From Catellatospora methionotrophica (GTDB lineage Bacteria; Actinomycetota; Actinomycetes; Mycobacteriales; Micromonosporaceae): 64,000 nucleotides of DNA. The translations under genes and the position numbers were made by a program. The notes beneath the pieces were generated by a model that saw nothing but the letters and a program-made list of their open reading frames with translations, ran no database searches and had not been told where the DNA came from. The stretch spans positions 186,001 through 250,000 of the forward strand of contig NZ_JAAOTJ010000009.1 in NCBI RefSeq assembly GCF_011297335.1. Direction: 5' to 3'. The stretch's first letter is position 1. Every line of letters begins with the position of its first letter. Below, in pieces: positions 1 to 64,000 of the stretch.

Positions 1-1235
1 GTGACCGGGCCGGGTTCATCGCCAACGCCCTGCTGTTCGGCTACCTGAACCACGCCGTGACGATGTTCGAGAACCACTACGCCACCCGCGAGGACATCGA
101 CGTGGCCATGAAGCAGGGCTGCGGCCTGCCGATGGGCCCGCTCGCGCTGATGGACCTGATCGGCCTGGACACGGCGTACGAGATCCTCGACACGATGTAC
201 CGCCGCGGCGGCCGCGACCGGCGGCACGCCCCGGCTCCGCTGCTCAAGCAGATGGTCACCGCGGGCCTGCTCGGCCGCAAGACCGGGCGCGGCTTCTACA
301 CGTACACCAAGCAGGGTTCGCCGGTCGTCGTCGCCGACGAGCTGACCCCGGCCACGGGCGCGCACGAGGCCGCCGCGCGGCCGATCGGCACGGTCGGCAT
401 CGTCGGCTCGGGCACCATGGCCACCGGCATCATCGAGGTCTTCGCCAAGGCGGGGTACGAGGTGCTGAGCGTGACCCGTGGCGCGGAGAAGTCCGCGAAG
501 GTCTGCGAGAGCGTCAAGGTCTCGCTGAACAAGGCCGTGGTGCGCGGCAAGCTCACCGAGGCCGAGCGCGACGCGGCCATCGGCCGGATCACCTGGTCCA
601 CCAATCTGGACCACCTGGCCGACGTGGACATGGTCGTCGAGGCCGTCGTCGAGGAGCTGACCGTCAAGAAGGCACTGTTCGCGAGCCTCGACGAGATCTG
701 CAAGCCGGGCACCGTACTGGCCACGACCACCTCCAGCCTGCCGGTCGTCGAGTGCGCCATGGCCACCCACCGCCCCGCGGACGTGGTCGGCCTGCACTTC
801 TTCAACCCCGCCCAGGTCATGCCGCTGATCGAGGTCGTCGCGACCATCCGTACCAGCGCCGCGACCCTGGCCACGGCCGACGCGGTCGTCTCCAGCCTCG
901 GCAAGACCGCCGTCGACTGCGCCGACCGCGCGGGCTTCATCGTCAACGCGCTGCTGTTCCCGTACCTGAACGACGCGGTGAAGATGCTGGAGGCCAGCTA
1001 CGCCACCGCCGACGACATCGACGCCGCCATGAAGCTCGGCTGCGGCTACCCCATGGGCCCGTTCGAACTCCTCGACGTCGTCGGCCTCGACGTCTCCCTC
1101 GCCATCCAGCGCGAGCTCTACCTCGAACTCCGCGAACCCGGCTTCTCCCCGGCCCCCCTCCTGGAACACCTGGTCACCGCCGGCTACCTCGGCCGCAAAA
1201 CCGGCCGCGGCTTCCGCGACCACACCCACCGCTGA
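1..1235 (+). CDS. 3-hydroxyacyl-CoA dehydrogenase, tandem-duplicated, 5' truncated by window edge
   Basis: The frame is open from base 3, so the gene begins outside the window. The visible part carries a 3HCDH C-terminal domain (DRAGFIANALLFGYLN, then GCGLPMGPLALMDLIGLD). A full second copy follows: a Rossmann NAD-binding domain (VGIVGSGTMATGIIEVFAKAGY) and another C-terminal domain (DRAGFIVNALLFPYLN, GCGYPMGPFELLDVVGLD). The two C-terminal domains are clearly paralogous, so the protein is a tandem fusion of a 3-hydroxybutyryl-CoA dehydrogenase-like unit that normally has about 280-290 residues. The expected reaction is NAD(P)-dependent interconversion of 3-hydroxyacyl-CoA and 3-ketoacyl-CoA in the cytoplasm, probably on C4 substrates given thiolase and Ccr nearby. 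The family is secure; the substrate is inferred. Confidence 0.9.
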   Translation, partial: DRAGFIANALLFGYLNHAVTMFENHYATREDIDVAMKQGCGLPMGPLALMDLIGLDTAYEILDTMYRRGGRDRRHAPAPLLKQMVTAGLLGRKTGRGFYTYTKQGSPVVVADELTPATGAHEAAARPIGTVGIVGSGTMATGIIEVFAKAGYEVLSVTRGAEKSAKVCESVKVSLNKAVVRGKLTEAERDAAIGRITWSTNLDHLADVDMVVEAVVEELTVKKALFASLDEICKPGTVLATTTSSLPVVECAMATHRPADVVGLHFFNPAQVMPLIEVVATIRTSAATLATADAVVSSLGKTAVDCADRAGFIVNALLFPYLNDAVKMLEASYATADDIDAAMKLGCGYPMGPFELLDVVGLDVSLAIQRELYLELREPGFSPAPLLEHLVTAGYLGRKTGRGFRDHTHR

Positions 1236-1310
1236 TCCGGCATCTTGCGCGGGTTGTCGGGAGACACGCCCTAATCGGGCATATGCCCAACAGTCCGCGC
1301 AAGATCGTTG

Positions 1311-1335
1311 AGATACGGCGCACGCCGCCGTATCT
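1311..1335. promoter_or_regulatory. Perfect 10-bp inverted repeat just upstream of the 1343 gene
   Basis: AGATACGGCG (1311-1320) and CGCCGTATCT (1326-1335) are exact reverse complements around a 5-nt centre, ending 7 nt before the ATG at 1343. The same intergenic segment holds an 11-bp inverted pair ATCTTGCGCGG (1242-1252) / CCGCGCAAGAT (1295-1305) and a 12-bp palindrome GGGCATATGCCC (1277-1288). It could be an operator or a 5'-UTR hairpin covering the ribosome site. The function is not known. Confidence 0.55.
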
Positions 1336-1342
1336 TGGGGAC

Positions 1343-1669
1343 ATGAGTCCGCGTCGTAACAACAAGAAGGATCGCCCGGAGCGCGATCTTGACGAAGCCA
1401 TGTCGCGACGCGGGGTGGAGTACGTCCATGACGATCCCGACGGGGAGTTCACCGTCCGGCATCTGAGTGGTGAGCGGTCCGACAAGACCTACAAGTGCCC
1501 CGGGTGCCACCAGGAGATCCGGCCGGGCGTGCCGCACGTGGTCGCGTGGCCGTCGCAGGGCTGGGGTGACGCGGGCGACCGCAGGCACTGGCACAGCAGC
1601 TGCTGGGGGAGTCGTCACCAGCGCAAACCCAACGTCGAACGGTCCCGCAACGCGCCCCGTTACGGCTGA
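1343..1669 (+). CDS. Small conserved actinobacterial protein with a Cys/His putative zinc site
   Basis: 108 residues. The N-terminus is very basic and polar (SPRRNNKKDRPERD). A central CPGC motif (YKCPGCHQEI) is followed by His residues and a HWHSSCW stretch, a plausible C-x2-C ... H/C metal site. The ATG at 1343 was chosen because the frame continues upstream without any plausible protein and this ATG directly follows a palindromic leader. Related short proteins occur in Streptomyces, where they are often labelled ATP/GTP-binding protein, but no P-loop is visible here. The function is unknown; metal binding is inferred from residue spacing only. Confidence 0.75.
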   Translation: MSPRRNNKKDRPERDLDEAMSRRGVEYVHDDPDGEFTVRHLSGERSDKTYKCPGCHQEIRPGVPHVVAWPSQGWGDAGDRRHWHSSCWGSRHQRKPNVERSRNAPRYG

Positions 1670-1735
1670 CGGCCCCGGTGTGATCACCGTGACGTCCGGG
1701 GGTGTGGCGGGCCGCCGCGCGGGCAGACTGTAGGC

Positions 1736-2515
1736 GTGACCGCGATCCGTGCCAACTCGATCCTGCCCGCCCGGCGCCAGGACATCGAACTGCATACCGC
1801 CGACGGGTTGAAGCTGGTCGGGGAGCTGGCGCTGCCCGCCGACCGCGACCCGGTCGCCACCCTGATCTGCCTGCACCCGCTGCCGACACACGGCGGCATG
1901 ATGGACAGCCACGTCTACCGCAAGGCCGCCTGGCGGCTGCCCGCGCTGGCCGGGATCGCCGTGCTGCGCTTCAACACCCGCGGCACCTCCAGCGTGCGCG
2001 GCACCAGCGAGGGCGCCTTCGACCACGCCGTGGGGGAGCGCTTCGACGTCGCCGCCGCCATCGAGTACGCCGAGTTCCACGAGCTGCCGAACCGCTGGCT
2101 GGTCGGCTGGTCCTTCGGCACCGACCTGGCCCTCAGGTACGGCTGCGACCCGGCGGTCTCCGGCGCGATCCTGCTGTCCCCGCCGCTGCGCTTCAGCAAG
2201 CCCGAAGACCTGGCCGTGTGGGCCGAGTCCGGCCGCCCGGTGACGGCGCTGGTGCCCGAGCACGACGACTACCTGCGCCCCGCCGAGGCTGCCGAGCGTT
2301 TCGCCGCCATCCCGCACGCCGAGGTCGTGGGCGTGCCCGGCGCGAAGCACCTGTGGGTCGGCGACGCCGAGACGGTGCTGGACGAGATCGTCCGCCGCGT
2401 CGCCCCCGCGGTCGAGGTGCCACTCCCCAAAGACTGGCCAGGCCCCATGGAGTACGGCGACGCCAGCGCGTACGCCGACCGCACCGTAGCCGCCTTCGCC
2501 GACAAACCCCGCTGA
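1736..2515 (+). CDS. Alpha/beta hydrolase (serine hydrolase)
   Basis: 259 residues with a GTG start. It has the alpha/beta-hydrolase layout: an early LHPLPTHGG oxyanion-type segment, a nucleophile elbow GWSFGTD (G-x-S-x-G), a candidate acid in VPEHDDYLRP and a late His in GAKHLWVG. The LHP...HGG form and short length resemble the YfhR/dienelactone-hydrolase-like group acting on small esters. There is no signal peptide, so it is cytoplasmic. It ends close to a 25-bp hairpin (2571-2637) that separates it from the convergent coiled-coil gene. The substrate cannot be told from sequence. Confidence 0.85.
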   Translation: MTAIRANSILPARRQDIELHTADGLKLVGELALPADRDPVATLICLHPLPTHGGMMDSHVYRKAAWRLPALAGIAVLRFNTRGTSSVRGTSEGAFDHAVGERFDVAAAIEYAEFHELPNRWLVGWSFGTDLALRYGCDPAVSGAILLSPPLRFSKPEDLAVWAESGRPVTALVPEHDDYLRPAEAAERFAAIPHAEVVGVPGAKHLWVGDAETVLDEIVRRVAPAVEVPLPKDWPGPMEYGDASAYADRTVAAFADKPR

Positions 2516-2570
2516 CCCGCACCGCACCGCACCGCCCCGGCGCTCCGCGTGGGCTGCCGCACCCCTCGCT

Positions 2571-2637
2571 GATAGACGTTGGCCTATCTGGATGAGTACG
2601 ATCAACGTTTTTTCATCCAGATAGGCCAACGTCTATC
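2571..2637. repeat. Intergenic inverted repeat, family B copy 1 (25-bp stem, 17-nt loop)
   Basis: The arm 2571-2595 (starting GATAGACGTTGGCCTAT) is the exact reverse complement of 2613-2637, with a 17-nt loop. It lies between convergent genes ending at 2515 (+) and 2679 (-). The outer arm matches the copies at 37987 and 51187. The inner eight base pairs differ from those copies but still pair perfectly. There is no U tract, so it is not a textbook intrinsic terminator, though a bidirectional transcription stop is the likely role. Confidence 0.85.
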
Positions 2638-2678
2638 GAAATCGGGGCGCGTTTGCGCAAGGCGTGGACGGGTGATGG

Positions 2679-4010
2679 TCAGCGGTTGGGGGCTCCGGCG
2701 TCGCTGCGGCCGTCGAGGCTGATGGTGGGCTCGTTGCCGGCCAGCATGATGGTGGGCTCGTCCCCAGCCTGAGTCGTGGTCGGCTGCTGCTGGACGGCCT
2801 GCGGCGGCGTCGGTGAGGCGGGGGTCGACGGGGCGGCCGACTCGGGAGCCTTCGGCGGAGCGGGCGGCTGGACCGCGGGCTGTGCCGGGGCGGGCAGGGT
2901 CACGACCTGGGTCGGCTCGTCGCCGGGAACCGGGTCGGCGGGACGGGACGCCTCGGCGCGGCGGCGCTCGGCCTCCTCGGCCTCGCGCTGAGCCTTGGCC
3001 AGGCGCTCCAGCTCGACGTGCAACTGCTGCTTCAGCTCGGCCAGGCGGTGTTCGACCTGGGTGACGTCGGCCCGCATCGCCACCAGGCGGGTCTGGCCGT
3101 CCTCGTACTGCTGCTTGGCGTTGTCGGCGGCGGCCTGCTCGGCGGCGGCCCGCCCGCGGGCGAGCGCCACCTCCTGCTCGGCCCGGTCGGTGCGCTGCGT
3201 CGCCTGGGTCTCCACCTCGGCCAGCTTCTGCGCGGCGGCGGCGGTCGCGGCGGCGAGTCTCTGCTCGCCCTCCGTGGTGGCCGTGGCGACCCGCTGCTCG
3301 GCTTCCGCGGCGGCGGCCGCGAGCTGCTGCTCGGCCTGGGCGCGGCTGTCGGCGGCGTGCTTGTCGGCCGCGGCGCGGGCGGCCGCGATCTCCTTGTCGG
3401 CCTGGATGCGCCGGGAGGCGGCCTCCTGCGCGGCGGCGGTGCGCATGCCCTGCGCTTCGAGCTGGGCGTGCGCGAGCAGTTCGCGGGCCTCGGCGCGCAG
3501 GCGCTGGGTCTCCTCGGTCAGGTCGGTGCGGTGGCGCTCCTCGGCCTTGCGCTCCTCGGCGCGGCGGGAGGCCAGGGCGAGGTCGAAGTCGCGGGACGCG
3601 GTCGCGGCACGCTCGCGGGCGTCGGCGAGCAGGCGCTCGGCCTCGCCGCGCTGGTCGGCGATCTCCTGGGCGGCGCTGCTGCGCAGGTCGTCGGCCTGGT
3701 CCTCGGCGAGGGAGAGGATCTGCTCCACGCGCGCGCCCAGGTGCCGGAAGGAGACCCGGGACGGCACGGCGCGGCGGGCGGCGTCGGCCAGCTCCAGCTG
3801 GAGCTGCTGCACCTGCCCGGCCAGGGCCTGCAACTGCGAGATGGCCTGGTCCCGTTCGGCGGCCAGAGTCGCCAATTCGGACTCGACCTGGACGACGTAG
3901 CGGTTCACCTGCTTCTTGTCGAAGCCCTTGAGGGAGGTATCGAAGCTGGGTTCCGAGGAAACGCCCTCACCGAGCGCGAACAGGTCTCCGCCGTGCGACA
4001 TGCGGTCCAT
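2679..4010 (-). CDS. FilP/DivIVA-like coiled-coil protein with proline-rich tail
   Basis: About 443 residues from the ATG at 4010. A DivIVA-like N-terminal motif (LKGFDKKQVNRYVVQVE) is followed by the conserved block LGARVEQILSLAEDQADDLR. Then comes about 250 residues of Ala/Glu/Arg/Gln coiled coil with degenerate AEQxLAAA-type repeats, and a Pro/Gln/Thr-rich tail with two near-repeats (GDEPTIMLAG, GNEPTISLDG). It is paralogous to the adjacent upstream gene and resembles Streptomyces FilP, a filament-forming cytoskeletal protein acting with Scy and DivIVA at hyphal tips. The frame extends to a GTG at 4028, but that codon lies inside the terminator stem of the upstream gene, so ATG 4010 or 4001 is preferred. 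The role in polar growth is inferred from the family. Confidence 0.8.
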   Translation of the reverse strand: MDRMSHGGDLFALGEGVSSEPSFDTSLKGFDKKQVNRYVVQVESELATLAAERDQAISQLQALAGQVQQLQLELADAARRAVPSRVSFRHLGARVEQILSLAEDQADDLRSSAAQEIADQRGEAERLLADARERAATASRDFDLALASRRAEERKAEERHRTDLTEETQRLRAEARELLAHAQLEAQGMRTAAAQEAASRRIQADKEIAAARAAADKHAADSRAQAEQQLAAAAAEAEQRVATATTEGEQRLAAATAAAAQKLAEVETQATQRTDRAEQEVALARGRAAAEQAAADNAKQQYEDGQTRLVAMRADVTQVEHRLAELKQQLHVELERLAKAQREAEEAERRRAEASRPADPVPGDEPTQVVTLPAPAQPAVQPPAPPKAPESAAPSTPASPTPPQAVQQQPTTTQAGDEPTIMLAGNEPTISLDGRSDAGAPNR

Positions 4011-4024
4011 CTTCACATAAAAGG

Positions 4025-4060
4025 TCACGCCGCGCCCGACAGGTGCCGGGCGCGGCGTGA
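4025..4060 (-). terminator. Intrinsic terminator between the two coiled-coil genes
   Basis: A perfect 14-bp stem (4025-4038 / 4047-4060) with an 8-nt loop is followed on the minus strand by CCTTTT. It lies 20 nt after the stop codon of the FilP-like gene and directly before the start of the downstream paralogue, so it would end or attenuate transcription into that gene. Confidence 0.85.
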
Positions 4061-4079
4061 TCAGATGTGGTTCGGCTCG

Positions 4080-5309
4080 TTATTCGGCCTTTTCGGCCTT
4101 CGGCTTCTCCTCGGCCTGCGCCGGGGCGGGGTTGCCGACGCCGGGGACGATGCCGGCCAGGCCGGACAGCATCTGGCCGAGCTGCGCGGTGACCGCGTTC
4201 TTCTGGCGGGTGAGGTCGTCGACCTCGCGACGCGCGGCCGTCGTGGTGAGCTCGGCCTCGTTGCGGGCCTCGGTGACCAGGCGGTGCGCCTCGGCCTTGG
4301 CCTCGTTGACGTTCTTCTCCGCGGCGACGCGGGCCTTCTCGGTCGTCTCGGTGGCGGTGCGCTCGGACTCGACCCGGCGCGCCTCGGCACGCTGCTCGAT
4401 CTCCTTGGCCCGGTCCTCGGCGGCACGGGCCCGCTCCTCGGCCTCGCCGACCAGCTTCTGCGTGGCGGCGACGGCGGACGAGTGGCGCTGCGACTCCTCG
4501 CGCTCGGACTTCTCCCGGCGCTCGGCCAGCTCGAGCTGCAGGGCCTGCAGGTCCTTGTCGCGCTTGTCGCGGGCGTCGGCCAGCATCTTGGAAGCCTCGG
4601 CGCGCTTCTCCTCCGCCTCGCGGGCGGCCTTCGCGCGCAGCTGGGTGATCTCCCGCTCGGCCGTGGCGCGCAGCGTCGCGACCTCGCGCTCGACGGTGGC
4701 CTTGAGCTCGGCCACCTCGTGCGAGGTGGCGGTGCGCAGCTGCTTGGTCTCGCGGTCGGCGTCGGCGCGCAGGGTGTCGGCCTCGCGGCGGGCCTGCACC
4801 CGCACCTCGGCGGCTTCACGCTCGGCGGCGGTGCGCAGGTTGCCGGCCTCGCGCTCGGCGGTCGCCTTCATGGCGGCGGCCTCGGCACGCGCCTTGTCGG
4901 TGATCTCGCGGGCCTCGAGGCGGGCCGCGGACAGGATGCCCTCGGACTCGCGCTTGGACTCGCCGCGGTGGTCGTTGGCCTGCTCCTCGGCGAGGCGCAG
5001 GATCTGCTCCACGCGGGTGCCGAGGCCGGACAGGGTGGGACGGCTGTTCTCTTCCAGCTGCTTGCTCGTGTCGGTGAGCTTCTGCTCGACCGAGTTGAGC
5101 CGCTGCTCAGCCTGGCGCAGACGACGCTGGGCGTCGTTCATGCGCTGCTCGGCCTCCCCGCGCGCCTGCTCCGACTGGGCAAGCTGTGCGTTCAGGCGGC
5201 CGACAAACGCGTTTACCTGCTCGCGATCGAAACCGCGCAGGACGACTGTGAAGTCTTGTTGGGTATTCGCGCCCTCGAAGAACGCGACGGAGGAGGGAGG
5301 CTGGGACAT
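4080..5309 (-). CDS. filP: FilP-like intermediate-filament coiled-coil protein
   Basis: 409 residues from the ATG at 5309 (MSQPPSSVAFFEG). Order: a DivIVA-type motif FTVVLRGFDREQVNAFVGRL near residues 20-40, the conserved LGTRVEQILRLAEEQANDH block, a long Glu/Ala/Arg coiled coil with repeated EREAxxLRxxAEREA units, and an end segment DDLTRQKNAVTAQLGQMLSGLAG. All of these match S. coelicolor FilP as I remember it, although this protein is about 100 residues longer. FilP forms cytoplasmic filaments that stiffen hyphae and bind DivIVA. A start at 5411 is possible by frame but adds a non-conserved leader. A perfect terminator follows at 4060-4025. Confidence 0.8.
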   Translation of the reverse strand: MSQPPSSVAFFEGANTQQDFTVVLRGFDREQVNAFVGRLNAQLAQSEQARGEAEQRMNDAQRRLRQAEQRLNSVEQKLTDTSKQLEENSRPTLSGLGTRVEQILRLAEEQANDHRGESKRESEGILSAARLEAREITDKARAEAAAMKATAEREAGNLRTAAEREAAEVRVQARREADTLRADADRETKQLRTATSHEVAELKATVEREVATLRATAEREITQLRAKAAREAEEKRAEASKMLADARDKRDKDLQALQLELAERREKSEREESQRHSSAVAATQKLVGEAEERARAAEDRAKEIEQRAEARRVESERTATETTEKARVAAEKNVNEAKAEAHRLVTEARNEAELTTTAARREVDDLTRQKNAVTAQLGQMLSGLAGIVPGVGNPAPAQAEEKPKAEKAE

Positions 5310-5502
5310 TGGCACATACTCGCAGATGACCCCGGGTGTCGCGCAAGGGCGTGCGGGGACTTTCGCCCCTCGGATGTGGGCCGGTTTGCGGATGGAAGAT
5401 CCATACCGCAAGCCAATAGTCAGTATTGCCGGAAATGACGGATGACGGAAGTGCGCTGTCGCACCTCCGCCATCCGTGTCCTCACTTGCTGTGAGCGAAG
5501 TG

Positions 5503-6858
5503 TCACACCCCGCGGAAGCGGTTGATGGCGGGCAGATGGCGGGCCCGCTTGTCCTGATCGCGTACGCCCAGACCTTCTGCGGGGGCCAGGCACAGCACGC
5601 CCACCTTGCCCTGGTGCGCGTTGCGGTGCACCTCGTAGGCGGCCTGCCCGGTCTGCTCCATGGTGAAGGTCTTCGACAGCGTCGGGTGGATCCGGCCCAG
5701 GTCGACCAGGCGGTTGGCCTCCCATGCCTCGCGATAGTTGGCGAAGTGGCTGCCCACGATCCGCTTCAGCGACATCCACAGGTAGCGGTTGTCGTACTGG
5801 TGCTCGTAGCCGCTGGTCGAGGCGCAGGTGACGATCGTGCCGCCCTTCTTGGCGACGTACACGCTGGCGCCGAAGGTCTCCCGGCCCGGGTGCTCGAACA
5901 CGATGTCGGGGTCGTCGCCGCCGGTCAGCTCGCGGATGCGGGCCCCGAACCGCTTCCACTCGGCCGGGTCCTGGGTGTGCTCATCGGACCAGAACCGGTA
6001 GCCCTCCGCGGCGCGGTCGATGACCAGGTCCGCGCCCATGCGGCGGCAGATCTCGGCCTTCTCCGGAGAGGACACCACGCACACCGGGATCGCGCCGCCG
6101 TTGAGCGCCATCTGCGTGGCGTACGAGCCGAGGCCGCCGCTCGCGCCCCAGATCAGCACCACGTCGCCCTGCTTCATGTTCGCGCCGTGGTGCGACACCA
6201 GCTGCCGGTAGGCGGTGGAGTTGACCAGCCCCGGGCTTGCCGCCTCCTCCCAGGTCAGGTGGGCGGGCTTGGGCATGAGCTGGTTGGACTTGACGATCGC
6301 CAGCTGGGCCAGCCCGCCGAAGTTGGTCTCGAAGCCCCAGATGCGCTGCTGCGGGTCGAGCATGGTGTCGTCGTGCCCGGCCGCGTCCTCCAGTTCGACG
6401 TTGAGGCAGTGCGCCACGATCTGGTCCCCGGCCTGCCATTTCGTCACCCCGGGGCCGGTGCGCAGCACCACTCCCGCCGCGTCCGAACCCACCACGTGGT
6501 ACGGCAGATCATGGCGCTTGGTCAACGCCGACAACCGTCCGTATCGCTTCAGGAACCCGAACGTCGACATCGGCTCGAAAATGGACGTCCACACCGTGTT
6601 GTAGTTGACCGCACTGGCCATCACCGCGATCAGCGCCTCGCCGGGCCCCAGCTCCGGTGTGGGCACTTCCTGCAGGTGGAGCGCCTTACGAGGGTCTTTG
6701 TCGCGAGTGGCCAGCCCGTCGAACATCGCGGTCTCGTCCTCGCGTACCACCATGCCCTGGTATGCGGCCGGGACCGGCACGGCGGCCAGGCCCCGCAGCA
6801 CGGCGGCCGGGTCGGCCGCCGTCTCGGCTTCCATGATCACGTCGAGGATGTCTTGCAC
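5503..6858 (-). CDS. ccrA: Crotonyl-CoA carboxylase/reductase
   Basis: 451 residues of the MDR zinc-less alcohol-dehydrogenase-like superfamily. It reductively carboxylates crotonyl-CoA to (2S)-ethylmalonyl-CoA with NADPH, and without CO2 makes butyryl-CoA. The GTG at 6858 has a strong GGAGGT six bases upstream and fixes the start (VQDILDVIMEAE). The four residues known to hold CO2 in the Kitasatospora enzyme (Asn81, Phe170, Glu171, His365) all map here with a constant offset of six: N87 in VNYNTVW, F176-E177 in WGFETNFGG, H371 in VGSHFANY. The nucleotide-binding loop is IWGASGGLGSYATQ. It works with the thiolase and dehydrogenase nearby in the ethylmalonyl-CoA route or in polyketide extender supply. 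Confidence 0.96.
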   Translation of the reverse strand: MQDILDVIMEAETAADPAAVLRGLAAVPVPAAYQGMVVREDETAMFDGLATRDKDPRKALHLQEVPTPELGPGEALIAVMASAVNYNTVWTSIFEPMSTFGFLKRYGRLSALTKRHDLPYHVVGSDAAGVVLRTGPGVTKWQAGDQIVAHCLNVELEDAAGHDDTMLDPQQRIWGFETNFGGLAQLAIVKSNQLMPKPAHLTWEEAASPGLVNSTAYRQLVSHHGANMKQGDVVLIWGASGGLGSYATQMALNGGAIPVCVVSSPEKAEICRRMGADLVIDRAAEGYRFWSDEHTQDPAEWKRFGARIRELTGGDDPDIVFEHPGRETFGASVYVAKKGGTIVTCASTSGYEHQYDNRYLWMSLKRIVGSHFANYREAWEANRLVDLGRIHPTLSKTFTMEQTGQAAYEVHRNAHQGKVGVLCLAPAEGLGVRDQDKRARHLPAINRFRGV

Positions 6859-7168
6859 GGCGCCACCTCCGTGGTGAGGGAACTGCGGCGTCCCGCGCTC
6901 GCGCTGCGGGCGGTAGTTCCGGGTCTGCGGGCCATCCTTGGCGGGCCCTCCTGCGGGTCGCCATGTGGTCGGGCACACATGTGCGCTTCAGGTGAGCCGG
7001 ACGTTACTGGTCGGTAGCTTTCGCGGGAACGGGTGTGTGAAAAACTCCACGCCCGACTTAACGATCATTCAGCCATCGCGGCGATGATCGCCGTTTCGGG
7101 TCAGAAACTGCGGTTGAGCCAGAGGTCCCGACCTCAAACGGCGATCATGCGCGTCGGCGTGGGTCGGA
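6859..7168. other. 310-bp intergenic region upstream of ccrA
   Basis: It holds the ccrA ribosome site, presumably the ccrA promoter, and an imperfect inverted repeat (7084-7148) near the end of the epimerase gene. No convincing protein reads through it on either strand, and no RNA gene was recognised. Confidence 0.6.
7084..7148. repeat. Intergenic inverted repeat, family A copy 1
   Basis: ATGATCGCCGTTT (7084-7096) pairs exactly with AAACGGCGATCAT (7136-7148). The helix continues inward through one mismatch and a G-U to about 7102/7130. It sits 21 nt beyond the stop of the minus-strand epimerase gene (7169). It shares the GATCG(C)YGTTT arm with copies at 24309, 41402 and 54759. Confidence 0.75.
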
Positions 7169-7648
7169 TCAGTGGCCGTGGCCGGGTTCGACCAGCTCCA
7201 CCAGCACGCCGCCCGCGTCCTTCGGGTGCACGAAGTTGATCCGCGAACCCGCGGTGCCGCGCTTGGGGGTGTCGTAGAGCAGGCGTACGCCGCGCTCGCG
7301 CAGGGCCGCGCAGGTCGCGTCGACGTCGGCGACGGTGTACGCCATCTGCTGGATGCCGGGGCCGTTGCGGTCGAGGAACCTGCCGATGGGGGAGTCCGGG
7401 CGCAGGGGCGCGAGCAGCTGCACGGCTCCGCCGTCGGGACTCGGCCCGACCTGCAGCATCGCCTCGCGTACGCCCTGCTCGTCGTTGGTCTCGGTGTGCA
7501 CGCAGGTCATCCCGAACGTACCTTCGTAGAAGGCGATGGCGGCGTCGAGATCCGGCACCGCGATGCCCACGTGGTCGATGCGCAGTAGCCCCACGAGCTG
7601 TGACGGAGTGCTCTGTGATGAGGTCGACAGGGATGCGGGATCGGTCAT
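7169..7648 (-). CDS. mce: Methylmalonyl-CoA epimerase
   Basis: 159 residues of the glyoxalase/VOC fold with two beta-alpha-beta-beta-beta modules. It interconverts (2R)- and (2S)-methylmalonyl-CoA (and probably ethylmalonyl-CoA) in the cytoplasm. Metal ligands are visible as His in LRIDHVGIAV, Gln in GGAVQLLAP and Glu in GVLVELVEP. The third position, often His in GEGIHHIA of other epimerases, is here GPGIQQMAYTV, so that ligand may be Gln. The N-terminal ~20 residues are a Ser/Thr-rich extension. The gene is divergent from the thiolase (66-bp gap), which suggests a shared promoter region. Confidence 0.92.
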   Translation of the reverse strand: MTDPASLSTSSQSTPSQLVGLLRIDHVGIAVPDLDAAIAFYEGTFGMTCVHTETNDEQGVREAMLQVGPSPDGGAVQLLAPLRPDSPIGRFLDRNGPGIQQMAYTVADVDATCAALRERGVRLLYDTPKRGTAGSRINFVHPKDAGGVLVELVEPGHGH

Positions 7649-7713
7649 GCGGTTAGTCTGACCGAACCATCGTTAAGGCGATACGTGAACCAGGCCACTC
7701 GGAGGGGTACACC

Positions 7714-8895
7714 ATGACTTCTGTGATCGTGAGCGGAGCGCGCACCCCGATGGGCCGCCTGCTCGGCAACCTGAAGGACCTGTCGGCCACGCAGCTCGGG
7801 TCGGTCGCCATCAAGGCCGCCCTGGAGCGCGCCGGGGTCTCCCCCGACCAGGTGCAGTACGTGATCATGGGTCAGGTGCTGCAGGCCGGTGGCGGCCAGA
7901 TCACCGCCCGCCAGGCCGCCGTCGGCGCCGGGGTGCCGATGAGCGTGCCCGCGCTGACCGTCAACAAGGTCTGCCTGTCCGGCCTCGACGCGATCGCACT
8001 GGCCGACCAGCTCATCCGCGCGGGCGAGTTCGACATCGTGGTGGCCGGCGGCATGGAGTCCATGACCAACGCCCCGCACCTGCTGATCGGGCAGCGCACC
8101 GGCTACAAGTACGGCGACGTCGTCGTCAAGGACCACATGGCCCACGACGGCCTGTCCGACGCCTGGGACCAGTGCTCGATGGGCGAGTCGACCGAGCGCC
8201 ACAACGGCCGCTACGAGATCAGCCGCGCCGAGCAGGACGCCTTCGCCGCCGCGTCGCACCAGCGCGCCGCCGCCGCGATCAAGGACGGCCGCTTCGCCGA
8301 GGAGATCGCCCCGGTCACCATCCCCGCCCGCAAGGGCGACCCGATCGTGGTCAGCGAGGACGAGGGCGTACGCCCCGACACCACCGCGGACACCCTGGGC
8401 AAGCTGCGCCCGGCGTTCGCCAAGGACGGCACCATCACCGCCGGGTCCTCCTCGCCGATCTCCGACGGCGCGGCCGCGGTCGTGGTCATGCGCAAGGAGA
8501 AGGCGCAGGAGCTCGGCCTGACCTGGCTCGCCGAGATCGGCGCGCACGGCAACGTGGCGGGCCCCGACAACTCGCTGCACGCCCAGCCCGCCAACGCCAT
8601 CAAGCAGGCCCTCGCCAAGGACGGCCTGACCACGGCCGACCTGGACCTGGTCGAGATCAACGAGGCGTTCGCCGCGGTCGGCATCCAGTCCACCCGCGAG
8701 CTGGGCATCGACCCCGAGATCGTGAACGTCAACGGCGGCGCGATCGCCCTGGGCCACCCCATCGGCATGTCGGGCGCCCGCCTCGCCCTCACCCTCGCCC
8801 TCGAACTCAAGCGCCGCGGCGGCGGCATCGGCGCGGCCGCCCTCTGCGGCGGCGGCGGCCAGGGCGACGCCCTGATCCTCAAAGTCACCCCCTAA
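7714..8895 (+). CDS. Acetyl-CoA C-acetyltransferase (thiolase)
   Basis: 393 residues, full length for a biosynthetic or degradative thiolase. Nucleophile C87 lies in [14 protein letters not shown]. The His of INEAFAAV, the [16 protein letters not shown] block and the second catalytic Cys in [11 protein letters not shown] are all present. It condenses two acetyl-CoA to acetoacetyl-CoA, or cleaves it. It sits divergent from mce and upstream of the MeaB-type GTPase; from memory the same order occurs in S. coelicolor (SCO5398-5400). A GGAGGGG ribosome site precedes the ATG. A 22-bp perfect hairpin follows at 8955-9015. Confidence 0.95.
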
Positions 8896-8954
8896 CCACC
8901 CCCGCGCCTCCGGCGCGCCGCCCACCCCCGGCGCTCCGCGCCGCACCCCCTGGC

Positions 8955-9015
8955 GCAACTCTTAAAGAGTCGCGGCATTCCGGGCCACCGGAGGCCGCGA
9001 CTCTTTAAGAGTTGC
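8955..9015. repeat. Intergenic inverted repeat, family C copy 1 (22-bp perfect stem, 17-nt loop)
   Basis: Arm 8955-8976 (GCAACTCTTAAAGAGTCGCG...) is the exact reverse complement of 8994-9015; the loop is 17 nt. It lies 60 nt after the thiolase stop codon and ends 43 nt before the next ATG. The outer CAACTCTTAAAGA arm is shared with the element at 14911-14969. Confidence 0.85.
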
Positions 9016-9058
9016 CGCACTTGCTGACCTGCCCCGCTGTCTGTGATTGGTTGATGTG

Positions 9059-10042
9059 ATGAGCGAGTCGAGAGTGCCGTCGCCTTTGTCGCAGCGGTCG
9101 GTGGGCGAACTCGTGGCGGGGGCGCGGCAGGGGGAGGCCAGGGCGGTGGCCCGGCTGATCACTTATGTGGAGTCGGGGGCTGCGGCGCTGGCGGAGATCG
9201 CGGCGATGCTGGCGCCCACGGCGGGGGACGCGCTGGTCGTGGGGTTGACCGGGTCGCCGGGGGTGGGGAAGTCGACCACCACGAACGAGCTGGTGCGGGC
9301 GTACCGGGCGGCGGGTAAGCGGGTCGCGGTGCTGGCGATCGACCCGTCGAGTCCGTACACGGGGGGCGCGATCCTCGGGGACCGGATTCGGATGCAGGAC
9401 CATGCCACCGATCCGGGCGTATATATCCGGTCCATGTCCAGCCGGGGGCACCTCGGCGGGCTGTCGGCGGCGACTCCGGCGGCGGTGCGGGTGCTGGCCG
9501 GGGTCGGCTTCGACGTGGTGCTGGTGGAGACCGTGGGCGTCGGGCAGGCCGAGGTGGAGATCGCTTCGCTGGCCGATACGACGCTGGTGCTGCTCGCGCC
9601 CGGGATGGGCGATGCCATCCAGGCCGTCAAGGCGGGCATCCTGGAGATCGCCGACATCTTCGTCATCAACAAGGCCGACCGCGACGGCGTGGAGGCCACC
9701 CACCGCGACATCCAGGGCATGATCGCCCTCGGCGGGTCCGACCGCGGGCCCGGCGACTGGCGGCCGCGTGTGGTCAGAGCTGTCGCGGCCCGTGCTGAGG
9801 GCATCGACGGCATCATCGACGCGATCGAGGAGCACCGGACCTGGCTGGTCGACACCGAGCAGCTGACGGTGCGACGACGCCGCCGTGCCGCCGCCGAGAT
9901 CGAGGCCCTGGCCCTGGGCCAGCTACGCGCCCGCTTCGCCGAACTGCCCGGCGAGGGCCTGTCAGCGCTCGCCGACAAGGTCGTCGCCGGGTCGCTGGAC
10001 CCGTACGCGGCCGCCACCCAGCTGCTGGACGACCTGGTCTGA
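9059..10042 (+). CDS. meaB: MeaB/ArgK-type G3E-like GTPase, mutase chaperone
   Basis: 327 residues from the ATG at 9059. The P-loop is GLTGSPGVGKST (residues 62-73). Further signatures are IDPSSPYTGGAILGDRIRM, DVVLVETVGVGQAEVEI and the NKAD specificity motif in VINKADRDG. MeaB-type GTPases load and protect the B12 cofactor of methylmalonyl-CoA mutase, or of isobutyryl- or ethylmalonyl-CoA mutase. Old annotations call them LAO/AO transport ATPase or ArgK. With icmA at 19495 in the same region, service to Icm or Mcm is the natural inference. In-frame GTG 9056 and TTG 9047 are alternative starts; no strong ribosome site separates them. Confidence 0.92.
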   Translation: MSESRVPSPLSQRSVGELVAGARQGEARAVARLITYVESGAAALAEIAAMLAPTAGDALVVGLTGSPGVGKSTTTNELVRAYRAAGKRVAVLAIDPSSPYTGGAILGDRIRMQDHATDPGVYIRSMSSRGHLGGLSAATPAAVRVLAGVGFDVVLVETVGVGQAEVEIASLADTTLVLLAPGMGDAIQAVKAGILEIADIFVINKADRDGVEATHRDIQGMIALGGSDRGPGDWRPRVVRAVAARAEGIDGIIDAIEEHRTWLVDTEQLTVRRRRRAAAEIEALALGQLRARFAELPGEGLSALADKVVAGSLDPYAAATQLLDDLV

Positions 10043-10204
10043 CCGTCTGCCGAGGGGCGGCGGCTAACGCTGCGTGAGCGGGCGGATTCGCCCCGAGAGC
10101 TGCGAGGACGCGGGTTGGCAACGATAGGCGAAGCGGCTTCACGAGCGGACTGACCAATCGCTAAGGTGTCGGGGCACATTGGGCTCTTACGCGTGGAGGC
10201 GACG

Positions 10205-13200
10205 GTGACCGGTTGGTCCGTCATGATGCGGGGCATCCGGCACCGCTCCGGCCGATCGCTGGTGGTGCTGTCGCTCGCGGCCTTCGCCACCGCCGCGGCG
10301 GTGCTCGCCCCGGCGTACGGCCGCGCCGCGCAGCAGTCGGTGCTGACCGACGCGCTCAGCGCCGCACCGGCCAGCGCCGCAGCGGTGACGGTGACCGCCG
10401 AGGGCAGCGCTGACACCGCCGAGGCGGCGCACCAGCCGGTCGGTGACACCCAGTCGGTCGTCAACGGCGCGCTCGCCAAGGCCCCGCACCTGGCCGCGGT
10501 GCTGGACCGGCCGGTCGGCACGGTCAGCACGGACACGTCGGTGACCGCCGGCGGCTCCCGCTACGCCGCGCGGCTTGCCTGGCACCAGGGCGCGTGCACG
10601 CACCTGCGGATCACCGGCGACTGCGCCATCGACGCCGAGCAGGTGATGCTCAGCGACCGGGCCGCGGCCGAGGCGGGCGTCGAGGTCGGCGACAAGGTGT
10701 CGGTACGCCCGGCGCAGGGCGAGGCGGCACCGCGGACGTACGAGGTCGTCGGCCTCTACACCCCGCTCGCCCCCGACGACTCCTACTGGGGCAACAACGG
10801 CTTCTTCGCGCAGGCGCAGTCCGGCGGCGAGGGCGCGGCACGGCTGGACGCGGTGTTCACCGGTGCCGAGGACGACGTACGGCTGGGCGACGCGGTGCCG
10901 GTGACCCTGTCGGTGGCGTACCCACTGCGTCCCGGGCAGGTGCGGCTGGACGACGTCGCCGCGCTACGCGGTGAGCTGGGCACCCTCGGCCTGGCGCTGA
11001 ACGGCTTCGAGCTGCAGGTCGAGACGGCGCTGCCGTCGATCGTCGAGGACGCGGCCAAGGACCAGGACGCGCTCGCCCGGACCGTGCCCATCATCGCGGT
11101 CCCGCTGGTGCTGCTGGCGTTCGTGGTGCTCCTGCTGCTGGTCGCGGCGCTGACCGAGGAGCGCGGCCCGGAGCTGGCGCTGGCCCGGCTGCGCGGCTAC
11201 GGCAGCGGCGGCACGATCCGCTTCGGACTCGGCGAGACACTGCTGCTGATCGCCCTCGGCGCTCCGCTCGGCCTGGCCGCCGGGCTGGGCGCGGTCGAGC
11301 TGGCCGCACGCTCGGTGCTGGCGGAGGGCGTACACGTCGAGATCCGGTGGCCGGTTTTCGCCGCCGCCGCGGGTGGCCTGCTGCTGGCCTGCGCCGCTGC
11401 CTGGCTGGCCGCGCGGGCCACGCTGGGCCGCAGCGTGCTGGGCCTGCTGCGGCGCGTGCCGCAGCGCGGCACCTGGCGTGCGGGCGTGCTCGAAGGCGTC
11501 GCCGCGGCACTGGCGATCGCCTCGCTGGCCGCGGCGCTGCGCGACCGGTCGGCCCCGCTGGCGCTGCTGGCGCCCGCCGCCCTCGCCATCGTGGCGGGCG
11601 TGCTGGCCGGCCGGACGCTGAGCCTGTGGTCGCGGGTGCGGCTCGGCCTGGCCCGCCGCCGTGGGCGGCTACCGGCCATGCTGTCGGCCGCGCAGCTGTC
11701 CCGCCGTCCCGGCGCCGCCCGGACCGTCGCGGTGCTCACCGCCGCCGTCGCGCTGCTGACCTTCTCCGCCGCCGCGTGGGACGTGGCGGCCGACGCCCGC
11801 GCCGAGCGGGCCGACGACGCGGTCGGCGCGCCGACCGTCTACGCCGTCTCCGCCGCGCACCCGCAGGCACTGGTCAAGGCGCTCGCCTCGGCCGACCCGA
11901 CGAACCGGTCGATGGCCGTGGTGCGCGTCGACGAGCTCTACAACAACCAGCGGGTCGAGCTGATCGGGGTGCAGTCGGAGCGGCTGCCCGCCGTCGCCAT
12001 CTGGCGCGGGTACGACGCCGCCGAGCTGTCCGCCCTGGCCGGACGCCTGCGCGCCGACGTGCCCCAGGTCGCCGAGGTCGGCGGGCAGCTGACCGCGCGG
12101 GTGTCGGTGAGCGTGCTCGGTGACACCCCCGCCCGGATCGGCGCGCTGGTCTCCTCGCCCGGCGAGCCGCCGAGTGTGGTCTGGCTGGGCCGCCTGAAGG
12201 AGGGCGTACGCAGCTACACTGCCGCCGCCCCGGCCTGCGCGACCGTGCCGTGCCGCCTGGTCGGCCTCGCGGTCGCCCGGGTGACCGGCGAGACCGGGCC
12301 GGTGCAGGTCCAGCTGAGCGTCGACGAGCTGCGCTCGGGCGGGCAGCCGCTGCCGGTGCGGTTCGGCGCGACGGCGGCGTGGCGGTTCCTGCGGGACCGT
12401 ACGCCCAACGCGACCGTGCGGATCACGCCCGGCCCGCAGCTCGGCCTCAGCGTGACCTCGGCCGACCAGGGCGACGTGCTCGTCTCCTACCTGGACACCC
12501 CGGAGGAGCTGCCCGCGGTGCTGGCTGGTTCCGCGCCGAGCAGCGACGACCCGGAGCACTTCGACCTGCCCGCGTTCGCCGAGGCCCCGCAGTCGTTCGG
12601 CGTGCTGGAGAAGGCCGCCGTGCTGCCCCGCGCCGGCGAGCGCGGCCTGCTGTTCGACCTGGACCTGGCGACCCGGGCGGCATCGGTGACGCAGGGCCTG
12701 TCCGACGCGAGCGACCTGCGCTACGAGGTGTGGGCCGCGGCAGACGCCCCGTCCGACCTCGCCGCCAAGCTTGCCGGCCAGGGCGTACGCGTGCTGCGCA
12801 CGGAGACGGTGCCGGACGAGCTGGCCCGCCTCGGCCGCCGCGCACCCGCGCTCGGCCTGCGGCTGTACCTGCTGGCCGGTATCGCGGCGGCGCTGCTCGC
12901 GCTGGGCGTGCTCATGCTCAGCACCCGGCTCGGCGCCGGTGACCGCCGCGCCGAACTGGCCGCGCTGCGCATCACCGGCGTACGCCCCAACGTGCTGCGC
13001 CGCAGCCTGCGGCGGGAACGGTTCTCATTGATCGGCCTGCCGATGATCGTCGGATTGCTGGTCGGCCTCGGGGCCGCGGCCCTGATGCTGCCCGGTATCC
13101 CGCTGGTCACCGTCGGCACGGCCGGAGCCCCGAACCTGACCGGGGACGTGTTCGGCGCGCTGGTGCCGGGCCTGGCCCTGGACGCGCTGCCGCTGGCCAT

Positions 13201-13297
13201 CGGTGGTGCGCTGCTGGTGCTCGTGGTGGCGGTGCTGCGCGGCGGCCGGCTGGTCAAGCAGGCGACCCCTGAACTGATCCGAGGAGGCGGCCGGTGA
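10205..13297 (+). CDS. FtsX-family ABC transporter permease, large
   Basis: 1030 residues from the GTG at 10205, which has GGAGG five bases upstream; an in-frame GTG at 10166 lacks this. Layout: an N-terminal TM segment (SLVVLSLAAFATAAAVLA), an extracytoplasmic domain, three TM helices with the FtsX-type loop (ALTEERGPELALARLRGYG), a second N-terminal-like TM segment, another large outside domain, and three C-terminal TM helices with the matching RRAELAALRITG loop. This duplicated MacB/FtsX design marks a type VII ABC protein that moves or senses lipids, lipoproteins or peptides at the envelope. Its stop overlaps the start of the ATPase gene, so the two are coupled. The substrate is unknown. 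Confidence 0.88.
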   Translation: MTGWSVMMRGIRHRSGRSLVVLSLAAFATAAAVLAPAYGRAAQQSVLTDALSAAPASAAAVTVTAEGSADTAEAAHQPVGDTQSVVNGALAKAPHLAAVLDRPVGTVSTDTSVTAGGSRYAARLAWHQGACTHLRITGDCAIDAEQVMLSDRAAAEAGVEVGDKVSVRPAQGEAAPRTYEVVGLYTPLAPDDSYWGNNGFFAQAQSGGEGAARLDAVFTGAEDDVRLGDAVPVTLSVAYPLRPGQVRLDDVAALRGELGTLGLALNGFELQVETALPSIVEDAAKDQDALARTVPIIAVPLVLLAFVVLLLLVAALTEERGPELALARLRGYGSGGTIRFGLGETLLLIALGAPLGLAAGLGAVELAARSVLAEGVHVEIRWPVFAAAAGGLLLACAAAWLAARATLGRSVLGLLRRVPQRGTWRAGVLEGVAAALAIASLAAALRDRSAPLALLAPAALAIVAGVLAGRTLSLWSRVRLGLARRRGRLPAMLSAAQLSRRPGAARTVAVLTAAVALLTFSAAAWDVAADARAERADDAVGAPTVYAVSAAHPQALVKALASADPTNRSMAVVRVDELYNNQRVELIGVQSERLPAVAIWRGYDAAELSALAGRLRADVPQVAEVGGQLTARVSVSVLGDTPARIGALVSSPGEPPSVVWLGRLKEGVRSYTAAAPACATVPCRLVGLAVARVTGETGPVQVQLSVDELRSGGQPLPVRFGATAAWRFLRDRTPNATVRITPGPQLGLSVTSADQGDVLVSYLDTPEELPAVLAGSAPSSDDPEHFDLPAFAEAPQSFGVLEKAAVLPRAGERGLLFDLDLATRAASVTQGLSDASDLRYEVWAAADAPSDLAAKLAGQGVRVLRTETVPDELARLGRRAPALGLRLYLLAGIAAALLALGVLMLSTRLGAGDRRAELAALRITGVRPNVLRRSLRRERFSLIGLPMIVGLLVGLGAAALMLPGIPLVTVGTAGAPNLTGDVFGALVPGLALDALPLAIGGALLVLVVAVLRGGRLVKQATPELIRGGGR

Positions 13298-14238
13298 ACG
13301 GCACGGTTACCTGTCGCGGCCTGGTCTACATCTACCGGCTCGAGGGCTACGACGTCGTCGCCCTCGGCGGGGTGGACCTGGACATCGCACCCGGCGAGTC
13401 GGTGGCCCTGCTGGGCCCGTCCGGCTCCGGCAAGTCCACGCTGCTCTCCCTGCTGGCCGGGCTGATCCGCCCGGCCGCCGGGCGGGCCACGGTCGGCGAG
13501 ACCGACCTGGCCAAGGCGTCGGAGGCCGACTTGGCCAGGATGCGCGCCACCGAGGTCGGCGTCGTGCTGCAGGGCGCCGAGCGCAACCTGCTGCCGTACC
13601 TGACCGCTGAGCAGAACGTGCGCTTCGCCCAGCGCGCCGCCCGCGCCCACGGCGTCGGCGACCTGCCCGCCCCGCGCGACGTGCTGGCCCTGGTCGGCCT
13701 GCTCGGCGTACGCGGACGGCTGCGCCAGCGCCCGCACGAGCTGACCCCCGGCGAGCGGCAGCGCCTCGCCCTGGCCGTGGCCCTGGCGCACAAGCCGGGG
13801 CTGCTGCTGGCCGACGAGCCGACCAGCCAGCTCGACTCCGTCGCCCGCGACGAGGTCATCGCCGCCCTGGAGTCGGTGCGCCGCAACGGCACCACCGTCG
13901 TCGTGGTCACCCACGACCCCGAGGTCGGCGCGGGCATGGGCCGCCAGGTCACCATCCGCGACGGGCGGGTCGGCGGCGAGGGCCGCCTCGGCGAGGAGTT
14001 CGCCGTCGTCGGCCGGGACGGCGCGGTCCACCTGCCCCCCGACGTGCTGGCCATGCTGCCGCCCGGCACCCGGCTGCGCGTGCACCCGCGCCCCGACGGC
14101 ACGGTCGTGCTGGCCCCCGCGCACGCCGCCCAGCCCGGCAGCGAGCTGGTGCCCGCCGACGAGTACGAGCCCGAGGACGACGCGACCGCCTACCGGCGCG
14201 GGCAGATCGTCCCCGACTACAGCCGTGAGGTGGCCTGA
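13294..14238 (+). CDS. ABC transporter ATP-binding protein (FtsX partner 1)
   Basis: 314 residues; the GTG start overlaps the permease stop by 4 nt. Walker A GPSGSGKST, a divergent signature LTPGERQR in place of LSGGQ, and Walker B LLLADEPTSQLD with the MacB/LolD-type TSQLDS ending. About 90 residues follow the core ATPase domain, Gly/Glu-rich and then acidic (EYEPEDDATA), more than usual for LolD-type ATPases. It energises the 10205 permease, probably together with the second ATPase encoded next. Confidence 0.9.
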   Translation: MNGTVTCRGLVYIYRLEGYDVVALGGVDLDIAPGESVALLGPSGSGKSTLLSLLAGLIRPAAGRATVGETDLAKASEADLARMRATEVGVVLQGAERNLLPYLTAEQNVRFAQRAARAHGVGDLPAPRDVLALVGLLGVRGRLRQRPHELTPGERQRLALAVALAHKPGLLLADEPTSQLDSVARDEVIAALESVRRNGTTVVVVTHDPEVGAGMGRQVTIRDGRVGGEGRLGEEFAVVGRDGAVHLPPDVLAMLPPGTRLRVHPRPDGTVVLAPAHAAQPGSELVPADEYEPEDDATAYRRGQIVPDYSREVA

Positions 14239-14897
14239 TGACCCGGATGCTGCTCGCCGACCGGATCACCATGGCGTACGGCAAGGACCGGGCGGTGCTG
14301 CGCGACATCACCGTGGCCGCCCAGCCGGGCCGCATCCTGGCCGTCACCGGCGCGTCCGGCGCGGGCAAGACCACGCTGCTGTGGGCGCTGGCCGGACTGC
14401 TGAGCCCGGTCGAGGGCCAGGTCACCCTCGACGGCGCCCCGCTGCGCGACCGCGACCAGGCCGTCACCCAGGGCATCATCCTGATCCCGCAGCACAACGG
14501 CCTCGCCCCGACCCTGACCGCCGCCGAGAACATCCTCGTCGCACTGGTCTCAGCGGGCGTACGGGCCGGAGACGCGCGCCGCCTCACCGCCGAGGCACTG
14601 GAGCGCGTAGGCCTCGCCAACCAGGCCGAGCAACTGGTCGAGGAACTGTCCGGCGGCCAGCAGCAGCGCACCGCCATCGCCCGCGGCCTCGCCCTACGCG
14701 GCCCCGTCCTGCTCGCCGACGAGGTGACCAGCGAACTGGACGCCGCCAACCGCCAAACCGTCCTGACCCTCCTCCGCGCCGAAGCCGACCGAGGCGCAGC
14801 CGTCGTCTTCACCACCCACGACCCCCAAGCCGCCGCCGCCTGCGACGACGAACTCCACCTCATCGACGGCCACGCCACCACCCCCGCGCCCCGCTGA
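14238..14897 (+). CDS. ABC transporter ATP-binding protein (FtsX partner 2)
   Basis: 219 residues; the ATG shares one base with the previous stop codon (TGATG). Walker A GASGAGKTT, a canonical signature LSGGQQQR, Walker B VLLADEVTSELD and the switch His in FTTHDP. Together with the partner ATPase of degenerate signature, this suggests a heterodimeric motor on one large permease. The operon ends at the family C hairpin (14911-14969). Confidence 0.9.
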   Translation: MTRMLLADRITMAYGKDRAVLRDITVAAQPGRILAVTGASGAGKTTLLWALAGLLSPVEGQVTLDGAPLRDRDQAVTQGIILIPQHNGLAPTLTAAENILVALVSAGVRAGDARRLTAEALERVGLANQAEQLVEELSGGQQQRTAIARGLALRGPVLLADEVTSELDAANRQTVLTLLRAEADRGAAVVFTTHDPQAAAACDDELHLIDGHATTPAPR

Positions 14898-14910
14898 CCC
14901 CCCTCTTCCG

Positions 14911-14969
14911 CAACTCTTAAAGACTTGCGGCCTCCGAGTTCTTCGGAGGCCGCAAGTCTTTAAGAGTTG
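14911..14969. repeat. Intergenic inverted repeat, family C copy 2 (27-bp perfect stem, 5-nt loop)
   Basis: Arm 14911-14937 (CAACTCTTAAAGACTTGCGG...) is the exact reverse complement of 14943-14969. It begins 14 nt after the ATPase stop codon. It shares its outer 13 bp with the copy at 8955, but the inner stem is longer and different and the loop shorter. Likely terminator of the ABC operon. Confidence 0.85.
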
Positions 14970-15026
14970 TCGCAGGTTGTGGGCGGGGATGTGTCGTATG
15001 TGGAGGGTGGGGTACGGTGCCTTGTT

Positions 15027-15497
15027 GTGGTAGTTGATGAAGTGCCGATCTCGCCGCACCACGATGACCCTCACGATGTCGTGTACTTCCGTCGTCATGT
15101 GGCGGACGACGCGCGGCGGACGGCACCGGGGCAGGTGTTCCTGCGTTCCTGCCCGCCGACGGTGCGCGCGAAGTTCTTCGCCGTGCTGGTCGCGGTGGCC
15201 AAGGCTCCGCCGCACCGCTTTGCCGGGGGAGGCCTGTGGGAGGTGATGCACGGCTCGATGTCGGGCTGGTACGAGGTGCGGCTGGACGGGCCGAAGCCCG
15301 GTGGAGGTCGGGGGCGGCACCACTATCGGCTCTTCTGCCTGGTCGACTTCACGGCGATCGGCAGGGAGAAGCCGCTGCTGGTGGTGGTGACCGGGCTGAT
15401 GAAGCCGGTCGCCACGACGTTGTCGGACGGCGACTACGCGGCGGTGCGGCGGCTGGGCGAGGAGTACCACGCCCGCAATCCGAGATCGATCGGCTGA
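15027..15497 (+). CDS. Putative HigB/RelE-like toxin (phage Gp49-like fold)
   Basis: 156 residues if started at the GTG at 15027. The C-terminal half has the beta-strand pattern of RelE/HigB toxins: LWEVMHGSMSGWYEVRLD, then HHYRLFCLVDF, then PLLVVVTGLMKP followed by a helix ending EEYHARNP. Such toxins are mRNA interferases. A TACGGT hexamer ends 8 nt before GTG 15027, consistent with a leaderless transcript; GTG 14991, 15000 and 15042 are alternatives. The partner Xre-type gene ends 4 bp away on the opposite strand instead of being co-transcribed. Toxin identity comes from the fold pattern and neighbour, not from clear catalytic residues. Confidence 0.6.
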   Translation: MVVDEVPISPHHDDPHDVVYFRRHVADDARRTAPGQVFLRSCPPTVRAKFFAVLVAVAKAPPHRFAGGGLWEVMHGSMSGWYEVRLDGPKPGGGRGRHHYRLFCLVDFTAIGREKPLLVVVTGLMKPVATTLSDGDYAAVRRLGEEYHARNPRSIG

Positions 15498-15501
15498 CAT
15501 G

Positions 15502-15876
15502 TCATGCGGCGGCGAGCCGGGCGCGGGTCTCCGGGGTGGGGCGGCCTGAGCGGAGTGCGTCGGTGACGGCCCGGCGCTCGTGCTCCGGCATGGGCTCTAG
15601 CCTGACCCGCAGGCCTAAGGCGGCGGCCACCTCGGCCAGGGTGCCGATCGTGGGGTTCGGGCTGGTGGCTGAGAGCAGGCGACGGACGACCGCGGGTTCC
15701 GCTCCGATGGCCCGAGCGAGTTCGGCCTTGTTCAGGTGCGCGGACTCCCGGGCATCCTCCAGCGCGTTGATGAGCGCGTCGACGGTGGAGATCCGCACTG
15801 ATTCGGTGAGGTACGCCCGCAGGAACTCGGGGTCGTCGAGGTTGCCTGCCAGGTCGTCCCAGAATGCGCTGTCCAT
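15502..15876 (-). CDS. Xre/HigA-type helix-turn-helix protein, putative antitoxin
   Basis: 124 residues. The N-terminus has HigA-like text (FLRAYLTESVRISTVDALINALEDARESA), followed by an HTH (LNKAELARAIGAEPAVVRRLLS, then NPTIGTLAEVAAALG). The ATG at 15876 has GGAG five bases upstream, and this GGAG is the end of a 48-bp perfect palindrome that must contain its promoter and operator. It is convergent with the toxin-like gene at 15027. The family is clear; pairing with that toxin is inferred from adjacency. Confidence 0.78.
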   Translation of the reverse strand: MDSAFWDDLAGNLDDPEFLRAYLTESVRISTVDALINALEDARESAHLNKAELARAIGAEPAVVRRLLSATSPNPTIGTLAEVAAALGLRVRLEPMPEHERRAVTDALRSGRPTPETRARLAAA

Positions 15877-15880
15877 GAGT

Positions 15881-15928
15881 CTCCGTTCCCGGGTGCGTAG
15901 CATATATGCTACGCACCCGGGAACGGAG
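15881..15928. promoter_or_regulatory. 48-bp perfect palindrome, operator/promoter of the Xre gene
   Basis: Bases 15881-15904 are the exact reverse complement of 15905-15928, with no mismatch and no spacer. The centre is GTAGCATATATGCTAC, which holds a usable -10 (TATGCT) on either strand; the outer arms are GC-rich and contain CCCGGG. It lies 4 bp from the Xre start codon and 10 bp from the stop of the acylase gene, so it may also stop transcription coming out of the acylase gene. A symmetric operator bound by the HTH protein is the simplest reading. Confidence 0.75.
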
Positions 15929-15938
15929 CTGCAACGCG

Positions 15939-18900
15939 TCAGCGGCTGTAGATCTCGAATTCCCAGAGGGAGTAGCCGTAGGTGGTGGCGCGGGTGATGC
16001 CCTGCATGCGGATGTAGCGGGCGTTGACAGGGGTGAAGGTGTTGTTGTCGACGGCGCCGTTGCCGGTGGTGGTGGTGAAGGCGGTGGTCCAGGTGCTGCC
16101 GTCGGTGGAGACGTCGATGCGGTACGAGCGGCCGTACGCCGTCTCCCAGCGAAGGATGGTCCGGCCGACGGTGCGTACGCTGCCCAGGTCGACGGTGATC
16201 TGCCTGTTGTCGGCGGAACTGCTGCTCCAGCGGGTGGTCGGGTTGCCGTCGACGGCGTTGCCGGCCGGGTAGAACAGCTGGCTGCCGTTCGCCGAGGCGG
16301 GGCGGCCCTGGGCGAGGTTGGCGATGTCCTGGCCGCGCTTGGCCGGGAACGACACCACCTGCTGGTACGTCGGGCGGTTCTGCCAGGCGGTCAGCGGCGC
16401 GGTGATGCCGCCGAGGGCCGACTGCAGGATCGCGTCGGCGCACCACTGGTCACCGGCGGCGCAGTGGTCGTCGCCGGGGTAGACGGCGGTCGCCGCCTGG
16501 CCGTTGGCGCTGCCCAGGGTCGACAGCAGCACCGAGCGGCAGGCGCTGAGCACGCCGTTGCCGCAGTACGTGCGGCCGAGCCCGCCCGCGACCGGGTCGC
16601 CGAGCACGGTCCGGACGTCCTTCTCGACGTAGCCCCACCAGCCGTGCTGGAAGGACGAGCCCTTGTGGGCCTGGGCCGAGCTGAGCGAGCCGGGCAGGCT
16701 GGAGCCGGGGCCGTTCTGGCCGCCCGACGGGGACTCGTTGATGGACATGGCGTCGACCAGGGCCCCGTAGAGGCCGTCGCCGAGCGCGGACTGGAACTGG
16801 CCGCTCACCAGCAGCGGCCACCAGGCGTCGAAGATCCGGATCGCGTCGGCGTGGGCGTACACCTTCGAGCCGGGGGCGGTCTCCACGCGCTTGGCGCCGG
16901 ACTGCTGCCAGGCCTTGAGCTTGCTGACCGCGCTGGCCAGGGTGGGGTCGGTGACGGCCTGGCTCTCGATCACGCGGAGCAGGTCGTCGAGCACCTTCCA
17001 GCCGCGCAGGTCGGTGACCCCGGCGTTCTCGACCAGGGTCGCCAGCGAGGAGCGGGTGAACTTGTGCCCGCTCGCGATGGCGGCCTTGACGGGTGCGTCG
17101 AGCAGGTCGGCGCGGTGCACCGAGCCGAAGCTGAAGTCGCCGTCGGCCGCGCCGAAGTCCTTGGCCTGCCGGTTGTTCCAGCTCACGTAGTAGTCCTGGT
17201 TCACCGACTGCGGGTGGGTGGCGTTGGCCGCCCAGGTCGCGTTGTTGGTGTCGGCCTGGTAACCCTGCCATTCGTACGCCGCGTCGCCGCGTACCGGCAG
17301 GTTGGGGTTGTGCCCGGCGGCGCGCTGCGGGTTGCTGCCGGACATGAAGTAGGCGGTGTCGGTCGCGTTGACGTAGAACCAGTTGAACGAGTAGCCGACG
17401 TTGCCCGCGGCGGTCTTGAAGTCGGCCGGGGTGCCCATCGCGGCCGGGTCGTTGAACATCTGGAAGCCGATCGCCGAGTCGGCCTCGTGGCGGTAGGTGG
17501 AGCGCAGGCGGGTGAAGGCGTGCGGCACGCCGCCGACGGTGGCGCGCCAGGCCACCAGGCCGAGCTTGGTGCGGTACGTGACCAGCTTGTACGACCCGGC
17601 GGCAGTACCGTCGGCGGTCGTCGGCGTCCACGCGTTGGTGTGCGACAGCTCCTCCATCGCGGTGCACGCACCCCGGTAGAGGTACTTGTTGCTGTTCAGG
17701 GTGGGGGCGCTGCCGTCGGTGGTGCACAGCGGCAGCGAGTACGTGTCGGTGATGTCGTGGGCCGCCGAGGTGGCGCTCCACGCGTAGTCCTGGCCACGGC
17801 CGAGCAGCACGTACAGGTTGAGCCCGGCGAACGCCGCGCCGCGCGCGCTGATGCCGGGGCCCTGCAGCTCCTGGACCATGAGCAGCTGCGGGGAGAAGTA
17901 GCCGGTCTGCGGCCCGAACACGGCGACCGGGTGCCCGGTGGCCGAGTGCGCGGCGGAGATGACCGCGGCGTTCGACATGCCCTTGCCCTTGTGGCCGATG
18001 GTCAGGCTGCCCAGGGCGGCGGCGATGTCGGACTGCGCGGTGACGGCGCTGTTGGCCGAGCCGGTGGGGTTGGTGACGACGGGTTCGGACACGGCCGAGC
18101 CCGCGTCGGGCAGTACGACCCCGGCGGCGTTGTCGTCGGCCGCGCCGTACGGGAAGCTGGTGCCGTCGTGGATGGTCAGCACGGTCTCGGGGTCGTTGCG
18201 GCTGCGGAACGCGTTCCACACCGCGTCGCCCTCGACCGCGCCGTAGCGGGCCCGCGCGGCCACGCGGACCAGGGCGGACTCCATCTCGCCGCCGCCACCG
18301 CCGCCGAACAGGCCGCCGACGACGCCCGCGATGGCGATCAGGTCGGTCATCGTGAACTGCACCGGGCCGCCCGCGTTGGTGATCGCGTCGAGGTGGCCGG
18401 TGAGCACGTACTCGCCGGGGCAGTTGCGGTCGGCCATGCACTTGCCGATGTAGGCGTTGATGCCCGCGATGTAGTTCTGCACGTCGGTGTAGAGCTGCGC
18501 GCCGCGCCCGCCGAGGCTCTGTAGCGCGTTGACCTGCGCCTGGAGGTCTGCCTCGGTGTACGGCGCGTTGCGCCACACGCTCTGCTCCAGCGAGCGGTTG
18601 CCCGCCGCGCCGCCCGCGAACGGGGTCAGCGTGCCGCGCCCGACGTGGCGCAGCAGGTCCATGGTGAACAGGCGGTCCTCGGCACCGGCGTAACCGGCCC
18701 CGAACATGGTCCCGGCGCGGGTGGTGCCGGTGACGTGCGGCGTGCCGGTGGCCTTGTCGCGGACCACGGTCACGTCGGAGCGGGGCGCGTAGCTGCGCTC
18801 GACCTGCCCGGCGGGCACACCGAACGAGGCGTCGTTGAAGTACGACGGGATCTGCTCGTCGGTGAGCCCGGCGTAGTTGTAGACGAGGTTGGCGTACCGG

Positions 18901-19160
18901 TCGAGCTGGTCGGCCGAGTGCGCGGGCCGGGTGCCGAACACCTGGTGGCCGAGGATGTCGACGAGGGTGGCGTTGCCGTTCTGACCGGGCGGCAGGATGT
19001 CGGAGCACTCGGCCAGGCAGTAGTCGTTGGGGGCGAGCACGGCCGCGGCGGCGGGCGCCGACGGGGCGACCACGGCGAAGGCGGCGGCCGTGAGCAGGGC
19101 GAAGGTGGCCGCGAGGGGGCGTTTCGCCCAGGGGCCGTGGGCGGTGGTGCGTCGGGACAT
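15939..19160 (-). CDS. Secreted penicillin-acylase-family Ntn-hydrolase with C-terminal discoidin (F5/8 C) domain
   Basis: 1073 residues from the ATG at 19160 (AAGGGA ribosome site). A signal peptide is clear: basic start, hydrophobic ATFALLTAAAFAVVA, then an Ala-rich cleavage region. The body matches the penicillin/aculeacin acylase family: an N-terminal alpha-chain part, the GKGMSNAAVISAAHS segment with a likely autocatalytic nucleophile Ser near residue 396, then GHPVAVFGPQTGYFSP and RGQDYAWSATSAAHD. The last ~130 residues are a coagulation factor 5/8 C-type carbohydrate- or surface-binding domain (YPAGNAVDGNPTTRWSS ... ITVDLGSVRTVGR ... RYIRMQGI). It probably deacylates an amide such as an acyl-homoserine lactone, lipopeptide or beta-lactam. 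The substrate is unknown. Confidence 0.88.
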   Translation of the reverse strand: MSRRTTAHGPWAKRPLAATFALLTAAAFAVVAPSAPAAAAVLAPNDYCLAECSDILPPGQNGNATLVDILGHQVFGTRPAHSADQLDRYANLVYNYAGLTDEQIPSYFNDASFGVPAGQVERSYAPRSDVTVVRDKATGTPHVTGTTRAGTMFGAGYAGAEDRLFTMDLLRHVGRGTLTPFAGGAAGNRSLEQSVWRNAPYTEADLQAQVNALQSLGGRGAQLYTDVQNYIAGINAYIGKCMADRNCPGEYVLTGHLDAITNAGGPVQFTMTDLIAIAGVVGGLFGGGGGGEMESALVRVAARARYGAVEGDAVWNAFRSRNDPETVLTIHDGTSFPYGAADDNAAGVVLPDAGSAVSEPVVTNPTGSANSAVTAQSDIAAALGSLTIGHKGKGMSNAAVISAAHSATGHPVAVFGPQTGYFSPQLLMVQELQGPGISARGAAFAGLNLYVLLGRGQDYAWSATSAAHDITDTYSLPLCTTDGSAPTLNSNKYLYRGACTAMEELSHTNAWTPTTADGTAAGSYKLVTYRTKLGLVAWRATVGGVPHAFTRLRSTYRHEADSAIGFQMFNDPAAMGTPADFKTAAGNVGYSFNWFYVNATDTAYFMSGSNPQRAAGHNPNLPVRGDAAYEWQGYQADTNNATWAANATHPQSVNQDYYVSWNNRQAKDFGAADGDFSFGSVHRADLLDAPVKAAIASGHKFTRSSLATLVENAGVTDLRGWKVLDDLLRVIESQAVTDPTLASAVSKLKAWQQSGAKRVETAPGSKVYAHADAIRIFDAWWPLLVSGQFQSALGDGLYGALVDAMSINESPSGGQNGPGSSLPGSLSSAQAHKGSSFQHGWWGYVEKDVRTVLGDPVAGGLGRTYCGNGVLSACRSVLLSTLGSANGQAATAVYPGDDHCAAGDQWCADAILQSALGGITAPLTAWQNRPTYQQVVSFPAKRGQDIANLAQGRPASANGSQLFYPAGNAVDGNPTTRWSSSSADNRQITVDLGSVRTVGRTILRWETAYGRSYRIDVSTDGSTWTTAFTTTTGNGAVDNNTFTPVNARYIRMQGITRATTYGYSLWEFEIYSR

Positions 19161-19494
19161 GGGTGGATCCCTTCGGCAGGACGGGACGGGTCCGCTGATC
19201 CGCATCGGACAGCAGGCCCACGCGCAGCCTGGCGCGACATGTCCGCCGCCGACGCACTTACGTGAAGCAATTTCGTGTACGGGATGGTAACGAAGTATTG
19301 ACCGCGATGAAAGGGTCACCACTGATTGCCGGTACGCCGCGATGCGCCATGCCGGGGGCGGGGTGTCAAGAGCGTGAAGCGTGCGCGGGGGCGATGTGAC
19401 CGGTGGGTAGCGACTGGCTGAGCGATCGTTCAGGCAATCGGGCTACGCTGTGCTCGAGATCCTGTGATCCAGGTGTCAGACCCCGGGAGGAAAC
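19161..19494. other. 334-bp divergent intergenic region between the acylase and icmA
   Basis: It contains the ribosome sites of both genes and an AT-richer stretch around 19265-19325, the best place for the two opposed promoters. No inverted repeat of the dispersed families and no recognisable RNA gene was seen. Confidence 0.5.
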
Positions 19495-21168
19495 GTGGAC
19501 GCGAACGAGATCGCTGCCGGTCGCGAGCGCTGGCAGCAGCGGTACGACAAGGCGCACAAACGCGTCGCGGACTTCACCACGCTCAGCGGGGTCGAGGTCG
19601 AGCCGCTGTACGGTCCCGCCGAGGGCGTCGACTACCCGGGCTTCGAGCGTATCGGCTGGCCCGGCGAGTTCCCGTTCACCCGTGGCCTGTACCCGACCGG
19701 CTACCGGGGCCGGACCTGGACCATCCGCCAGTTCGCCGGGTTCGGCAACGCGGTGCAGACCAACGAGCGCTACAAGCTGATCCTGGGCGCGGGCGGCGGC
19801 GGCCTGTCGGTCGCCTTCGACATGCCGACGCTGATGGGCCGCGACTCCGACGACGGCCGCTCGCTGGGCGAGGTCGGCCACTGCGGCGTCGCCATCGACT
19901 CGGCCGCCGACATGGACGTGCTGTTCGGCGGCATCGACCTGCAGAAGGTCACCACCTCGATGACCATTTCGGGGCCCGCGGTGCCGGTGTTCTGCATGTA
20001 CCTGGTCGCCGCCGAGCGCCAGGGTGCCGACCTGAGCAAGCTCGACGGCACCCTGCAGACCGACATCTTCAAGGAGTACATCGCGCAGAAGGAGTGGCTG
20101 TTCGACCCCGAGCCGCACCTGCGCCTCATCGGCGACCTGATGGAGTACTGCGCGCACAACATCCCGAAGTACAAGCCGCTGTCGGTGTCGGGCTACCACA
20201 TCCGCGAGGCGGGTGCGACGGCCGCGCAGGAACTGGCGTACACCCTGGCCGACGGCTTCGGATACGTCGAGCTGGGCCTGTCGCGTGGCCTGGACGTCAA
20301 CCTGTTCGCCCCCGGTCTGAGCTTCTTCTTCGACGCGCACGTGGACTTCTTCGAGGAGATCGCGAAGTTCCGCGCGGCCCGGCGCATCTGGGCCCGCTGG
20401 ATGCGCGACGTGTACGGCGCGACCAGCGAGAAGGCCCAGTGGCTGCGCTTCCACACGCAGACCGCCGGTGTCTCGCTGACCGCGCAGCAGCCGGTCAACA
20501 ACGTGGTGCGCACCGCCGTCGAGGCGCTGTCGGCGATCCTCGGCGGCACGAACTCGCTGCACACCAACGCCCTGGACGAGACCCTGGCGCTGCCCACCGA
20601 CGAGTCGGCCGAGATCGCGCTGCGTACCCAGCAGGTGCTGATGGAGGAGACCGGCGTGATCAACGTGGCTGACCCGCTGGGCGGCTCCTGGTACGTCGAG
20701 GCGCTCACCGACAAGATCGAGGCCGAGGCCGAGGCGATCTTCCAGCGCATCAAGGAGCGGGGCACCGACGGCACCATCACCAGCGGCATCCTGCGCGGCA
20801 TCGAGGACGGCTGGTTCACCTCGGCGATCGCCGACTCGGCGTACACCTTCCAGCGCGCGCTGGAGGAGGGCGACAAGCGCATCGTCGGCGTGAACTGCCA
20901 CACCGGCACCATCGCCAAGGACCTGGAGATCATGCGCGTCTCCCACGAGGTGGAGCGCGAGCAGGTCAAGCTGCTCCAGGCCCGTCGCGCCGACCGCGAC
21001 CAGGCCACCGTCGACGCCGCCCTCAAGCGGATGATCGACATCTCCCGCACCGAGGCCAACATGGTTCCCGCCATGCTCGACGCCTGCCGCGCCGAAGCCA
21101 CTCTCGGCGAGATCTGCGACGCGCTGCGCGGCGAGTGGGGCGTATACCGGGAGCCCGCCCGCTTCTGA
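19495..21168 (+). CDS. icmA: Isobutyryl-CoA mutase large subunit
   Basis: 557 residues of the methylmalonyl-CoA mutase TIM-barrel chain without a B12-binding domain, the size of IcmA (about 566). It interconverts isobutyryl-CoA and n-butyryl-CoA with a separate B12 subunit, IcmB. The two substrate-selecting positions are Phe80 ([11 protein letters not shown]) and Gln198 ([11 protein letters not shown]). These are the residues and numbers reported for Streptomyces IcmA, where methylmalonyl-CoA mutase has Tyr89 and Arg207. The start is GTG with GGGAGG five bases upstream. No IcmB gene is in the window. The product links to Ccr-derived butyryl-CoA and to valine breakdown. Databases may label it methylmalonyl-CoA mutase. 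Confidence 0.92.
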
Positions 21169-21273
21169 TCCGCCGACCGACGATGGGATGACCGGCCCGT
21201 GCCGTAGCAGGCGCGGGCCCGCTGTCCGGCCTGCCGTCGCGGGCCGGACAGCCGTGCGCCGACGGGCGAGTCG

Positions 21274-21319
21274 GGAAGGGCGCCTTCCGCAACGCGAAAC
21301 GTTAAGAAGGTGCCCTTCC
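21274..21319. repeat. Intergenic inverted repeat, family D copy 1
   Basis: GGAAGGGCGCCTTC (21274-21287) pairs with GAAGGTGCCCTTCC (21306-21319), 14 bp including one G-U, around an 18-nt loop. Each arm is itself nearly palindromic. It is about 105 bp after the icmA stop, is followed by TTTGG, and shares its arms with 41315-41364. Confidence 0.78.
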
Positions 21320-21386
21320 TTTGGTTCGCGGCGTGGGTGGGGACCATGGCGGGGGCATTGTCACGGGCGTGGGAGACTGGGTAACC

Positions 21387-22328
21387 ATGAGCGATCTCCG
21401 ACCCGGACAGTCGATCTTCACGCGCGGTGCCGTGGATCTCGGCGCGCTGGCTGCGCGCACCCAGCAGGCACCGGCCGCGACCCCGGCCGCGCCCGCGAAC
21501 ACCCCGGCCGGTCCCGGCAACGGTGGTAACGGCGGCTTCCCCGGTGCGCCCGCGGGGGGCGGTCACGTGGTGGACGTCACCGAGGCCAACGTGCAGGACG
21601 AGGTCCTGCAGAAGTCGATGACCCTGCCCGTCGTGGTGGCGTTCCTGGCCCCGGGTTACCCCGAGGTGGACCAGCTGGCCGACGAGCTGGCGCAGTTCAA
21701 CGCCGCCGACGGCGGCACCTGGGTGCTCGCGCGGGTGAACGCGCAGGCCGACCCCCGGCTGGCCGCCATGTTCCGGGTGCAGAGCGTGCCCACCGTGTAC
21801 GCCGTGGTCGGCGGGCAGCCGATCGACGCGTTCGCCGGGCCCGTGCCGGCCGCGCAGCTGCGCCAGTGGCTGGACGCCGTGCTGCGGGCCGGTGGCGTCG
21901 ACGTGGCGGTGCCCGAGGACCCGCGCCTGGAAGAGGCCGACGAGGCCCTGATCATGGGCAACCTGGACGAGGCCGAGAAGGCGTACCGCAAGATCTTGTC
22001 GGACTCGCCTAAGGACGCCGCGGCAGAGGCCGGCCTGGCCCAGGTCGTGCTGGCCAAACGGGTCGCCGGGGTGGACCCGCAGGCCGCGGTGGCCGCCGCC
22101 GACGCCGCACCCGACGACCTGCCCGCGCAGCTGAAAGCAGCCGACGTCGAGGTGCTGGCCGGTCAGGCAGAGCAGGCGTATCAGCGGCTGGTCAATCTCG
22201 TGCGCCGCGTCTACGGTGACGATCGGGAGACGGTGCGCCAGCACCTCGTGTCGCTGTTCGCCGTCGCCGGCCCGGACGACCCCGCGGTGGCGGCCGCGCG
22301 GCGTGCCCTGGCCAGCGCATTGTTCTAG
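21387..22328 (+). CDS. Thioredoxin-fold/TPR protein (YbbN/CnoX-like) lacking cysteines
   Basis: 313 residues. After a Pro/Ala/Gly-rich linker (about 28-60) comes a thioredoxin domain (VQDEVLQKSMTLPVVVAFLAPGYPEVDQLADEL ... VQSVPTVYAVVGGQPIDAFAGP). A C-terminal TPR-like part begins RLEEADEALIMGNLDEAEKAYRKIL. The thioredoxin WCGPC position reads APGYPEVDQ, and I see no cysteine in the whole protein, so it cannot do thiol exchange. The architecture is that of E. coli YbbN (CnoX), a holdase chaperone working with DnaK and GroEL. A ribosome site GGGAG precedes the ATG. Confidence 0.85.
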   Translation: MSDLRPGQSIFTRGAVDLGALAARTQQAPAATPAAPANTPAGPGNGGNGGFPGAPAGGGHVVDVTEANVQDEVLQKSMTLPVVVAFLAPGYPEVDQLADELAQFNAADGGTWVLARVNAQADPRLAAMFRVQSVPTVYAVVGGQPIDAFAGPVPAAQLRQWLDAVLRAGGVDVAVPEDPRLEEADEALIMGNLDEAEKAYRKILSDSPKDAAAEAGLAQVVLAKRVAGVDPQAAVAAADAAPDDLPAQLKAADVEVLAGQAEQAYQRLVNLVRRVYGDDRETVRQHLVSLFAVAGPDDPAVAAARRALASALF

Positions 22329-22352
22329 AACCGCTCGTGGCCCGTCCCGGAC

Positions 22353-22373
22353 GGCCCGCCAGTACGGCGGGCC
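22353..22373 (+). terminator. Short GC hairpin after the thioredoxin/TPR gene
   Basis: GGCCCGCC (22353-22360) pairs with GGCGGGCC (22366-22373) over a 5-nt loop. It is 25 nt after the stop and 46 nt before the next start. There is no U tract, so it could end transcription or act as a leader structure for the agmatinase-family gene. Confidence 0.5.
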
Positions 22374-22418
22374 ACCGGGAACTCCCCACCAGCGTGCATG
22401 AGGCCAGGGGGGAGAGGT

Positions 22419-23399
22419 ATGCGCCGCATCGCGGTTCTCGACGCGCCGTCGAACCTGGGCCTGCGCCCGCCCACCGAGACCTCCGTGCCCGGCTGCGCCA
22501 AGGCGCCGGGCGCGTTGCGGGACAAGCACCTGCTGACCCGTCTCGACGCGCGCGACGCCGGTTGCCTGACCCCGCCCCGCTACGACCCCGGCGACTGGCG
22601 TCCCGGCGACGGGGTGGCGCACGCGCTGCAGATCCACTCGTACAGCGTGCGGCTGGCCGAGCGGATCGGCGCGATCGTCGACGCCGGGGAGTTCCCGCTG
22701 GTGCTGGGCGGTGACTGCTCGATCCTGCTCGGTTCGGCGCTGGCCATGCGGCGGCTCGGCGAGGAGGTCGGCGGACGGATCGGCCTGGTCTTCGTCGACG
22801 GGCACTCCGACTTCCGCCACCCCGGCAACGCGCCGTACGTCGGCGCGGCCGCGGGTGAGGACCTTGCCCTGGTCACCGGCCGGGGCCAGACCGAGCTGGC
22901 CGGGATCGAGGGACGCCGCCCGTACTTCCGGGACACCGACGTCGTCGTGCTCGGCATCCGCGAGCACGACGAGTACCGCCTCGACCTGCAGGCGGCCGGT
23001 TTCGCCACCCGCCCGGCCACTGCCGTGCGCGCCGAGGGCGCCCGCCGCACCGCCCAGTGGGCCCGCGAGCGCCTGGCCGACTGCGCCGGCTACTGGGTGC
23101 ACATCGACGTCGACGTGCTCGACCCCGCCGTGATGCCCGCCGTCGACGCCCCCGAGCCCGGCGGCATCGCCCTCACCGAACTCGAACTCCTCCTCACCGG
23201 CCTCGTCAACACCCCCGACTGCCTCGGCATGGAACTGACCGTCTTCGACCCGGACCACGACCCCGACGGTCGCCACGCCGCCGAACTGGTCACCACCCTG
23301 GTCACCGGCCTGGCCCCCCTCCTCCCCCCCAAACGCCCCACCCGCGCCCCCCGCGTCCCCAGCCCGCGCACCGCCTCGGAGAAACGCACCGCCGCCTGA
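22419..23399 (+). CDS. Arginase/agmatinase/formiminoglutamase family ureohydrolase
   Basis: 326 residues from the ATG at 22419, preceded by GGGGGGAGAGG. Binuclear manganese ligands are all present: GGDCS, DGHSDF (D-x-H-x-D) and HIDVDVLDP (D-x-D), plus a late Glu in GMELTVFDP. The family hydrolyses guanidino compounds to urea or related products. Substrate-selecting loops do not point clearly to arginine or agmatine, so the family name is the safe call. The basic tail (KRPTRAPRVPSPRTASEKR) is not conserved in the family. Confidence 0.85.
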   Translation: MRRIAVLDAPSNLGLRPPTETSVPGCAKAPGALRDKHLLTRLDARDAGCLTPPRYDPGDWRPGDGVAHALQIHSYSVRLAERIGAIVDAGEFPLVLGGDCSILLGSALAMRRLGEEVGGRIGLVFVDGHSDFRHPGNAPYVGAAAGEDLALVTGRGQTELAGIEGRRPYFRDTDVVVLGIREHDEYRLDLQAAGFATRPATAVRAEGARRTAQWARERLADCAGYWVHIDVDVLDPAVMPAVDAPEPGGIALTELELLLTGLVNTPDCLGMELTVFDPDHDPDGRHAAELVTTLVTGLAPLLPPKRPTRAPRVPSPRTASEKRTAA

Positions 23400-23413
23400 C
23401 CCCCCCCTCGGGG

Positions 23414-23473
23414 TCGATCATGAACTTGTCCACGTGTTCGACGGTGTGTCACCGCCCGCAACTTCATGATCGA
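23414..23473. repeat. Intergenic inverted repeat, GATCATGAA type
   Basis: TCGATCATGAACTTG (23414-23428) pairs with CAACTTCATGATCGA (23459-23473), 15 bp with one mismatch and a 30-nt loop. It starts 14 nt after the agmatinase-family stop codon. It is like the other post-gene hairpins, but its arm matches no other copy closely. Confidence 0.65.
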
Positions 23474-23555
23474 TCTGCGGGGGCGGTGGTGGTGCGGGCT
23501 ACCCGGGGTGGAGGTGCGCGCGGTGCGGGCGGTCGCGGCGGTTAATGTGGCGCGC

Positions 23556-23912
23556 ATGCCCGCTGTGCTATCCACCACGACGACCGTGGTCGCCCTGCTG
23601 CTGGCCGCTGTCGCCCTGCTCGCGGCGGCACGCGACCGCGCCCCGGACCGCGTGCAGCTGATCGGCACCGTCGTGGTCACCATCGCCGCGGTGCTGCTGG
23701 TCGGTGCGGCGGTCGCGAGCTGGATCGGTGGTCACTCGCCGCGCGAGACGACGACCTTCCTGGGGTACGCCCTGACGATGGTGCTCCTGCCCGCGGGCGC
23801 CTGGGTCGTCGGCCGGATGGAGCCGACCCGGTTCGGCAGCGTGATCATCGGCGTGGCCGCGCTGATCGTGCCCGTGCTGGTGCTGCGGATCGGGCAGGTG
23901 TTCGGTGCCTAG
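23556..23912 (+). CDS. Small integral membrane protein, unknown function
   Basis: 118 residues from the ATG at 23556 with about four hydrophobic helices (VVALLLAAVALLAAA, LIGTVVVTIAAVLLVGAAVA, FLGYALTMVLLPAGAWVVG, VIIGVAALIVPVLVL). The reading frame opens earlier, but the upstream part is low-complexity and lies next to a hairpin. A TTAATG sequence just upstream may be a -10, leaving almost no leader. It overlaps the next membrane gene by 8 nt, so the two are co-translated. Paired genes like this are common hypotheticals in actinomycetes. Confidence 0.75.
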   Translation: MPAVLSTTTTVVALLLAAVALLAAARDRAPDRVQLIGTVVVTIAAVLLVGAAVASWIGGHSPRETTTFLGYALTMVLLPAGAWVVGRMEPTRFGSVIIGVAALIVPVLVLRIGQVFGA

Positions 23913-24312
23913 ACCCGTCAACACCGGCCTCGGCCGGGTGCTCGTCTTCGTCTACGGCCTGTTCGCCGTCGCGGCGACCTGCCGGGCGGGCGTGCAGATC
24001 ATCACGAAGTTCGGCGAGGCCCCGGTCTCGTACCTGCTCAGTGCGCTCGCCGCGGTGCTCTACATCGTCGCCACCGTCGGCCTGGTGCGCGGCGACGAGG
24101 GCGGCCGCCGCCTGGCGCGGCTCTGCTTCACGGTCGAGCTGGTCGGCGTGCTGGCCGTCGGCACGCTCAGCGTGCTCCAGCCCCAGGACTTCCCGGACGC
24201 CACCGTCTGGTCCGGCTTCGGCGAGGGCTACGGCTACCTCCCGCTCGTCCTGCCCGTCCTCGGCCTCATCTGGCTCCGCCGCAAGACCCCCGCCGGACCT
24301 GCGGAGGCATGA
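23905..24312 (+). CDS. Small integral membrane protein, unknown function
   Basis: 135 residues, GTG start inside the end of the previous gene. Four hydrophobic segments (VLVFVYGLFAVAAT, YLLSALAAVLYIVATVGLV, LCFTVELVGVLAVGTLSVL, LPLVLPVLGLIWL) and a short basic C-terminus (RRKT). Its stop codon lies inside the left arm of the 24309-24373 hairpin. Probably forms a membrane pair with the upstream product; no function is known. Confidence 0.78.
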   Translation: MPRPVNTGLGRVLVFVYGLFAVAATCRAGVQIITKFGEAPVSYLLSALAAVLYIVATVGLVRGDEGGRRLARLCFTVELVGVLAVGTLSVLQPQDFPDATVWSGFGEGYGYLPLVLPVLGLIWLRRKTPAGPAEA

Positions 24313-24373
24313 TCGCTGTCTCGGGTCAGAACCTCTGGTGTGGCCTGAGGATGTGACCCGAAACAGCGATCAT
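24309..24373. repeat. Intergenic inverted repeat, family A copy 2 (20-bp stem)
   Basis: Arm 24309-24328 (ATGATCGCTGTCTCGGGTCA) pairs with 24354-24373 with one mismatch. The left arm includes the stop codon of the preceding gene, and the right arm ends 14 bp before the convergent PBP gene end (24387). Likely bidirectional terminator. Confidence 0.82.
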
Positions 24374-24386
24374 CGCGGAAAACCGG

Positions 24387-26315
24387 TCAGCGGAGGTTGC
24401 GGAGGAAGGCTTCGGAGACGGGGACGGCGGTCTCGCTGGGCTTGATGCCGTTCTCGACGAAGACGGCGAAGGCGAAGTCGCCCTGCCAGCCGATGAACCA
24501 GGCGTGCGTGTGCGCGGGGTTGTCGTCGTACTCGGCGGTGCCGGTCTTGCCGAAGACGGCCCCGCCGGGGACGTCCTTGAGGGCGGTGGCGGTGCCCACG
24601 GTGACGACCTCACGCATCATGGCGCGCAGCGGCTCGACGGTGGTCGGCTTGAGGGCCGGGCCGTCGGCGGCGGGCTTGGCCGGGACCGGGTCGAGCAGCA
24701 GGACGGGCTGCTTCCACTGGCCACGGGCGATCGCGGCGGCGACCCCGGCCATGGCGACCGGGCTGACGATGGTCTGGCCCTGGCCGAAGCTGGCCGCGGC
24801 CAGCTCGGTGGCGTTGCCGCCCGCCGAGACGCGTCCGGTGAACGCGGGCACGCCCAGGTCCCAGGTCTGGCCCAGGCCCAGCGCCGTACCGGCGTTGAGC
24901 AGGCCGTCGGGGCCCAGCTGCGGGGCCAGCGAGGCGAACGCGGTGTTGCAGGACTTGGCGAAGTCGGTGTGGAACGGGACGTTGCCGAGCTCCAGGAAGT
25001 TCGAGTTCTTGAACTGGCGGCCCTCGACGGTGAAGAACTTCGGGCAGGCGACGATCTGGTTGGCGGTCACCTTGCCCGCGTCGAGCAGCCCGTACGCCGA
25101 GACGGCCTTGAAGGTCGAGCCCGGCGGGACCTGCGCGGTGAAGGCGAGGTTGTCCGCGCCGCTGTTGGCCACCGCGACGAGCTTGCCGTCGCTGATCCGG
25201 ATCGCCACCATCGCGCTGCGCTGCTTGACCGTGGCCAGCGCCTTCTCGGCCGCGATCTGGTACTTCTGGTCGATCGCGAGTTGGAGCTTCTCGCCGTCCT
25301 TCTTGTCGACCTTGTAGAGCGGGGTGTCCTGCACGGTGCCGTCGGAGGCCTTGCGGCTGGACACGACGCTCAGGCCCGCGGTGCCGCGCAGCCGGTCGTC
25401 GTAGCTGCGCTGGATGCCGCCGAGGCCGGCCTGGTCGCCGATCTGGTACACGCCGGGCTTGCTGTCCATGATCTCTTTGGTGACCGGCCCGACGGTGCCG
25501 AGCAGCGCCCGCGCGAACGTACGGGTCGGCGAGAGCAGCCAGTCCTCCTCGCGGAACGCCACTCCGGCTTCCATCTGCGCCCGCAGCCGTGCGCTGATCG
25601 GCTCGTAGATCTCGCGGCGCAGGGTCACGATCTCGACCAGCGCGTCCGGCTTGGCCTCCTTGACCCGGGCGGGCAGCTTGGCGAGGTCGTCCTTGCCGAC
25701 GTCGTACGCCCCCGAGGTGAAGATCGTGGTCAGCTCCTTGACCAGCGCGTCGATGTCCTTGACCTTGCGCGGCTCGATGCCGATCACGACGACCGGCCGA
25801 GGCCGGACGATCTCGGCTCCGGTGCCGTCGAAGACGCCGGCCCGAGCCGGGGCGAGGCGGCGTACGGCCAGCTCGTCGCCCTTGGTCAGCTTCTCGTGTA
25901 CGACCGACGGCTCCCAGATGACCTGCCAGTTGTCCTTGGCCTTGGTCATCCGCACCGTGGTGGTGTACTCCCAGACGGTCTTGTCCGGCAGCGGCTGGGC
26001 CACCTTGATCTGGGTGGTCGCCAGGCCCTGGTTCACGGCCGGGTCCTGCCTGGTCAGCGTCGGGGGAGTGTCCCGGAGGACACCCTCCAGCGCGCGCAGC
26101 TCGGTCTTGACCGTGTCGGCGGCCACACCCTGGCCGGTCGGGCTGACGAAAGTGACCTTGTCATAGGTCCCCGTCTTCCAGCCGGTCAGGAACGCGTCGA
26201 GCATGGGCTCGGGGCCGTCGTCCTTCGAACAGGCGGCGATGGCGGGCACCAGCAGCGACATCGCCACCAGGGAGAGGACGAACTTGGGACGGCGGATGTT
26301 CGCGCGCAGAGCCAT
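24387..26315 (-). CDS. Lipoprotein penicillin-binding protein (MecA_N / PBP dimer / transpeptidase)
   Basis: 642 residues from the ATG at 26315. A lipoprotein signal ends ...LVPAIAAC with lipidated Cys29. An NTF2-like MecA_N domain (about 30-150) is followed by a PBP dimerisation domain (about 155-320) and the transpeptidase domain. Catalytic motifs: Ser400-T-F-Lys403 in PPGSTFKAV, Ser455-C-N in KSCNTAF, and Lys590-T-G in FGKTGTAEY. It cross-links peptidoglycan outside the membrane. A MecA_N domain is standard in low-affinity PBP2a-like enzymes and common in actinobacterial class B PBPs, so it does not by itself show beta-lactam resistance. An upstream in-frame extension was rejected because it would hide the signal peptide. 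Confidence 0.93.
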   Translation of the reverse strand: MALRANIRRPKFVLSLVAMSLLVPAIAACSKDDGPEPMLDAFLTGWKTGTYDKVTFVSPTGQGVAADTVKTELRALEGVLRDTPPTLTRQDPAVNQGLATTQIKVAQPLPDKTVWEYTTTVRMTKAKDNWQVIWEPSVVHEKLTKGDELAVRRLAPARAGVFDGTGAEIVRPRPVVVIGIEPRKVKDIDALVKELTTIFTSGAYDVGKDDLAKLPARVKEAKPDALVEIVTLRREIYEPISARLRAQMEAGVAFREEDWLLSPTRTFARALLGTVGPVTKEIMDSKPGVYQIGDQAGLGGIQRSYDDRLRGTAGLSVVSSRKASDGTVQDTPLYKVDKKDGEKLQLAIDQKYQIAAEKALATVKQRSAMVAIRISDGKLVAVANSGADNLAFTAQVPPGSTFKAVSAYGLLDAGKVTANQIVACPKFFTVEGRQFKNSNFLELGNVPFHTDFAKSCNTAFASLAPQLGPDGLLNAGTALGLGQTWDLGVPAFTGRVSAGGNATELAAASFGQGQTIVSPVAMAGVAAAIARGQWKQPVLLLDPVPAKPAADGPALKPTTVEPLRAMMREVVTVGTATALKDVPGGAVFGKTGTAEYDDNPAHTHAWFIGWQGDFAFAVFVENGIKPSETAVPVSEAFLRNLR

Positions 26316-26517
26316 GCGGGCATTCTGCCGCAACGGCACCGGCCGTGTCGCACCCGCGCTGTCCGGGACCGGACTCGGCGACCGCTGATGTCGGCGGCCC
26401 CGAACGAGTGCCAGGCGGGGGGTGCTGGCTAGGCTGGGGTTCGACGACGGGGCGGCCCCTGCAACGGCTCGTCCCACCAACGACCCACAGCGCGGTGGGC
26501 GAAGGGGAGTGCTTTTC

Positions 26518-29500
26518 ATGGAGTCTGGCGGCGCAATCGACGGCGGCAGCGCTGCTGCCGAGGTCGAGGCCGGTGCGAGCGGCGACACCATCAGGAATGA
26601 GGGCCTGCCGCAGGCGCACCCCGACGACCTGGATGACAGCGATCTCGACGAGCCGCTGCCCAACGGCGAGCGCCTGATCGCGGCCGCGGTCGCGCTGGCG
26701 GCCGGGGGCAGCCCGGACACTCCGAGCCTGGCCGACGACCGGCTGGCCGAGGCACAGCTGGTGCAGCGGTACTGGCGCTTCGCCCCCGACGAGGAACTCG
26801 TCGACCTCACCCCGGCCCGCCTGGTCGAGGCCGCCCGCGCACACCGGGAGCTGGCCGCGTCGCGGATGCCCGGCGAGCTGAAACTGCGCCTGTCGCTGTC
26901 CCAGGAACCGCGCCACACCGTCGTGGAGGTCGTCACCGACGACATGCCGTTCCTGGTCGACTCGGTGACCGCGGCGCTGTCCGCGCGCAAGGACGTGCAG
27001 TTGCTGGTGCACCCGGTGATGGTGGTGCGCCGCGACGAGCAGGGTCACCTGACCGAGGTCTGCGCCGAGGTCGAGCCCGACGACGCCATCGCCGGCGACC
27101 TGGTCGAGAGCTGGATGCGCATCGAGGTCGGCGCGATCCGCGACGAGTCGGAGCTGAGGGGCCTGCGCGCCGACCTGGAGCGGGTGCTCGGCGACGTACG
27201 CCGGGCGGTCGAGGACTGGCCGCGGATGCGGGCGCAGGCGCTCGCGCTGGCCGACGAGATCTCCGGGGCCGAGCTGCCCGTGCCGGACCGCGACATCAGC
27301 GACTCGGTGGACCTGCTGCGCTGGCTGGCCGACCACCACTTCACCTTCCTCGGCTACCGCGAGTACGAGCTGATCCACGTGCCCGGCGCGGCCGGGTCGG
27401 CGACCGACCTGATGCGCGCCGTGCCGGGCACCGGCCTGGGCATCCTGCGCGGCGACGAGTCCACCGCCCGCACGCTGGAGTCGATGACGCCGGAGGCGCA
27501 GCAGAAGGCGCTGGAGAAGCGCCTGCTGGTGATCACCAAGGCGAACTCGCGGGCCACCGTGCACCGCTCGGCCTACCTGGACTACATCGGCTTCAAGATG
27601 TTCGACACCGACGGCAACGTCGTCGGCGAGCGCCGTTTCCTCGGCCTGTTCTCGTCGGCGGCGTACCGCACCAGCGTGCGGGACCTGCCGGTGATCCGCC
27701 GCAAGGTGGACAACGTGCTGGAGCGCTCCGGCCTGTCCGCGCGCAGCCACTCCGGCAAGGACCTGCTGGAGATCCTGGAGACGTACCCGCGCGACGAGCT
27801 GTTCCAGATCAGCACCGACGACCTGTACGCGGCCGTGACCGGGGTGCTGCGCATGGCGGGCCGCCGCCAGCTGCGGCTGTTCCTGCGCCGCGACGGCTAC
27901 GGCCGGTTCATCTCCTGCCTGATCTACCTGCCCCGCGACCGGTTCACCACCGCGCACCGCCTCGCCATGCAGGACATCCTGCTGCGCGAGCTGAACGGCG
28001 TCGGCGTCGACTACACGACGCGGGTCAGCGAATCGAACCTGGCGCGTATCCACTTCATCGTGCGCACCGACCCCAACGACCCGCCCGGCGAGGTCGACGC
28101 CGACGCGCTGGCCGAGATGCTGGGCGACGCCACCCGCAACTGGGACGACGACTTCCGTCTCGTGCTGGAGCGCAAGGTCGGCGACGAGCAGGCCAAGCTG
28201 CTGGCCGCGCGGTACACCGACGCGCTGCCGGAGACGTACAAGGACGGGCACCTGCCCTACGAGGGCGCGCAGGACCTGGCGAAGCTGGAGCTGCTGGACG
28301 AGCCCGGCCAGCTGGAGATGCACCTGTTCCGGCGGCGCTTCACGGCCGGTTCGGGCAGCGTCGTCGAGGCCACCACGCCCGGCAACGACGTGCGCTTCAA
28401 GGTGTACCGGTACGGCGAGCCGATGCTGCTGTCGGCGGTGCTGCCGGTGCTGCACTCGCTGGGCGTGCGGGTCACCGACGAGCGGCCGTACGAGGTGCGC
28501 CGTGACGACGCGACCGTGTTCGTGTACGACTTCGGCCTGCAGCTGCCCTCGGGCGCGCGTGACCTGGCCGAGGTGCGGGCGCACGTGGAGAACGCCTTCG
28601 CCGCCGCGTGGCGGGGTGAGGCGGAGGTCGACGGCTTCAACGAGCTGGTGCTGCGCGCCGGGCTGACGTGGCGTCAGGTCGTCGTGCTGCGGGCGTACGC
28701 CAAGTACCTGCGCCAGGCCGGGACCGTCTTCGCGCAGGAGTCGATGGAGGCCACCTTCACGGCGTACCCGCAGATCGCGGCGATGCTGGTGGCGCTGTTC
28801 GAGACCCGGTTCAACCCGAACCTGCAGCTGAGTGACACCGAGCGCAGCAGCCAGGCCAAGGAGCTGATCTCGGCGATCGGCCGCCAGCTGGAGTCCGTGG
28901 CGAGCCTGGACCAGGACCGCATCCTGCGCAACTACCTGACCCTGATGCAGGCGACGCTGCGTACGTCCTTCTTCCAGAAGGCGGCCGACGGCCGTCCGAA
29001 GTCCTACATCGCGTTCAAGCTGGACCCGCAGGCGATCCCGGACCTGCCCGCGCCCCGGCCCAAGTTCGAGATCTTCGTGTACTCGCCCCGCTTCGAGGGC
29101 GTGCACCTGCGCTTCGGCGCGGTGGCCCGGGGCGGGCTGCGCTGGTCGGACCGGCGCGACGACTTCCGGACCGAGGTGCTGGGCCTGGTCAAGGCGCAGA
29201 TGGTCAAGAACGCGGTGATCGTGCCGGTCGGGGCCAAGGGCGGCTTCGTGCTCAAGCAGGCTCCGGTCGGCGGCGACCGTGACGCCCTGCAGGCCGAGGG
29301 CGTGGCCTGCTACAAGCGGTTCATCTCGGCGCTGCTCGACATCACCGACAACCTCGACGCGGGCAAGATCGTGCCGCCGGCCGACGTGGTCCGCCACGAC
29401 GGCGACGACCCGTACCTGGTCGTCGCCGCCGACAAGGGGACCGCGACGTTCTCCGACATCGCCAACGAGATCTCCGCCTCGTACGGGTTCTGGCTCGGCG

Positions 29501-31536
29501 ACGCGTTCGCCTCCGGCGGCTCAGCCGGATACGACCACAAGGGCATGGGCATCACCGCCCGGGGCGCGTGGGAGTCGGTCAAGCGGCACTTCCGCGACCT
29601 GGACCGCGACATCCAGGCCGAGGACTTCACCGTCGTCGGCGTCGGCGACATGTCCGGTGACGTGTTCGGCAACGGCATGCTGCTGTCGGAGCACATCCGC
29701 CTGGTGGGCGCGTTCGACCACCGGCACATCTTCCTCGACCCGGACCCCGACGCGGCCGCGTCGTTCGCCGAGCGGCAGCGGCTGTTCGCCCTGCCGCGCA
29801 GCTCCTGGGCCGACTACGACACGCTGCTGATCTCGCAGGGCGGCGGGGTGTTCCCGCGCACCGCCAAGTCGATCCCGGTCACCCCGCAGGTCCGCGCCGC
29901 GCTCGGGCTCGCCGACACGGTCACCGCGATGAGCCCGGCCGAGCTGATGAAGGCCATCCTGCTCGCCCCGGTCGACCTGCTGTGGAACGGCGGCATCGGC
30001 ACGTACGTCAAGGCGACCACCGAGTCGCACGCCGAGGTAGGCGACAAGGCCAACGACGCGATCCGGGTCAACGGCGGGCACCTGCGCGCCCGGGTCGTCG
30101 GCGAGGGCGGCAACCTGGGCCTGACCCAGGCCGGGCGCATCGAGTACGCCCGCAAGGGCGCGCAGGGCGCCGGTGGCCGGATCTTCACCGACTTCATCGA
30201 CAACACGGCCGGGGTGGACTGCTCCGACCACGAGGTCAACATCAAGATCCTGCTGGGCGCGGACCCGGAGCTGGGCCGCGACGCCCGCAACGAGCTGCTG
30301 GCCTCGATGACCGACGAGGTCGCCGCGCTGGTGCTGCGGGACAACTACAGCCAGGCCACGGCGCTGGGCAACGCCCGCGCGCAGACCCTGTCGCTGCTGC
30401 CCGTGCACCGCCGCCTCATCACCGAGCTGGAGCGCTCCGGCCGCCTGGACCGGGCGCTGGAGGGCCTGCCCACCGACGAGGAGCTGGTGGCCCGCTCGGA
30501 GAACGGCGAGGGACTGTCCACGCCCGAGTTCGCGGTGCTGATGGCGTACGTGAAGATCGCGCTGGAGGAGGAGATCGTCCACTCCGACCTGCCCGACGAC
30601 GCGTGGACCGCGCAGACGATGGCCGACTACTTCCCGACGCCGCTGCACGGCATGACCCAGCAGATGGCCGAGCACCGGCTGCGCCGCGAGATCGTCACCA
30701 CGGTGCTGGTCAACGAGACCGTCAACCGGGGCGGCATCACGTTCGTGCACCGTACGGTCGAGGAGACGGGCGCGTCCGCCGCGGACGTGCTGCGCGCCTT
30801 CGAGATCGTGTGGGAGGTCTTCGACCTGCCCTCGCTGTGGGCGGCGGTGGAGGCTACCGACAACGTCGTGCCGACGGCCGCGCAGACGGCGGTCTACCTC
30901 AAGGCGCGGCGGCTGATGGACCGGGCGGTGCGCTGGCTGATCCAGAACCGGCGCTCGCCGCTCGACGTGCCCGGCGAGATCGCCAAGCTCAAGCCCGGCG
31001 TGTCCGCGCTGGCCCCGCGCATGAAGGAGATGTTCCTGGGCGCGGAGCGCGAGGGCATCGCCGAGCACGAGGCCGAGCTGACCGGCCTGGGCGCGACGCC
31101 CGAGCTGGCCGAGTGGGGCGCGCGCACGCTGTACAGCTTCGCGCTGCTCGACGTCGTCGAGGTCGCCTCGGCGACCGGCCACGACCTCGACGAGGTGGCG
31201 GGCGTCTACTTCGTCCTGTCGGAGCGCTTCCGCGTCGACGAGCTGCTGACGAAGATCTCCCAGCTGCCGCGCGACGATCGCTGGCAGACCCTGGCCCGGA
31301 TGGCCCTGCGCTACGACCTCTACGCCGCCCTGGCGGCGCTGACGGGCGAGGTCCTGGCGGCCACCCCAGCCGGTGCCGCCCAGGAACGCGTGGCGCAGTG
31401 GGAGCAGCGCAACGCCGCGACCATCGCCCAGGCCCGCAAGTCGATCGGCGAGCTGGAGGGCATCAAGGCCGACCTGGCCCCGCTGTCCGTGCTGCTCCGC
31501 CAGATCCGCACGCTGGTCCGCACCGCCGCCGCCTGA
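26518..31536 (+). CDS. gdhB: NAD-specific glutamate dehydrogenase, large (180-kDa class)
   Basis: 1672 residues, full length for the L-GDH180 class first described in Streptomyces clavuligerus. It oxidatively deaminates glutamate to 2-oxoglutarate. The long N-terminal part carries ACT-like regulatory segments, followed by the catalytic core: GGLRWSDRRDDFRTE, the lysine-bearing VGAKGGFVLKQ, GVGDMSGDVFGNGMLLS and the NAD-binding stretch EGGNLGLTQAGRIEYA. A C-terminal helical region closes it. The start is set by AAGGGGAG eight bases before ATG 26518; an in-frame TTG/ATG upstream gives a non-conserved leader. A 16-bp terminator follows at 31561-31602. Confidence 0.95.
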   Translation: MESGGAIDGGSAAAEVEAGASGDTIRNEGLPQAHPDDLDDSDLDEPLPNGERLIAAAVALAAGGSPDTPSLADDRLAEAQLVQRYWRFAPDEELVDLTPARLVEAARAHRELAASRMPGELKLRLSLSQEPRHTVVEVVTDDMPFLVDSVTAALSARKDVQLLVHPVMVVRRDEQGHLTEVCAEVEPDDAIAGDLVESWMRIEVGAIRDESELRGLRADLERVLGDVRRAVEDWPRMRAQALALADEISGAELPVPDRDISDSVDLLRWLADHHFTFLGYREYELIHVPGAAGSATDLMRAVPGTGLGILRGDESTARTLESMTPEAQQKALEKRLLVITKANSRATVHRSAYLDYIGFKMFDTDGNVVGERRFLGLFSSAAYRTSVRDLPVIRRKVDNVLERSGLSARSHSGKDLLEILETYPRDELFQISTDDLYAAVTGVLRMAGRRQLRLFLRRDGYGRFISCLIYLPRDRFTTAHRLAMQDILLRELNGVGVDYTTRVSESNLARIHFIVRTDPNDPPGEVDADALAEMLGDATRNWDDDFRLVLERKVGDEQAKLLAARYTDALPETYKDGHLPYEGAQDLAKLELLDEPGQLEMHLFRRRFTAGSGSVVEATTPGNDVRFKVYRYGEPMLLSAVLPVLHSLGVRVTDERPYEVRRDDATVFVYDFGLQLPSGARDLAEVRAHVENAFAAAWRGEAEVDGFNELVLRAGLTWRQVVVLRAYAKYLRQAGTVFAQESMEATFTAYPQIAAMLVALFETRFNPNLQLSDTERSSQAKELISAIGRQLESVASLDQDRILRNYLTLMQATLRTSFFQKAADGRPKSYIAFKLDPQAIPDLPAPRPKFEIFVYSPRFEGVHLRFGAVARGGLRWSDRRDDFRTEVLGLVKAQMVKNAVIVPVGAKGGFVLKQAPVGGDRDALQAEGVACYKRFISALLDITDNLDAGKIVPPADVVRHDGDDPYLVVAADKGTATFSDIANEISASYGFWLGDAFASGGSAGYDHKGMGITARGAWESVKRHFRDLDRDIQAEDFTVVGVGDMSGDVFGNGMLLSEHIRLVGAFDHRHIFLDPDPDAAASFAERQRLFALPRSSWADYDTLLISQGGGVFPRTAKSIPVTPQVRAALGLADTVTAMSPAELMKAILLAPVDLLWNGGIGTYVKATTESHAEVGDKANDAIRVNGGHLRARVVGEGGNLGLTQAGRIEYARKGAQGAGGRIFTDFIDNTAGVDCSDHEVNIKILLGADPELGRDARNELLASMTDEVAALVLRDNYSQATALGNARAQTLSLLPVHRRLITELERSGRLDRALEGLPTDEELVARSENGEGLSTPEFAVLMAYVKIALEEEIVHSDLPDDAWTAQTMADYFPTPLHGMTQQMAEHRLRREIVTTVLVNETVNRGGITFVHRTVEETGASAADVLRAFEIVWEVFDLPSLWAAVEATDNVVPTAAQTAVYLKARRLMDRAVRWLIQNRRSPLDVPGEIAKLKPGVSALAPRMKEMFLGAEREGIAEHEAELTGLGATPELAEWGARTLYSFALLDVVEVASATGHDLDEVAGVYFVLSERFRVDELLTKISQLPRDDRWQTLARMALRYDLYAALAALTGEVLAATPAGAAQERVAQWEQRNAATIAQARKSIGELEGIKADLAPLSVLLRQIRTLVRTAAA

Positions 31537-31560
31537 CCCGGCCACGGCGATCTCGCCTGA

Positions 31561-31602
31561 ACTGCGGGGGCGACCCTCCTCATCGGGGGTCGTCCCCGCA
31601 GT
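31561..31602 (+). terminator. Terminator after the glutamate dehydrogenase gene
   Basis: ACTGCGGGGGCGACCC (31561-31576) pairs with GGGTCGTCCCCGCAGT (31587-31602), 16 bp with one G-U and a 10-nt loop, 25 nt after the stop. It also lies beyond the end of the convergent GH3 gene (31670). Confidence 0.8.
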
Positions 31603-31669
31603 CGTTCCGCGAGGTGGGCGCGCGCGAGCCGCCATCGGGGGGGTCGCCGGTCCATACCGGAGTGATGGC

Positions 31670-33118
31670 CTACGCGACGAGGCCCAGTACCTCGGCGGCG
31701 GCGCGGCCGTTGGCGTGGCTCGCGCCGTACGTGGTGACGAAGGCCTTCACGCCGCTGGGCCGCCAGCCCGCGGGCCAGCCCATCTCGACCACGGCCAGCG
31801 GGTGGGCCAGCGCCAGCTGCTCGGCCAGGGACCGGGCGGCGGGGTTGCGGTGGGTGTGCCGCCCCACGAGCACGATGGGCCGCCCGGCGGCGGCGTCGAT
31901 GAGCGCGCCCGCGCTGGTCTCGTCGGCGGCCACGGCCAGTTGCGGCGTGCCGTCGAGGTGCGGGGACAGGCCCCACGGCACGGCGCCCTCGGCGATGGTG
32001 TGCCCGGCCCGCAGCTGTACGACGAAGGGGTGCTCGAACCCGGTCAGGCTGCCCTCGACGCTCACCGCGCGCCGCGCCGCGTCGTAGCCCAGCCGTGGGC
32101 TGAGCTCGATCTCCTCGATCCCGTGCGTCCAGGCCGCGAGGGCCTGGTTGCGGGCGACGGCCTGCTCGACCCGCGCGATCGGCAGCGTGCCGTCGGCGAT
32201 CGCCCCGGCGATGGCGGCCGCCACCTGCTCGGTGATCTCCAGGTCGATGTCCGCGCCGAGGCACAGCAGGTCGGCCCCGGCCGCCAGCGCCCGTACCGCC
32301 GCCGGGCCGATGCCGCCCGCGGCCCGCGCAGCGCCCTGCATCTCCAGCGCGTCGGTGACCACGCAACCGGTGAAGCCGTACTCCTTGCGCAGCACGTCGA
32401 CCAGCAGCTTCTCGCTGAAGGTGGCCGGGTCGTCGCCGGTGATCGCGGGCACCCGGATGTGCGCCGTCATGATCGCCTTGGTGCCCGCCGCGATGACGGC
32501 CGCGAACGGGGGCAGCTCACGGTCGCGCAGCAGCTGCGGGCTCACGTCGACGGTCGGCAGTTCGAGGTGGGAGTCGGCGACGGTCGCGCCGTGCCCGGGG
32601 AAGTGCTTGGCGCAGGCGGCGACCCCGGCCTGCTGCAGGCCGACGACGGCTGCGGCGGCGTGCGCGGCGACCCGGACCGGGTCCGCGCCGAACGAGCGGG
32701 TGCCGATGACCGGGTTGTCGGTGGCGGTGTTGACGTCGACGGTCGGCGCGAGGTTCAGGTTGACGCCGACGTCGGCCAGTTCCCGCCCGATGGAGTGGTA
32801 GACGCGGCGGGTCAGGTCGAGGTCGCCGATCGCGCCCAGCGCCGCGTTGCCCGGGTACGGGCTGCCGGTGAGGTGCGCCAGCCGGGTGACGTCGCCGCCC
32901 TCCTCGTCGATGGCGATCAGGGTGTCCCGGCGCGCGGCGCGCAGCTGCGCGGTCAGCCCCGCGAGCTGGCCGGGCTCGGCGACGTTGAACCCGAACAGCG
33001 TGTAGCCGGCCAGGCCTTCGCCGAGCAGGCCGGTGGCCCATTCGGGTGCGGTGTGGCCCGGGAACGCGGCGAGCATGGTGCGCAGTGCCAGCCGGCGCAG
33101 ACCTGGATCAGTGGTCAC
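31670..33118 (-). CDS. Glycoside hydrolase family 3 beta-N-acetylhexosaminidase (NagZ-like)
   Basis: 482 residues from the GTG at 33118, preceded by GGAGGA. The NagZ signature KHFPGHGATVADSH (catalytic His/Asp loop) and the nucleophile Asp in GCVVTDALEMQG are present, as are DEEGGDVTRL and NLAPTVDVN. There is no signal peptide, so it acts in the cytoplasm, as expected for peptidoglycan recycling: it removes GlcNAc from muropeptides or chitobiose-like sugars. A C-terminal Rossmann-like domain (about 390-480) is typical of the longer actinobacterial members. It is divergent from the ROK regulator, which probably controls it. Confidence 0.92.
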   Translation of the reverse strand: MTTDPGLRRLALRTMLAAFPGHTAPEWATGLLGEGLAGYTLFGFNVAEPGQLAGLTAQLRAARRDTLIAIDEEGGDVTRLAHLTGSPYPGNAALGAIGDLDLTRRVYHSIGRELADVGVNLNLAPTVDVNTATDNPVIGTRSFGADPVRVAAHAAAAVVGLQQAGVAACAKHFPGHGATVADSHLELPTVDVSPQLLRDRELPPFAAVIAAGTKAIMTAHIRVPAITGDDPATFSEKLLVDVLRKEYGFTGCVVTDALEMQGAARAAGGIGPAAVRALAAGADLLCLGADIDLEITEQVAAAIAGAIADGTLPIARVEQAVARNQALAAWTHGIEEIELSPRLGYDAARRAVSVEGSLTGFEHPFVVQLRAGHTIAEGAVPWGLSPHLDGTPQLAVAADETSAGALIDAAAGRPIVLVGRHTHRNPAARSLAEQLALAHPLAVVEMGWPAGWRPSGVKAFVTTYGASHANGRAAAEVLGLVA

Positions 33119-33205
33119 GGTGTCCTCCGCTTCGACCCGACTTCGGTGGTAGGCCCTTCGGCCAGAGTGTCGGGTCTTGCCATCCATAGTGGTTTTGTGC
33201 GCGTA

Positions 33206-33222
33206 GGCCGTAGGCTACGGCC
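33206..33222. promoter_or_regulatory. Palindromic site in the GH3/ROK divergent promoter region
   Basis: GGCCGTAG-G-CTACGGCC is a perfect 8-bp dyad. A second smaller dyad GGTTA-AGG-TAACC follows at 33228-33240, then a strikingly AT-rich run (33241-33267) in otherwise very GC-rich DNA. The region lies between the GH3 start (33118) and the ROK start (33322). These are candidate ROK operators and promoters. Confidence 0.55.
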
Positions 33223-33321
33223 GTACCGGTTAAGGTAACCCAATCTAATAAGAAACTTTACTAAAAGCCAGCGCGCGCCGTAACCGGTGGTGCCGCATGC
33301 CGAACTCTAGGATGACGCACC

Positions 33322-34512
33322 ATGGCCGCAGTATCCCAACCAGGCACGCCCCGGCTGCTCCGCGCGCTCAACGACCGGGCCGCGCTCGAACTCCTGCTGG
33401 CCCGGGGTCCGCTCACCCGCTCCCAGCTCGGCGAGCTGACCGGACTCTCCAAGGTCACCGCCTCCCAGCTGGTCGAGCGGCTGGAGGAGCGCGGTCTGGT
33501 GCGCCGGGTCGGTGAGCAGGCAGGCGGCCGCGGACCCAACGCGCAGCTCTACAACGTCGCCCCGAACAGCGCGTACGTGGTGGGCGTCGAGGTGGGCGAC
33601 GAGCACGTGGTGGCCGCCTGCGCCGACATCACCGGCGCGGTGGTGGGGCGGGTCGAGGTGTCCACCAAGCCCGACGCCAACGGCGGCGGCGAGGACCCGG
33701 TCCGGCTCGTGCACAACGCCGTCGTGCAGGCAGCCGAGCAGGCGGGCGCGCAGCTCGGCGACGTACGCCGCATCGTGCTCGGCACCCCGGGCCTGGTCGA
33801 CCCGAACACCGGCGACATCGTCTTCGCCTTCAACCTGCCCCGCTGGCAGCGCGGCCTCGCCGCGGCCCTGCGCGACGACCTGCACACCACGATCGTGTTC
33901 GAGAACGACGTGAACCTCGCCGCCGTCGCCGAGGCGCACACCGGCGCGGCCCGCGAGGTGGGCGACTTCCTGCTCGTCTGGATCGGCCAGGGCGTCGGCC
34001 TGGCCGTCATGCTCGGGGGTCGGCTGCACCGCGGCACCGCCGGAGCTGCCGGTGAGATCGGCTACCTGCCGGTGCCCGGCGCGGACATCCCGCGCGAGGT
34101 CAGCCGCCGCGGCAAGGGCGCTTTCCAGCAGGTCGCCGGGGCCGACGCGGTCCGCCAGGTGGCCCGCGAGCACGGCTTCCGGGCGAGCACGGCGGCCGAA
34201 GCGGTCAAGGCCGCCATCGCCGCCGGGACCAAGGGCGGCCCCGTGCTCGACGAGGTCGCCCGGCGGCTGGCGCTGGGCGTCGCGGCCTCCTGCATAGTGC
34301 TCGACCCGCCGCTGGTCGTGCTGGCCGGTGAGGTCGGCGCGGCGGGCGGCACCCCGCTGGCCGAGCGCGTACAGCACGAGGTCGCCGCGATCAGCCCGGT
34401 CGCCCCGCGGGTCGTGATGACCGGCGTGGCCGACGAACCCGTGCTGCAGGGCGCGCTGCTCACCGCCCTCGACGCGGTCCGCGACGAGGTGTTCGGCTCC
34501 ACCGTCGACTGA
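33322..34512 (+). CDS. ROK-family transcriptional regulator lacking the zinc cysteines
   Basis: 396 residues. An N-terminal MarR-like winged HTH (RSQLGELTGLSKVTASQLVERLEERGLV) is followed by a ROK sugar-kinase-like domain (VVGVEVGDEHVVAACADITG, IVLGTPGLVDPNTG, FENDVNLAAVAEAH, GTAGAAGEIGYLPV). The CxCGxxGCxE zinc motif that normally follows is absent; the stretch reads ADIPREVSRRGKGAFQ, so it probably has no kinase activity and a changed fold there. TAGGAT ends 9 nt before the ATG, consistent with a leaderless transcript. Divergent to the GH3 gene, it likely senses an amino sugar or its phosphate and represses that gene. Confidence 0.88.
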   Translation: MAAVSQPGTPRLLRALNDRAALELLLARGPLTRSQLGELTGLSKVTASQLVERLEERGLVRRVGEQAGGRGPNAQLYNVAPNSAYVVGVEVGDEHVVAACADITGAVVGRVEVSTKPDANGGGEDPVRLVHNAVVQAAEQAGAQLGDVRRIVLGTPGLVDPNTGDIVFAFNLPRWQRGLAAALRDDLHTTIVFENDVNLAAVAEAHTGAAREVGDFLLVWIGQGVGLAVMLGGRLHRGTAGAAGEIGYLPVPGADIPREVSRRGKGAFQQVAGADAVRQVAREHGFRASTAAEAVKAAIAAGTKGGPVLDEVARRLALGVAASCIVLDPPLVVLAGEVGAAGGTPLAERVQHEVAAISPVAPRVVMTGVADEPVLQGALLTALDAVRDEVFGSTVD

Positions 34513-34521
34513 ACCGGGCCA

Positions 34522-34552
34522 GGCCGACCCCGCCGAACCGGCCGGGTCGGCC
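34522..34552. terminator. Hairpin between convergent ROK and ABC permease genes
   Basis: GGCCGACCC (34522-34530) pairs with GGGTCGGCC (34544-34552), 9 bp with a 13-nt loop, placed between gene ends at 34512 (+) and 34563 (-). Suited to stop transcription from both sides. Confidence 0.6.
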
Positions 34553-34562
34553 CCGCCGGGGA

Positions 34563-35537
34563 TCAGGTGAGGTCGCGGCGGCGGAAGTTCGCGAACGCGG
34601 CGACGGTGAGCACCGCGGTCAGCCCGGCCAGGACCATGCCGCCGCTCAGCCGGGTGATCACCAGGTCGCCCGCGCCGTCGAGGCCGGTCCAGTACTTCAG
34701 GTCGCCGGTGACGAACGCGGACAGGTAGCTGGACAGGAAGTACGGGTCGTACGGGAGCATGCCGCCGATCTCGAAGACGATGCGCGCGCCCGCCTCCCAG
34801 ATGAGGAAGTAGCCGACCGCGATGCCCAGCGCGGCCGCCGTGTGCCGGGCCAGCGTGGCCAGCGCGAAGGCGCACGCGGCCGAGGCAGTCGACAGCGCGA
34901 TCCCGCGTCCGCAGAGCGCCAGCAGTTCGCCCCAGAACGCCGCGCCGGTGTCGCCGGTCCAGCCCGAGGTGTACGCGATCAGGTAGAACGCGCCGACGTA
35001 CAGCACCGTGAACACGAGCGAGAACGCCACCACGCAGCCGGTCAGCGCGGCGAGTTTCGCGCCCAGGATCGACGAGCGCTGCGGCCGCCACAGCAGCAGG
35101 TTGGTGATGCCGCCGCTGCTCATCTCCGCCCCGATGAACGACGCGGCGATCACGAACGCGAAGAAGCTCAGGTACACCGCCAGGAAGACGGTCAGGCCCG
35201 AGATCTCCTGCGTGAACACGAACGCGTCCTCGAGGTAGAGCTCCGGCCGGATGTGGGAGGCGTCGGCGGCGACGTCACAGCCCTGCCGGAACGCGGCCTC
35301 CGCTGCCTCCCTGTCCTCGACGAACGCCTCCTGGCAGGTCACCTTGAACTGGGCGAGGCTGTTGCGCCGCTCCTGGGCGGTCCGCTCCGCGGCGGCCCAG
35401 GCGTCGCCGGTCGGCCGGGTGGAGTTGGCCAGGGTGGTCGCGGCGGTGATCCCGAAGACGGCGAACAGCCCGATCACCATGATGACGGTGAAGCGGCGCG
35501 ACAGCAGGCGGCTCACCTCGGCGCGTACCAGATTCAT
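34563..35537 (-). CDS. ABC-2 type transporter permease
   Basis: 324 residues from the ATG at 35537. An amphipathic start (MNLVRAEVSRLLSRRF) runs into a first TM helix (VIMVIGLFAVFGITAATTL). An outside loop of about 110 residues follows, then five more TM helices (FLAVYLSFFAFVIAASFIGAEM, AALTGCVVAFSLVFTVLYVGAF, and others). The start codon overlaps the ATPase stop by 4 nt, so the pair is translationally coupled. Typical exporter of drugs, lipids or peptides; the cargo is unknown. The frame extends upstream over the ATPase gene, but that part is a shadow. Confidence 0.88.
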   Translation of the reverse strand: MNLVRAEVSRLLSRRFTVIMVIGLFAVFGITAATTLANSTRPTGDAWAAAERTAQERRNSLAQFKVTCQEAFVEDREAAEAAFRQGCDVAADASHIRPELYLEDAFVFTQEISGLTVFLAVYLSFFAFVIAASFIGAEMSSGGITNLLLWRPQRSSILGAKLAALTGCVVAFSLVFTVLYVGAFYLIAYTSGWTGDTGAAFWGELLALCGRGIALSTASAACAFALATLARHTAAALGIAVGYFLIWEAGARIVFEIGGMLPYDPYFLSSYLSAFVTGDLKYWTGLDGAGDLVITRLSGGMVLAGLTAVLTVAAFANFRRRDLT

Positions 35538-36541
35538 GCCTTCTCCTCGCTTCGCACGTCGAGGTCGATGACGCTGTCCGTGGGCGGTCGGCGGCGGGCC
35601 GGTATCGCGATCTGCGGTGGGGCGTCGGGCGCGGGCCGGGTGCCGGTGAGGTCCAGGAAGACGCTCTCCAGGTCGGGGGTGAGCGGCGTCAGCTCGGTCA
35701 GCCACAGGCCGGCCTGGCCGAGCGTCTCGCTGATCGCGGCCGGGCCGCTGACGCCGCCGACGAACAGCGCGCCCTCGGCGATGCGCACCGTCGCGCCCGC
35801 CGCCCGCAGCAGCCCGGCGGCCCGTTCGGTGTCGGCGACCCGCACCAGGTGCTCACCGGTGTCGTGCCCGGCCAGCACCACCGAGACCGGGCCGTGGGCG
35901 ACCCGCCGGCCGCGGTCGATGATGGTGACCGCGTCGCAGACCTGCTCGATCTCCGACAGCAGGTGGCTCGACAACAGCACGGTGACACCCTGCGCGGCGA
36001 GATCGCTCATCAGGGTGCGCATGGCGTGGATGCCGGAAGGGTCCAGCCCGTTCGCGGGCTCGTCCAGGATCAGCAGCTCCGGCCGCTTGAGCAGGGCCGA
36101 GGCGACGGCGAGCCGCTGGCGCATGCCCAGCGAGTACACCTTGACCGGCTCGTCGGCGCGGTCGCGCAGCCCGACGGCGGTCAGCGCCTCGTCGACCCGC
36201 CCCCGGGGCAGCCCGCCCGCGGTGGCCAGCAACTGCAGGGTCTTGCGACCGCTGAACGGGGTGAAGAACGCGGGACTCTCCACGATCGCGCCGACCCGGT
36301 GCGCCACCGCGCCGAACTCGGTGCTGGGCCGGTCCAGGATGCGCAGCACGCCCTCGTCGGGCCGCAGCAGGCCGAGCAGCGTACGCAGGGTGGTGGTCTT
36401 GCCCGAGCCGTTGGGGCCGAGGAACCCGTGGACCTGGCCCTTCTCGACGTACATGTCGAATCCGTCGAGCGCGGTCTTGTCGTCACGCCACAGGCTGCCG
36501 AACGTCTTGCACAGCCCGTTGATCTCGATCACGGCGGTCAC
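35534..36541 (-). CDS. ABC transporter ATP-binding protein (DrrA/CcmA-type)
   Basis: 335 residues from the GTG at 36541 with GGGGAGG four bases upstream. Walker A GPNGSGKTT, signature YSLGMRQRLAVA (a common ABC-2 variant of LSGGQ), Walker B LLILDEPANGLDPSG, and a C-terminal ~90-residue extension typical of DrrA-type exporters. It powers the permease encoded next. Confidence 0.9.
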   Translation of the reverse strand: MTAVIEINGLCKTFGSLWRDDKTALDGFDMYVEKGQVHGFLGPNGSGKTTTLRTLLGLLRPDEGVLRILDRPSTEFGAVAHRVGAIVESPAFFTPFSGRKTLQLLATAGGLPRGRVDEALTAVGLRDRADEPVKVYSLGMRQRLAVASALLKRPELLILDEPANGLDPSGIHAMRTLMSDLAAQGVTVLLSSHLLSEIEQVCDAVTIIDRGRRVAHGPVSVVLAGHDTGEHLVRVADTERAAGLLRAAGATVRIAEGALFVGGVSGPAAISETLGQAGLWLTELTPLTPDLESVFLDLTGTRPAPDAPPQIAIPARRRPPTDSVIDLDVRSEEKA

Positions 36542-36676
36542 AGCGCCTCCCCATCGGTCTGTGTGCCACGCCACCGTATGTGATGCGGCGTCGCCCGTGG
36601 GGTCGGTCAGCGGCCCGGACTGTGATCTGGCTGGCACGTCGCACCTGTGCGGCGGCGGCCGTGATTGGATATCGGC

Positions 36677-37525
36677 GTGTCAGGACTGCACCGCGTTGCT
36701 CAGACCGTCCCCGAGGTGAACCGGGCGGTCGCCCCGGACGACCCCGATCTCGTCATCGCCGCCGAGGGCGTCGATGTCGTGCGCGAAGGCAAGCACCTGC
36801 TACGGGACATCTCGTGGCGGGTCGAGCTGGACGAGCGCTGGGTGGTGCTCGGGCCCAACGGTGCGGGCAAGACCACGCTGCTGCACCTGGCCGCGGGCCG
36901 CGCGCACCCGACCAAGGGCGCGGTGTACGTGCTCGGCGAGCGCATCGGCCGCGTCGACATGCACGAGTTGCGCACCCGGATCGGGCTGTCCACGGCCGCG
37001 CTCGCCGAGCGGGTGCCGCCGGCCGAGCTGGTCCGCGACGTGGTGGTCACCGCGTCGTGGTCGGTGGTGGGGCGCTTCCGGGAGTCGTACGACCCGATGG
37101 ACGAGGCCCGCGCCGAGGCGCTGCTGGCCGAATGGGGCATGGCCGGGCTGGCGCAGCGCCAGTACGGCACGCTGTCGGAGGGCGAGCGCAAGCGCACCCA
37201 GATCGCCCGCGCCCTGATGACCGACCCGGAGCTGCTGCTGCTCGACGAGCCCGCCGCCGGGCTGGACCTGGGCGGCCGCGAGGACCTGGTGGCCCGGCTG
37301 TCCGAGCTGGCCGCCGACCCGGACGCGCCCGCGCTGGTGCTGGTCACCCACCATGTCGAGGAGATCCCGCCGAGCTTCACCCACGCGCTGCTGCTGCGCG
37401 AGGGCGGCATCGTGGCGGCCGGGCCGATCCCGCAGACGATCACCTCGGACAACCTGTCGGCGACGTTCGGCCTGCCGCTGGAGGTCGCCTCGACCGGAGG
37501 CCGGTTCACCGCCCGCGCCCGCTGA
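36677..37525 (+). CDS. ABC transporter ATP-binding protein, stand-alone
   Basis: 282 residues from the GTG at 36677. Walker A GPNGAGKTT, signature LSEGERKR, Walker B LLLLDEPAAGLDLGG and switch His in LVTHHVEEIP. The LSEGERKR form and the ending resemble actinobacterial ABC ATPases related to iron/molybdate importers such as YlmA/ModF. No permease gene is adjacent on this strand. The N-terminal 25 residues are not part of the domain; TTG 36665 is an alternative start. Confidence 0.86.
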   Translation: MSGLHRVAQTVPEVNRAVAPDDPDLVIAAEGVDVVREGKHLLRDISWRVELDERWVVLGPNGAGKTTLLHLAAGRAHPTKGAVYVLGERIGRVDMHELRTRIGLSTAALAERVPPAELVRDVVVTASWSVVGRFRESYDPMDEARAEALLAEWGMAGLAQRQYGTLSEGERKRTQIARALMTDPELLLLDEPAAGLDLGGREDLVARLSELAADPDAPALVLVTHHVEEIPPSFTHALLLREGGIVAAGPIPQTITSDNLSATFGLPLEVASTGGRFTARAR

Positions 37526-37575
37526 CGTCCGCCGAAGCGGCACGGGCCTTGCCTTGACCGGTCACGATCGTAGGT

Positions 37576-37953
37576 ATGCGCACGCTCCTGAACATCCTGT
37601 GGTTCATCTTCGGCAGCGGCTTCCTGCTGGCCATCGCGTACGGGCTGGCCGGCATCATCTGCTTCGTCCTGATCGTGACCATCCCGTTCGGCGTGGCCTC
37701 GTTCCGGATCGCCCGGTACGCGCTCTGGCCGTTCGGCTACACGATCGTGGAGAAGCCGAGTTCGGGGCTCGCCTCCACGCTCGCCAACGTCGTCTGGCTG
37801 ATCGTGGCGGGCTGGTGGCTGGCGCTGACGCACATCGTCACCGGCGTCGCCCAGTGCATCACCATCATCGGCATCCCGTTCGGCGTCGCCAACTTCAAGC
37901 TGGTCCCCGCCGCCCTGTGGCCGCTGGGCCGAGAGATCGTCGAACGCCCCTGA
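37576..37953 (+). CDS. YccF-domain membrane protein
   Basis: 125 residues with about four hydrophobic helices. The YccF domain is present twice in short form: TIPFGVASFRIARYALWPFG (about 35-54) and GIPFGVANFKLVPAALWPLG (about 97-116), an internal duplication typical of the family. Function unknown; inner membrane. The gene ends 33 bp before family B hairpin copy 2. Confidence 0.88.
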   Translation: MRTLLNILWFIFGSGFLLAIAYGLAGIICFVLIVTIPFGVASFRIARYALWPFGYTIVEKPSSGLASTLANVVWLIVAGWWLALTHIVTGVAQCITIIGIPFGVANFKLVPAALWPLGREIVERP

Positions 37954-37986
37954 TCGCCCCGGCCCGGTCGGCCGGCCCCGCTTTTG

Positions 37987-38051
37987 ATAGACGCTGGCCT
38001 ATTACGTCGAGTTTGATCTACAAATAATCGATGTAATAGGCCAGCGTCTAT
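37987..38051. repeat. Intergenic inverted repeat, family B copy 2 (24-bp stem, 17-nt loop)
   Basis: Arm 37987-38010 (ATAGACGCTGGCCTATTACG...) pairs with 38028-38051 with a single G-U and a 17-nt loop. It lies between convergent gene ends at 37953 (+) and 38074 (-). It is almost identical to the copy at 51187, loop included, 13 kb away. Confidence 0.87.
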
Positions 38052-38073
38052 GTAGGGCAATGTCGGTGCAGGG

Positions 38074-38550
38074 TCAGCGGTGCTGTTCCAGGGCGCGCTG
38101 GATGGAGCGGTAGATGCGGCCGAAGCGGGCCTCGTCGTTCACGCGGAGCAGGAGCAGCTCGCGGCCGCGCCACACCGCCCAGATCTCGTGCATGGCGATG
38201 CCCTGGTCGTAGCTGTGGTCGAGGCGGTGCAGGGTCCATTCGAGGGCGGGGCCGGCCAGGCCGACCAGCAGCACCACGATGGCCAGCGGCACCAGCACCC
38301 GGCCCGCCGCCCCGGAGTCGCCGACGGTGGTGGCGACCAGGTAGATGAGCCCGAGCAGGGTCAGCGCCGCGCCGACCACGAGGCCCGCGTTGAGGGCGCC
38401 CCGGCCGGCCATCCGGCGCATGGACCGCGGATCCGCGGTGATCTCGCGGTGCCAGACGTACTCCAGGTCCCCGAGCTGGAAGACGCGGTCGTGGATGTGG
38501 ATCGCGGTGGAGGTGACTTCCACCGCGGGATCGCGGTAATAGACGATCAT
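38074..38550 (-). CDS. DUF6232-like membrane protein
   Basis: 158 residues. The N-terminus [36 protein letters not shown] matches, from memory, the small actinobacterial DUF6232 family. Two TM helices follow ([21 protein letters not shown] and [19 protein letters not shown]), then a cytoplasmic tail with [20 protein letters not shown]. Its function is unknown. It is divergent from the enoyl-CoA hydratase gene. Confidence 0.8.
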
Positions 38551-38630
38551 CGCAGCCTCCGGCCCTCACCGTAGGCGATGTACGCAAACCGCCTAAGATC
38601 GTCCTAACGGCACTCGACGAGGAGGCAGCG

Positions 38631-39404
38631 GTGGGCGAATTCGTGAACGTGGAAGTCGACGCGGGGATCGGCACCATCCGGTTGGAACGCCCGCCGATGA
38701 ACGCGCTCAGCGTGCAGGTCCAGGAGGAGCTGCGGGCCGCGGCGCTGGCCGTGACCGCGGACAGCCGGATCGCCGCCGTCGTCGTCTACGGCGGGCCGAA
38801 GGTCTTCGCGGCGGGCGCCGACATCAAAGAGATGGCAGACATGTCGTACGTGGACATGTCCGCTCGTGCCGGTGCGCTGAGCAGCGCCTTCGACGCCATC
38901 GCGCGCATCCCGAAACCGGTCGTCGCGGCGATCACCGGTTACGCCCTGGGCGGCGGCTGCGAGCTGGCGCTGGCCTGTGACTGGCGGGTCGTCGCCGAGG
39001 ACGCCAAACTCGGCCAGCCCGAGATCAAGCTGGGCATCATCCCCGGCGCGGGCGGCACCCAGCGGCTGGCGCGGCTGATCGGCCCGGCCAAGGCCAAGGA
39101 CATCATCTTCACCGGCCGTATGGTCGACGCCGAGGAGGCTCTGGAGATCGGGCTCGCCGACCGGGTGTGCGCCGCCGAGATGGTGTACGACCAGGCCAAG
39201 GCTCTGGTCGCCGGTTTCGTGAACGGCCCCGCGCAGGCGCTGAAGGCGGCGAAGCTGGCCATCGACGGCGGCCTGGACCACGACCTCGCGACGGGTCTGG
39301 CCTGGGAGTCCCAGCTGTTCGCGGCGCTGTTCGCCACCGAGGACCGGCGCGAGGGCATGACCGCGTTCGTGGAGCGCCGCCAGGCCAAGTTCATCGGCCG
39401 CTGA
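38631..39404 (+). CDS. Enoyl-CoA hydratase/isomerase (crotonase family)
   Basis: 257 residues from the GTG at 38631 with GGAGG upstream. The crotonase oxyanion and catalytic blocks are present: [13 protein letters not shown], then [20 protein letters not shown], then [24 protein letters not shown] with the catalytic Glu. It hydrates 2-enoyl-CoA, for example crotonyl-CoA to 3-hydroxybutyryl-CoA. That would supply the missing step between the dehydrogenase at 1-1235 and Ccr, although it lies 32 kb from them. A TAAGAT sequence about 30 bases upstream may be the -10. Confidence 0.93.
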
Positions 39405-39574
39405 GTCCGGCCACCGGGCGGCGCGCCGGGCCTCGGCCCTGAACACCGCCCGGTCACAGCCGCCGCGTCGCCGCCGACCGCGACGCGGTGCGGCATTGCG
39501 TTCGCGATTTCGTGAGTCCTCTTCATATTTTCTCGCGTGCTGGATAGGCTCCCGGCACACGAAGGGACACGGTC

Positions 39575-41200
39575 ATGGCTTCTGACAGCGCTGTTTCCGG
39601 CCACGGTGGACAGCTCGCGCTGGCCGCGTTGCAGGCCGCGGGCGTACGCGAGATGTTCACCCTCTCCGGCGGGCACGTCTTCCCGCTATACGACGCGGCC
39701 CATCAGGAAGGCTTCCCGCTCTACGACGTACGGCACGAGCAGACCGCCGTGTTCGCCGCCGAGGCGGTGGCCAAACTGCAGCGCCGTCCCGGCGTCGCGG
39801 TGCTCACCGCCGGTCCCGGCGTCACCAACGGTGTCTCCGGTCTGACCAGCGCCTTCTTCAACGCCGCGCCCGTGCTCGTGCTCGGCGGGCGGGCCCCGCA
39901 GTTCCGCTGGGGCTCCGGCTCGCTGCAGGAGATCGACCACCTGCCGATCGTCGCGCCGGTCACCAAACACGCCGCCACCGTCGGCGCCACCGACGACATC
40001 GCCGCGGCGGTCACCACCGCGCTGGAACACGCGCTCGCCCCGCACCGCGGGCCGTCGTTCCTGGACCTGCCTCTCGAAGTCGTCTTCAGCACCGGCGACG
40101 GCAAGGCGGTCGCGCCGCAGATCCAGGTGCTGGAACCGGACCCCGAGCTGGTGGAGAAGGCCGCCCGGCTCATCGCGGGTGCGCAGCGCCCGGTGATCAT
40201 CGCCGGTTCCGACGTGTACGGCGGGAACGCGACCGAGGCCCTGCGCGCTGCCGCCGAGGCGCTGACCGTGCCCGTCTTCGCCAACGGCATGGGCCGCGGC
40301 ACGCTGCCGCCGAGCCACCCGCTCGCCTTCGCCAAGTCCCGCCGCAAGGCCCTGGACGGGGCGGACGTGGTCGTCGTCGTGGGCACCCCGCTCGACTTCC
40401 GGCTGGGCTTCGGCGACTTCGGCGCGGCACAGGTCGTACACATCGTCGACGCGCCGAGCCAGCGCGCCGAGCACGTCGCGGTCGCCGTCTCGCCCGCGGG
40501 CGACCTGCGCGCGATCCTGACCGGCATCGCCGCACACGCCGGGGACCGGGTGGACCACGGCGACTGGGTGGCCACGCTGCGGGCCGCCGAGCAGGCACAG
40601 GCAGCCAAGCACGAGCTGGAGATGCAGGCAGACACCGAGCTGATCAAACCGGCCCGGGTGTACGGCGAGCTGCGCAAGGTGCTGGCTGCCGACGCGGTCA
40701 CCATCGGCGACGGCGGCGACTTCGTCTCGTACGCCGGGCGCTACCTGGAGCCGTCCGTGCCCGGCAGCTGGCTCGACCCCGGCCCGTACGGCTGCCTCGG
40801 CACCGGCATGGGTTACGCCATGGGCGCCCGCGTCACCTACCCCGACCGCCAGATCTGCGTCCTGATGGGCGACGGCGCGGCCGGCTTCTCCCTGATGGAC
40901 GTCGAGTCCCTGGTCCGCCAGCAGCTTCCCGTCGTGATGGTCGTCGGCAACAACGGCATCTGGGGCCTGGAGAAGCACCCCATGCGCGCCATGTACGGCT
41001 ACGATGTCGCCGCCGACCTCCAGCCCGGCCTGCGCTACGACGACGTCGTCAAGGCCCTCGGCGGCGGCGGCGAAACCGTAGCCAAGGCCACCGACCTCCC
41101 CGCCGCCCTCGACCGCGCCTTCTCCTCAGGCGTCCCCTACCTCGTCAACGTCATCACCGACCCCGACGACGCCTACCCCCGCTCCGCCAACCTCGCCTAA
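39575..41200 (+). CDS. Thiamine-diphosphate-dependent enzyme, acetolactate-synthase-like
   Basis: 541 residues with the three ThDP-enzyme domains. The cofactor-activating Glu lies in VRHEQTAVFAAEAVAKL. The middle domain (about 190-330) has a degraded FAD-binding look. The ThDP/Mg motif is GDGAAGFSLMDVESLVRQQLPVVMVVGNN. Annotation pipelines usually say acetolactate synthase, but no small (regulatory) subunit or ilv gene is near. Relatives include oxalyl-CoA decarboxylase and 2-hydroxyacyl-CoA lyase, which fits the acyl-CoA genes around it. The exact substrate is open. Confidence 0.82.
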   Translation: MASDSAVSGHGGQLALAALQAAGVREMFTLSGGHVFPLYDAAHQEGFPLYDVRHEQTAVFAAEAVAKLQRRPGVAVLTAGPGVTNGVSGLTSAFFNAAPVLVLGGRAPQFRWGSGSLQEIDHLPIVAPVTKHAATVGATDDIAAAVTTALEHALAPHRGPSFLDLPLEVVFSTGDGKAVAPQIQVLEPDPELVEKAARLIAGAQRPVIIAGSDVYGGNATEALRAAAEALTVPVFANGMGRGTLPPSHPLAFAKSRRKALDGADVVVVVGTPLDFRLGFGDFGAAQVVHIVDAPSQRAEHVAVAVSPAGDLRAILTGIAAHAGDRVDHGDWVATLRAAEQAQAAKHELEMQADTELIKPARVYGELRKVLAADAVTIGDGGDFVSYAGRYLEPSVPGSWLDPGPYGCLGTGMGYAMGARVTYPDRQICVLMGDGAAGFSLMDVESLVRQQLPVVMVVGNNGIWGLEKHPMRAMYGYDVAADLQPGLRYDDVVKALGGGGETVAKATDLPAALDRAFSSGVPYLVNVITDPDDAYPRSANLA

Positions 41201-41314
41201 CCCCACTGCTCCACCCCCCGGCACCCTCGGCAAGCCCCGCGCGCCCGGCAAGCCCCGCGCGCCCGGCTGGGGCCGGGGGCTCCGCAGGGCCGCGCGCTCC
41301 GCGCGCTTCGGACG

Positions 41315-41364
41315 AAGGAAGGGCACCTTCCAAACGCTTCGCGTAGAGGAAGGTGCCCTTCCTT
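41315..41364. repeat. Intergenic inverted repeat, family D copy 2 (17-bp perfect stem)
   Basis: AAGGAAGGGCACCTTCC (41315-41331) is the exact reverse complement of 41348-41364; loop 16 nt. The same arms as at 21274, with the one variable base pair changed from G-U to A-U. Followed by TTAACG. Confidence 0.85.
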
Positions 41365-41401
41365 AACGCGCCGCCCACCCCGCGCCCCGTGTCCACTGGG
41401 G

Positions 41402-41466
41402 AAGATCGCTGTTTGCGGTCAAAACCTGTGGTTAGACCGCACCTTTTGACCGCAAACAGCGATCTT
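41402..41466. repeat. Intergenic inverted repeat, family A copy 3 (23-bp perfect stem)
   Basis: Arm 41402-41424 (AAGATCGCTGTTTGCGGTCA...) is the exact reverse complement of 41444-41466; loop 19 nt. It sits in the convergent gap between the ThDP enzyme and the beta-helix gene. Confidence 0.87.
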
Positions 41467-41630
41467 GCCCGGTCGGTGAACCCGCCAGCCCACCGGGCAG
41501 CTCCCCCGGATCCCTGCCAACCGAACCGGCGTGCGAACCGGCCTGTGGACCAGCCGATGCGGACCAGGGCTGCGGACCGGTACGGCAGGCCCAGCGGCGG
41601 CGGACGTGGTCGCCCGCCGCCGAGGGCCGG

Positions 41631-43688
41631 TCAGGCGGTCGCGGGTTCCGGGAGCGGGTCGGGGACCGGTGTGGCCTCGCGGGCGCGTACGGCGACGAGG
41701 ACCGCGCCGAGGGCCCACGGGATCCAGACGACCTCGGTCAGCACCCGCAGCAGCGCGGGGGAGACCGGCAGCCACGGGATCATGATCAGCCCGTGGTCGA
41801 TCGCGCCGAGCAGTGCGAACACGGCCACGATCAGCGTGGTCATCCCCAGCTTGCGGGCGGCCGTGCCGCGCAGGGCCAGGCCGAGCAGGGCGAAGCCGGC
41901 GCCGTACAGGGCGAGCCCGATCGGGTGCAGGACGCTGCCCATCTCGATGGTGCCGAACACGCCGACGGTCAGGCCGCCGATCGCGAGCAGCAGGCCGAGC
42001 AGGGCGCGCTTCGAGGCGCGCAGGCGGCGGTAGTACAGGCCGATCGCCAGCAGCCCCAGCAGGACGGCACCGCCGAACGCCCACTTCACCTCGATGCGCT
42101 CCAGGCCCGCGGCGGCGTACTCGCCGTACCAGTCGCAGTCCGACGGCAGGTGCTGGCGGCCGCCGTCGTAGCCGGCGCAGGCGTACATCTTCAGCGTTGC
42201 GGCGGGCTCGCCGAAGTAGCGGTGCGCACCGATCGCGGGCAGGTCGTCGTCGCCGCAGCCGGGCACGGTACGGAGGTTCGTGTCGGACATGTCCGTCCAG
42301 CAGCTGCCGACGCCCTGCCCGTCCCACCAGAAGTTCAGCCCGTTCGGCTTCGTCTCGCCCTTCTCGCTGACCCCCATCACGTTGTCGAGGTAGCGGTTGT
42401 GGTGCGAGGTGTCGAACTGCTGCGCGAACCCGGTGTCGTTGCGCACGAACCCCGGCACGAAGCTGGTCACGAAACCCGAGTACTGGTTGCCGTAGATGTG
42501 GTTGCCGCGCCAGATGTTGTAGTTGCCGCCCGGGTTGACCACGCCCGCGCCGACTGGCAGCCCGACCGCCGGACACACCACACCCTGCTCGTATCCGCGT
42601 TCGGCGAACGGCTTCTTGCAGGTGCCGTCGACGATGTGCCGGTAGTAGTCGGTGTTGTTGTTCGCGATGACGTTGTTCTCGAACTTCGAGTGGTTCTGCG
42701 GCATGCCCGGGTGGTCGGGGAAGGCGCTGTCGGTGGCGATGCCGGCGGTGTTCTCGGTGAAGACGCTGTCGTGCACCCAGACCGAGTCGCCGGCGGTGCC
42801 GGAGTAGCCGAGCGTGTTGTGGTGGCCGTAGCAGCGCTGGATCTCCACCGCGTAGCGCGGCACGTCGTGGCCCCGGTCCTTGTTGATGTTCGAGGCGGCG
42901 CCGGGGTAGAAGGCCGAGTCGCCGTTGCCGTAGCCCTCGCAGTCGGTGTAGAGCCCGTGGTCGACGGCGAAGGTCAGGAAGGCGTACTCGTCGTTCCAGC
43001 GGCCCATGGTCCGGTCGACCACGAAGCCGTCGGTCTCCATGATGTAGAAGGCGTTGAACTGGGCCCGTTGCGCGGACATGTTGCGCAGGTACACGCCGTC
43101 GGCGTTGTCGGCCCGGATCGCGTTGAGCTTCTTGTACTGCGCGTCGACGAGCACGTCCTCAGGCTTCGCGCCGGTGCCTTCGAGCTGGAGGTTCTTCTTG
43201 CCGAGGATGGCAACCAGGTTGGCCAGGTGCGGGCAGGCGAGCTGCTGGTCCCAGGTGAGTACGGGGTAGCCGTAGATCCGGCCGCGTACCGCGCCGTTCT
43301 CCATGGCCGCGCAGGTGGGACTGGCGGGGGCGATGCTCGGCTCCTCCAGGTATACGCCCGGAAGGATCTTGATGTTGGTGCCGGGCAGGTGGGCGGCGTC
43401 CACGGCCTGCTGGATGTGGCGGAAGCCGTCGGCCTGGCAGCGCGTCCACAGCTGCTCGTTGGCGGCCTTGAGGTCGGCGGGGAAGGCGGCGATGCGCTTG
43501 GCGAAGTCGTCCGGGTCGGTCTTGCAGACCAGCAGCGTGGGCCCGTCGGTGCGGTAGACCGGGACGCTGCCGGTGCCGTCCAGCTCGCGGGTGGCGCGTT
43601 CCTCGTGCGCCGAGGCCGCGGTGGCCGGACCGAGTATGGCGATCGCCGCCACGGCGACGGTGCCGAGCAGACGTGTGTATGCCTTCAT
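41631..43688 (-). CDS. Secreted right-handed beta-helix protein with C-terminal membrane domain
   Basis: 685 residues. A signal peptide (LLGTVAVAAIAILGPATAASA) is followed by about 500 residues of pectate-lyase/NosD-like beta-helix: GFRHIQQAVDAA, GVYLRNMSAQRAQFNAFYIMETDGFVVDRT, WVHDSVFTENTAGIATDS, SKFENNVIANNNTDYY, NIWRGNHIYGNQYSGF. Many Cys suggest disulfides. After residue about 540 come five TM helices (VLLGLLAIGLYY ... LLGLLLAIGGLTVGVFG ... LTEVVWIPWALGAVLVA). The fusion of an outside beta-helix to a membrane bundle suggests a surface-anchored polysaccharide-active or adhesive protein. Catalytic residues could not be assigned. Confidence 0.82.
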   Translation of the reverse strand: MKAYTRLLGTVAVAAIAILGPATAASAHEERATRELDGTGSVPVYRTDGPTLLVCKTDPDDFAKRIAAFPADLKAANEQLWTRCQADGFRHIQQAVDAAHLPGTNIKILPGVYLEEPSIAPASPTCAAMENGAVRGRIYGYPVLTWDQQLACPHLANLVAILGKKNLQLEGTGAKPEDVLVDAQYKKLNAIRADNADGVYLRNMSAQRAQFNAFYIMETDGFVVDRTMGRWNDEYAFLTFAVDHGLYTDCEGYGNGDSAFYPGAASNINKDRGHDVPRYAVEIQRCYGHHNTLGYSGTAGDSVWVHDSVFTENTAGIATDSAFPDHPGMPQNHSKFENNVIANNNTDYYRHIVDGTCKKPFAERGYEQGVVCPAVGLPVGAGVVNPGGNYNIWRGNHIYGNQYSGFVTSFVPGFVRNDTGFAQQFDTSHHNRYLDNVMGVSEKGETKPNGLNFWWDGQGVGSCWTDMSDTNLRTVPGCGDDDLPAIGAHRYFGEPAATLKMYACAGYDGGRQHLPSDCDWYGEYAAAGLERIEVKWAFGGAVLLGLLAIGLYYRRLRASKRALLGLLLAIGGLTVGVFGTIEMGSVLHPIGLALYGAGFALLGLALRGTAARKLGMTTLIVAVFALLGAIDHGLIMIPWLPVSPALLRVLTEVVWIPWALGAVLVAVRAREATPVPDPLPEPATA

Positions 43689-43947
43689 GGCGGCGGAGCC
43701 TAGAGAACCTTTCACGTTCTGGCCAGACCCCGCGCCGACGTGCCCCAAGGTCATCCGTTTTGCCAGGCGAGTGGGCGGAAGCGCGTCCATGATTCGCCCC
43801 CGTGCCGGGCAAATCGGACGATCATGTTGCCTCTCGCGGGCAGGTCGCGAGGATCTTCATCTGTCCGGGTGGTGAGCCTGGTGGAAACATGAGAAGTTCT
43901 CTAAACTCCGCCGCGACGGGAATCACACCTGGCCCGAGGGACCCCCC

Positions 43948-45237
43948 ATGACCGAACCGGCCACGCTCACCACGGCTGACCCCGCAACGCCTCCGCCCGC
44001 CGTCTTCGCCGAGCCGGAACGGCCGGTCACCGGCCGCTGGATCAGCCTGTTCGCGCTGGCCTGGCTGGGCATCTGGATGGCGCAGCTGACCCCCGTGCAG
44101 CTGATGCTGCCGATCCAGGTCGAGGCGCAGCTCAAGGCCGCCGACTGGGTCGACAACGTGGTGGCCTTCGGTGTCGTGTCCGGCATCGCGGGCGCGTTCG
44201 CGCTGATCGCGTACCCGCTGACCGGAGCCCTCTCGGACCGTACGGTGTCGCGGTTCGGCCGCCGCCGTCCCTGGATCGTGTTCGGCGCGCTGCTGTTCGC
44301 CGTCTCGCTGGTGGTGCTCGGCCTGCAGGAGGGCATCGTCGGCATCGGCGTCTGGTGGACGCTGACCCTGGTCGGCTTCTGCGTGCTCACCGCGGCGCTC
44401 ACCGCCACGATCTCCGACCAGGTCCCGGTGGGCCAGCGCGGGTACGTCTCCGGCTGGATCTCCGCCCCGCAGGCGATCGGCACCATCCTCGGCATCGTGC
44501 TGGTCACCGAGCTGGCGCTCAGCCAGATCATCGGCTACTCGCTGATGGCCGCGCTGCTGGTACTGCTGGTGCTGCCGTTCGTGCTCGGCGCGCCGGACCA
44601 GGTGCTGCCGCGCGCGGCCCGCCCGCCGTTCACGTTCCGCGACCTGGCCGCCGGGTTCTGGATCAGCCCGCGCCGCTACCCCGACTTCGGCTGGACGCTG
44701 CTCAGCCGCATCCTGGTCAACGTCGGCAACGCGCTGGGCACCACCCTGCTGCTGTTCTTCCTGATGTACCACGTCAAGGTGGAAAAGGCCGAGGACGCCC
44801 TGCTCGTCCTGACGCTGATCTACATGTTCTTCGTGGTGCTGGCCGCGCTGTTCCTAGGCCGGCTGTCGGACCGCATCGGACGGCGCAAGGTCTTCGTTCT
44901 CGTCTCGTCGGGGTTGCAGGGCGTCGCCGCCGTACTGCTGGCGTTCTTCCCGAACCTGACCGTGGCCACCGTCGGCGCGGGCCTGCTCGGCCTGGGCTAC
45001 GGCTGCTTCCTGTCGGTGGACCAGGCGCTGGCCACCCAGGTGCTGCCGGACCCGGCGGCGCGCGGCAAGGACCTCGGCATCATGAACATCGCCACGGCGG
45101 TGCCGCAGGCCATGGCCCCGCTGCTCGGCGCGTTCGTCGTCGCGCAGTTGGGCGGCTTCGGGCCGCTGTACGTGGCGTCCGGTGTTATCTCGGTGCTCGG
45201 CGCACTCGCCGTGCTGCCGGTGAAGGGAGTGCGCTGA
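43948..45237 (+). CDS. MFS transporter
   Basis: 429 residues, 12 predicted TM helices. The loop 2-3 motif of sugar-cation MFS carriers is seen as GALSDRTVSRFGRRRPWIVFG, and its counterpart in the second half as GRLSDRIGRRKVFVLVS. It is the first gene of a four-gene operon with overlapping stops and starts, ending in a GH1 beta-glucosidase, so import of a glycoside or sugar is likely. The GRRRPW motif recalls the sucrose/GPH-like carriers. Confidence 0.88.
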   Translation: MTEPATLTTADPATPPPAVFAEPERPVTGRWISLFALAWLGIWMAQLTPVQLMLPIQVEAQLKAADWVDNVVAFGVVSGIAGAFALIAYPLTGALSDRTVSRFGRRRPWIVFGALLFAVSLVVLGLQEGIVGIGVWWTLTLVGFCVLTAALTATISDQVPVGQRGYVSGWISAPQAIGTILGIVLVTELALSQIIGYSLMAALLVLLVLPFVLGAPDQVLPRAARPPFTFRDLAAGFWISPRRYPDFGWTLLSRILVNVGNALGTTLLLFFLMYHVKVEKAEDALLVLTLIYMFFVVLAALFLGRLSDRIGRRKVFVLVSSGLQGVAAVLLAFFPNLTVATVGAGLLGLGYGCFLSVDQALATQVLPDPAARGKDLGIMNIATAVPQAMAPLLGAFVVAQLGGFGPLYVASGVISVLGALAVLPVKGVR

Positions 45238-46478
45238 TGACTCTGGCGCTGGCTGTGTCGGCCCCGTCCACGGCCCGGCCGTGGGAGGACGCCGACACGT
45301 ACTGGTCGGCCATGAACGCGGCGACCGCGGCGCTGGATCCGGTGTTCGGCGTGGTGAACCTGGCCGCGCTGTCGTACAACGCGCACGACCTGGCCCGCCG
45401 CGCGAACGGTGTGCCGATCCGCGTCGCCAGCAAGTCCGTGCGCTGCCGCGGGGTGCTCGACGCGGTGCTGGCGCTGCCGGGTTACCACGGTGTGCTGGCG
45501 TACACCCTGGCCGAGGCGCTGTGGCTGGCCGAGACGATCGACGACGTGGTCGTCGGTTACCCGAGCGCCGACCGCGACGCCATCGCCCGGCTGGCCGCCT
45601 CGCCCGAGCCGGCCGCCCGGGTCACCATCATGATCGACTCGGTGGACCACCTGGACCTCGTGGATGCCGTCGTCGCGCCGGGCGCGCGGGCCGACATCCG
45701 GGTCGCCATCGAGCTGGACTCGTCGTTCAAGTCGCGGCTGCTCGGGCACATCGGGGTGTGGCGCTCGCCGGTGCACCGGGCCGAGCAGGCCCGCGCGCTG
45801 GCTGAGGCGGTCGTCGCCCGGCGCGGCTTCCGGCTGGTCGGCATGATGGGGTACGAAGCACAGGTCGCCGGGCTCGGCAACGCCCCGAAGGGCAGCCCGC
45901 TGCGCGGCGCGCTGGTGCGCGCGTTGCAGCGGTCCTCGATGGCCGAGCTGGTCGAGCGCCGCGCGGCGGCCGTCGCGGCCGTGAACGCGCTGGCCCCGCT
46001 GGAGTTCGTCAACGGCGGTGGCACAGGCAGCATCGAGGTCACCGGCGCGGACGCTTCGGTGACCGAGGTCGCGGCCGGTTCGGGGCTGTTCGGCCCGCAC
46101 CTGTTCGACAACTACGCCCACTTCACCCCGGCTCCCGCGGCCGCGTTCGCGCTGCCGGTGGTACGCCGTCCCGCCCCGGACCGGGTCACCCTGCTCGGCG
46201 GCGGCTGGATCGCGTCCGGGCCGCCGGGGGTGGACCGGCTTCCGCAGATCGTCTGGCCGCAAGGGCTGAAGATGGTGCCCCGGGAGATGGCCGGGGAGGT
46301 GCAGACCCCGGTGACGGGCGAACCCGCGACCCGGCTGCGCCTCGGTGACCGGGTCTGGCTGCGGCACACCAAGGCGGGCGAGCTGTCCGAGCACGTCAAC
46401 GAGCTTCACCTGATCGACGCAGACACGGTCGTGGGGACCCTGCCCACGTACCGTGGTGAAGGAAAGGCATTCCTGTGA
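45237..46478 (+). CDS. PLP-dependent amino acid deaminase/aldolase (alanine-racemase-like barrel)
   Basis: 413 residues; the ATG shares one base with the MFS stop codon. The N-terminal PLP barrel has the Schiff-base lysine K66 in RVASKSVRCRGVL. GMMGYEAQVAG and FVNGGGTGSIE are typical phosphate-binding parts of the D-threonine aldolase / D-serine dehydratase-like group. The C-terminal beta domain includes HTKAGELSEHVNELHLI. It probably cleaves or deaminates a D-hydroxy-amino acid. How that fits with a sugar-lactone oxidase and a GH1 in one operon is unclear. Confidence 0.82.
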   Translation: MTLALAVSAPSTARPWEDADTYWSAMNAATAALDPVFGVVNLAALSYNAHDLARRANGVPIRVASKSVRCRGVLDAVLALPGYHGVLAYTLAEALWLAETIDDVVVGYPSADRDAIARLAASPEPAARVTIMIDSVDHLDLVDAVVAPGARADIRVAIELDSSFKSRLLGHIGVWRSPVHRAEQARALAEAVVARRGFRLVGMMGYEAQVAGLGNAPKGSPLRGALVRALQRSSMAELVERRAAAVAAVNALAPLEFVNGGGTGSIEVTGADASVTEVAAGSGLFGPHLFDNYAHFTPAPAAAFALPVVRRPAPDRVTLLGGGWIASGPPGVDRLPQIVWPQGLKMVPREMAGEVQTPVTGEPATRLRLGDRVWLRHTKAGELSEHVNELHLIDADTVVGTLPTYRGEGKAFL

Positions 46479-47782
46479 GCAGCACCGTGTGGCGCAACTG
46501 GAGCCGGATCGAGAGCGTGACCCCGGCGCGGGTCGCGTATCCCGGCAGCCCCGACGAGGTCGTGCAGGCGATCGCCGCCGCGCGCGCCGACGGGCTGCGG
46601 GTCAAGCCGATCGGCGCGGGCCACAGCTTCACCGGCATCGCCGTCGCCCCCGGTGTGCAGCTCGACCTGCGTAACCTCCAGGGCGTGCTGGCCGTCGACT
46701 CCCAGCGCCACCGGGTGAAGCTCGCGGCGGGCACCCACCTTTACCGGCTGCCGGAGCTGCTGAAGCCGTACGGGCTGGCGCTGCAGAACATGGGTGACAT
46801 CGACGCGCAGACCATCGCCGGGGCGACCTCGACCGGCACGCACGGCACCGGGCACGCGTTCGGCGGCCTGGCCACGCAGATCGTCGCGCTGACCCTGGCC
46901 ACCGCCGACGGCGGCATCCTGGAGGTCTCCTCCGACGCCAACCCGGAGCTGCTCGACGCGGCCAGGGTGGGCCTGGGCGCGCTCGGGGTGCTGCTCGACA
47001 TCACCGTGCAGTGCGTGCCCGCGTTCCAGCTCCAGGCGATCGAGAAGCCGGAGCCGCTGGCCGAGGTGCTGGCCCAGTGGGAGCAGCGGGCGACGGCCGT
47101 GGACCACTTCGAGTTCTACTGGTTCCCGCACACGAAGACCGCGCTGACCAAGAGCAACACCCGGTTGCCGATGGACGCCCCGCGCAAGCCGCTGGGCGGC
47201 TTCCAGCGCTGGCTGGACGACGACTTCATGTCGAACACCCTGTTCAACGGGGTGTGCCACCTCGGCAAGGCGGTGCCCGCGCTGACGCCGCCGATCAACC
47301 GGCTGGCCCAGCGGCTCACCAACAACCGCGAGTTCACCGACGTGTCCACGTCGGTGTTCACCACCAAGCGTGAAGTGCGCTTCCGGGAGATGGAGTACGC
47401 CCTGCCGCGTGAGGAGGTGCCCGACGTGCTGCGCGCGCTGGACCGCCTGATCACGCAGAACGGCTGGCGCATCTCGTTCCCGGTCGAGGTGCGGGCCGCC
47501 GCGCCGGACGACCTCTGGCTGTCCACCGCGCACGGGCGCGAGACCGGCTACGTGGCGATCCACCGTTTCTTCAAGGAGGACCCGCACACCTACTTCCGGC
47601 TCGCCGAGCAGATCTTCCGCGCGCACGGCGGCCGCCCGCACTGGGGCAAGATGCACTACCAGGACGCGAGCACGCTCGCCCCGACGTACCCCCGGTTCGG
47701 CGACTTCCTCGCGGTGCGCGACCGGCTCGACCCCGAGCGCGTCTTCGCCAACGACTACCTGGACCGGGTGCTGGGCGCGTGA
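46475..47782 (+). CDS. FAD-linked sugar-lactone/alditol oxidase (D-arabinono-1,4-lactone oxidase family)
   Basis: 435 residues; GTG start overlapping the previous stop by 4 nt. The N-terminal VAO/PCMH FAD domain shows the candidate covalent-flavin His in IGAGHSFTGIAV and the GATSTGTHGTGH loop. The C-terminal ALO domain ends WGKMHYQDAS ... YPRFGDFLAVRDRLDPERVFANDYL, diagnostic for aldonolactone and alditol oxidases. It oxidises a sugar lactone or polyol with O2. The enzyme is cytoplasmic; there is no signal or TM segment. Confidence 0.9.
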   Translation: MSSTVWRNWSRIESVTPARVAYPGSPDEVVQAIAAARADGLRVKPIGAGHSFTGIAVAPGVQLDLRNLQGVLAVDSQRHRVKLAAGTHLYRLPELLKPYGLALQNMGDIDAQTIAGATSTGTHGTGHAFGGLATQIVALTLATADGGILEVSSDANPELLDAARVGLGALGVLLDITVQCVPAFQLQAIEKPEPLAEVLAQWEQRATAVDHFEFYWFPHTKTALTKSNTRLPMDAPRKPLGGFQRWLDDDFMSNTLFNGVCHLGKAVPALTPPINRLAQRLTNNREFTDVSTSVFTTKREVRFREMEYALPREEVPDVLRALDRLITQNGWRISFPVEVRAAAPDDLWLSTAHGRETGYVAIHRFFKEDPHTYFRLAEQIFRAHGGRPHWGKMHYQDASTLAPTYPRFGDFLAVRDRLDPERVFANDYLDRVLGA

Positions 47783-49167
47783 TGGATCCGTTCATTCCCA
47801 GGGACTTCACGCTCGGCGTCGCCACGGCGGCTTACCAGATCGAGGGTGCGGTCGCCGAGGGCGGGCGCGGGGTGTCGGTGTGGGACACGTTCTGCGGGCA
47901 GCCCGGCCGGGTGCTCGGCGGCGACACCGGTGCGGTCGCCTGCGACCACTACCACCGTTACGAGCAAGACCTTGATCTGGTACGCGACCTCGGCGCGGAC
48001 GCGTACCGGTTCTCCATCGCGTGGCCGCGCATCCAAGCCGACGGCACCGGACCGGCCAACCCGGACGGCCTCGCGTTCTACGACCGGCTCGTCGACGCGA
48101 TGCTGGCCCGTGGCATCGAGCCGGTGGCCACCCTGTTCCACTGGGACACCCCGCAGGCCCTGGAGGACGCGGGCGGCTGGCTGTCACGCGACACCGCCGA
48201 GCGCTTCGGCGAGTACGCCGCCCTGCTGGGGGCGCGCCTCGGTGACCGGGTCGGCAAGTGGATCACGATCAACGAACCGCACTCGGTGACGCTGGCCGGA
48301 TACGCCACCGGCGCGCACGCGCCCGGCCACGCGCTGCTGTTCGACGCGCTGCCCGCCGCCCACCACCAGCTGCTCGGCCACGGCCTGGCCGTGCGGGCGC
48401 TGCGCGCCGCCGGGGTCGCGGGGCAGATCGGCATCACCAACGTGCACACGCCCGTGGTGCCCGCCTCGGACCGCCCCGAGGACCAGCTCGCCGCTGCCCT
48501 GTACGACCTGATCGCCAACCGGTTCTTCGAGGACCCGGTGCTGCTCGGGCGGTATCCGCAGGCCCCGGAGCCGTTCACCGAGCTGTTCGCCGCGTTCGGC
48601 GCGGTGCCCGCGGAGGATCTGGCCGTGATCAGCTCACCGCTGGACTTCTACGGCGTCAACTACTACTACCCGAGCAAGGTCGGCATGGCCGACCCGGATG
48701 CGGTCACCGACCACACGCCCGAGGGCGACTTCGCGCGCGTGGGTGAGCTGCCGTTCGCCTTCGCCGAGATCGAGGGCGTGCCGCGGACCGGTTTCGGCTG
48801 GCCGGTCAGCCCGGCCGGGCTCGCCGACACCCTCGACGAACTGTCCGAACGCTACGGTGACCGGCTGCCCCCGGTGTACATCACCGAGGGCGGCGCGAGC
48901 TTCCCGGACGAGGTCGCCCCGGACGGCTCGGTGCCCGACCCGCAGCGCGTCGACTACCTGCGCGAACATCTCGCGGTGGCGCTGCGCAAGCGGGCCGAGG
49001 GGCTCGACCTGCGCGGTTACTTCGTGTGGAGCCTGCTCGACAACTTCGAGTGGGCCGCCGGATACAGCCAGCGGTTCGGGCTGGTGCACGTCGACTACCC
49101 GACCCAGTCCCGTACGCCCAAGGAGTCGTTCCACTGGCTCGCCGGGCGGCTGCGCGAACGCGGCTAG
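47782..49167 (+). CDS. GH1 beta-glucosidase
   Basis: 461 residues, full length for family 1. Acid/base Glu165 in TINEPHSVT and nucleophile Glu near 369 in VYITEGGAS; also QIEGA near the N-terminus and YGVNYYYPSKV. It hydrolyses beta-glucosides in the cytoplasm, matching the importer at the head of the operon. The ATG shares one base with the previous stop. Its TAG stop lies within CTAG, whose other strand is the stop of the convergent 49164 gene. Confidence 0.95.
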   Translation: MDPFIPRDFTLGVATAAYQIEGAVAEGGRGVSVWDTFCGQPGRVLGGDTGAVACDHYHRYEQDLDLVRDLGADAYRFSIAWPRIQADGTGPANPDGLAFYDRLVDAMLARGIEPVATLFHWDTPQALEDAGGWLSRDTAERFGEYAALLGARLGDRVGKWITINEPHSVTLAGYATGAHAPGHALLFDALPAAHHQLLGHGLAVRALRAAGVAGQIGITNVHTPVVPASDRPEDQLAAALYDLIANRFFEDPVLLGRYPQAPEPFTELFAAFGAVPAEDLAVISSPLDFYGVNYYYPSKVGMADPDAVTDHTPEGDFARVGELPFAFAEIEGVPRTGFGWPVSPAGLADTLDELSERYGDRLPPVYITEGGASFPDEVAPDGSVPDPQRVDYLREHLAVALRKRAEGLDLRGYFVWSLLDNFEWAAGYSQRFGLVHVDYPTQSRTPKESFHWLAGRLRERG

Positions 49168-49565
49168 TCGTCGGCCTTGTCCTGCTTGCGCAGCTCCTCT
49201 TCGCGGCGGCGCAGGTCCATCTCCCACTTGCTCAGCAACTCGCGGTCATCGGCGGCGGTCTGCTGCTGCTCCTTGGCGATCCGGCGCAGGAACTCCGGGT
49301 CGTCGTCGGGGGCCAGCGCGCGGCCGGGCCGCTGGGCCTCGGGGAAGCCGCTGCCCTGCCGCCACACCTTCGGGCTCGGGGTCGCCTCACGGCCGACGAC
49401 GAACCAGGCGATGGCGCCGATGGGCGGGAAGAACAGAATGATCAGCACCCAGCCCCAGCGCGGCAGCGCGTTGAGGCGGTGCTCCTCGGCGGACAGGCAG
49501 CTGATCAGCGCGGCGACCGTCAGCACCGTCTGAGCCAGGAAGATGAACAACCACAGGCGTCCCAC
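49164..49565 (-). CDS. PLDc_N-type membrane protein with charged tail
   Basis: 133 residues with a GTG start. Two TM helices with the phospholipase D N-terminal-like motif (LPRWGWVLIILFFPPIGAIAWFVVGR) and a cytoplasmic charged helix at the C-terminus (KEQQQTAADDRELLSKWEMDLRRREEELRKQ). There is no PLD catalytic HKD motif. Last gene of a small minus-strand set of membrane proteins. Function unknown. Confidence 0.83.
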   Translation of the reverse strand: MGRLWLFIFLAQTVLTVAALISCLSAEEHRLNALPRWGWVLIILFFPPIGAIAWFVVGREATPSPKVWRQGSGFPEAQRPGRALAPDDDPEFLRRIAKEQQQTAADDRELLSKWEMDLRRREEELRKQDKADD

Positions 49566-49582
49566 GGCCTAGAGCGTAGACC

Positions 49583-49891
49583 TCACCAGAGGATCAGGAG
49601 TACCCCCAACAGGCCCATCAGGACACCGGTGATCGTCACCACGGCCAGCGTGCGGGCGACCGCCACCGGGTCCTGCCGGTCCATCGCCCGGATCCGCCGC
49701 TGCGCGACCAGCAGCAGCACCAGCCAGCACAGCAGGGACAGCGCCAGTCCCAGCGCCCCGGCCTCGTCCAGTCCGCGTTCGAACGCGAGCCGGAACAGCA
49801 GCAGCGCGCAGACCGTGCCGGACAGCACCGTGCGCCGCCAGGCCAACCGGGTCCGCTCGGCCTGCGCCCCGTGTTCGACCGGGCTACCCAC
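49583..49891 (-). CDS. DUF202-like small membrane protein
   Basis: 102 residues with three hydrophobic helices (GTVCALLLFRLAFERG, ALGLALSLLCWLVLLLVA, AVVTITGVLMGLLGVLLIL). The ERTRLAWRRTVLSG start is the DUF202 signature. It is 17 nt upstream of the PLDc_N gene and 42 nt downstream of another DUF202-type gene, so the three are probably one transcript. Confidence 0.82.
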   Translation of the reverse strand: MGSPVEHGAQAERTRLAWRRTVLSGTVCALLLFRLAFERGLDEAGALGLALSLLCWLVLLLVAQRRIRAMDRQDPVAVARTLAVVTITGVLMGLLGVLLILW

Positions 49892-49933
49892 GACCCGCCC
49901 CCGCGGGCCCTCGCGCGCCGCGGTGTGCGGTGT

Positions 49934-50326
49934 TCACCGGGCGCGGTACCAGTCGATGAAGACCTCGAACAGGAGGGCCAGCGAGCCCACCGTGACGACG
50001 AGCGCGAGCACCGCGGGGAAGCGTGACGGTGGCAGGGGCCGGCCGTTGCGCATCGCGATCTCGCAGCGGATCCAGTGGTCGACGGCGCGCAGCGCGCAGC
50101 CCGCGCCGAGCAGGATCAGGGCGACGCCGAGGATCTTCGTCATGTGCGGCACGGCCATCGGCGGCAGGAACTGGGCCACCACCAGGCCACCGCCGATCAT
50201 GGCGAGGCCGGTGCGGATCCAGGCGAGGAAGGTGCGCTCGTTGGCCAGCGAGAAGCGATAGTCGGGAGTCTGCCCGGTTTCGTGAACTTCGCGAGGATCA
50301 AACCAGTTGCGTACTCTAGCCAGCAC
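49934..50326 (-). CDS. YidH/DUF202 family membrane protein
   Basis: 130 residues from a GTG at 50326. WFDPREVHETGQTPDYRFSLANERTFLAWIRTGLAMIGGG is the classic DUF202/YidH start, followed by three TM helices. Because the divergent GNAT gene begins at 50345, only 18 bp separate the two start codons. The TACTAG just upstream would be a -10 for a transcript with almost no leader. Start choice is moderately sure. Confidence 0.83.
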   Translation of the reverse strand: MLARVRNWFDPREVHETGQTPDYRFSLANERTFLAWIRTGLAMIGGGLVVAQFLPPMAVPHMTKILGVALILLGAGCALRAVDHWIRCEIAMRNGRPLPPSRFPAVLALVVTVGSLALLFEVFIDWYRAR

Positions 50327-50344
50327 CTTCCTAGTATCGGGGCG

Positions 50345-51151
50345 ATGACTTCTCAACTTGATGCCGACGCCCTGCTGCGGGCGTACGACGAGCAACTGCG
50401 CACCGAGATCCCCGACCCCCTGCCCGCGGGCATGGTCGTCGAGTGGGACGGCCCGGTGGTCCGGATGAGCGGGCTCGACCGCGGCGGATTCGTCACCTAT
50501 CGCGACGTGTCCCCGCTCAGCGGCCCCGACCTCGACGCGCTCATCGCCCGCCAGCGCGACTACTTCGCCGCCCGCGGCGAGGAGGTCGAGTGGAAGCTGC
50601 GCGGCCACGACCTGCCCGCCGACCTGCCCGAGCGGCTTGAGGCGGCCGGTTTCGCGCCCGACGAGCTGGAGACGGTGATCATCGGGTTGGCCGCGCCGCT
50701 GGCCCAGCCGCCGGTGCTGCCGGACGGGGTCACCCTGCGCGAGGTGACCGCGCGGGCCGACCTGGAGCGGATCGCGGCCATGGAGGAGGCGGTCTGGCAC
50801 GACGACCGCAGCCACCTGGTGTACGGCCTGGCCAAGGAGCTGGAGGCGGACCCGCACGGGTTGACGATCGTGGTCGCCGAGGCCGGTGACGAGGTGGTCA
50901 GCGCGGGGTGGATCCGGTACGAGAAGGGGACCGACTTCGCCGGGCTGTGGGGCGGGTCGACGCTGGAGCAGTGGCGGGGTAGGGGGATCTACAAGGCGCT
51001 GGTGGCGTACCGGGCGGTTCGGGCGGTCGAGCGCGGGTTCACGTACTTGCAGGTCGACGCGTCGTCGGACAGCCGGCCGATCCTGGAGCGGCTGGGCATG
51101 GTCGCGGTGACGACCACCACGCCGTACATCTGGCGACCTGCCACGGCGTGA
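50345..51151 (+). CDS. GNAT N-acetyltransferase
   Basis: 268 residues. The C-terminal GNAT domain (about 125-260) shows VSAGWIRYEKGTDFAGLWGGSTLEQWRGRGIYKALVAYRAVRA, with the acetyl-CoA loop WRGRGIYKAL, and the terminal ASSDSRPILERLGMVAV. The N-terminal half looks like a degenerate GNAT-like domain. The acceptor substrate is unknown. The ATG is only 18 bp from the divergent DUF202 start, so the promoters overlap. Confidence 0.85.
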   Translation: MTSQLDADALLRAYDEQLRTEIPDPLPAGMVVEWDGPVVRMSGLDRGGFVTYRDVSPLSGPDLDALIARQRDYFAARGEEVEWKLRGHDLPADLPERLEAAGFAPDELETVIIGLAAPLAQPPVLPDGVTLREVTARADLERIAAMEEAVWHDDRSHLVYGLAKELEADPHGLTIVVAEAGDEVVSAGWIRYEKGTDFAGLWGGSTLEQWRGRGIYKALVAYRAVRAVERGFTYLQVDASSDSRPILERLGMVAVTTTTPYIWRPATA

Positions 51152-51186
51152 CGATGGTGCGCCGTTGCGCGCCGCGTGGGTTTTCC

Positions 51187-51251
51187 ATAGACGCTGGCCT
51201 ATTACATCGAGTTTGATCTCCGAATAATCGATGTAATAGGCCAGCGTCTAT
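51187..51251. repeat. Intergenic inverted repeat, family B copy 3 (24-bp perfect stem, 17-nt loop)
   Basis: Arm 51187-51210 (ATAGACGCTGGCCTATTACA...) is the exact reverse complement of 51228-51251. Compared with 37987 it differs by one stem base, which turns that copy's G-U into A-U, and two loop bases. It lies between convergent ends at 51151 (+) and 51277 (-). Confidence 0.88.
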
Positions 51252-51276
51252 CAAAATCGGCGGCCGAATCGCCGGA

Positions 51277-51453
51277 TCAAGTGCGGGCCGGGTGCCAGAG
51301 GTCGCGGATCGTGTCGCGGACGCAGTCGTCGCGTAGGCGGCCGCAGGTGCACAGGTGTTCGTCGGGCTCGGGTTGCCGGTGGTGTTCCGCCTCGGGCGGG
51401 ATGCCCGGTTCAGTCGTGGAGCGGCCCGGCAGGGGTGCGGTTTGCGTGTTCAT
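51277..51453 (-). CDS. Small protein with CxC...C motif, unknown
   Basis: 58 residues from the ATG at 51453, which has AGGAGGT 10 bases upstream. The N-terminal half is Pro/Glu/His-rich (GIPPEAEHHRQPEPDEH), followed by LCTCGRLRDDCVRDTIRDLW. The three cysteines could bind metal or thiols. I do not recognise the family. The strong ribosome site and position between a hairpin and a long promoter region support it being a real gene. Confidence 0.6.
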   Translation of the reverse strand: MNTQTAPLPGRSTTEPGIPPEAEHHRQPEPDEHLCTCGRLRDDCVRDTIRDLWHPART

Positions 51454-51505
51454 GTCAGACACCTCCTGCTACGCGCGACTTTACGCCGACAAGCAGCACG
51501 ACCGG

Positions 51506-51540
51506 GTGACGTCTGTCACTATTGGCCGCCATTCTGGCGG
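51506..51540. promoter_or_regulatory. Dyads upstream of the ETF operon
   Basis: GTGAC-GTCT-GTCAC (51506-51519) and a hairpin CCGCC-ATTCT-GGCGG (51526-51540) occur in the 249-bp gap before etfB. A related TGAC-GT-GTCA lies at 51631-51640. The TGAC/GTCA half-sites recur, so a shared regulator is possible. Confidence 0.4.
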
Positions 51541-51702
51541 GTAGGCGAGCAGGGGCAATAAATTACTCGTCAGTAACCTGCGACTGGCTGGCAAAAGTGG
51601 CAACGTCCACAGCCGGTCTTGCTTGACCCGTGACGTGTCAGGAGACAGGCTCGCGGCGAGGGCATGAACGTCCGTTCAACTCAGGAGGGTCGTCAGAGCG
51701 CG

Positions 51703-52482
51703 ATGAAGATCGTCGTACTTGTCAAGCAGGTGCCGGACTCCGGCGCCGAGCGCAATCTGCGCGCGGACGACAACACCGTCGACCGTGCCTCGGCCAACAA
51801 CGTCATCAACGAGATGGACGAGTACGCCATCGAGGAGGCGCTGCGGCTGCAGGAGGCGCACGGCGGTGAGGTGACCGTGCTGACCATGGGACCGGACCGG
51901 GCCACCGAGTCGATCCGCAAGGCGCTGTCCATGGGCCCCGACGCGGCCGTGCACGTCCTCGACGACGCCCTCGCCGGCACCGACGCGCTGGGCACCAGCA
52001 AGGTGCTCGCCGCCGCGATCGGCGAGCTTGCCCCCGACCTGGTCATCGCAGGCGCCGAGTCGACCGACGCGCGCGGCCAGGTCATGCCGCACATGCTGGC
52101 CGAGCGGCTGGGCTACGCGGCGCTGACCGGCGCGCGCAAGCTGACCGTCGAGGGCTCGCAGCTGACCGTCGAGCGCCAGACCGAGGAGGGGTACGAGGTC
52201 GTCACGGCCGCCACCCCCGCGATCGTGAGCGTCTGGGACACCATCAACGAGCCGCGGTACCCGTCCTTCAAGGGCATCATGGCCGCCAAGAAGAAGCCGG
52301 TCGCGACCAAGTCGCTGGCCGACCTGCAGGTCCCGGCCGACCAGGTGGGCTGGACCGGCGCGACCACCACCGTGCTGTCGCACAGCAAGCGCCCGCCGCG
52401 CAGCGCCGGCCAGAAGGTCGCCGACTCCGGTGACGGCGGCACCGCGCTGGTCGAGTACCTGTCGTCCGAGAAGTTCGTCTGA
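51703..52482 (+). CDS. etfB: Electron transfer flavoprotein beta subunit
   Basis: 259 residues from MKIVVLVKQVPDSG. The ETF-beta signature around ADNNTVDRASANNVINEMDEYAIEEAL, and the AMP-binding VLTMGPDRATESIRKALSMGPD, are intact. With EtfA it accepts electrons from acyl-CoA dehydrogenases and passes them to the quinone pool. The ATG at 51703 was chosen for the universal MKIVV start, although the AGGAGG lies 14 bases away, longer than usual; ATG 51664 is the only alternative. Followed by etfA after 14 bp. Confidence 0.94.
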   Translation: MKIVVLVKQVPDSGAERNLRADDNTVDRASANNVINEMDEYAIEEALRLQEAHGGEVTVLTMGPDRATESIRKALSMGPDAAVHVLDDALAGTDALGTSKVLAAAIGELAPDLVIAGAESTDARGQVMPHMLAERLGYAALTGARKLTVEGSQLTVERQTEEGYEVVTAATPAIVSVWDTINEPRYPSFKGIMAAKKKPVATKSLADLQVPADQVGWTGATTTVLSHSKRPPRSAGQKVADSGDGGTALVEYLSSEKFV

Positions 52483-52496
52483 GAGGCTTGCCGACA

Positions 52497-53453
52497 ATGG
52501 CTGAGGTTCTGGTAGTCGTCGAGTCCTCCGGCGGCACGGTCAAGAAGGTCACGCTGGAGATGCTGACCCTGGCGCGCTCGCTCGGCGAGCCCGCCGCGGT
52601 GGTGCTGGGCGCGCCCGGCACGGCCGCCGCACTGGTCGACAAGCTCGGCGAGTACGGCGCGACGAAGGTCTACGCGGCCGAGAGCGCCGAGATCGACGAG
52701 CACCTCGTCGCGCCCAAGGCGACCGCGCTCGCGCAACTGGTCAAGGCCGTCTCCCCGGCGGCCGTGCTGATCGGCTCCACCCAGGAGGGCAAGGAGATCG
52801 CGGGTCGGCTCGCGGTCAAGCTGGACAACGGCGTGCTGCACGACGTGGTCGAGCTGGCCGCTGACGGCACCGCCACCCAGGTCGCCTTCGCGGGTTCCAC
52901 CATCGTGAAGTCCAAGGTCACCAAGGGCCTGCCGCTGGTCACCGTACGGCCGAACTCGCTCACGCCCAGCCCCGCCGCGGCCTCGCCGTCGGTGGAGCAG
53001 GTCGAGGTGGCGCTGTCCGACACCGACAAGCTGGCCGTGGTCACCAAGCGCGTCGCCGAGGCCAAGGGCGCGCGCCCGGAGCTGACCGAGGCGTCGATCG
53101 TGGTGTCCGGCGGCCGCGGCGTCGGCTCGGCGGAGAACTTCAAGGTCGTCGAGGAGCTGGCCGACCTGCTCGGCGCGGCCGTCGGCGCGTCGCGCGCGGC
53201 GACCGACTCCGGCTTCTACCCGCACGCTTTCCAGGTCGGGCAGACCGGCAAGACGGTGTCCCCGCAGCTCTACGTCGCGCTGGGCATCTCGGGTGCGATC
53301 CAGCACCGGGCCGGCATGCAGACCTCGAAGACGATCGTCGCGGTGAACAAGGACACCGAGGCGCCGATCTTCGAGCTGGCCGACTTCGGTGTCGTGGGCG
53401 ACCTGTTCCAGGTCGTGCCGCAGGCCGCGGAGGAGATCCGCAAGCGTCGTTAG
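52497..53453 (+). CDS. etfA: Electron transfer flavoprotein alpha subunit
   Basis: 318 residues from the ATG at 52497 (GAGAGG upstream). The C-terminal FAD-binding signature reads [47 protein letters not shown], and [37 protein letters not shown] precedes it. It forms the FAD-carrying heterodimer with EtfB. The operon ends at the terminator 53467-53503. Confidence 0.96.
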
Positions 53454-53466
53454 GCGTACGCCATCA

Positions 53467-53503
53467 TGAAGGGCCCGGCGGGAACCTCCTGCCGGGCCCT
53501 TCA
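53467..53503 (+). terminator. Terminator of etfBA
   Basis: TGAAGGGCCCGGC (53467-53479) is the exact reverse complement of 53491-53503, 13 bp with an 11-nt loop, 13 nt after the etfA stop. Confidence 0.85.
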
Positions 53504-53557
53504 CTCGCGTACGCCGGGGCGCGGGTGGGTCCCCTTACGGCTAGGCTTGGCGGCGAG

Positions 53558-54721
53558 ATGGCCTACCTTGATCATGCGGCGACCACGCCGATGCTGCCCG
53601 AGGCGCTCGACGCCTATGTCGCGACCGCCCGTGAGGTCGGCAACGCCTCGTCGTTGCACGGCGCGGGCCGTGCTGCCCGCCGTCGGGTGGAGGAGTCGCG
53701 CGAGCGCATCGCCGCGGTGCTGGGCGCGCGTCCGTCCGAAGTGATCTTCACCGGTGGCGGCACCGAGAGCGACAACCTCGCCGTCAAGGGCATGTTCTGG
53801 GCCCGCCGTCCCGAGGGTCGCACGAAGGTGCTGGCCGGGGCCGTCGAACACCACGCGGTGCTGGACGCGGTGCACTGGCTGGGCGAGCACGAGGGCGCCG
53901 AGGTCGTCTCGCTGCCCGTCGACCACGAGGGCCGGGTGCGCCCGGAGACACTGGCCGAAGCGCTGGACGACACCGTCGCGCTGGTCACCGTGATGTGGGC
54001 CAACAACGAGGTCGGCACCGTACAGCCGATCGCGGAGCTGGCCGCGCTGGCCGCCGCGAGCGGGGTGCCGTTGCACACCGACGCCGTGCAGGCCGTGGGG
54101 CAGGTCCCGGTCGACTACGCGGCCAGCGGCGTCGCCGCGCTGACCGTCACCGGGCACAAGCTCGGTGGCCCGCTGGGCGTCGGCGCGCTGGTGCTGGGTC
54201 GCGACGTGCCCTGCACGCCGCTGCTGCACGGCGGCGGCCAGGAGCGCGACGTGCGCTCCGGCACGCTGGACGTGCCCGGCATCGTCTCCTTCGCGGTGGC
54301 CGTCGAGCACGCCGTCAAGCACCAGGAGCAGCACGCGCAGCGGCTGTCCGCGCTGCGTGACGAGCTGATCGAGCGGGTGCTGGCGGTCGTCCCCGACGCG
54401 GTCCTCAACGGCGCGCCGGTCGACCAGCCCGGCGCCCGCCTGCCCGGCAACGCGCACTTCGGCTTCCCCGGCTGCGAGGGCGACGCTCTCCTGCTGCTGC
54501 TCGACGCCCAGGACATCGCCGTGTCCACGGGTTCGGCCTGCTCCGCCGGGGTGGCCCAGCCCTCCCACGTCCTCCTCCAGATGGGCACCGACTCCCTCGC
54601 GGCCCGCTCCTCCCTGCGTTTCACCCTCGGCCACACCAGCACCCGAGCCGACCTAGACGCCCTCATCACCGCCCTGCCCCCCGCCGTGGACCGCGCCCGC
54701 CGCGCCGGCATGTCACGCTGA
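53558..54721 (+). CDS. Cysteine desulfurase (NifS/IscS family)
   Basis: 387 residues. The PLP lysine K201 lies in [11 protein letters not shown]. The persulfide-bearing C328 lies in the short loop [17 protein letters not shown], so this is class I. It takes sulfur from cysteine; with mnmA as the next gene the sulfur probably goes to tRNA 2-thiouridine, and perhaps to Fe-S clusters. The ATG at 53558 follows TAGGCT by 13 nt with no good ribosome site, suggesting a leaderless or short-leader transcript. Confidence 0.95.
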
Positions 54722-54758
54722 CGCGCGGCTCCCGCGGCACGATCACTGTTTTCCGCGG

Positions 54759-54825
54759 CAAGATCGCTGTTTGTGGTCAGGATCTGCGGTCAGACCACAG
54801 GTTTTGACCAGAAGTAGCGATCTTG
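54759..54825. repeat. Intergenic inverted repeat, family A copy 4 (degenerate)
   Basis: Arm 54759-54780 (CAAGATCGCTGTTTGTGGTC...) pairs with 54804-54825 at 18 of 22 positions. It lies between cysteine desulfurase and mnmA, which run in the same direction, so it may reduce read-through. The outer ten base pairs are perfect; the inner part is decayed. Confidence 0.7.
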
Positions 54826-54890
54826 GCGGTGAAGCCGCGCGGTAGGCGGGGAGGCAAGGGTCGGGCGCGGCTGCGGGTAGGCTGTCGGGC

Positions 54891-55970
54891 GTGCGAGTGC
54901 TGGCGGCTATGTCTGGTGGAGTGGACTCGGCGGTGGCGGCTGCCCGTGCCGTGGCGGCCGGGCACGATGTCACCGGGGTGCACCTGGCGCTGTCCAAGAA
55001 CGCGGCCACGCACCGGACCGGGGCGCGGGGGTGCTGCACCAAGGAGGACGCGCACGACGCGCGCCGGGCGGCCGACGTGCTCGGCATCCCGTTCTACGTG
55101 TGGGACATAGCCGAGCGCTTCCACGAGGACGTGGTCGAGGACTTCGTCGCGGAGTACGCGGCGGGCCGCACCCCGAATCCGTGCCTGCGCTGCAACGAGA
55201 AGATCAAGTTCGCGGCGGTGCTGGACCGGGCGCTGGCGCTGGGCTTCGACGCGGTGGTCACCGGCCACCACGCCCGCCTGGGCGCCGACGGGCTGCTGCG
55301 CCGCAGCGTCGACCTGGCCAAGGACCAGTCGTACGTGCTGGCGGTGCTGAACGCCGAGCAGCTGCGGCACTCGATGTTCCCGCTGGGCGACGCGACCAAG
55401 GAGCAGGTGCGCGCCGAGGCGCACGCCCGTGGCCTGGCCGTCGCCGACAAGCCCGACTCGCACGACATCTGCTTCATCGCCGACGGCGACACCCAGGGCT
55501 TCCTGCGCAAGCACCTGGGCAGCGACCCGGGCGACATCGTCGACGCGGGCACCGGCGAGGTGCTGGGGCGGCACGACGGCGCGTTCGCGTACACGGTGGG
55601 CCAGCGCAAGGGTCTGGCCCTGGGCCGTCCCGCGCCGGACGGCCGCCCGCGCTACGTGCTGTCGATCACCCCGGTCACCAACACGGTCACCGTCGGCCCC
55701 GCCGAGGCGCTGGAGGTCTCGCAGGTCGACGGCGAGCGCACGGTCTGGATCGCGGGCGAGCGCCCGGTCGGCCCGATCGAGTGCGAGGTGCAGCTGCGCG
55801 CCCACGGCCGCCCCGCACCGGCCGTCGTCGAGCTGGACGGCGCGGCGCTGAGCGCGCGTCTGCGCCGCCCCGAGCGGGGCATCGCCGCAGGCCAGGCCGT
55901 GGTCGCCTACCGGCCGGACCCGGCCGGTGACATCGTGCTGGGCAGCGCCACCATCACCGCCGCATCATGA
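54891..55970 (+). CDS. mnmA: tRNA-specific 2-thiouridylase MnmA
   Basis: 359 residues, GTG start. The PP-loop [11 protein letters not shown] is at residues 7-17. Catalytic Cys98 lies in [10 protein letters not shown] and the second active-site Cys194 in [10 protein letters not shown]. It adenylates and thiolates U34 of Glu/Gln/Lys tRNAs, using sulfur from the upstream cysteine desulfurase. A second Cys pair (GCC, about 48-49) is also present. Confidence 0.95.
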
Positions 55971-56002
55971 CCTCGTCCCACCAGTAGAACGAAGCCTCAT
56001 AC

Positions 56003-57043
56003 ATGAGCACGTCGGACGAGAACGCGAACACTCCCATCCAGCCGTTGTGGCCCGCCGGGTCGGCGACGGGCATCGGCTCGCTGCCGGGCACCGACATCGC
56101 CGAGGCGGTCAAGTTCACCCTCGGCGAGCTGCCGGACCTGCCGTATCTGCCGGAACTGCCCGGCCGGGGGCCGGGCGCGGACATGATCGGCCGCAGCGCC
56201 GGGCTGCTGGTCGAGCTGCCGGTGGAGCTCTACGCGGGCAGGTGGCGGGTCGCCGCCAGTCCGGGCCGTGAGCTCCGGCGGGCGTACGACCTGCGTGAGC
56301 GCGACCTGGACCAGCTCACCGAGCAGGCTGAGGGCTTCACCGGGACGCTGAAGGTGCAGTCGGCCGGGCCGTGGACGCTGGCCGCCAACATCGAGCTGGC
56401 CCTGGGCGAGGCGCTCGTCTCCGACCACGGCGCGACCCGTGACCTGGCCGACTCGCTCGCCGAAGGGCTGAAGACCCACGTCGCCGAGGTGCGCCGGCGG
56501 GTGCCGGGTGCCCGGGTGCTGCTCCAGCTGGACGAGCCCTCGCTGCCGGCGGTGCTGGCCGGGCGGGTGCGCACCGCCAGCACGCTGCACACGTACCGCT
56601 CGGTGGCCCCGTCGACGGCCCGCGACACGATCACCTCGGTGATCGACGCGGTCGGGGTGCCGGTGATCGTGCACTGCTGCGCGCCGGACGCCCCGCTGAC
56701 CCTGCTCCGGGAGGCCGGGGCGGCCGCGCTCGCGCTGGACCTGGACCTGGTCGGCAACGGTGCGGAGCAGATCGACACGATCGGTGAGCTGATCGACGCC
56801 GGGCTGGGCCTGTTCGCGGGCGTCGCCCGCACCACGCCCCCGGCCAACGGCCGCCAGCCCGACCCGGCGGCGCTCGCGGACCGGGTCAAGCGGCTGTGGC
56901 GCGACCTCGGCTTCGCCGGTGAACTGCTGGCGGAGCGGGTGGTGTTGACGCCCTCGTGCGGCCTGGCCGGAGCGTCACCCGCCTACGCCCGCGCCGTACT
57001 GACGGCATGCCGCGAAGCGGGCAAGCGTCTGGTGGATCAGTAG
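56003..57043 (+). CDS. MetE C-terminal-like (core) methyltransferase protein
   Basis: 346 residues corresponding only to the catalytic C-terminal half of B12-independent methionine synthase (whole MetE is about 750). Zinc ligand candidates are His and Cys in VPVIVHCCAPDAPL and Cys in LTPSCGLAGAS. ATGIGSLPGTDIAEAV opens the barrel. Such core-MetE proteins take a methyl group from a corrinoid or folate donor different from that of full MetE; the donor here is unknown. It follows mnmA by 32 bp, in the same order as in S. coelicolor as I recall. Confidence 0.82.
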   Translation: MSTSDENANTPIQPLWPAGSATGIGSLPGTDIAEAVKFTLGELPDLPYLPELPGRGPGADMIGRSAGLLVELPVELYAGRWRVAASPGRELRRAYDLRERDLDQLTEQAEGFTGTLKVQSAGPWTLAANIELALGEALVSDHGATRDLADSLAEGLKTHVAEVRRRVPGARVLLQLDEPSLPAVLAGRVRTASTLHTYRSVAPSTARDTITSVIDAVGVPVIVHCCAPDAPLTLLREAGAAALALDLDLVGNGAEQIDTIGELIDAGLGLFAGVARTTPPANGRQPDPAALADRVKRLWRDLGFAGELLAERVVLTPSCGLAGASPAYARAVLTACREAGKRLVDQ

Positions 57044-57050
57044 CCGCAGC

Positions 57051-57722
57051 TCAGGCGGTGGTAGCCGGGGTGCGGTGGCGCAGGATCTCGAAAGCGCGGG
57101 TGAGCGCGCCGGTGTTGCCGGTGGTGGTGAGCGCGCCGGATGAGACGGCCTCGGCGGGGGTGACCGTGCCGCGGGTCAGCGCGTCGAAGGTGGCCAGGTC
57201 GCAGGTCGCCACCAGGGCGGCGGGCGCCGGTGCGGGGCCGGAGCGGGCGTGTACCCCCGCGTCGTCGGTGCTCACGTGGAAGACCTCGTCGCCGACCTGG
57301 AACTGGTAGGTCTCGTGCGGTCCGTGGGCGGCGTCCGGCGGGCACTGCTCGGCGAGGTGGAGCGCGATCAGCTCGGCCCGGACCGTGCCCGGGTCGATCT
57401 CGTCGTCGAGCGGCAGCTCCGAGCCCCAGGCGGCGAGCTGGATGAGCAGCGGCCGCAGCCGCTCGCCGTACGCGGTCAGCGCGTAGGCGCGCACGTCCGA
57501 GGCGCCGGGCAGGGCGCGCCGGTGTACGACCCCGCTGCGCTCCAGCAGCTGGAGGCGCTCGGCGAGGCGGTTGGTCCCCATCGCGGGCAGCAGCGTCAGG
57601 AGTTCCTTGAACCGCCGCGGACCGAGCAGCAGCTCGCGCACGATGAGAAGGGTCCACCTCTCACCGAGCACGTCGAGCGAGCGCGCGATCGGGCACACCT
57701 GGCCGTACATCCGCTTGGACAT
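57051..57722 (-). CDS. HxlR-family transcriptional regulator with C-terminal SCP2-like domain
   Basis: 223 residues. The N-terminal winged HTH is HxlR type (CPIARSLDVLGERWTLLIVRELLLGPRRFKELLTLLPAMGTNRLAERLQLLERSGVV). The C-terminal ~110 residues look like a sterol-carrier-2-like domain (FQVGDEVFHVSTDDAGV ... ATCDLATFDALTRGTVTPAEAV), a ligand pocket. No Cys in the HTH redox position except the one in VCPIA. Divergent from the SDR gene with 15-bp repeats between them. Its stop is 7 bp from the end of the MetE-core gene. Confidence 0.88.
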   Translation of the reverse strand: MSKRMYGQVCPIARSLDVLGERWTLLIVRELLLGPRRFKELLTLLPAMGTNRLAERLQLLERSGVVHRRALPGASDVRAYALTAYGERLRPLLIQLAAWGSELPLDDEIDPGTVRAELIALHLAEQCPPDAAHGPHETYQFQVGDEVFHVSTDDAGVHARSGPAPAPAALVATCDLATFDALTRGTVTPAEAVSSGALTTTGNTGALTRAFEILRHRTPATTA

Positions 57723-57752
57723 GGTTTGAGGATACCTTTCGCATGGCGGCGG

Positions 57753-57795
57753 CTATATGATTCGTATCTCAAGCCGAGCGCTATATGTTTCGTAT
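57753..57795. promoter_or_regulatory. Two 15-bp direct repeats, likely HxlR operators
   Basis: CTATATGATTCGTAT (57753-57767) and CTATATGTTTCGTAT (57781-57795) differ at one base and are spaced 28 bp apart. Each is weakly dyadic (ATA...TAT). The second runs into TATAGT (57793-57798), a good -10 for the SDR gene. The first contains the reverse of TATAGC, a possible -10 for the HxlR gene. A regulator bound to both would cover both promoters. Confidence 0.75.
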
Positions 57796-57832
57796 AGTGT
57801 CGCTGGTGAAGCAATCCCACCAGGAGGCGAAC

Positions 57833-58531
57833 ATGAAGATCAACGGTTCTGTGGCTCTCGTGACCGGTGCCAACCGCGGCCTCGGCAAGGCGTTCACCGA
57901 GGCGCTGCTGGCCCGCGGCGCGTCGAAGGTGTACGCCGCCGCGCGTGACGCCGCGTCCATCAACGACCCGCGCGTGGTCCCACTCCAGCTCGACATCACC
58001 GACCCCACCTCGGTGGCCGCTGCCGCGAAGCAGGCCGCTGACGTGCAGCTGCTGGTCAACAACGCCGGCATCGCGACCGGGGCGAGCGTGCTGGACGGCG
58101 ACGAGGCCCTGCGCCGGGAGATGGACACCAACTACTTCGGCACGGTGCGGGTCGCCCGCGAGTTCGCGCCCGTCCTGGCCGCCAACGGCGGTGGCGCGAT
58201 CGTCAACGTGCTGTCGGTGCTGTCCTGGTTCTCGCTGCCCACCACCGCGGGCTACTCGGCGTCGAAGGCCGCCGCCTGGGCGGCGACCAACGCGCTGCGT
58301 CAGGAGCTGCACGGGCAGGGCACGCTGGTGACCGGGGTGCACATCGGCTACATCGACACCGACATGGCCGCCCACGTCGACGGCCCGAAGGTCCCGCCCG
58401 CGGACGTGGTGGCGCAGGTTCTCGACGGTGTGGAGGAGGGGCTGCCCGAGGTGCTCGCCGACGACCTCAGCCGCCAGGTCAAGGCCGGTCTCTCCGGCGA
58501 CCTGCGCAGCCTGTACCCGGCCGTCGCCTGA
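57833..58531 (+). CDS. Short-chain dehydrogenase/reductase
   Basis: 232 residues from the ATG at 57833 (AGGAGG seven bases upstream). The coenzyme site is VTGANRGLGKAF, followed by NNAG, and the catalytic Ser plus Y-x3-K is YSASKAA. Acidic or basic residues after strand 2 (ARDAASINDP) suggest NADP. Divergent to the HxlR regulator, which presumably senses its substrate. Substrate unknown; a quinone or aldehyde reductase is common in this arrangement. Confidence 0.92.
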   Translation: MKINGSVALVTGANRGLGKAFTEALLARGASKVYAAARDAASINDPRVVPLQLDITDPTSVAAAAKQAADVQLLVNNAGIATGASVLDGDEALRREMDTNYFGTVRVAREFAPVLAANGGGAIVNVLSVLSWFSLPTTAGYSASKAAAWAATNALRQELHGQGTLVTGVHIGYIDTDMAAHVDGPKVPPADVVAQVLDGVEEGLPEVLADDLSRQVKAGLSGDLRSLYPAVA

Positions 58532-58663
58532 CGCCGTCGGCTTGTTCTCCGCCGGAGCGTGCTCGTTTCGGGACTCTCCAGCGCCCTGGAACGAGCACCC
58601 GCCGCCGCGAAACACCTACCGGGCGGGTCGCACCGGGATGGCAGGATGCCTCGGGTGACGGTG

Positions 58664-59650
58664 ATGAGCACGGCGAGCGGGTCGCTTTTCGGGTTGGCGT
58701 ACGGTGACGCGCTGGGCAAGCCGACCGAGTTCCGGACGTATGCCCAGATCACGGCGGAGCACGGGCCGGGCGGGCCACGGGAGCTGCCCGAACCCGCGCT
58801 GGTCACGGACGACACGCAGATGGCGCTCGCGGTCGCCTGGGCGCTGCGCGACGCCGCCGCGCCGACTCCGGCGGTGCTCGAACCGCTGCTGCGCGAGCGT
58901 TTCCTGGCCTGGGCGCGGAGCCCCGACAACAACCGCGCCCCCGGCATGACCTGCCTGAACGCGTGCGCGAACCTGTCGCAGGGCATGCGCTGGCAGGAGG
59001 CGACGGTCGCCGGGTCGAAGGGCTGCGGGGCGAACATGCGGGTGACCCCGGTCGGCCTGGTCGCCGGGTACGACCTGGACACGCTGGCCGGGGTGGCGCA
59101 GCTGCAGGCCGGGCTGACCCACGGGCACCCGACCGGGCTCGCGGCGGCCGAGCTGACCGCGCTCGCGGTGCGGCTGCTGCGCGACGGCCTCGACCTGGCC
59201 GACGTGCCCGGCGCGCTGCGGGACCGCTGCGCCGGCCAGCGGACCGTCTACCGCGAGGACTGGCTCGGCGACCTGTGGCAGCGACCGGGCATGGTGACCC
59301 CGGAGGAGTTCGTCGCGCGCGGCTGGGACGAGTGCGCGGACGCGCTCGACGTGCTGCTCGCCGCGCTGGCCAGGCCCGATACCGGTGGTGACGTGTGCCG
59401 GGAGACCGGCGAGGGCTGGATCGCCGAGGAGGCGCTGGCGACCGCGCTGCTGGCGGCGCTGCGGCACCCCGACGACCCGGTGGCCGCCCTCGGCCGGGCC
59501 GCTGCCACCGGCGGCGACTCGGACTCGATCGCCTGCCTGGCGGGCGCGTTCCACGGCGCGGCGGCGGGCATGGCGATCTGGCCGGCCGACTGGGCCGGGC
59601 GCATCGAGTACGCCGACCGGCTGACCGCGCTCGGGGCGGCCTGGGACTGA
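58664..59650 (+). CDS. ADP-ribosylglycohydrolase family protein
   Basis: 328 residues from the ATG at 58664; GTG 58655 is also possible. DraG/ARH3 metal ligands are visible as DD in VTDDTQMALAVAWALRD and in GGDSDSIACLAG near the C-terminus. GDALGKPTE opens the fold. It removes ADP-ribose from proteins or small targets. A weak 9-bp inverted repeat with GTGCTCGTT arms lies just upstream (58559-58598). Confidence 0.9.
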   Translation: MSTASGSLFGLAYGDALGKPTEFRTYAQITAEHGPGGPRELPEPALVTDDTQMALAVAWALRDAAAPTPAVLEPLLRERFLAWARSPDNNRAPGMTCLNACANLSQGMRWQEATVAGSKGCGANMRVTPVGLVAGYDLDTLAGVAQLQAGLTHGHPTGLAAAELTALAVRLLRDGLDLADVPGALRDRCAGQRTVYREDWLGDLWQRPGMVTPEEFVARGWDECADALDVLLAALARPDTGGDVCRETGEGWIAEEALATALLAALRHPDDPVAALGRAAATGGDSDSIACLAGAFHGAAAGMAIWPADWAGRIEYADRLTALGAAWD

Positions 59651-59653
59651 CGT

Positions 59654-61875
<2,222 letters not shown>

Positions 61876-62070
61876 GGTTCGGCGGATAGAGATATACGCA
61901 AGGTCGTATGGGTCTTACGTGGAGTGACGGAGGAAAGGGTCAAACAATCACATCTTCGTCACACGCCAACGCGCAGAGCGGTCTGGGGCGTTTTCGGGCT
62001 TAGAGTGAAGTGACCAGCCGCGATGCGGCGGGCGGCGCCTCACGCGTCCATCGGCCTCGGGAAGGTGTCC

Positions 62071-64000
62071 ATGGCGGCCACACCCCAAGCACTGCAGGCA
62101 CTTCGCAATCGCGTGCCCGCGGAGCGGCGGCGGAATTTCGGTGTGTACGTCATCGCCGTCACCGTGGCGGCCGTCGCGATCACTGTGCGTGACATGGCGC
62201 AGCTGCCGAACGTGCTCGAAAACGTCACCCTCGGCTTCTGGCTGATGGCCGGGCTGGCCGTCGCGGGCGACGCCCTGCCGGTGACGCTGCCGGGCCGGTG
62301 GAACACGTCGGCGATCTACCCGTCGATCTGCTTCACCTTCGCCATAATGATCGACTCCGGTCTGGCGGCCGCGGTGGTGGTGCAGGCGCTGGCCGTGGCG
62401 GTGGCCTCGCTGCGGCTGCGGCACGCGCTGTGGCGGGCCGTGTTCAATTTCGGCCAGTACACCCTGGCCTTCGGTTTCGCCTATGCGGTGCTGCGGCTGA
62501 TCAGCGGGGACGCCCCGCCCGGCCTGCTGGCGCTGGCACTGTCGGCGGCCACCTGGTTCGTGGTGAAGTACCTGACCACCGCAACCGCGATCTGGCTGCG
62601 CGACGGCGGCTCGCTGCTGCCGATCATCATGGGCCCGCTGGCCAACGAGGCGCTGAGCACCGGCGCGCTGCTGATGCTCGGTCCGGTCATCGCCGCGCAG
62701 ACCGAGGTCGCCCCGGAGCTGGTGCTGGTGCTGATCCTGCCGCTGCTGGCGGTGCGGCGGCTGTCCATCATCACCGCCGAGCAGCGCCACCTGGCCAACA
62801 TCGACACCCTCACCGGCCTGGCCAACCGCAAGGCGCTGATCGGCGAGGTGGCCGCCGCCGTCGCCGGGCACGCCCAGCGCGCGGTGCAGGGCGACCCGCG
62901 CAGCCGCTTCGGCCTGCTGCTGCTCGACCTGGACCGGTTCAAGCACGTCAACGACTCGCTGGGCCACGAGGTGGGGGACCGGCTGCTGATCGCGGTCGGC
63001 GACCGGCTCGACCGGCTCGTGCGCTCCGGTGACCTGGTCGCGCGGCTCGGCGGCGACGAGTTCGCCGTCGTGGCCAAGCGCCTGGACAGCCCCGACCAGG
63101 CCCGCGAGCTCGCCGAGCAGATCGAGCAGGCGCTGTCCGCCCCGGTCGTGCTCGACGGGCTGCCCCTCGACGTCGGCGGGTCCATCGGCATCGCCCTCTA
63201 CCCCGACCACGGCACCAACTTCGCCACCCTGCTGCGCCACGCCGACGTCGCGATGTACACGGCCAAGCACGACGGGGACGCCGTCGCCGTCTACAACCCC
63301 GACGCCGACCAGAACTCCCCGCAGCGGTTGAGCCTGCTCGCCGACCTGCGCACCATGCTCAGCCAACCCGACCGGGGCGGACTGCGGCTGTTCTACCAGC
63401 CCCAGGTGGAGATCGCGACCGGCGAGGTGGTCGGCGTGGAGGCGCTGCTGCGCTGGCAGCACCCGACACGCGGCCCGGTCAGCCCCGACGAGCTGATCCG
63501 GGTGGCCGAGCCCAGCTCGGTGATGCGGCTGCTGACCCGGTGGGTGGTCGAGGAGGCGGTGATCCAGCTCGCCAAGTGGTCCGCGGCCGGGCTGCAGGTG
63601 CGCATGGCGGTCAACGTCAGCGTGCGCGACCTGCACACGGGCGCGATCGTCGAGCAGATCCAGGACCTGCTGCAGCGGTACGACGTGGAGCCGTGCCGGT
63701 TGCAGCTGGAGATCACCGAGAGCGCGCTGATGGCGGACCCGCACCGGGTGCTGGCCACGCTGACCCGGCTGCAACTGCTCGGCGTCGGCGTCGCGCTGGA
63801 CGACTTCGGCACCGGGTACTCGTCCCTGCAGCACCTGCGGCGGCTGCCGCTGTCCGAGGTGAAGATCGACCGTTCCTTCGTGATGGCGATGGCCGACGAC
63901 CCGGACGACCTGGTCATCGTACGATCGATCATCGAACTGGCCGGAGCGCTCGGCCTGCGCGTGGTCGCCGAGGGCGTCGAGGACGAACGAGCCTGGCGCC
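62071..64000 (+). CDS. GGDEF-EAL c-di-GMP enzyme with N-terminal membrane domain, 3' truncated by window edge
   Basis: The frame is open from the ATG at 62071 (GGGAAGG upstream) to the window end, at least 643 residues. The N-terminal ~220 residues hold about six TM helices. The GGDEF domain has an intact GGDEF (327-331), preceded at the standard five-residue distance by an RxxD inhibitory site (RSGD, 318-321), so it should make c-di-GMP under feedback control. The EAL domain keeps EALLRW (457 on), NVSVRD, EITES, DDFGTGYSS, KIDRSF and EGVE, so it should also degrade it. From memory this corresponds to CdgF of S. coelicolor, downstream of ligA. The 195-bp gap before it holds a possible promoter (TTTTCG ... 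TTAGAG). Confidence 0.93.
   Translation, partial: MAATPQALQALRNRVPAERRRNFGVYVIAVTVAAVAITVRDMAQLPNVLENVTLGFWLMAGLAVAGDALPVTLPGRWNTSAIYPSICFTFAIMIDSGLAAAVVVQALAVAVASLRLRHALWRAVFNFGQYTLAFGFAYAVLRLISGDAPPGLLALALSAATWFVVKYLTTATAIWLRDGGSLLPIIMGPLANEALSTGALLMLGPVIAAQTEVAPELVLVLILPLLAVRRLSIITAEQRHLANIDTLTGLANRKALIGEVAAAVAGHAQRAVQGDPRSRFGLLLLDLDRFKHVNDSLGHEVGDRLLIAVGDRLDRLVRSGDLVARLGGDEFAVVAKRLDSPDQARELAEQIEQALSAPVVLDGLPLDVGGSIGIALYPDHGTNFATLLRHADVAMYTAKHDGDAVAVYNPDADQNSPQRLSLLADLRTMLSQPDRGGLRLFYQPQVEIATGEVVGVEALLRWQHPTRGPVSPDELIRVAEPSSVMRLLTRWVVEEAVIQLAKWSAAGLQVRMAVNVSVRDLHTGAIVEQIQDLLQRYDVEPCRLQLEITESALMADPHRVLATLTRLQLLGVGVALDDFGTGYSSLQHLRRLPLSEVKIDRSFVMAMADDPDDLVIVRSIIELAGALGLRVVAEGVEDERAWR

What the first reader, a model, noticed from the sequence alone, without database searches (positions are those of the whole stretch)
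37987..51251. Family B hairpins: covarying long stems at three convergent junctions
Three elements (2571-2637, 37987-38051, 51187-51251) share the outer arm ATAGACGYTGGCCTAT, a 24-25-bp stem and a loop of exactly 17 nt. Each sits between two convergent genes. Copies 2 and 3 are nearly identical. Copy 1 has different inner stem bases, and one outer base pair, that still pair perfectly. Conserved pairing with changed sequence means the fold is under selection. No U tract follows, so these are not classic terminators; they could be bidirectional stops, cruciform or nucleoid marks, or non-autonomous mobile palindromes.
Basis: partly seen in the sequence, partly recalled or inferred. Interest (0 to 1): 0.85.

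Follow-up and report, generated by a model that had tools for sequence, protein, structure and literature searches.

The report
Fixed-length hairpin repeats at gene ends
These soil bacteria carry about a hundred copies of a 65-letter DNA hairpin, almost always just behind the ends of genes, where related species may hold other hairpins or ordinary transcription stops, so it probably works as a two-way gene-end signal.

Summary
The three hairpins are real and G000 has about 113 copies. The family occurs in all 11 genomes of the genus (Catellatospora) and in 0 of 343 others of its taxonomic family. Length is nearly fixed: all 39 pairs of perfect arms listed have the same 49-bp offset, and 164 of 170 copies held are 65 bp. 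The freely varying stem pairs are the top covarying columns.

Copies begin a median 43 nt behind stop codons; 0 of 162 lie inside a called gene. Many sit at the same junction in other species although the flanks have turned over. At the window's three junctions, several species lacking it carry unrelated hairpins, two of them with A/T tracts as in intrinsic terminators.

Best explanation: a bidirectional, U-tract-less 3'-end hairpin (terminator or exonuclease barrier), dispersed by an unknown route. Termination is not shown. No target duplication or RAYT link was found. Covariation alone does not prove selection, since template switching can restore stems.

Five further unrelated hairpin families here also have near-invariant lengths.

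The parts
2572..2636 (+). Copy 1, 65-bp element (one extra G-C pair makes the palindrome 2571-2637): arms 2572-2587 and 2621-2636, variable inner stem 2588-2595/2613-2620, loop 2596-2612; GATC-side loop reads on the + strand
   Evidence: folds at -57.1 kcal/mol, z -11.0
37987..38051 (+). Copy 2: arms 37987-38002 and 38036-38051, inner stem 38003-38010/38028-38035 (one G-T pair), loop 38011-38027
   Evidence: z -11.6
51187..51251 (+). Copy 3: arms 51187-51202 and 51236-51251, inner stem 51203-51210/51228-51235, loop 51211-51227
   Evidence: z -10.8 on + strand, -9.2 on - strand
1736..2515 (+). upstream convergent gene of copy 1
   Evidence: gene call; its last 366 bases matched in all 11 genus genomes
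2679..4016 (-). opposite convergent gene of copy 1
37576..37953 (+). upstream convergent gene of copy 2 (125 aa; called YccF-like from recall, no family search was run)
38074..38550 (-). opposite convergent gene of copy 2
50345..51151 (+). upstream convergent gene of copy 3
   Evidence: end matched in all 11 genus genomes
51277..51462 (-). small (61 aa) opposite convergent gene of copy 3
   Evidence: ORF; DNA conserved across the genus; missed by my automatic caller

Best explanation
The element is a dispersed 65-bp palindrome (16-bp conserved arms with one freely covarying base pair at position 8, 8-bp inner stem of which six pairs vary freely, 17-nt loop) kept in the 3'-end slot of genes, mainly at convergent junctions. 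Transcribed from either side it forms a 24-bp hairpin that starts about 40 nt behind the stop codon. Most likely this long hairpin, without a U tract, defines the 3' ends of the converging transcripts, either by stopping RNA polymerase (I-shaped or U-lacking terminator) or by blocking 3'-5' exonucleases after Rho-dependent termination. The slot is functional and the hairpin interchangeable: related species fill it with other hairpin families or terminator-like hairpins, or leave it empty. Shown here: geometry, copy number, 3'-end placement, covariation, retention at orthologous junctions, slot exchange. Inferred: that it terminates or protects transcripts, and that selection for this keeps it. 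Unknown: how it spreads and why its length is fixed.
For: Placement: of 99 G000 copies 59 convergent, 33 tandem, 5 divergent, 2 at fragment edges, 0 in genes; convergent enrichment odds ratio 10.7, p 9e-22 (background is gaps of 20 nt or more in the same DNA, the copies' own gaps subtracted). Over 162 oriented genus copies 95 convergent, 58 tandem, 7 divergent, 2 edge, 0 in genes; stop-to-element distance median 43 nt, IQR 27-60. Orientation: in tandem contexts the GATC-loop strand is the sense strand of the upstream gene in 42 of 58 (p 0.0009; 21 of 30 in G000 alone). Folding strand: G-T outnumber A-C stem mispairs 92 to 60 on that strand (p 0.012); MFE is lower on it in 93 of 162. Retention: 14 of 20 G002 and 14 of 21 G005 elements detected in fetched loci, and 1 of 1 from G010, lie at a junction where G000 also has one; of the 29 pairs 25 have homologous DNA on both sides within 700 nt and 4 on one side, while the immediate flanks mostly do not align. 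Exchange: at the junction of copy 1, G010 and G002 carry a hairpin with A and T tracts and G007, G001 other hairpins; at that of copy 3, G002 and G008/G004/G009 carry two other hairpin families; at that of copy 2, G002, G006, G003, G010 carry unrelated GC-rich hairpins. Precedent: many structured 3' ends in Streptomyces clavuligerus lack U tracts (353 of 535 highly structured ends; PMC8269248, passages read).
Against: No transcript data. There is no U tract, and the 17-nt loop is longer than the 4-8 nt said to be optimal in E. coli (PMC8269248, passage). The 3' base of the hairpin lies about 108 nt behind the stop (43 + 65), farther than the 66-76 nt median transcript ends of Streptomyces (PMC12207403, passage). 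Terminators need no conserved arm sequence and no fixed length, so termination alone does not explain the invariant arm motif or the 65 bp. Outward flanks (A-rich then CGGGG) are conserved on both sides even in 32 tandem copies, with no preference for the sense 3' side (p 0.40), which fits DNA-level recognition or an inherited insertion site as well. Empty slots occur: G008 and G004 at copy 1 (G009 only a 10-bp hairpin), G007 and G001 at copy 3, G005 and G007 at copy 2; and 30 of 46 convergent gaps tallied over the syntenic window had no hairpin of score 13 or more (some of these are weaker hairpins or projection errors). The G010 copy at junction 3 has a broken stem. G005 shows no G-T excess (7 versus 9). 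Tandem orientation counts include related copies, so the p-value is optimistic.
Confidence: 0.57

Rival explanations
1. A non-autonomous mobile palindrome (REP- or MITE-like) without cellular function: it inserts or is tolerated only behind genes, and the slot reflects target preference and purging elsewhere.
For: About 113 copies in G000, genus-restricted; presence/absence between relatives at one junction (J43: G006 has it in a 127-bp gap, while G000, G002, G003, G005 have 7-36 bp; G010 and G007 have 75 and 198 bp without it); genome-wide shift of base pair 8 (C in G000 is T or A in G005 at 10 of 10 ortholog pairs with C; the 4 with T never are C); REPs of other bacteria also lie between convergent or co-directional genes (PMC3733652, passages).
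Against: No target-site duplication above shuffle in 164 copies; in about 826 kb around copies no unpaired arm except two 3-mismatch matches, so no sign of a larger element with these ends; Y1 transposase genes do not track copy number: G008 and G009 (127, 140 copies) have none, G007 (3 copies) has one; position is often kept and orientation is kept in 20 of 25 ortholog pairs; terminator-like hairpins occupy the same slot elsewhere; no match in plasmid, phage or viral collections (the viral scan was exact-pattern, the other two used copy 3).
Confidence: 0.25
2. The covariation is mutational: template switching or intragenomic conversion homogenises the arms, and the fold is not selected.
For: Template switching can create and maintain stems (PMC8794818, abstract). 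Inner stems often differ in blocks between recurring modules, and 5 of 25 ortholog pairs have the opposite loop orientation, as spacer inversion would give (PMC8604942, start of abstract in listing).
Against: Template switching does not obviously fix the length (39 of 39 listed arm pairs at one offset), keep arms (0.92 between orthologs) above loop (0.60), or place elements behind stops. It may still be the mutational route of the paired changes.
Confidence: 0.1
3. A DNA-level site (cruciform or duplex) for an unknown protein, for example a nucleoid or chromosome-organising factor.
For: Nearly invariant arm motif and fixed spacing; symmetric conserved flanks even in tandem copies; uneven genomic density (15 of 98 copies in five large contigs, 42.8 expected); genome-wide shift of one base pair in G005.
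Against: Sense-strand loop orientation in tandem copies and G-T tolerance point to a folded single strand; the slot is filled by unrelated hairpins in other species.
Confidence: 0.08

Closest known systems
Repetitive extragenic palindromes (REP/BIME) and other stem-loop repeat families
   Same: Dispersed extragenic palindromes in high copy, mostly between convergent or co-directional genes (PMC3733652, PMC2267715, passages)
   Different: 65 bp with a 24-bp stem instead of a 20-40 bp REP; no unpaired GTAG or CGTC tag; no RAYT link by copy number; invariant length; inner stem covaries; slot shared with unrelated hairpin families
U-lacking / I-shaped terminators of GC-rich actinobacteria
   Same: Strong hairpin behind genes without U tract; HS-U-lack 3' ends in S. 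clavuligerus (PMC8269248), weak U tracts with long stable hairpins in Streptomyces (PMC12207403); passages
   Different: The passages read do not describe one repeated sequence of fixed length; the hairpin here ends farther from the stop (about 108 nt against 66-76); 3' ends were not measured here
DNA-uptake-signal terminators (Neisseria, Pasteurellaceae)
   Same: A repeated motif in inverted pairs forming gene-end hairpins (PMC1852404, passages)
   Different: Uptake signals are about 9-11 nt and generally at least 1,000 copies; here arms occur almost only as pairs at fixed spacing, about 113 pairs
Compensatory evolution of intrinsic terminators in Bacillus cereus
   Same: Paired substitutions in gene-end hairpins; terminators shared by convergent genes are more constrained (PMC5381666, passages)
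   Different: Those are intrinsic terminators of many genes, not one repeat family

Membership tests
REP (GTAG/CGTC type) | unpaired GTAG or CGTC tetranucleotide at one end | tested here: not met
   consensus ends are paired ATAG..CTAT; CGTC lies inside the stem
REP (GTAG/CGTC type) | 20-40 bp unit | tested here: not met
   65 bp in 164 of 170 copies held
REP (GTAG/CGTC type) | association with a RAYT (Y1) transposase | tested here: not met
   Pfam Y1_Tnp in 6 of 11 genomes, not tracking copy number; local linkage to copies not tested. [quoted passage not shown]
REP (GTAG/CGTC type) | extragenic, between convergent or co-directional genes | tested here: met
   0 of 162 in genes; 95 convergent, 58 tandem, 7 divergent, 2 edge
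MITE | target-site duplication | tested here: not met
   no excess of identical flanks for 2-10 nt in 164 copies; old duplications could have decayed
MITE | autonomous element sharing its inverted repeats | tested here: inconclusive
Canonical intrinsic terminator | U tract after the hairpin | tested here: not met
   3 of 324 outward flanks have 4 or more T in 8 nt
Canonical intrinsic terminator | stable hairpin shortly behind the stop codon | tested here: met
I-shaped / U-lacking terminator | transcript 3' ends at the hairpin | not testable with these tools
   no RNA data
DNA-uptake-signal terminator | motif also present as frequent single copies | tested here: not met
Rfam families | match above gathering score | tested here: not met
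   0 matches in the window; for copy 3 only sub-threshold hits, all 19 to microRNA-precursor families

The most novel reading that the evidence does not exclude
Several sequence-unrelated palindrome families in one genus each keep a near-invariant length (about 60-65 bp for five of them), keep their spacing while loop sequence varies, and replace each other and terminator-like hairpins in the same gene-end slots. The most novel reading is that one cellular machine, not yet known, copies, places or reads gene-end hairpins by a length ruler rather than by sequence, giving a class of exchangeable hairpin cassettes.
Probability: 0.2. Interest if true: 0.85.

Novelty: new variant of a known kind. 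Interest (0 to 1): 0.62.

Why it matters
How high-GC actinobacteria end transcripts without strong U tracts is not settled in the papers read here. This is a natural series of about a hundred gene-end hairpins per genome, with orthologous junctions where the hairpin is present, swapped for another family, swapped for a terminator-like hairpin, or absent. That makes the question directly testable by 3'-end sequencing of a few type strains. The near-invariant length shared by unrelated families points to a constraint or machine that, to my knowledge, models of terminators and REPs do not include.

Tried and rejected
RAYT-driven dispersal: the Y1_Tnp search shows no correlation with copy number; rejected as a current driver. 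Target-site duplication: none. Stem continuing into the flanks: the consensus flanks look complementary (CCCCGYTTTT / AAAACGGGG), but pairing within individual copies is not above shuffle, and is below it at +/-1 (z -3.4) and +/-5 (z -3.1), so the palindrome ends at 65 bp. A separate apical helix in the loop: 4 of 4 pairs possible in 84 of 162 against 65.5 expected after shuffling, and most of its column pairs rank low in mutual information; suggestive only. Transcription-direction effect on flanks: none. Plasmid, phage and viral carriers: no match. Hamadaea hairpin as a large family: 1-2 exact-pattern copies in 3 genomes of one genus, plus one dissimilar match in another genus. Rfam: nothing above gathering. 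Literature: the listings show no title or abstract start that describes this element; they cover open-access text only and three are capped (12 of 24, 10 of 2,025 and 8 of 105 papers shown), so this is weak evidence of absence.

Limits: genes were called with my own codon-score caller, which missed at least one small gene (51277-51462) and may mislabel some contexts. Copies were mostly collected with fixed-spacing or narrow-spacing patterns, so the 164 of 170 is partly ascertained; the less biased evidence is the single-arm search: 39 of 39 listed pairs of perfect arms share one offset, 22 listed arms having no perfect partner in the list. Families A and C-F were searched with free spacing of 30-110 bp. 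Relatives' copies are not random samples: the G005 copies fetched had perfect arms; the G002 copies were those listed (one search counts 27). Of 29 ortholog pairs, 4 with a 64- or 66-nt partner were dropped. In one search two of 172 matches (G000 L102, G004 L341) are chance matches (6 and 5 mismatches) and are left out of 170. The 10% sharing rate used is my assumption, and its two samples (14/21, 14/20) are the G005 and G002 ones. Projected gap edges, reused, are wrong for G002 and G010 at J1; searches show the true junctions.
Full report
OBSERVATION. The three hairpins exist as described. Each core is 65 bp: a 16-nt arm, an 8-nt inner stem, a 17-nt loop, then the partners. Copy 1 has one further G-C pair, and copy 2 has one G-T pair. 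All three lie between convergent genes; for copy 3 the opposite gene is a 61-aa ORF at 51277-51462 that my gene caller missed but whose DNA is conserved in relatives. One block-shuffled window contains no hairpin of comparable strength, while the real window has nine, all in gaps next to a gene 3' end.

COPY NUMBER AND RANGE. In the 8.39-Mb genome G000 the 16-nt arm with up to 2 mismatches occurs 114 times forward and 114 times reverse, against 0 and 1 for the reversed pattern. The 63-bp paired pattern with up to 3 mismatches gives 113 copies in G000 and 1, 17, 112, 69, 75, 1, 124, 123, 50 and 66 in the ten other genomes of the genus. With a 59-bp core pattern all 11 genus genomes match and 0 of 343 other genomes of the family, from 43 other genera, do. 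The genus is Catellatospora: the four best named hits of the yccF-like neighbour are Catellatospora species at 90-96% identity, and contig lengths identify G003 as C. sichuanensis, G005 as C. coxensis, G006 as C. vulcania, G004 as C. tritici and G009 as Catellatospora sp. KI3 (an inference from equal contig lengths).

GEOMETRY. In the single-arm search, which imposes no spacing, 100 perfect arms are listed: 39 forward-reverse pairs lie within 200 bp and all 39 have the same 49-bp offset; 22 listed arms have no perfect partner in the list. I fetched DNA around 98 listed copies of G000 (with the window). With a search that tolerates 59-72 bp, 95 of 95 matches found were 65 bp (one copy is counted twice, and five further copies were missed by the script and added by hand). 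In a wider set of 172 matches, 2 are chance matches; of the other 170, 164 are 65 bp, 4 are 66 and 2 are 64, the six exceptions being in G002 and G005; in G000 97 of 97 are 65 bp. These copies had mostly been picked with fixed or narrow spacing, so this figure is partly ascertained. In G008, G009 and G004 many listed copies use a different inner stem and loop at the same length. The palindrome stops at 65: although the flanks share a consensus (reading outward, A-rich then CGGGG), pairing of the two flanks within a copy is no better than after shuffling.

COVARIATION. On 162 distinct oriented copies with 20-nt flanks, the four column pairs with the highest corrected mutual information out of 5,460 are stem partners, and all seven freely varying stem pairs (8/58 and 17-22/44-49) are in the top eleven; the others of that group reflect linkage among inner-stem columns. 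Position 8 takes all four base pairs. Arm pairs 6, 10-13, 15 and 16 never changed in 94 G000 copies. Between species, at 25 orthologous junctions (4 of 29 dropped for length), 600 stem pairs divide into 483 unchanged, 54 changed on both sides with Watson-Crick pairs in both species, 17 one-sided involving a G-T, 34 other one-sided, and 12 other two-sided. Identity is 0.92 in arms, 0.71 in inner stem and 0.60 in the loop.

PLACEMENT. Of 99 G000 copies 59 are convergent, 33 tandem, 5 divergent, 2 at fragment edges and none in a gene. Against other gaps in the same DNA the convergent enrichment has odds ratio 10.7. Over 162 oriented copies from 11 genomes the median stop-to-element distance is 43 nt; the hairpin's far end is thus about 108 nt from the stop, farther than the 66-76 nt median transcript ends of Streptomyces (PMC12207403, passage). 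The element has a direction: one loop half carries GATC. In tandem contexts this strand is the sense strand of the upstream gene 42 times out of 58, and on this strand G-T mispairs outnumber A-C (92 to 60). Both point to a folded single strand made from the upstream gene, with the caveats that related copies are not independent and that G005 alone does not show the G-T excess (7 versus 9).

ORTHOLOGOUS JUNCTIONS. Of the elements detected in fetched relatives' loci, 14 of 20 in G002, 14 of 21 in G005 and 1 of 1 in G010 are at a junction where G000 also has one; 25 of these 29 have homologous DNA on both sides within 700 nt, 4 on one side only. My rough expectation for random sharing is about 10%; against that assumption the excess is large. 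The flanks next to the element mostly do not align, although longer aligned stretches are mostly 87-96% identical. Orientation is the same in 20 of 25 pairs, and the central 33 nt are more alike between orthologs than between unrelated copies (22.5 versus 19.3 of 33, p 0.0006). Position is therefore often inherited, while inner stem and loop turn over fast. In G005, base pair 8 (read on the loop-oriented 5' arm) differs from C at all 10 pairs where G000 has C, and none of the other 4 is C: a genome-wide shift that suggests homogenisation or a co-evolving factor.

SLOT EXCHANGE. At the junction of copy 1, G000, G006 and G005 have the element. G010 and G002 have a hairpin flanked by A and T tracts, the signature of a bidirectional intrinsic terminator. 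G007 has a 25-bp palindrome and G001 another hairpin. G008 and G004 show no hairpin and G009 a 10-bp one; in G003 the right-hand side differs and no hairpin is found. At the junction of copy 3, G000, G006, G005 and G003 have the element and G010 has one with a broken stem; G002 has a TTGATCATGAAC hairpin; G008, G004 and G009 have a GCAGTTTCGGGGAAA hairpin; G007 and G001 have none. At the junction of copy 2, of seven genomes that could be compared only G000 has the element; G002, G006, G003 and G010 have unrelated GC-rich hairpins; G005 and G007 have gaps of 4 and 1 bp; in G004 and G009 the right-hand gene differs, and G001 and G008 were not resolved. Two Hamadaea MAGs and H. tsunoensis have yet another long hairpin behind yccF (read by eye). 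Across the syntenic window, 16 convergent gaps of at most 400 bp with a hairpin of score 13 or more have median length 126 bp and 30 without one 15.5 bp (weaker hairpins and two known projection errors count as 'without'). Slot exchange is the strongest evidence that the hairpin does a job that other hairpins can do; empty slots show that the job is not indispensable.

OTHER FAMILIES WITH FIXED LENGTH. The genus carries further repeat hairpins at gene ends. Searched with free spacing between outer landmarks, their lengths are nearly invariant: A 61 bp in 29 of 33, C 59 in 21 of 24, D 46 in 17 of 23, E 57 in 16 of 17, F 60 in 22 of 23, and B (this element) 59 in 148 of 155. A, like B, has a 65-bp palindrome once its paired ends are included. 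In family C, 30 of 30 exact-pattern copies in five genomes have exactly 17 nt between 21-nt arms although 5-29 were allowed. A length rule across unrelated sequences is not expected from simple terminators.

MECHANISM. I favour a bidirectional 3'-end hairpin. RNA folding of the three window copies is far stronger than shuffles (z about -11). U-lacking structured 3' ends are common in Streptomyces clavuligerus (353 U-lacking of 535 highly structured ends; PMC8269248, passages), and covariation was reported in Streptomyces terminator hairpins (PMC12207403, passages). Whether the hairpin itself releases polymerase or protects Rho-generated ends cannot be told from sequence. How it spreads is open: no target duplication, no transposase correlation, no clear lone arm that would mark a larger element in the DNA examined, no plasmid, phage or viral copy found. 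Covariation alone is not proof of selection, because template switching can restore stems (PMC8794818, abstract).

NOVELTY. The element has no Rfam match above gathering score (sub-threshold microRNA-hairpin hits), and the listings of six literature searches (open-access text, three of them capped) show no description of it. It resembles REPs and stem-loop repeat families in dispersal and placement but fails their defining features (tag, size, RAYT). I therefore call it a new variant of a known kind, works-like 'U-lacking terminator', not filed as a REP or MITE.

Noticed in passing
window 7084-7148, 24309-24373, 41402-41466, 54760-54824: Family A hairpins (AAGATCGCYGTTT..AAACRGCGATCTT), each exactly 65 bp, in gaps at gene 3' ends; 29 of 33 held matches have the same length.
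   Followed up: partly
window 8956-9014, 14911-14969: Family C hairpins (CAACTCTTAAAGA..); 30 of 30 exact-pattern copies in five genomes keep a 17-nt spacing with variable loop. The one at 8956 is kept at the same junction in six species.
   Followed up: partly
window 41317-41362 and 21274-21319; 23415-23472: Families D (GGAAGGGCACCTTCC, 46 bp between landmarks in 17 of 23) and E (TGATCATGAACTT, 57 bp in 16 of 17; the window copy is the 58-bp exception) also have near-fixed length.
   Followed up: partly
L337-L348 (G008, G004, G009): Family F (GCAGTTTCGGGGAAA..TTTCCCCGAAACTGC), 60 bp in 22 of 23, commonest in these three genomes in the DNA held and found in slots that hold B elsewhere.
   Followed up: partly
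G000 contigs; G002 contig C1: Uneven density: 15 of 98 listed copies lie in five large contigs holding 44% of the genome, 42.8 expected; in G002 none of 20 listed copies (of 27 counted) lies in the first 1.0 or last 1.3 Mb of the 8.9-Mb contig (both chosen after looking).
   Followed up: no
flanks of 164 copies: Outward flank consensus (A-rich then CGGGG) on both sides that does not pair within a copy; pairing at +/-1 and +/-5 is below shuffle.
   Followed up: partly
G005 versus G000 ortholog pairs: Base pair 8 is C in G000 but T or A in G005 at all 10 of the 14 pairs where G000 has C.
   Followed up: partly
L134, L135, L138: Hamadaea carries another long hairpin (GGATCAGGG..CCCTGATCC) behind the yccF-like gene; only 1-2 exact-pattern copies per genome in 3 genomes of one genus.
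   Followed up: partly
G000 C1:658086, C1:1168910, C10:148898: Three Y1 (IS200-like) transposase genes with open frames of 150 aa in G000; no link to this element found.
   Followed up: partly
window 59650-59776 (J46): Another hairpin (GATCYGTTTT..AAAACAGATC) kept behind the same gene in six species with a 22-24 nt loop.
   Followed up: no
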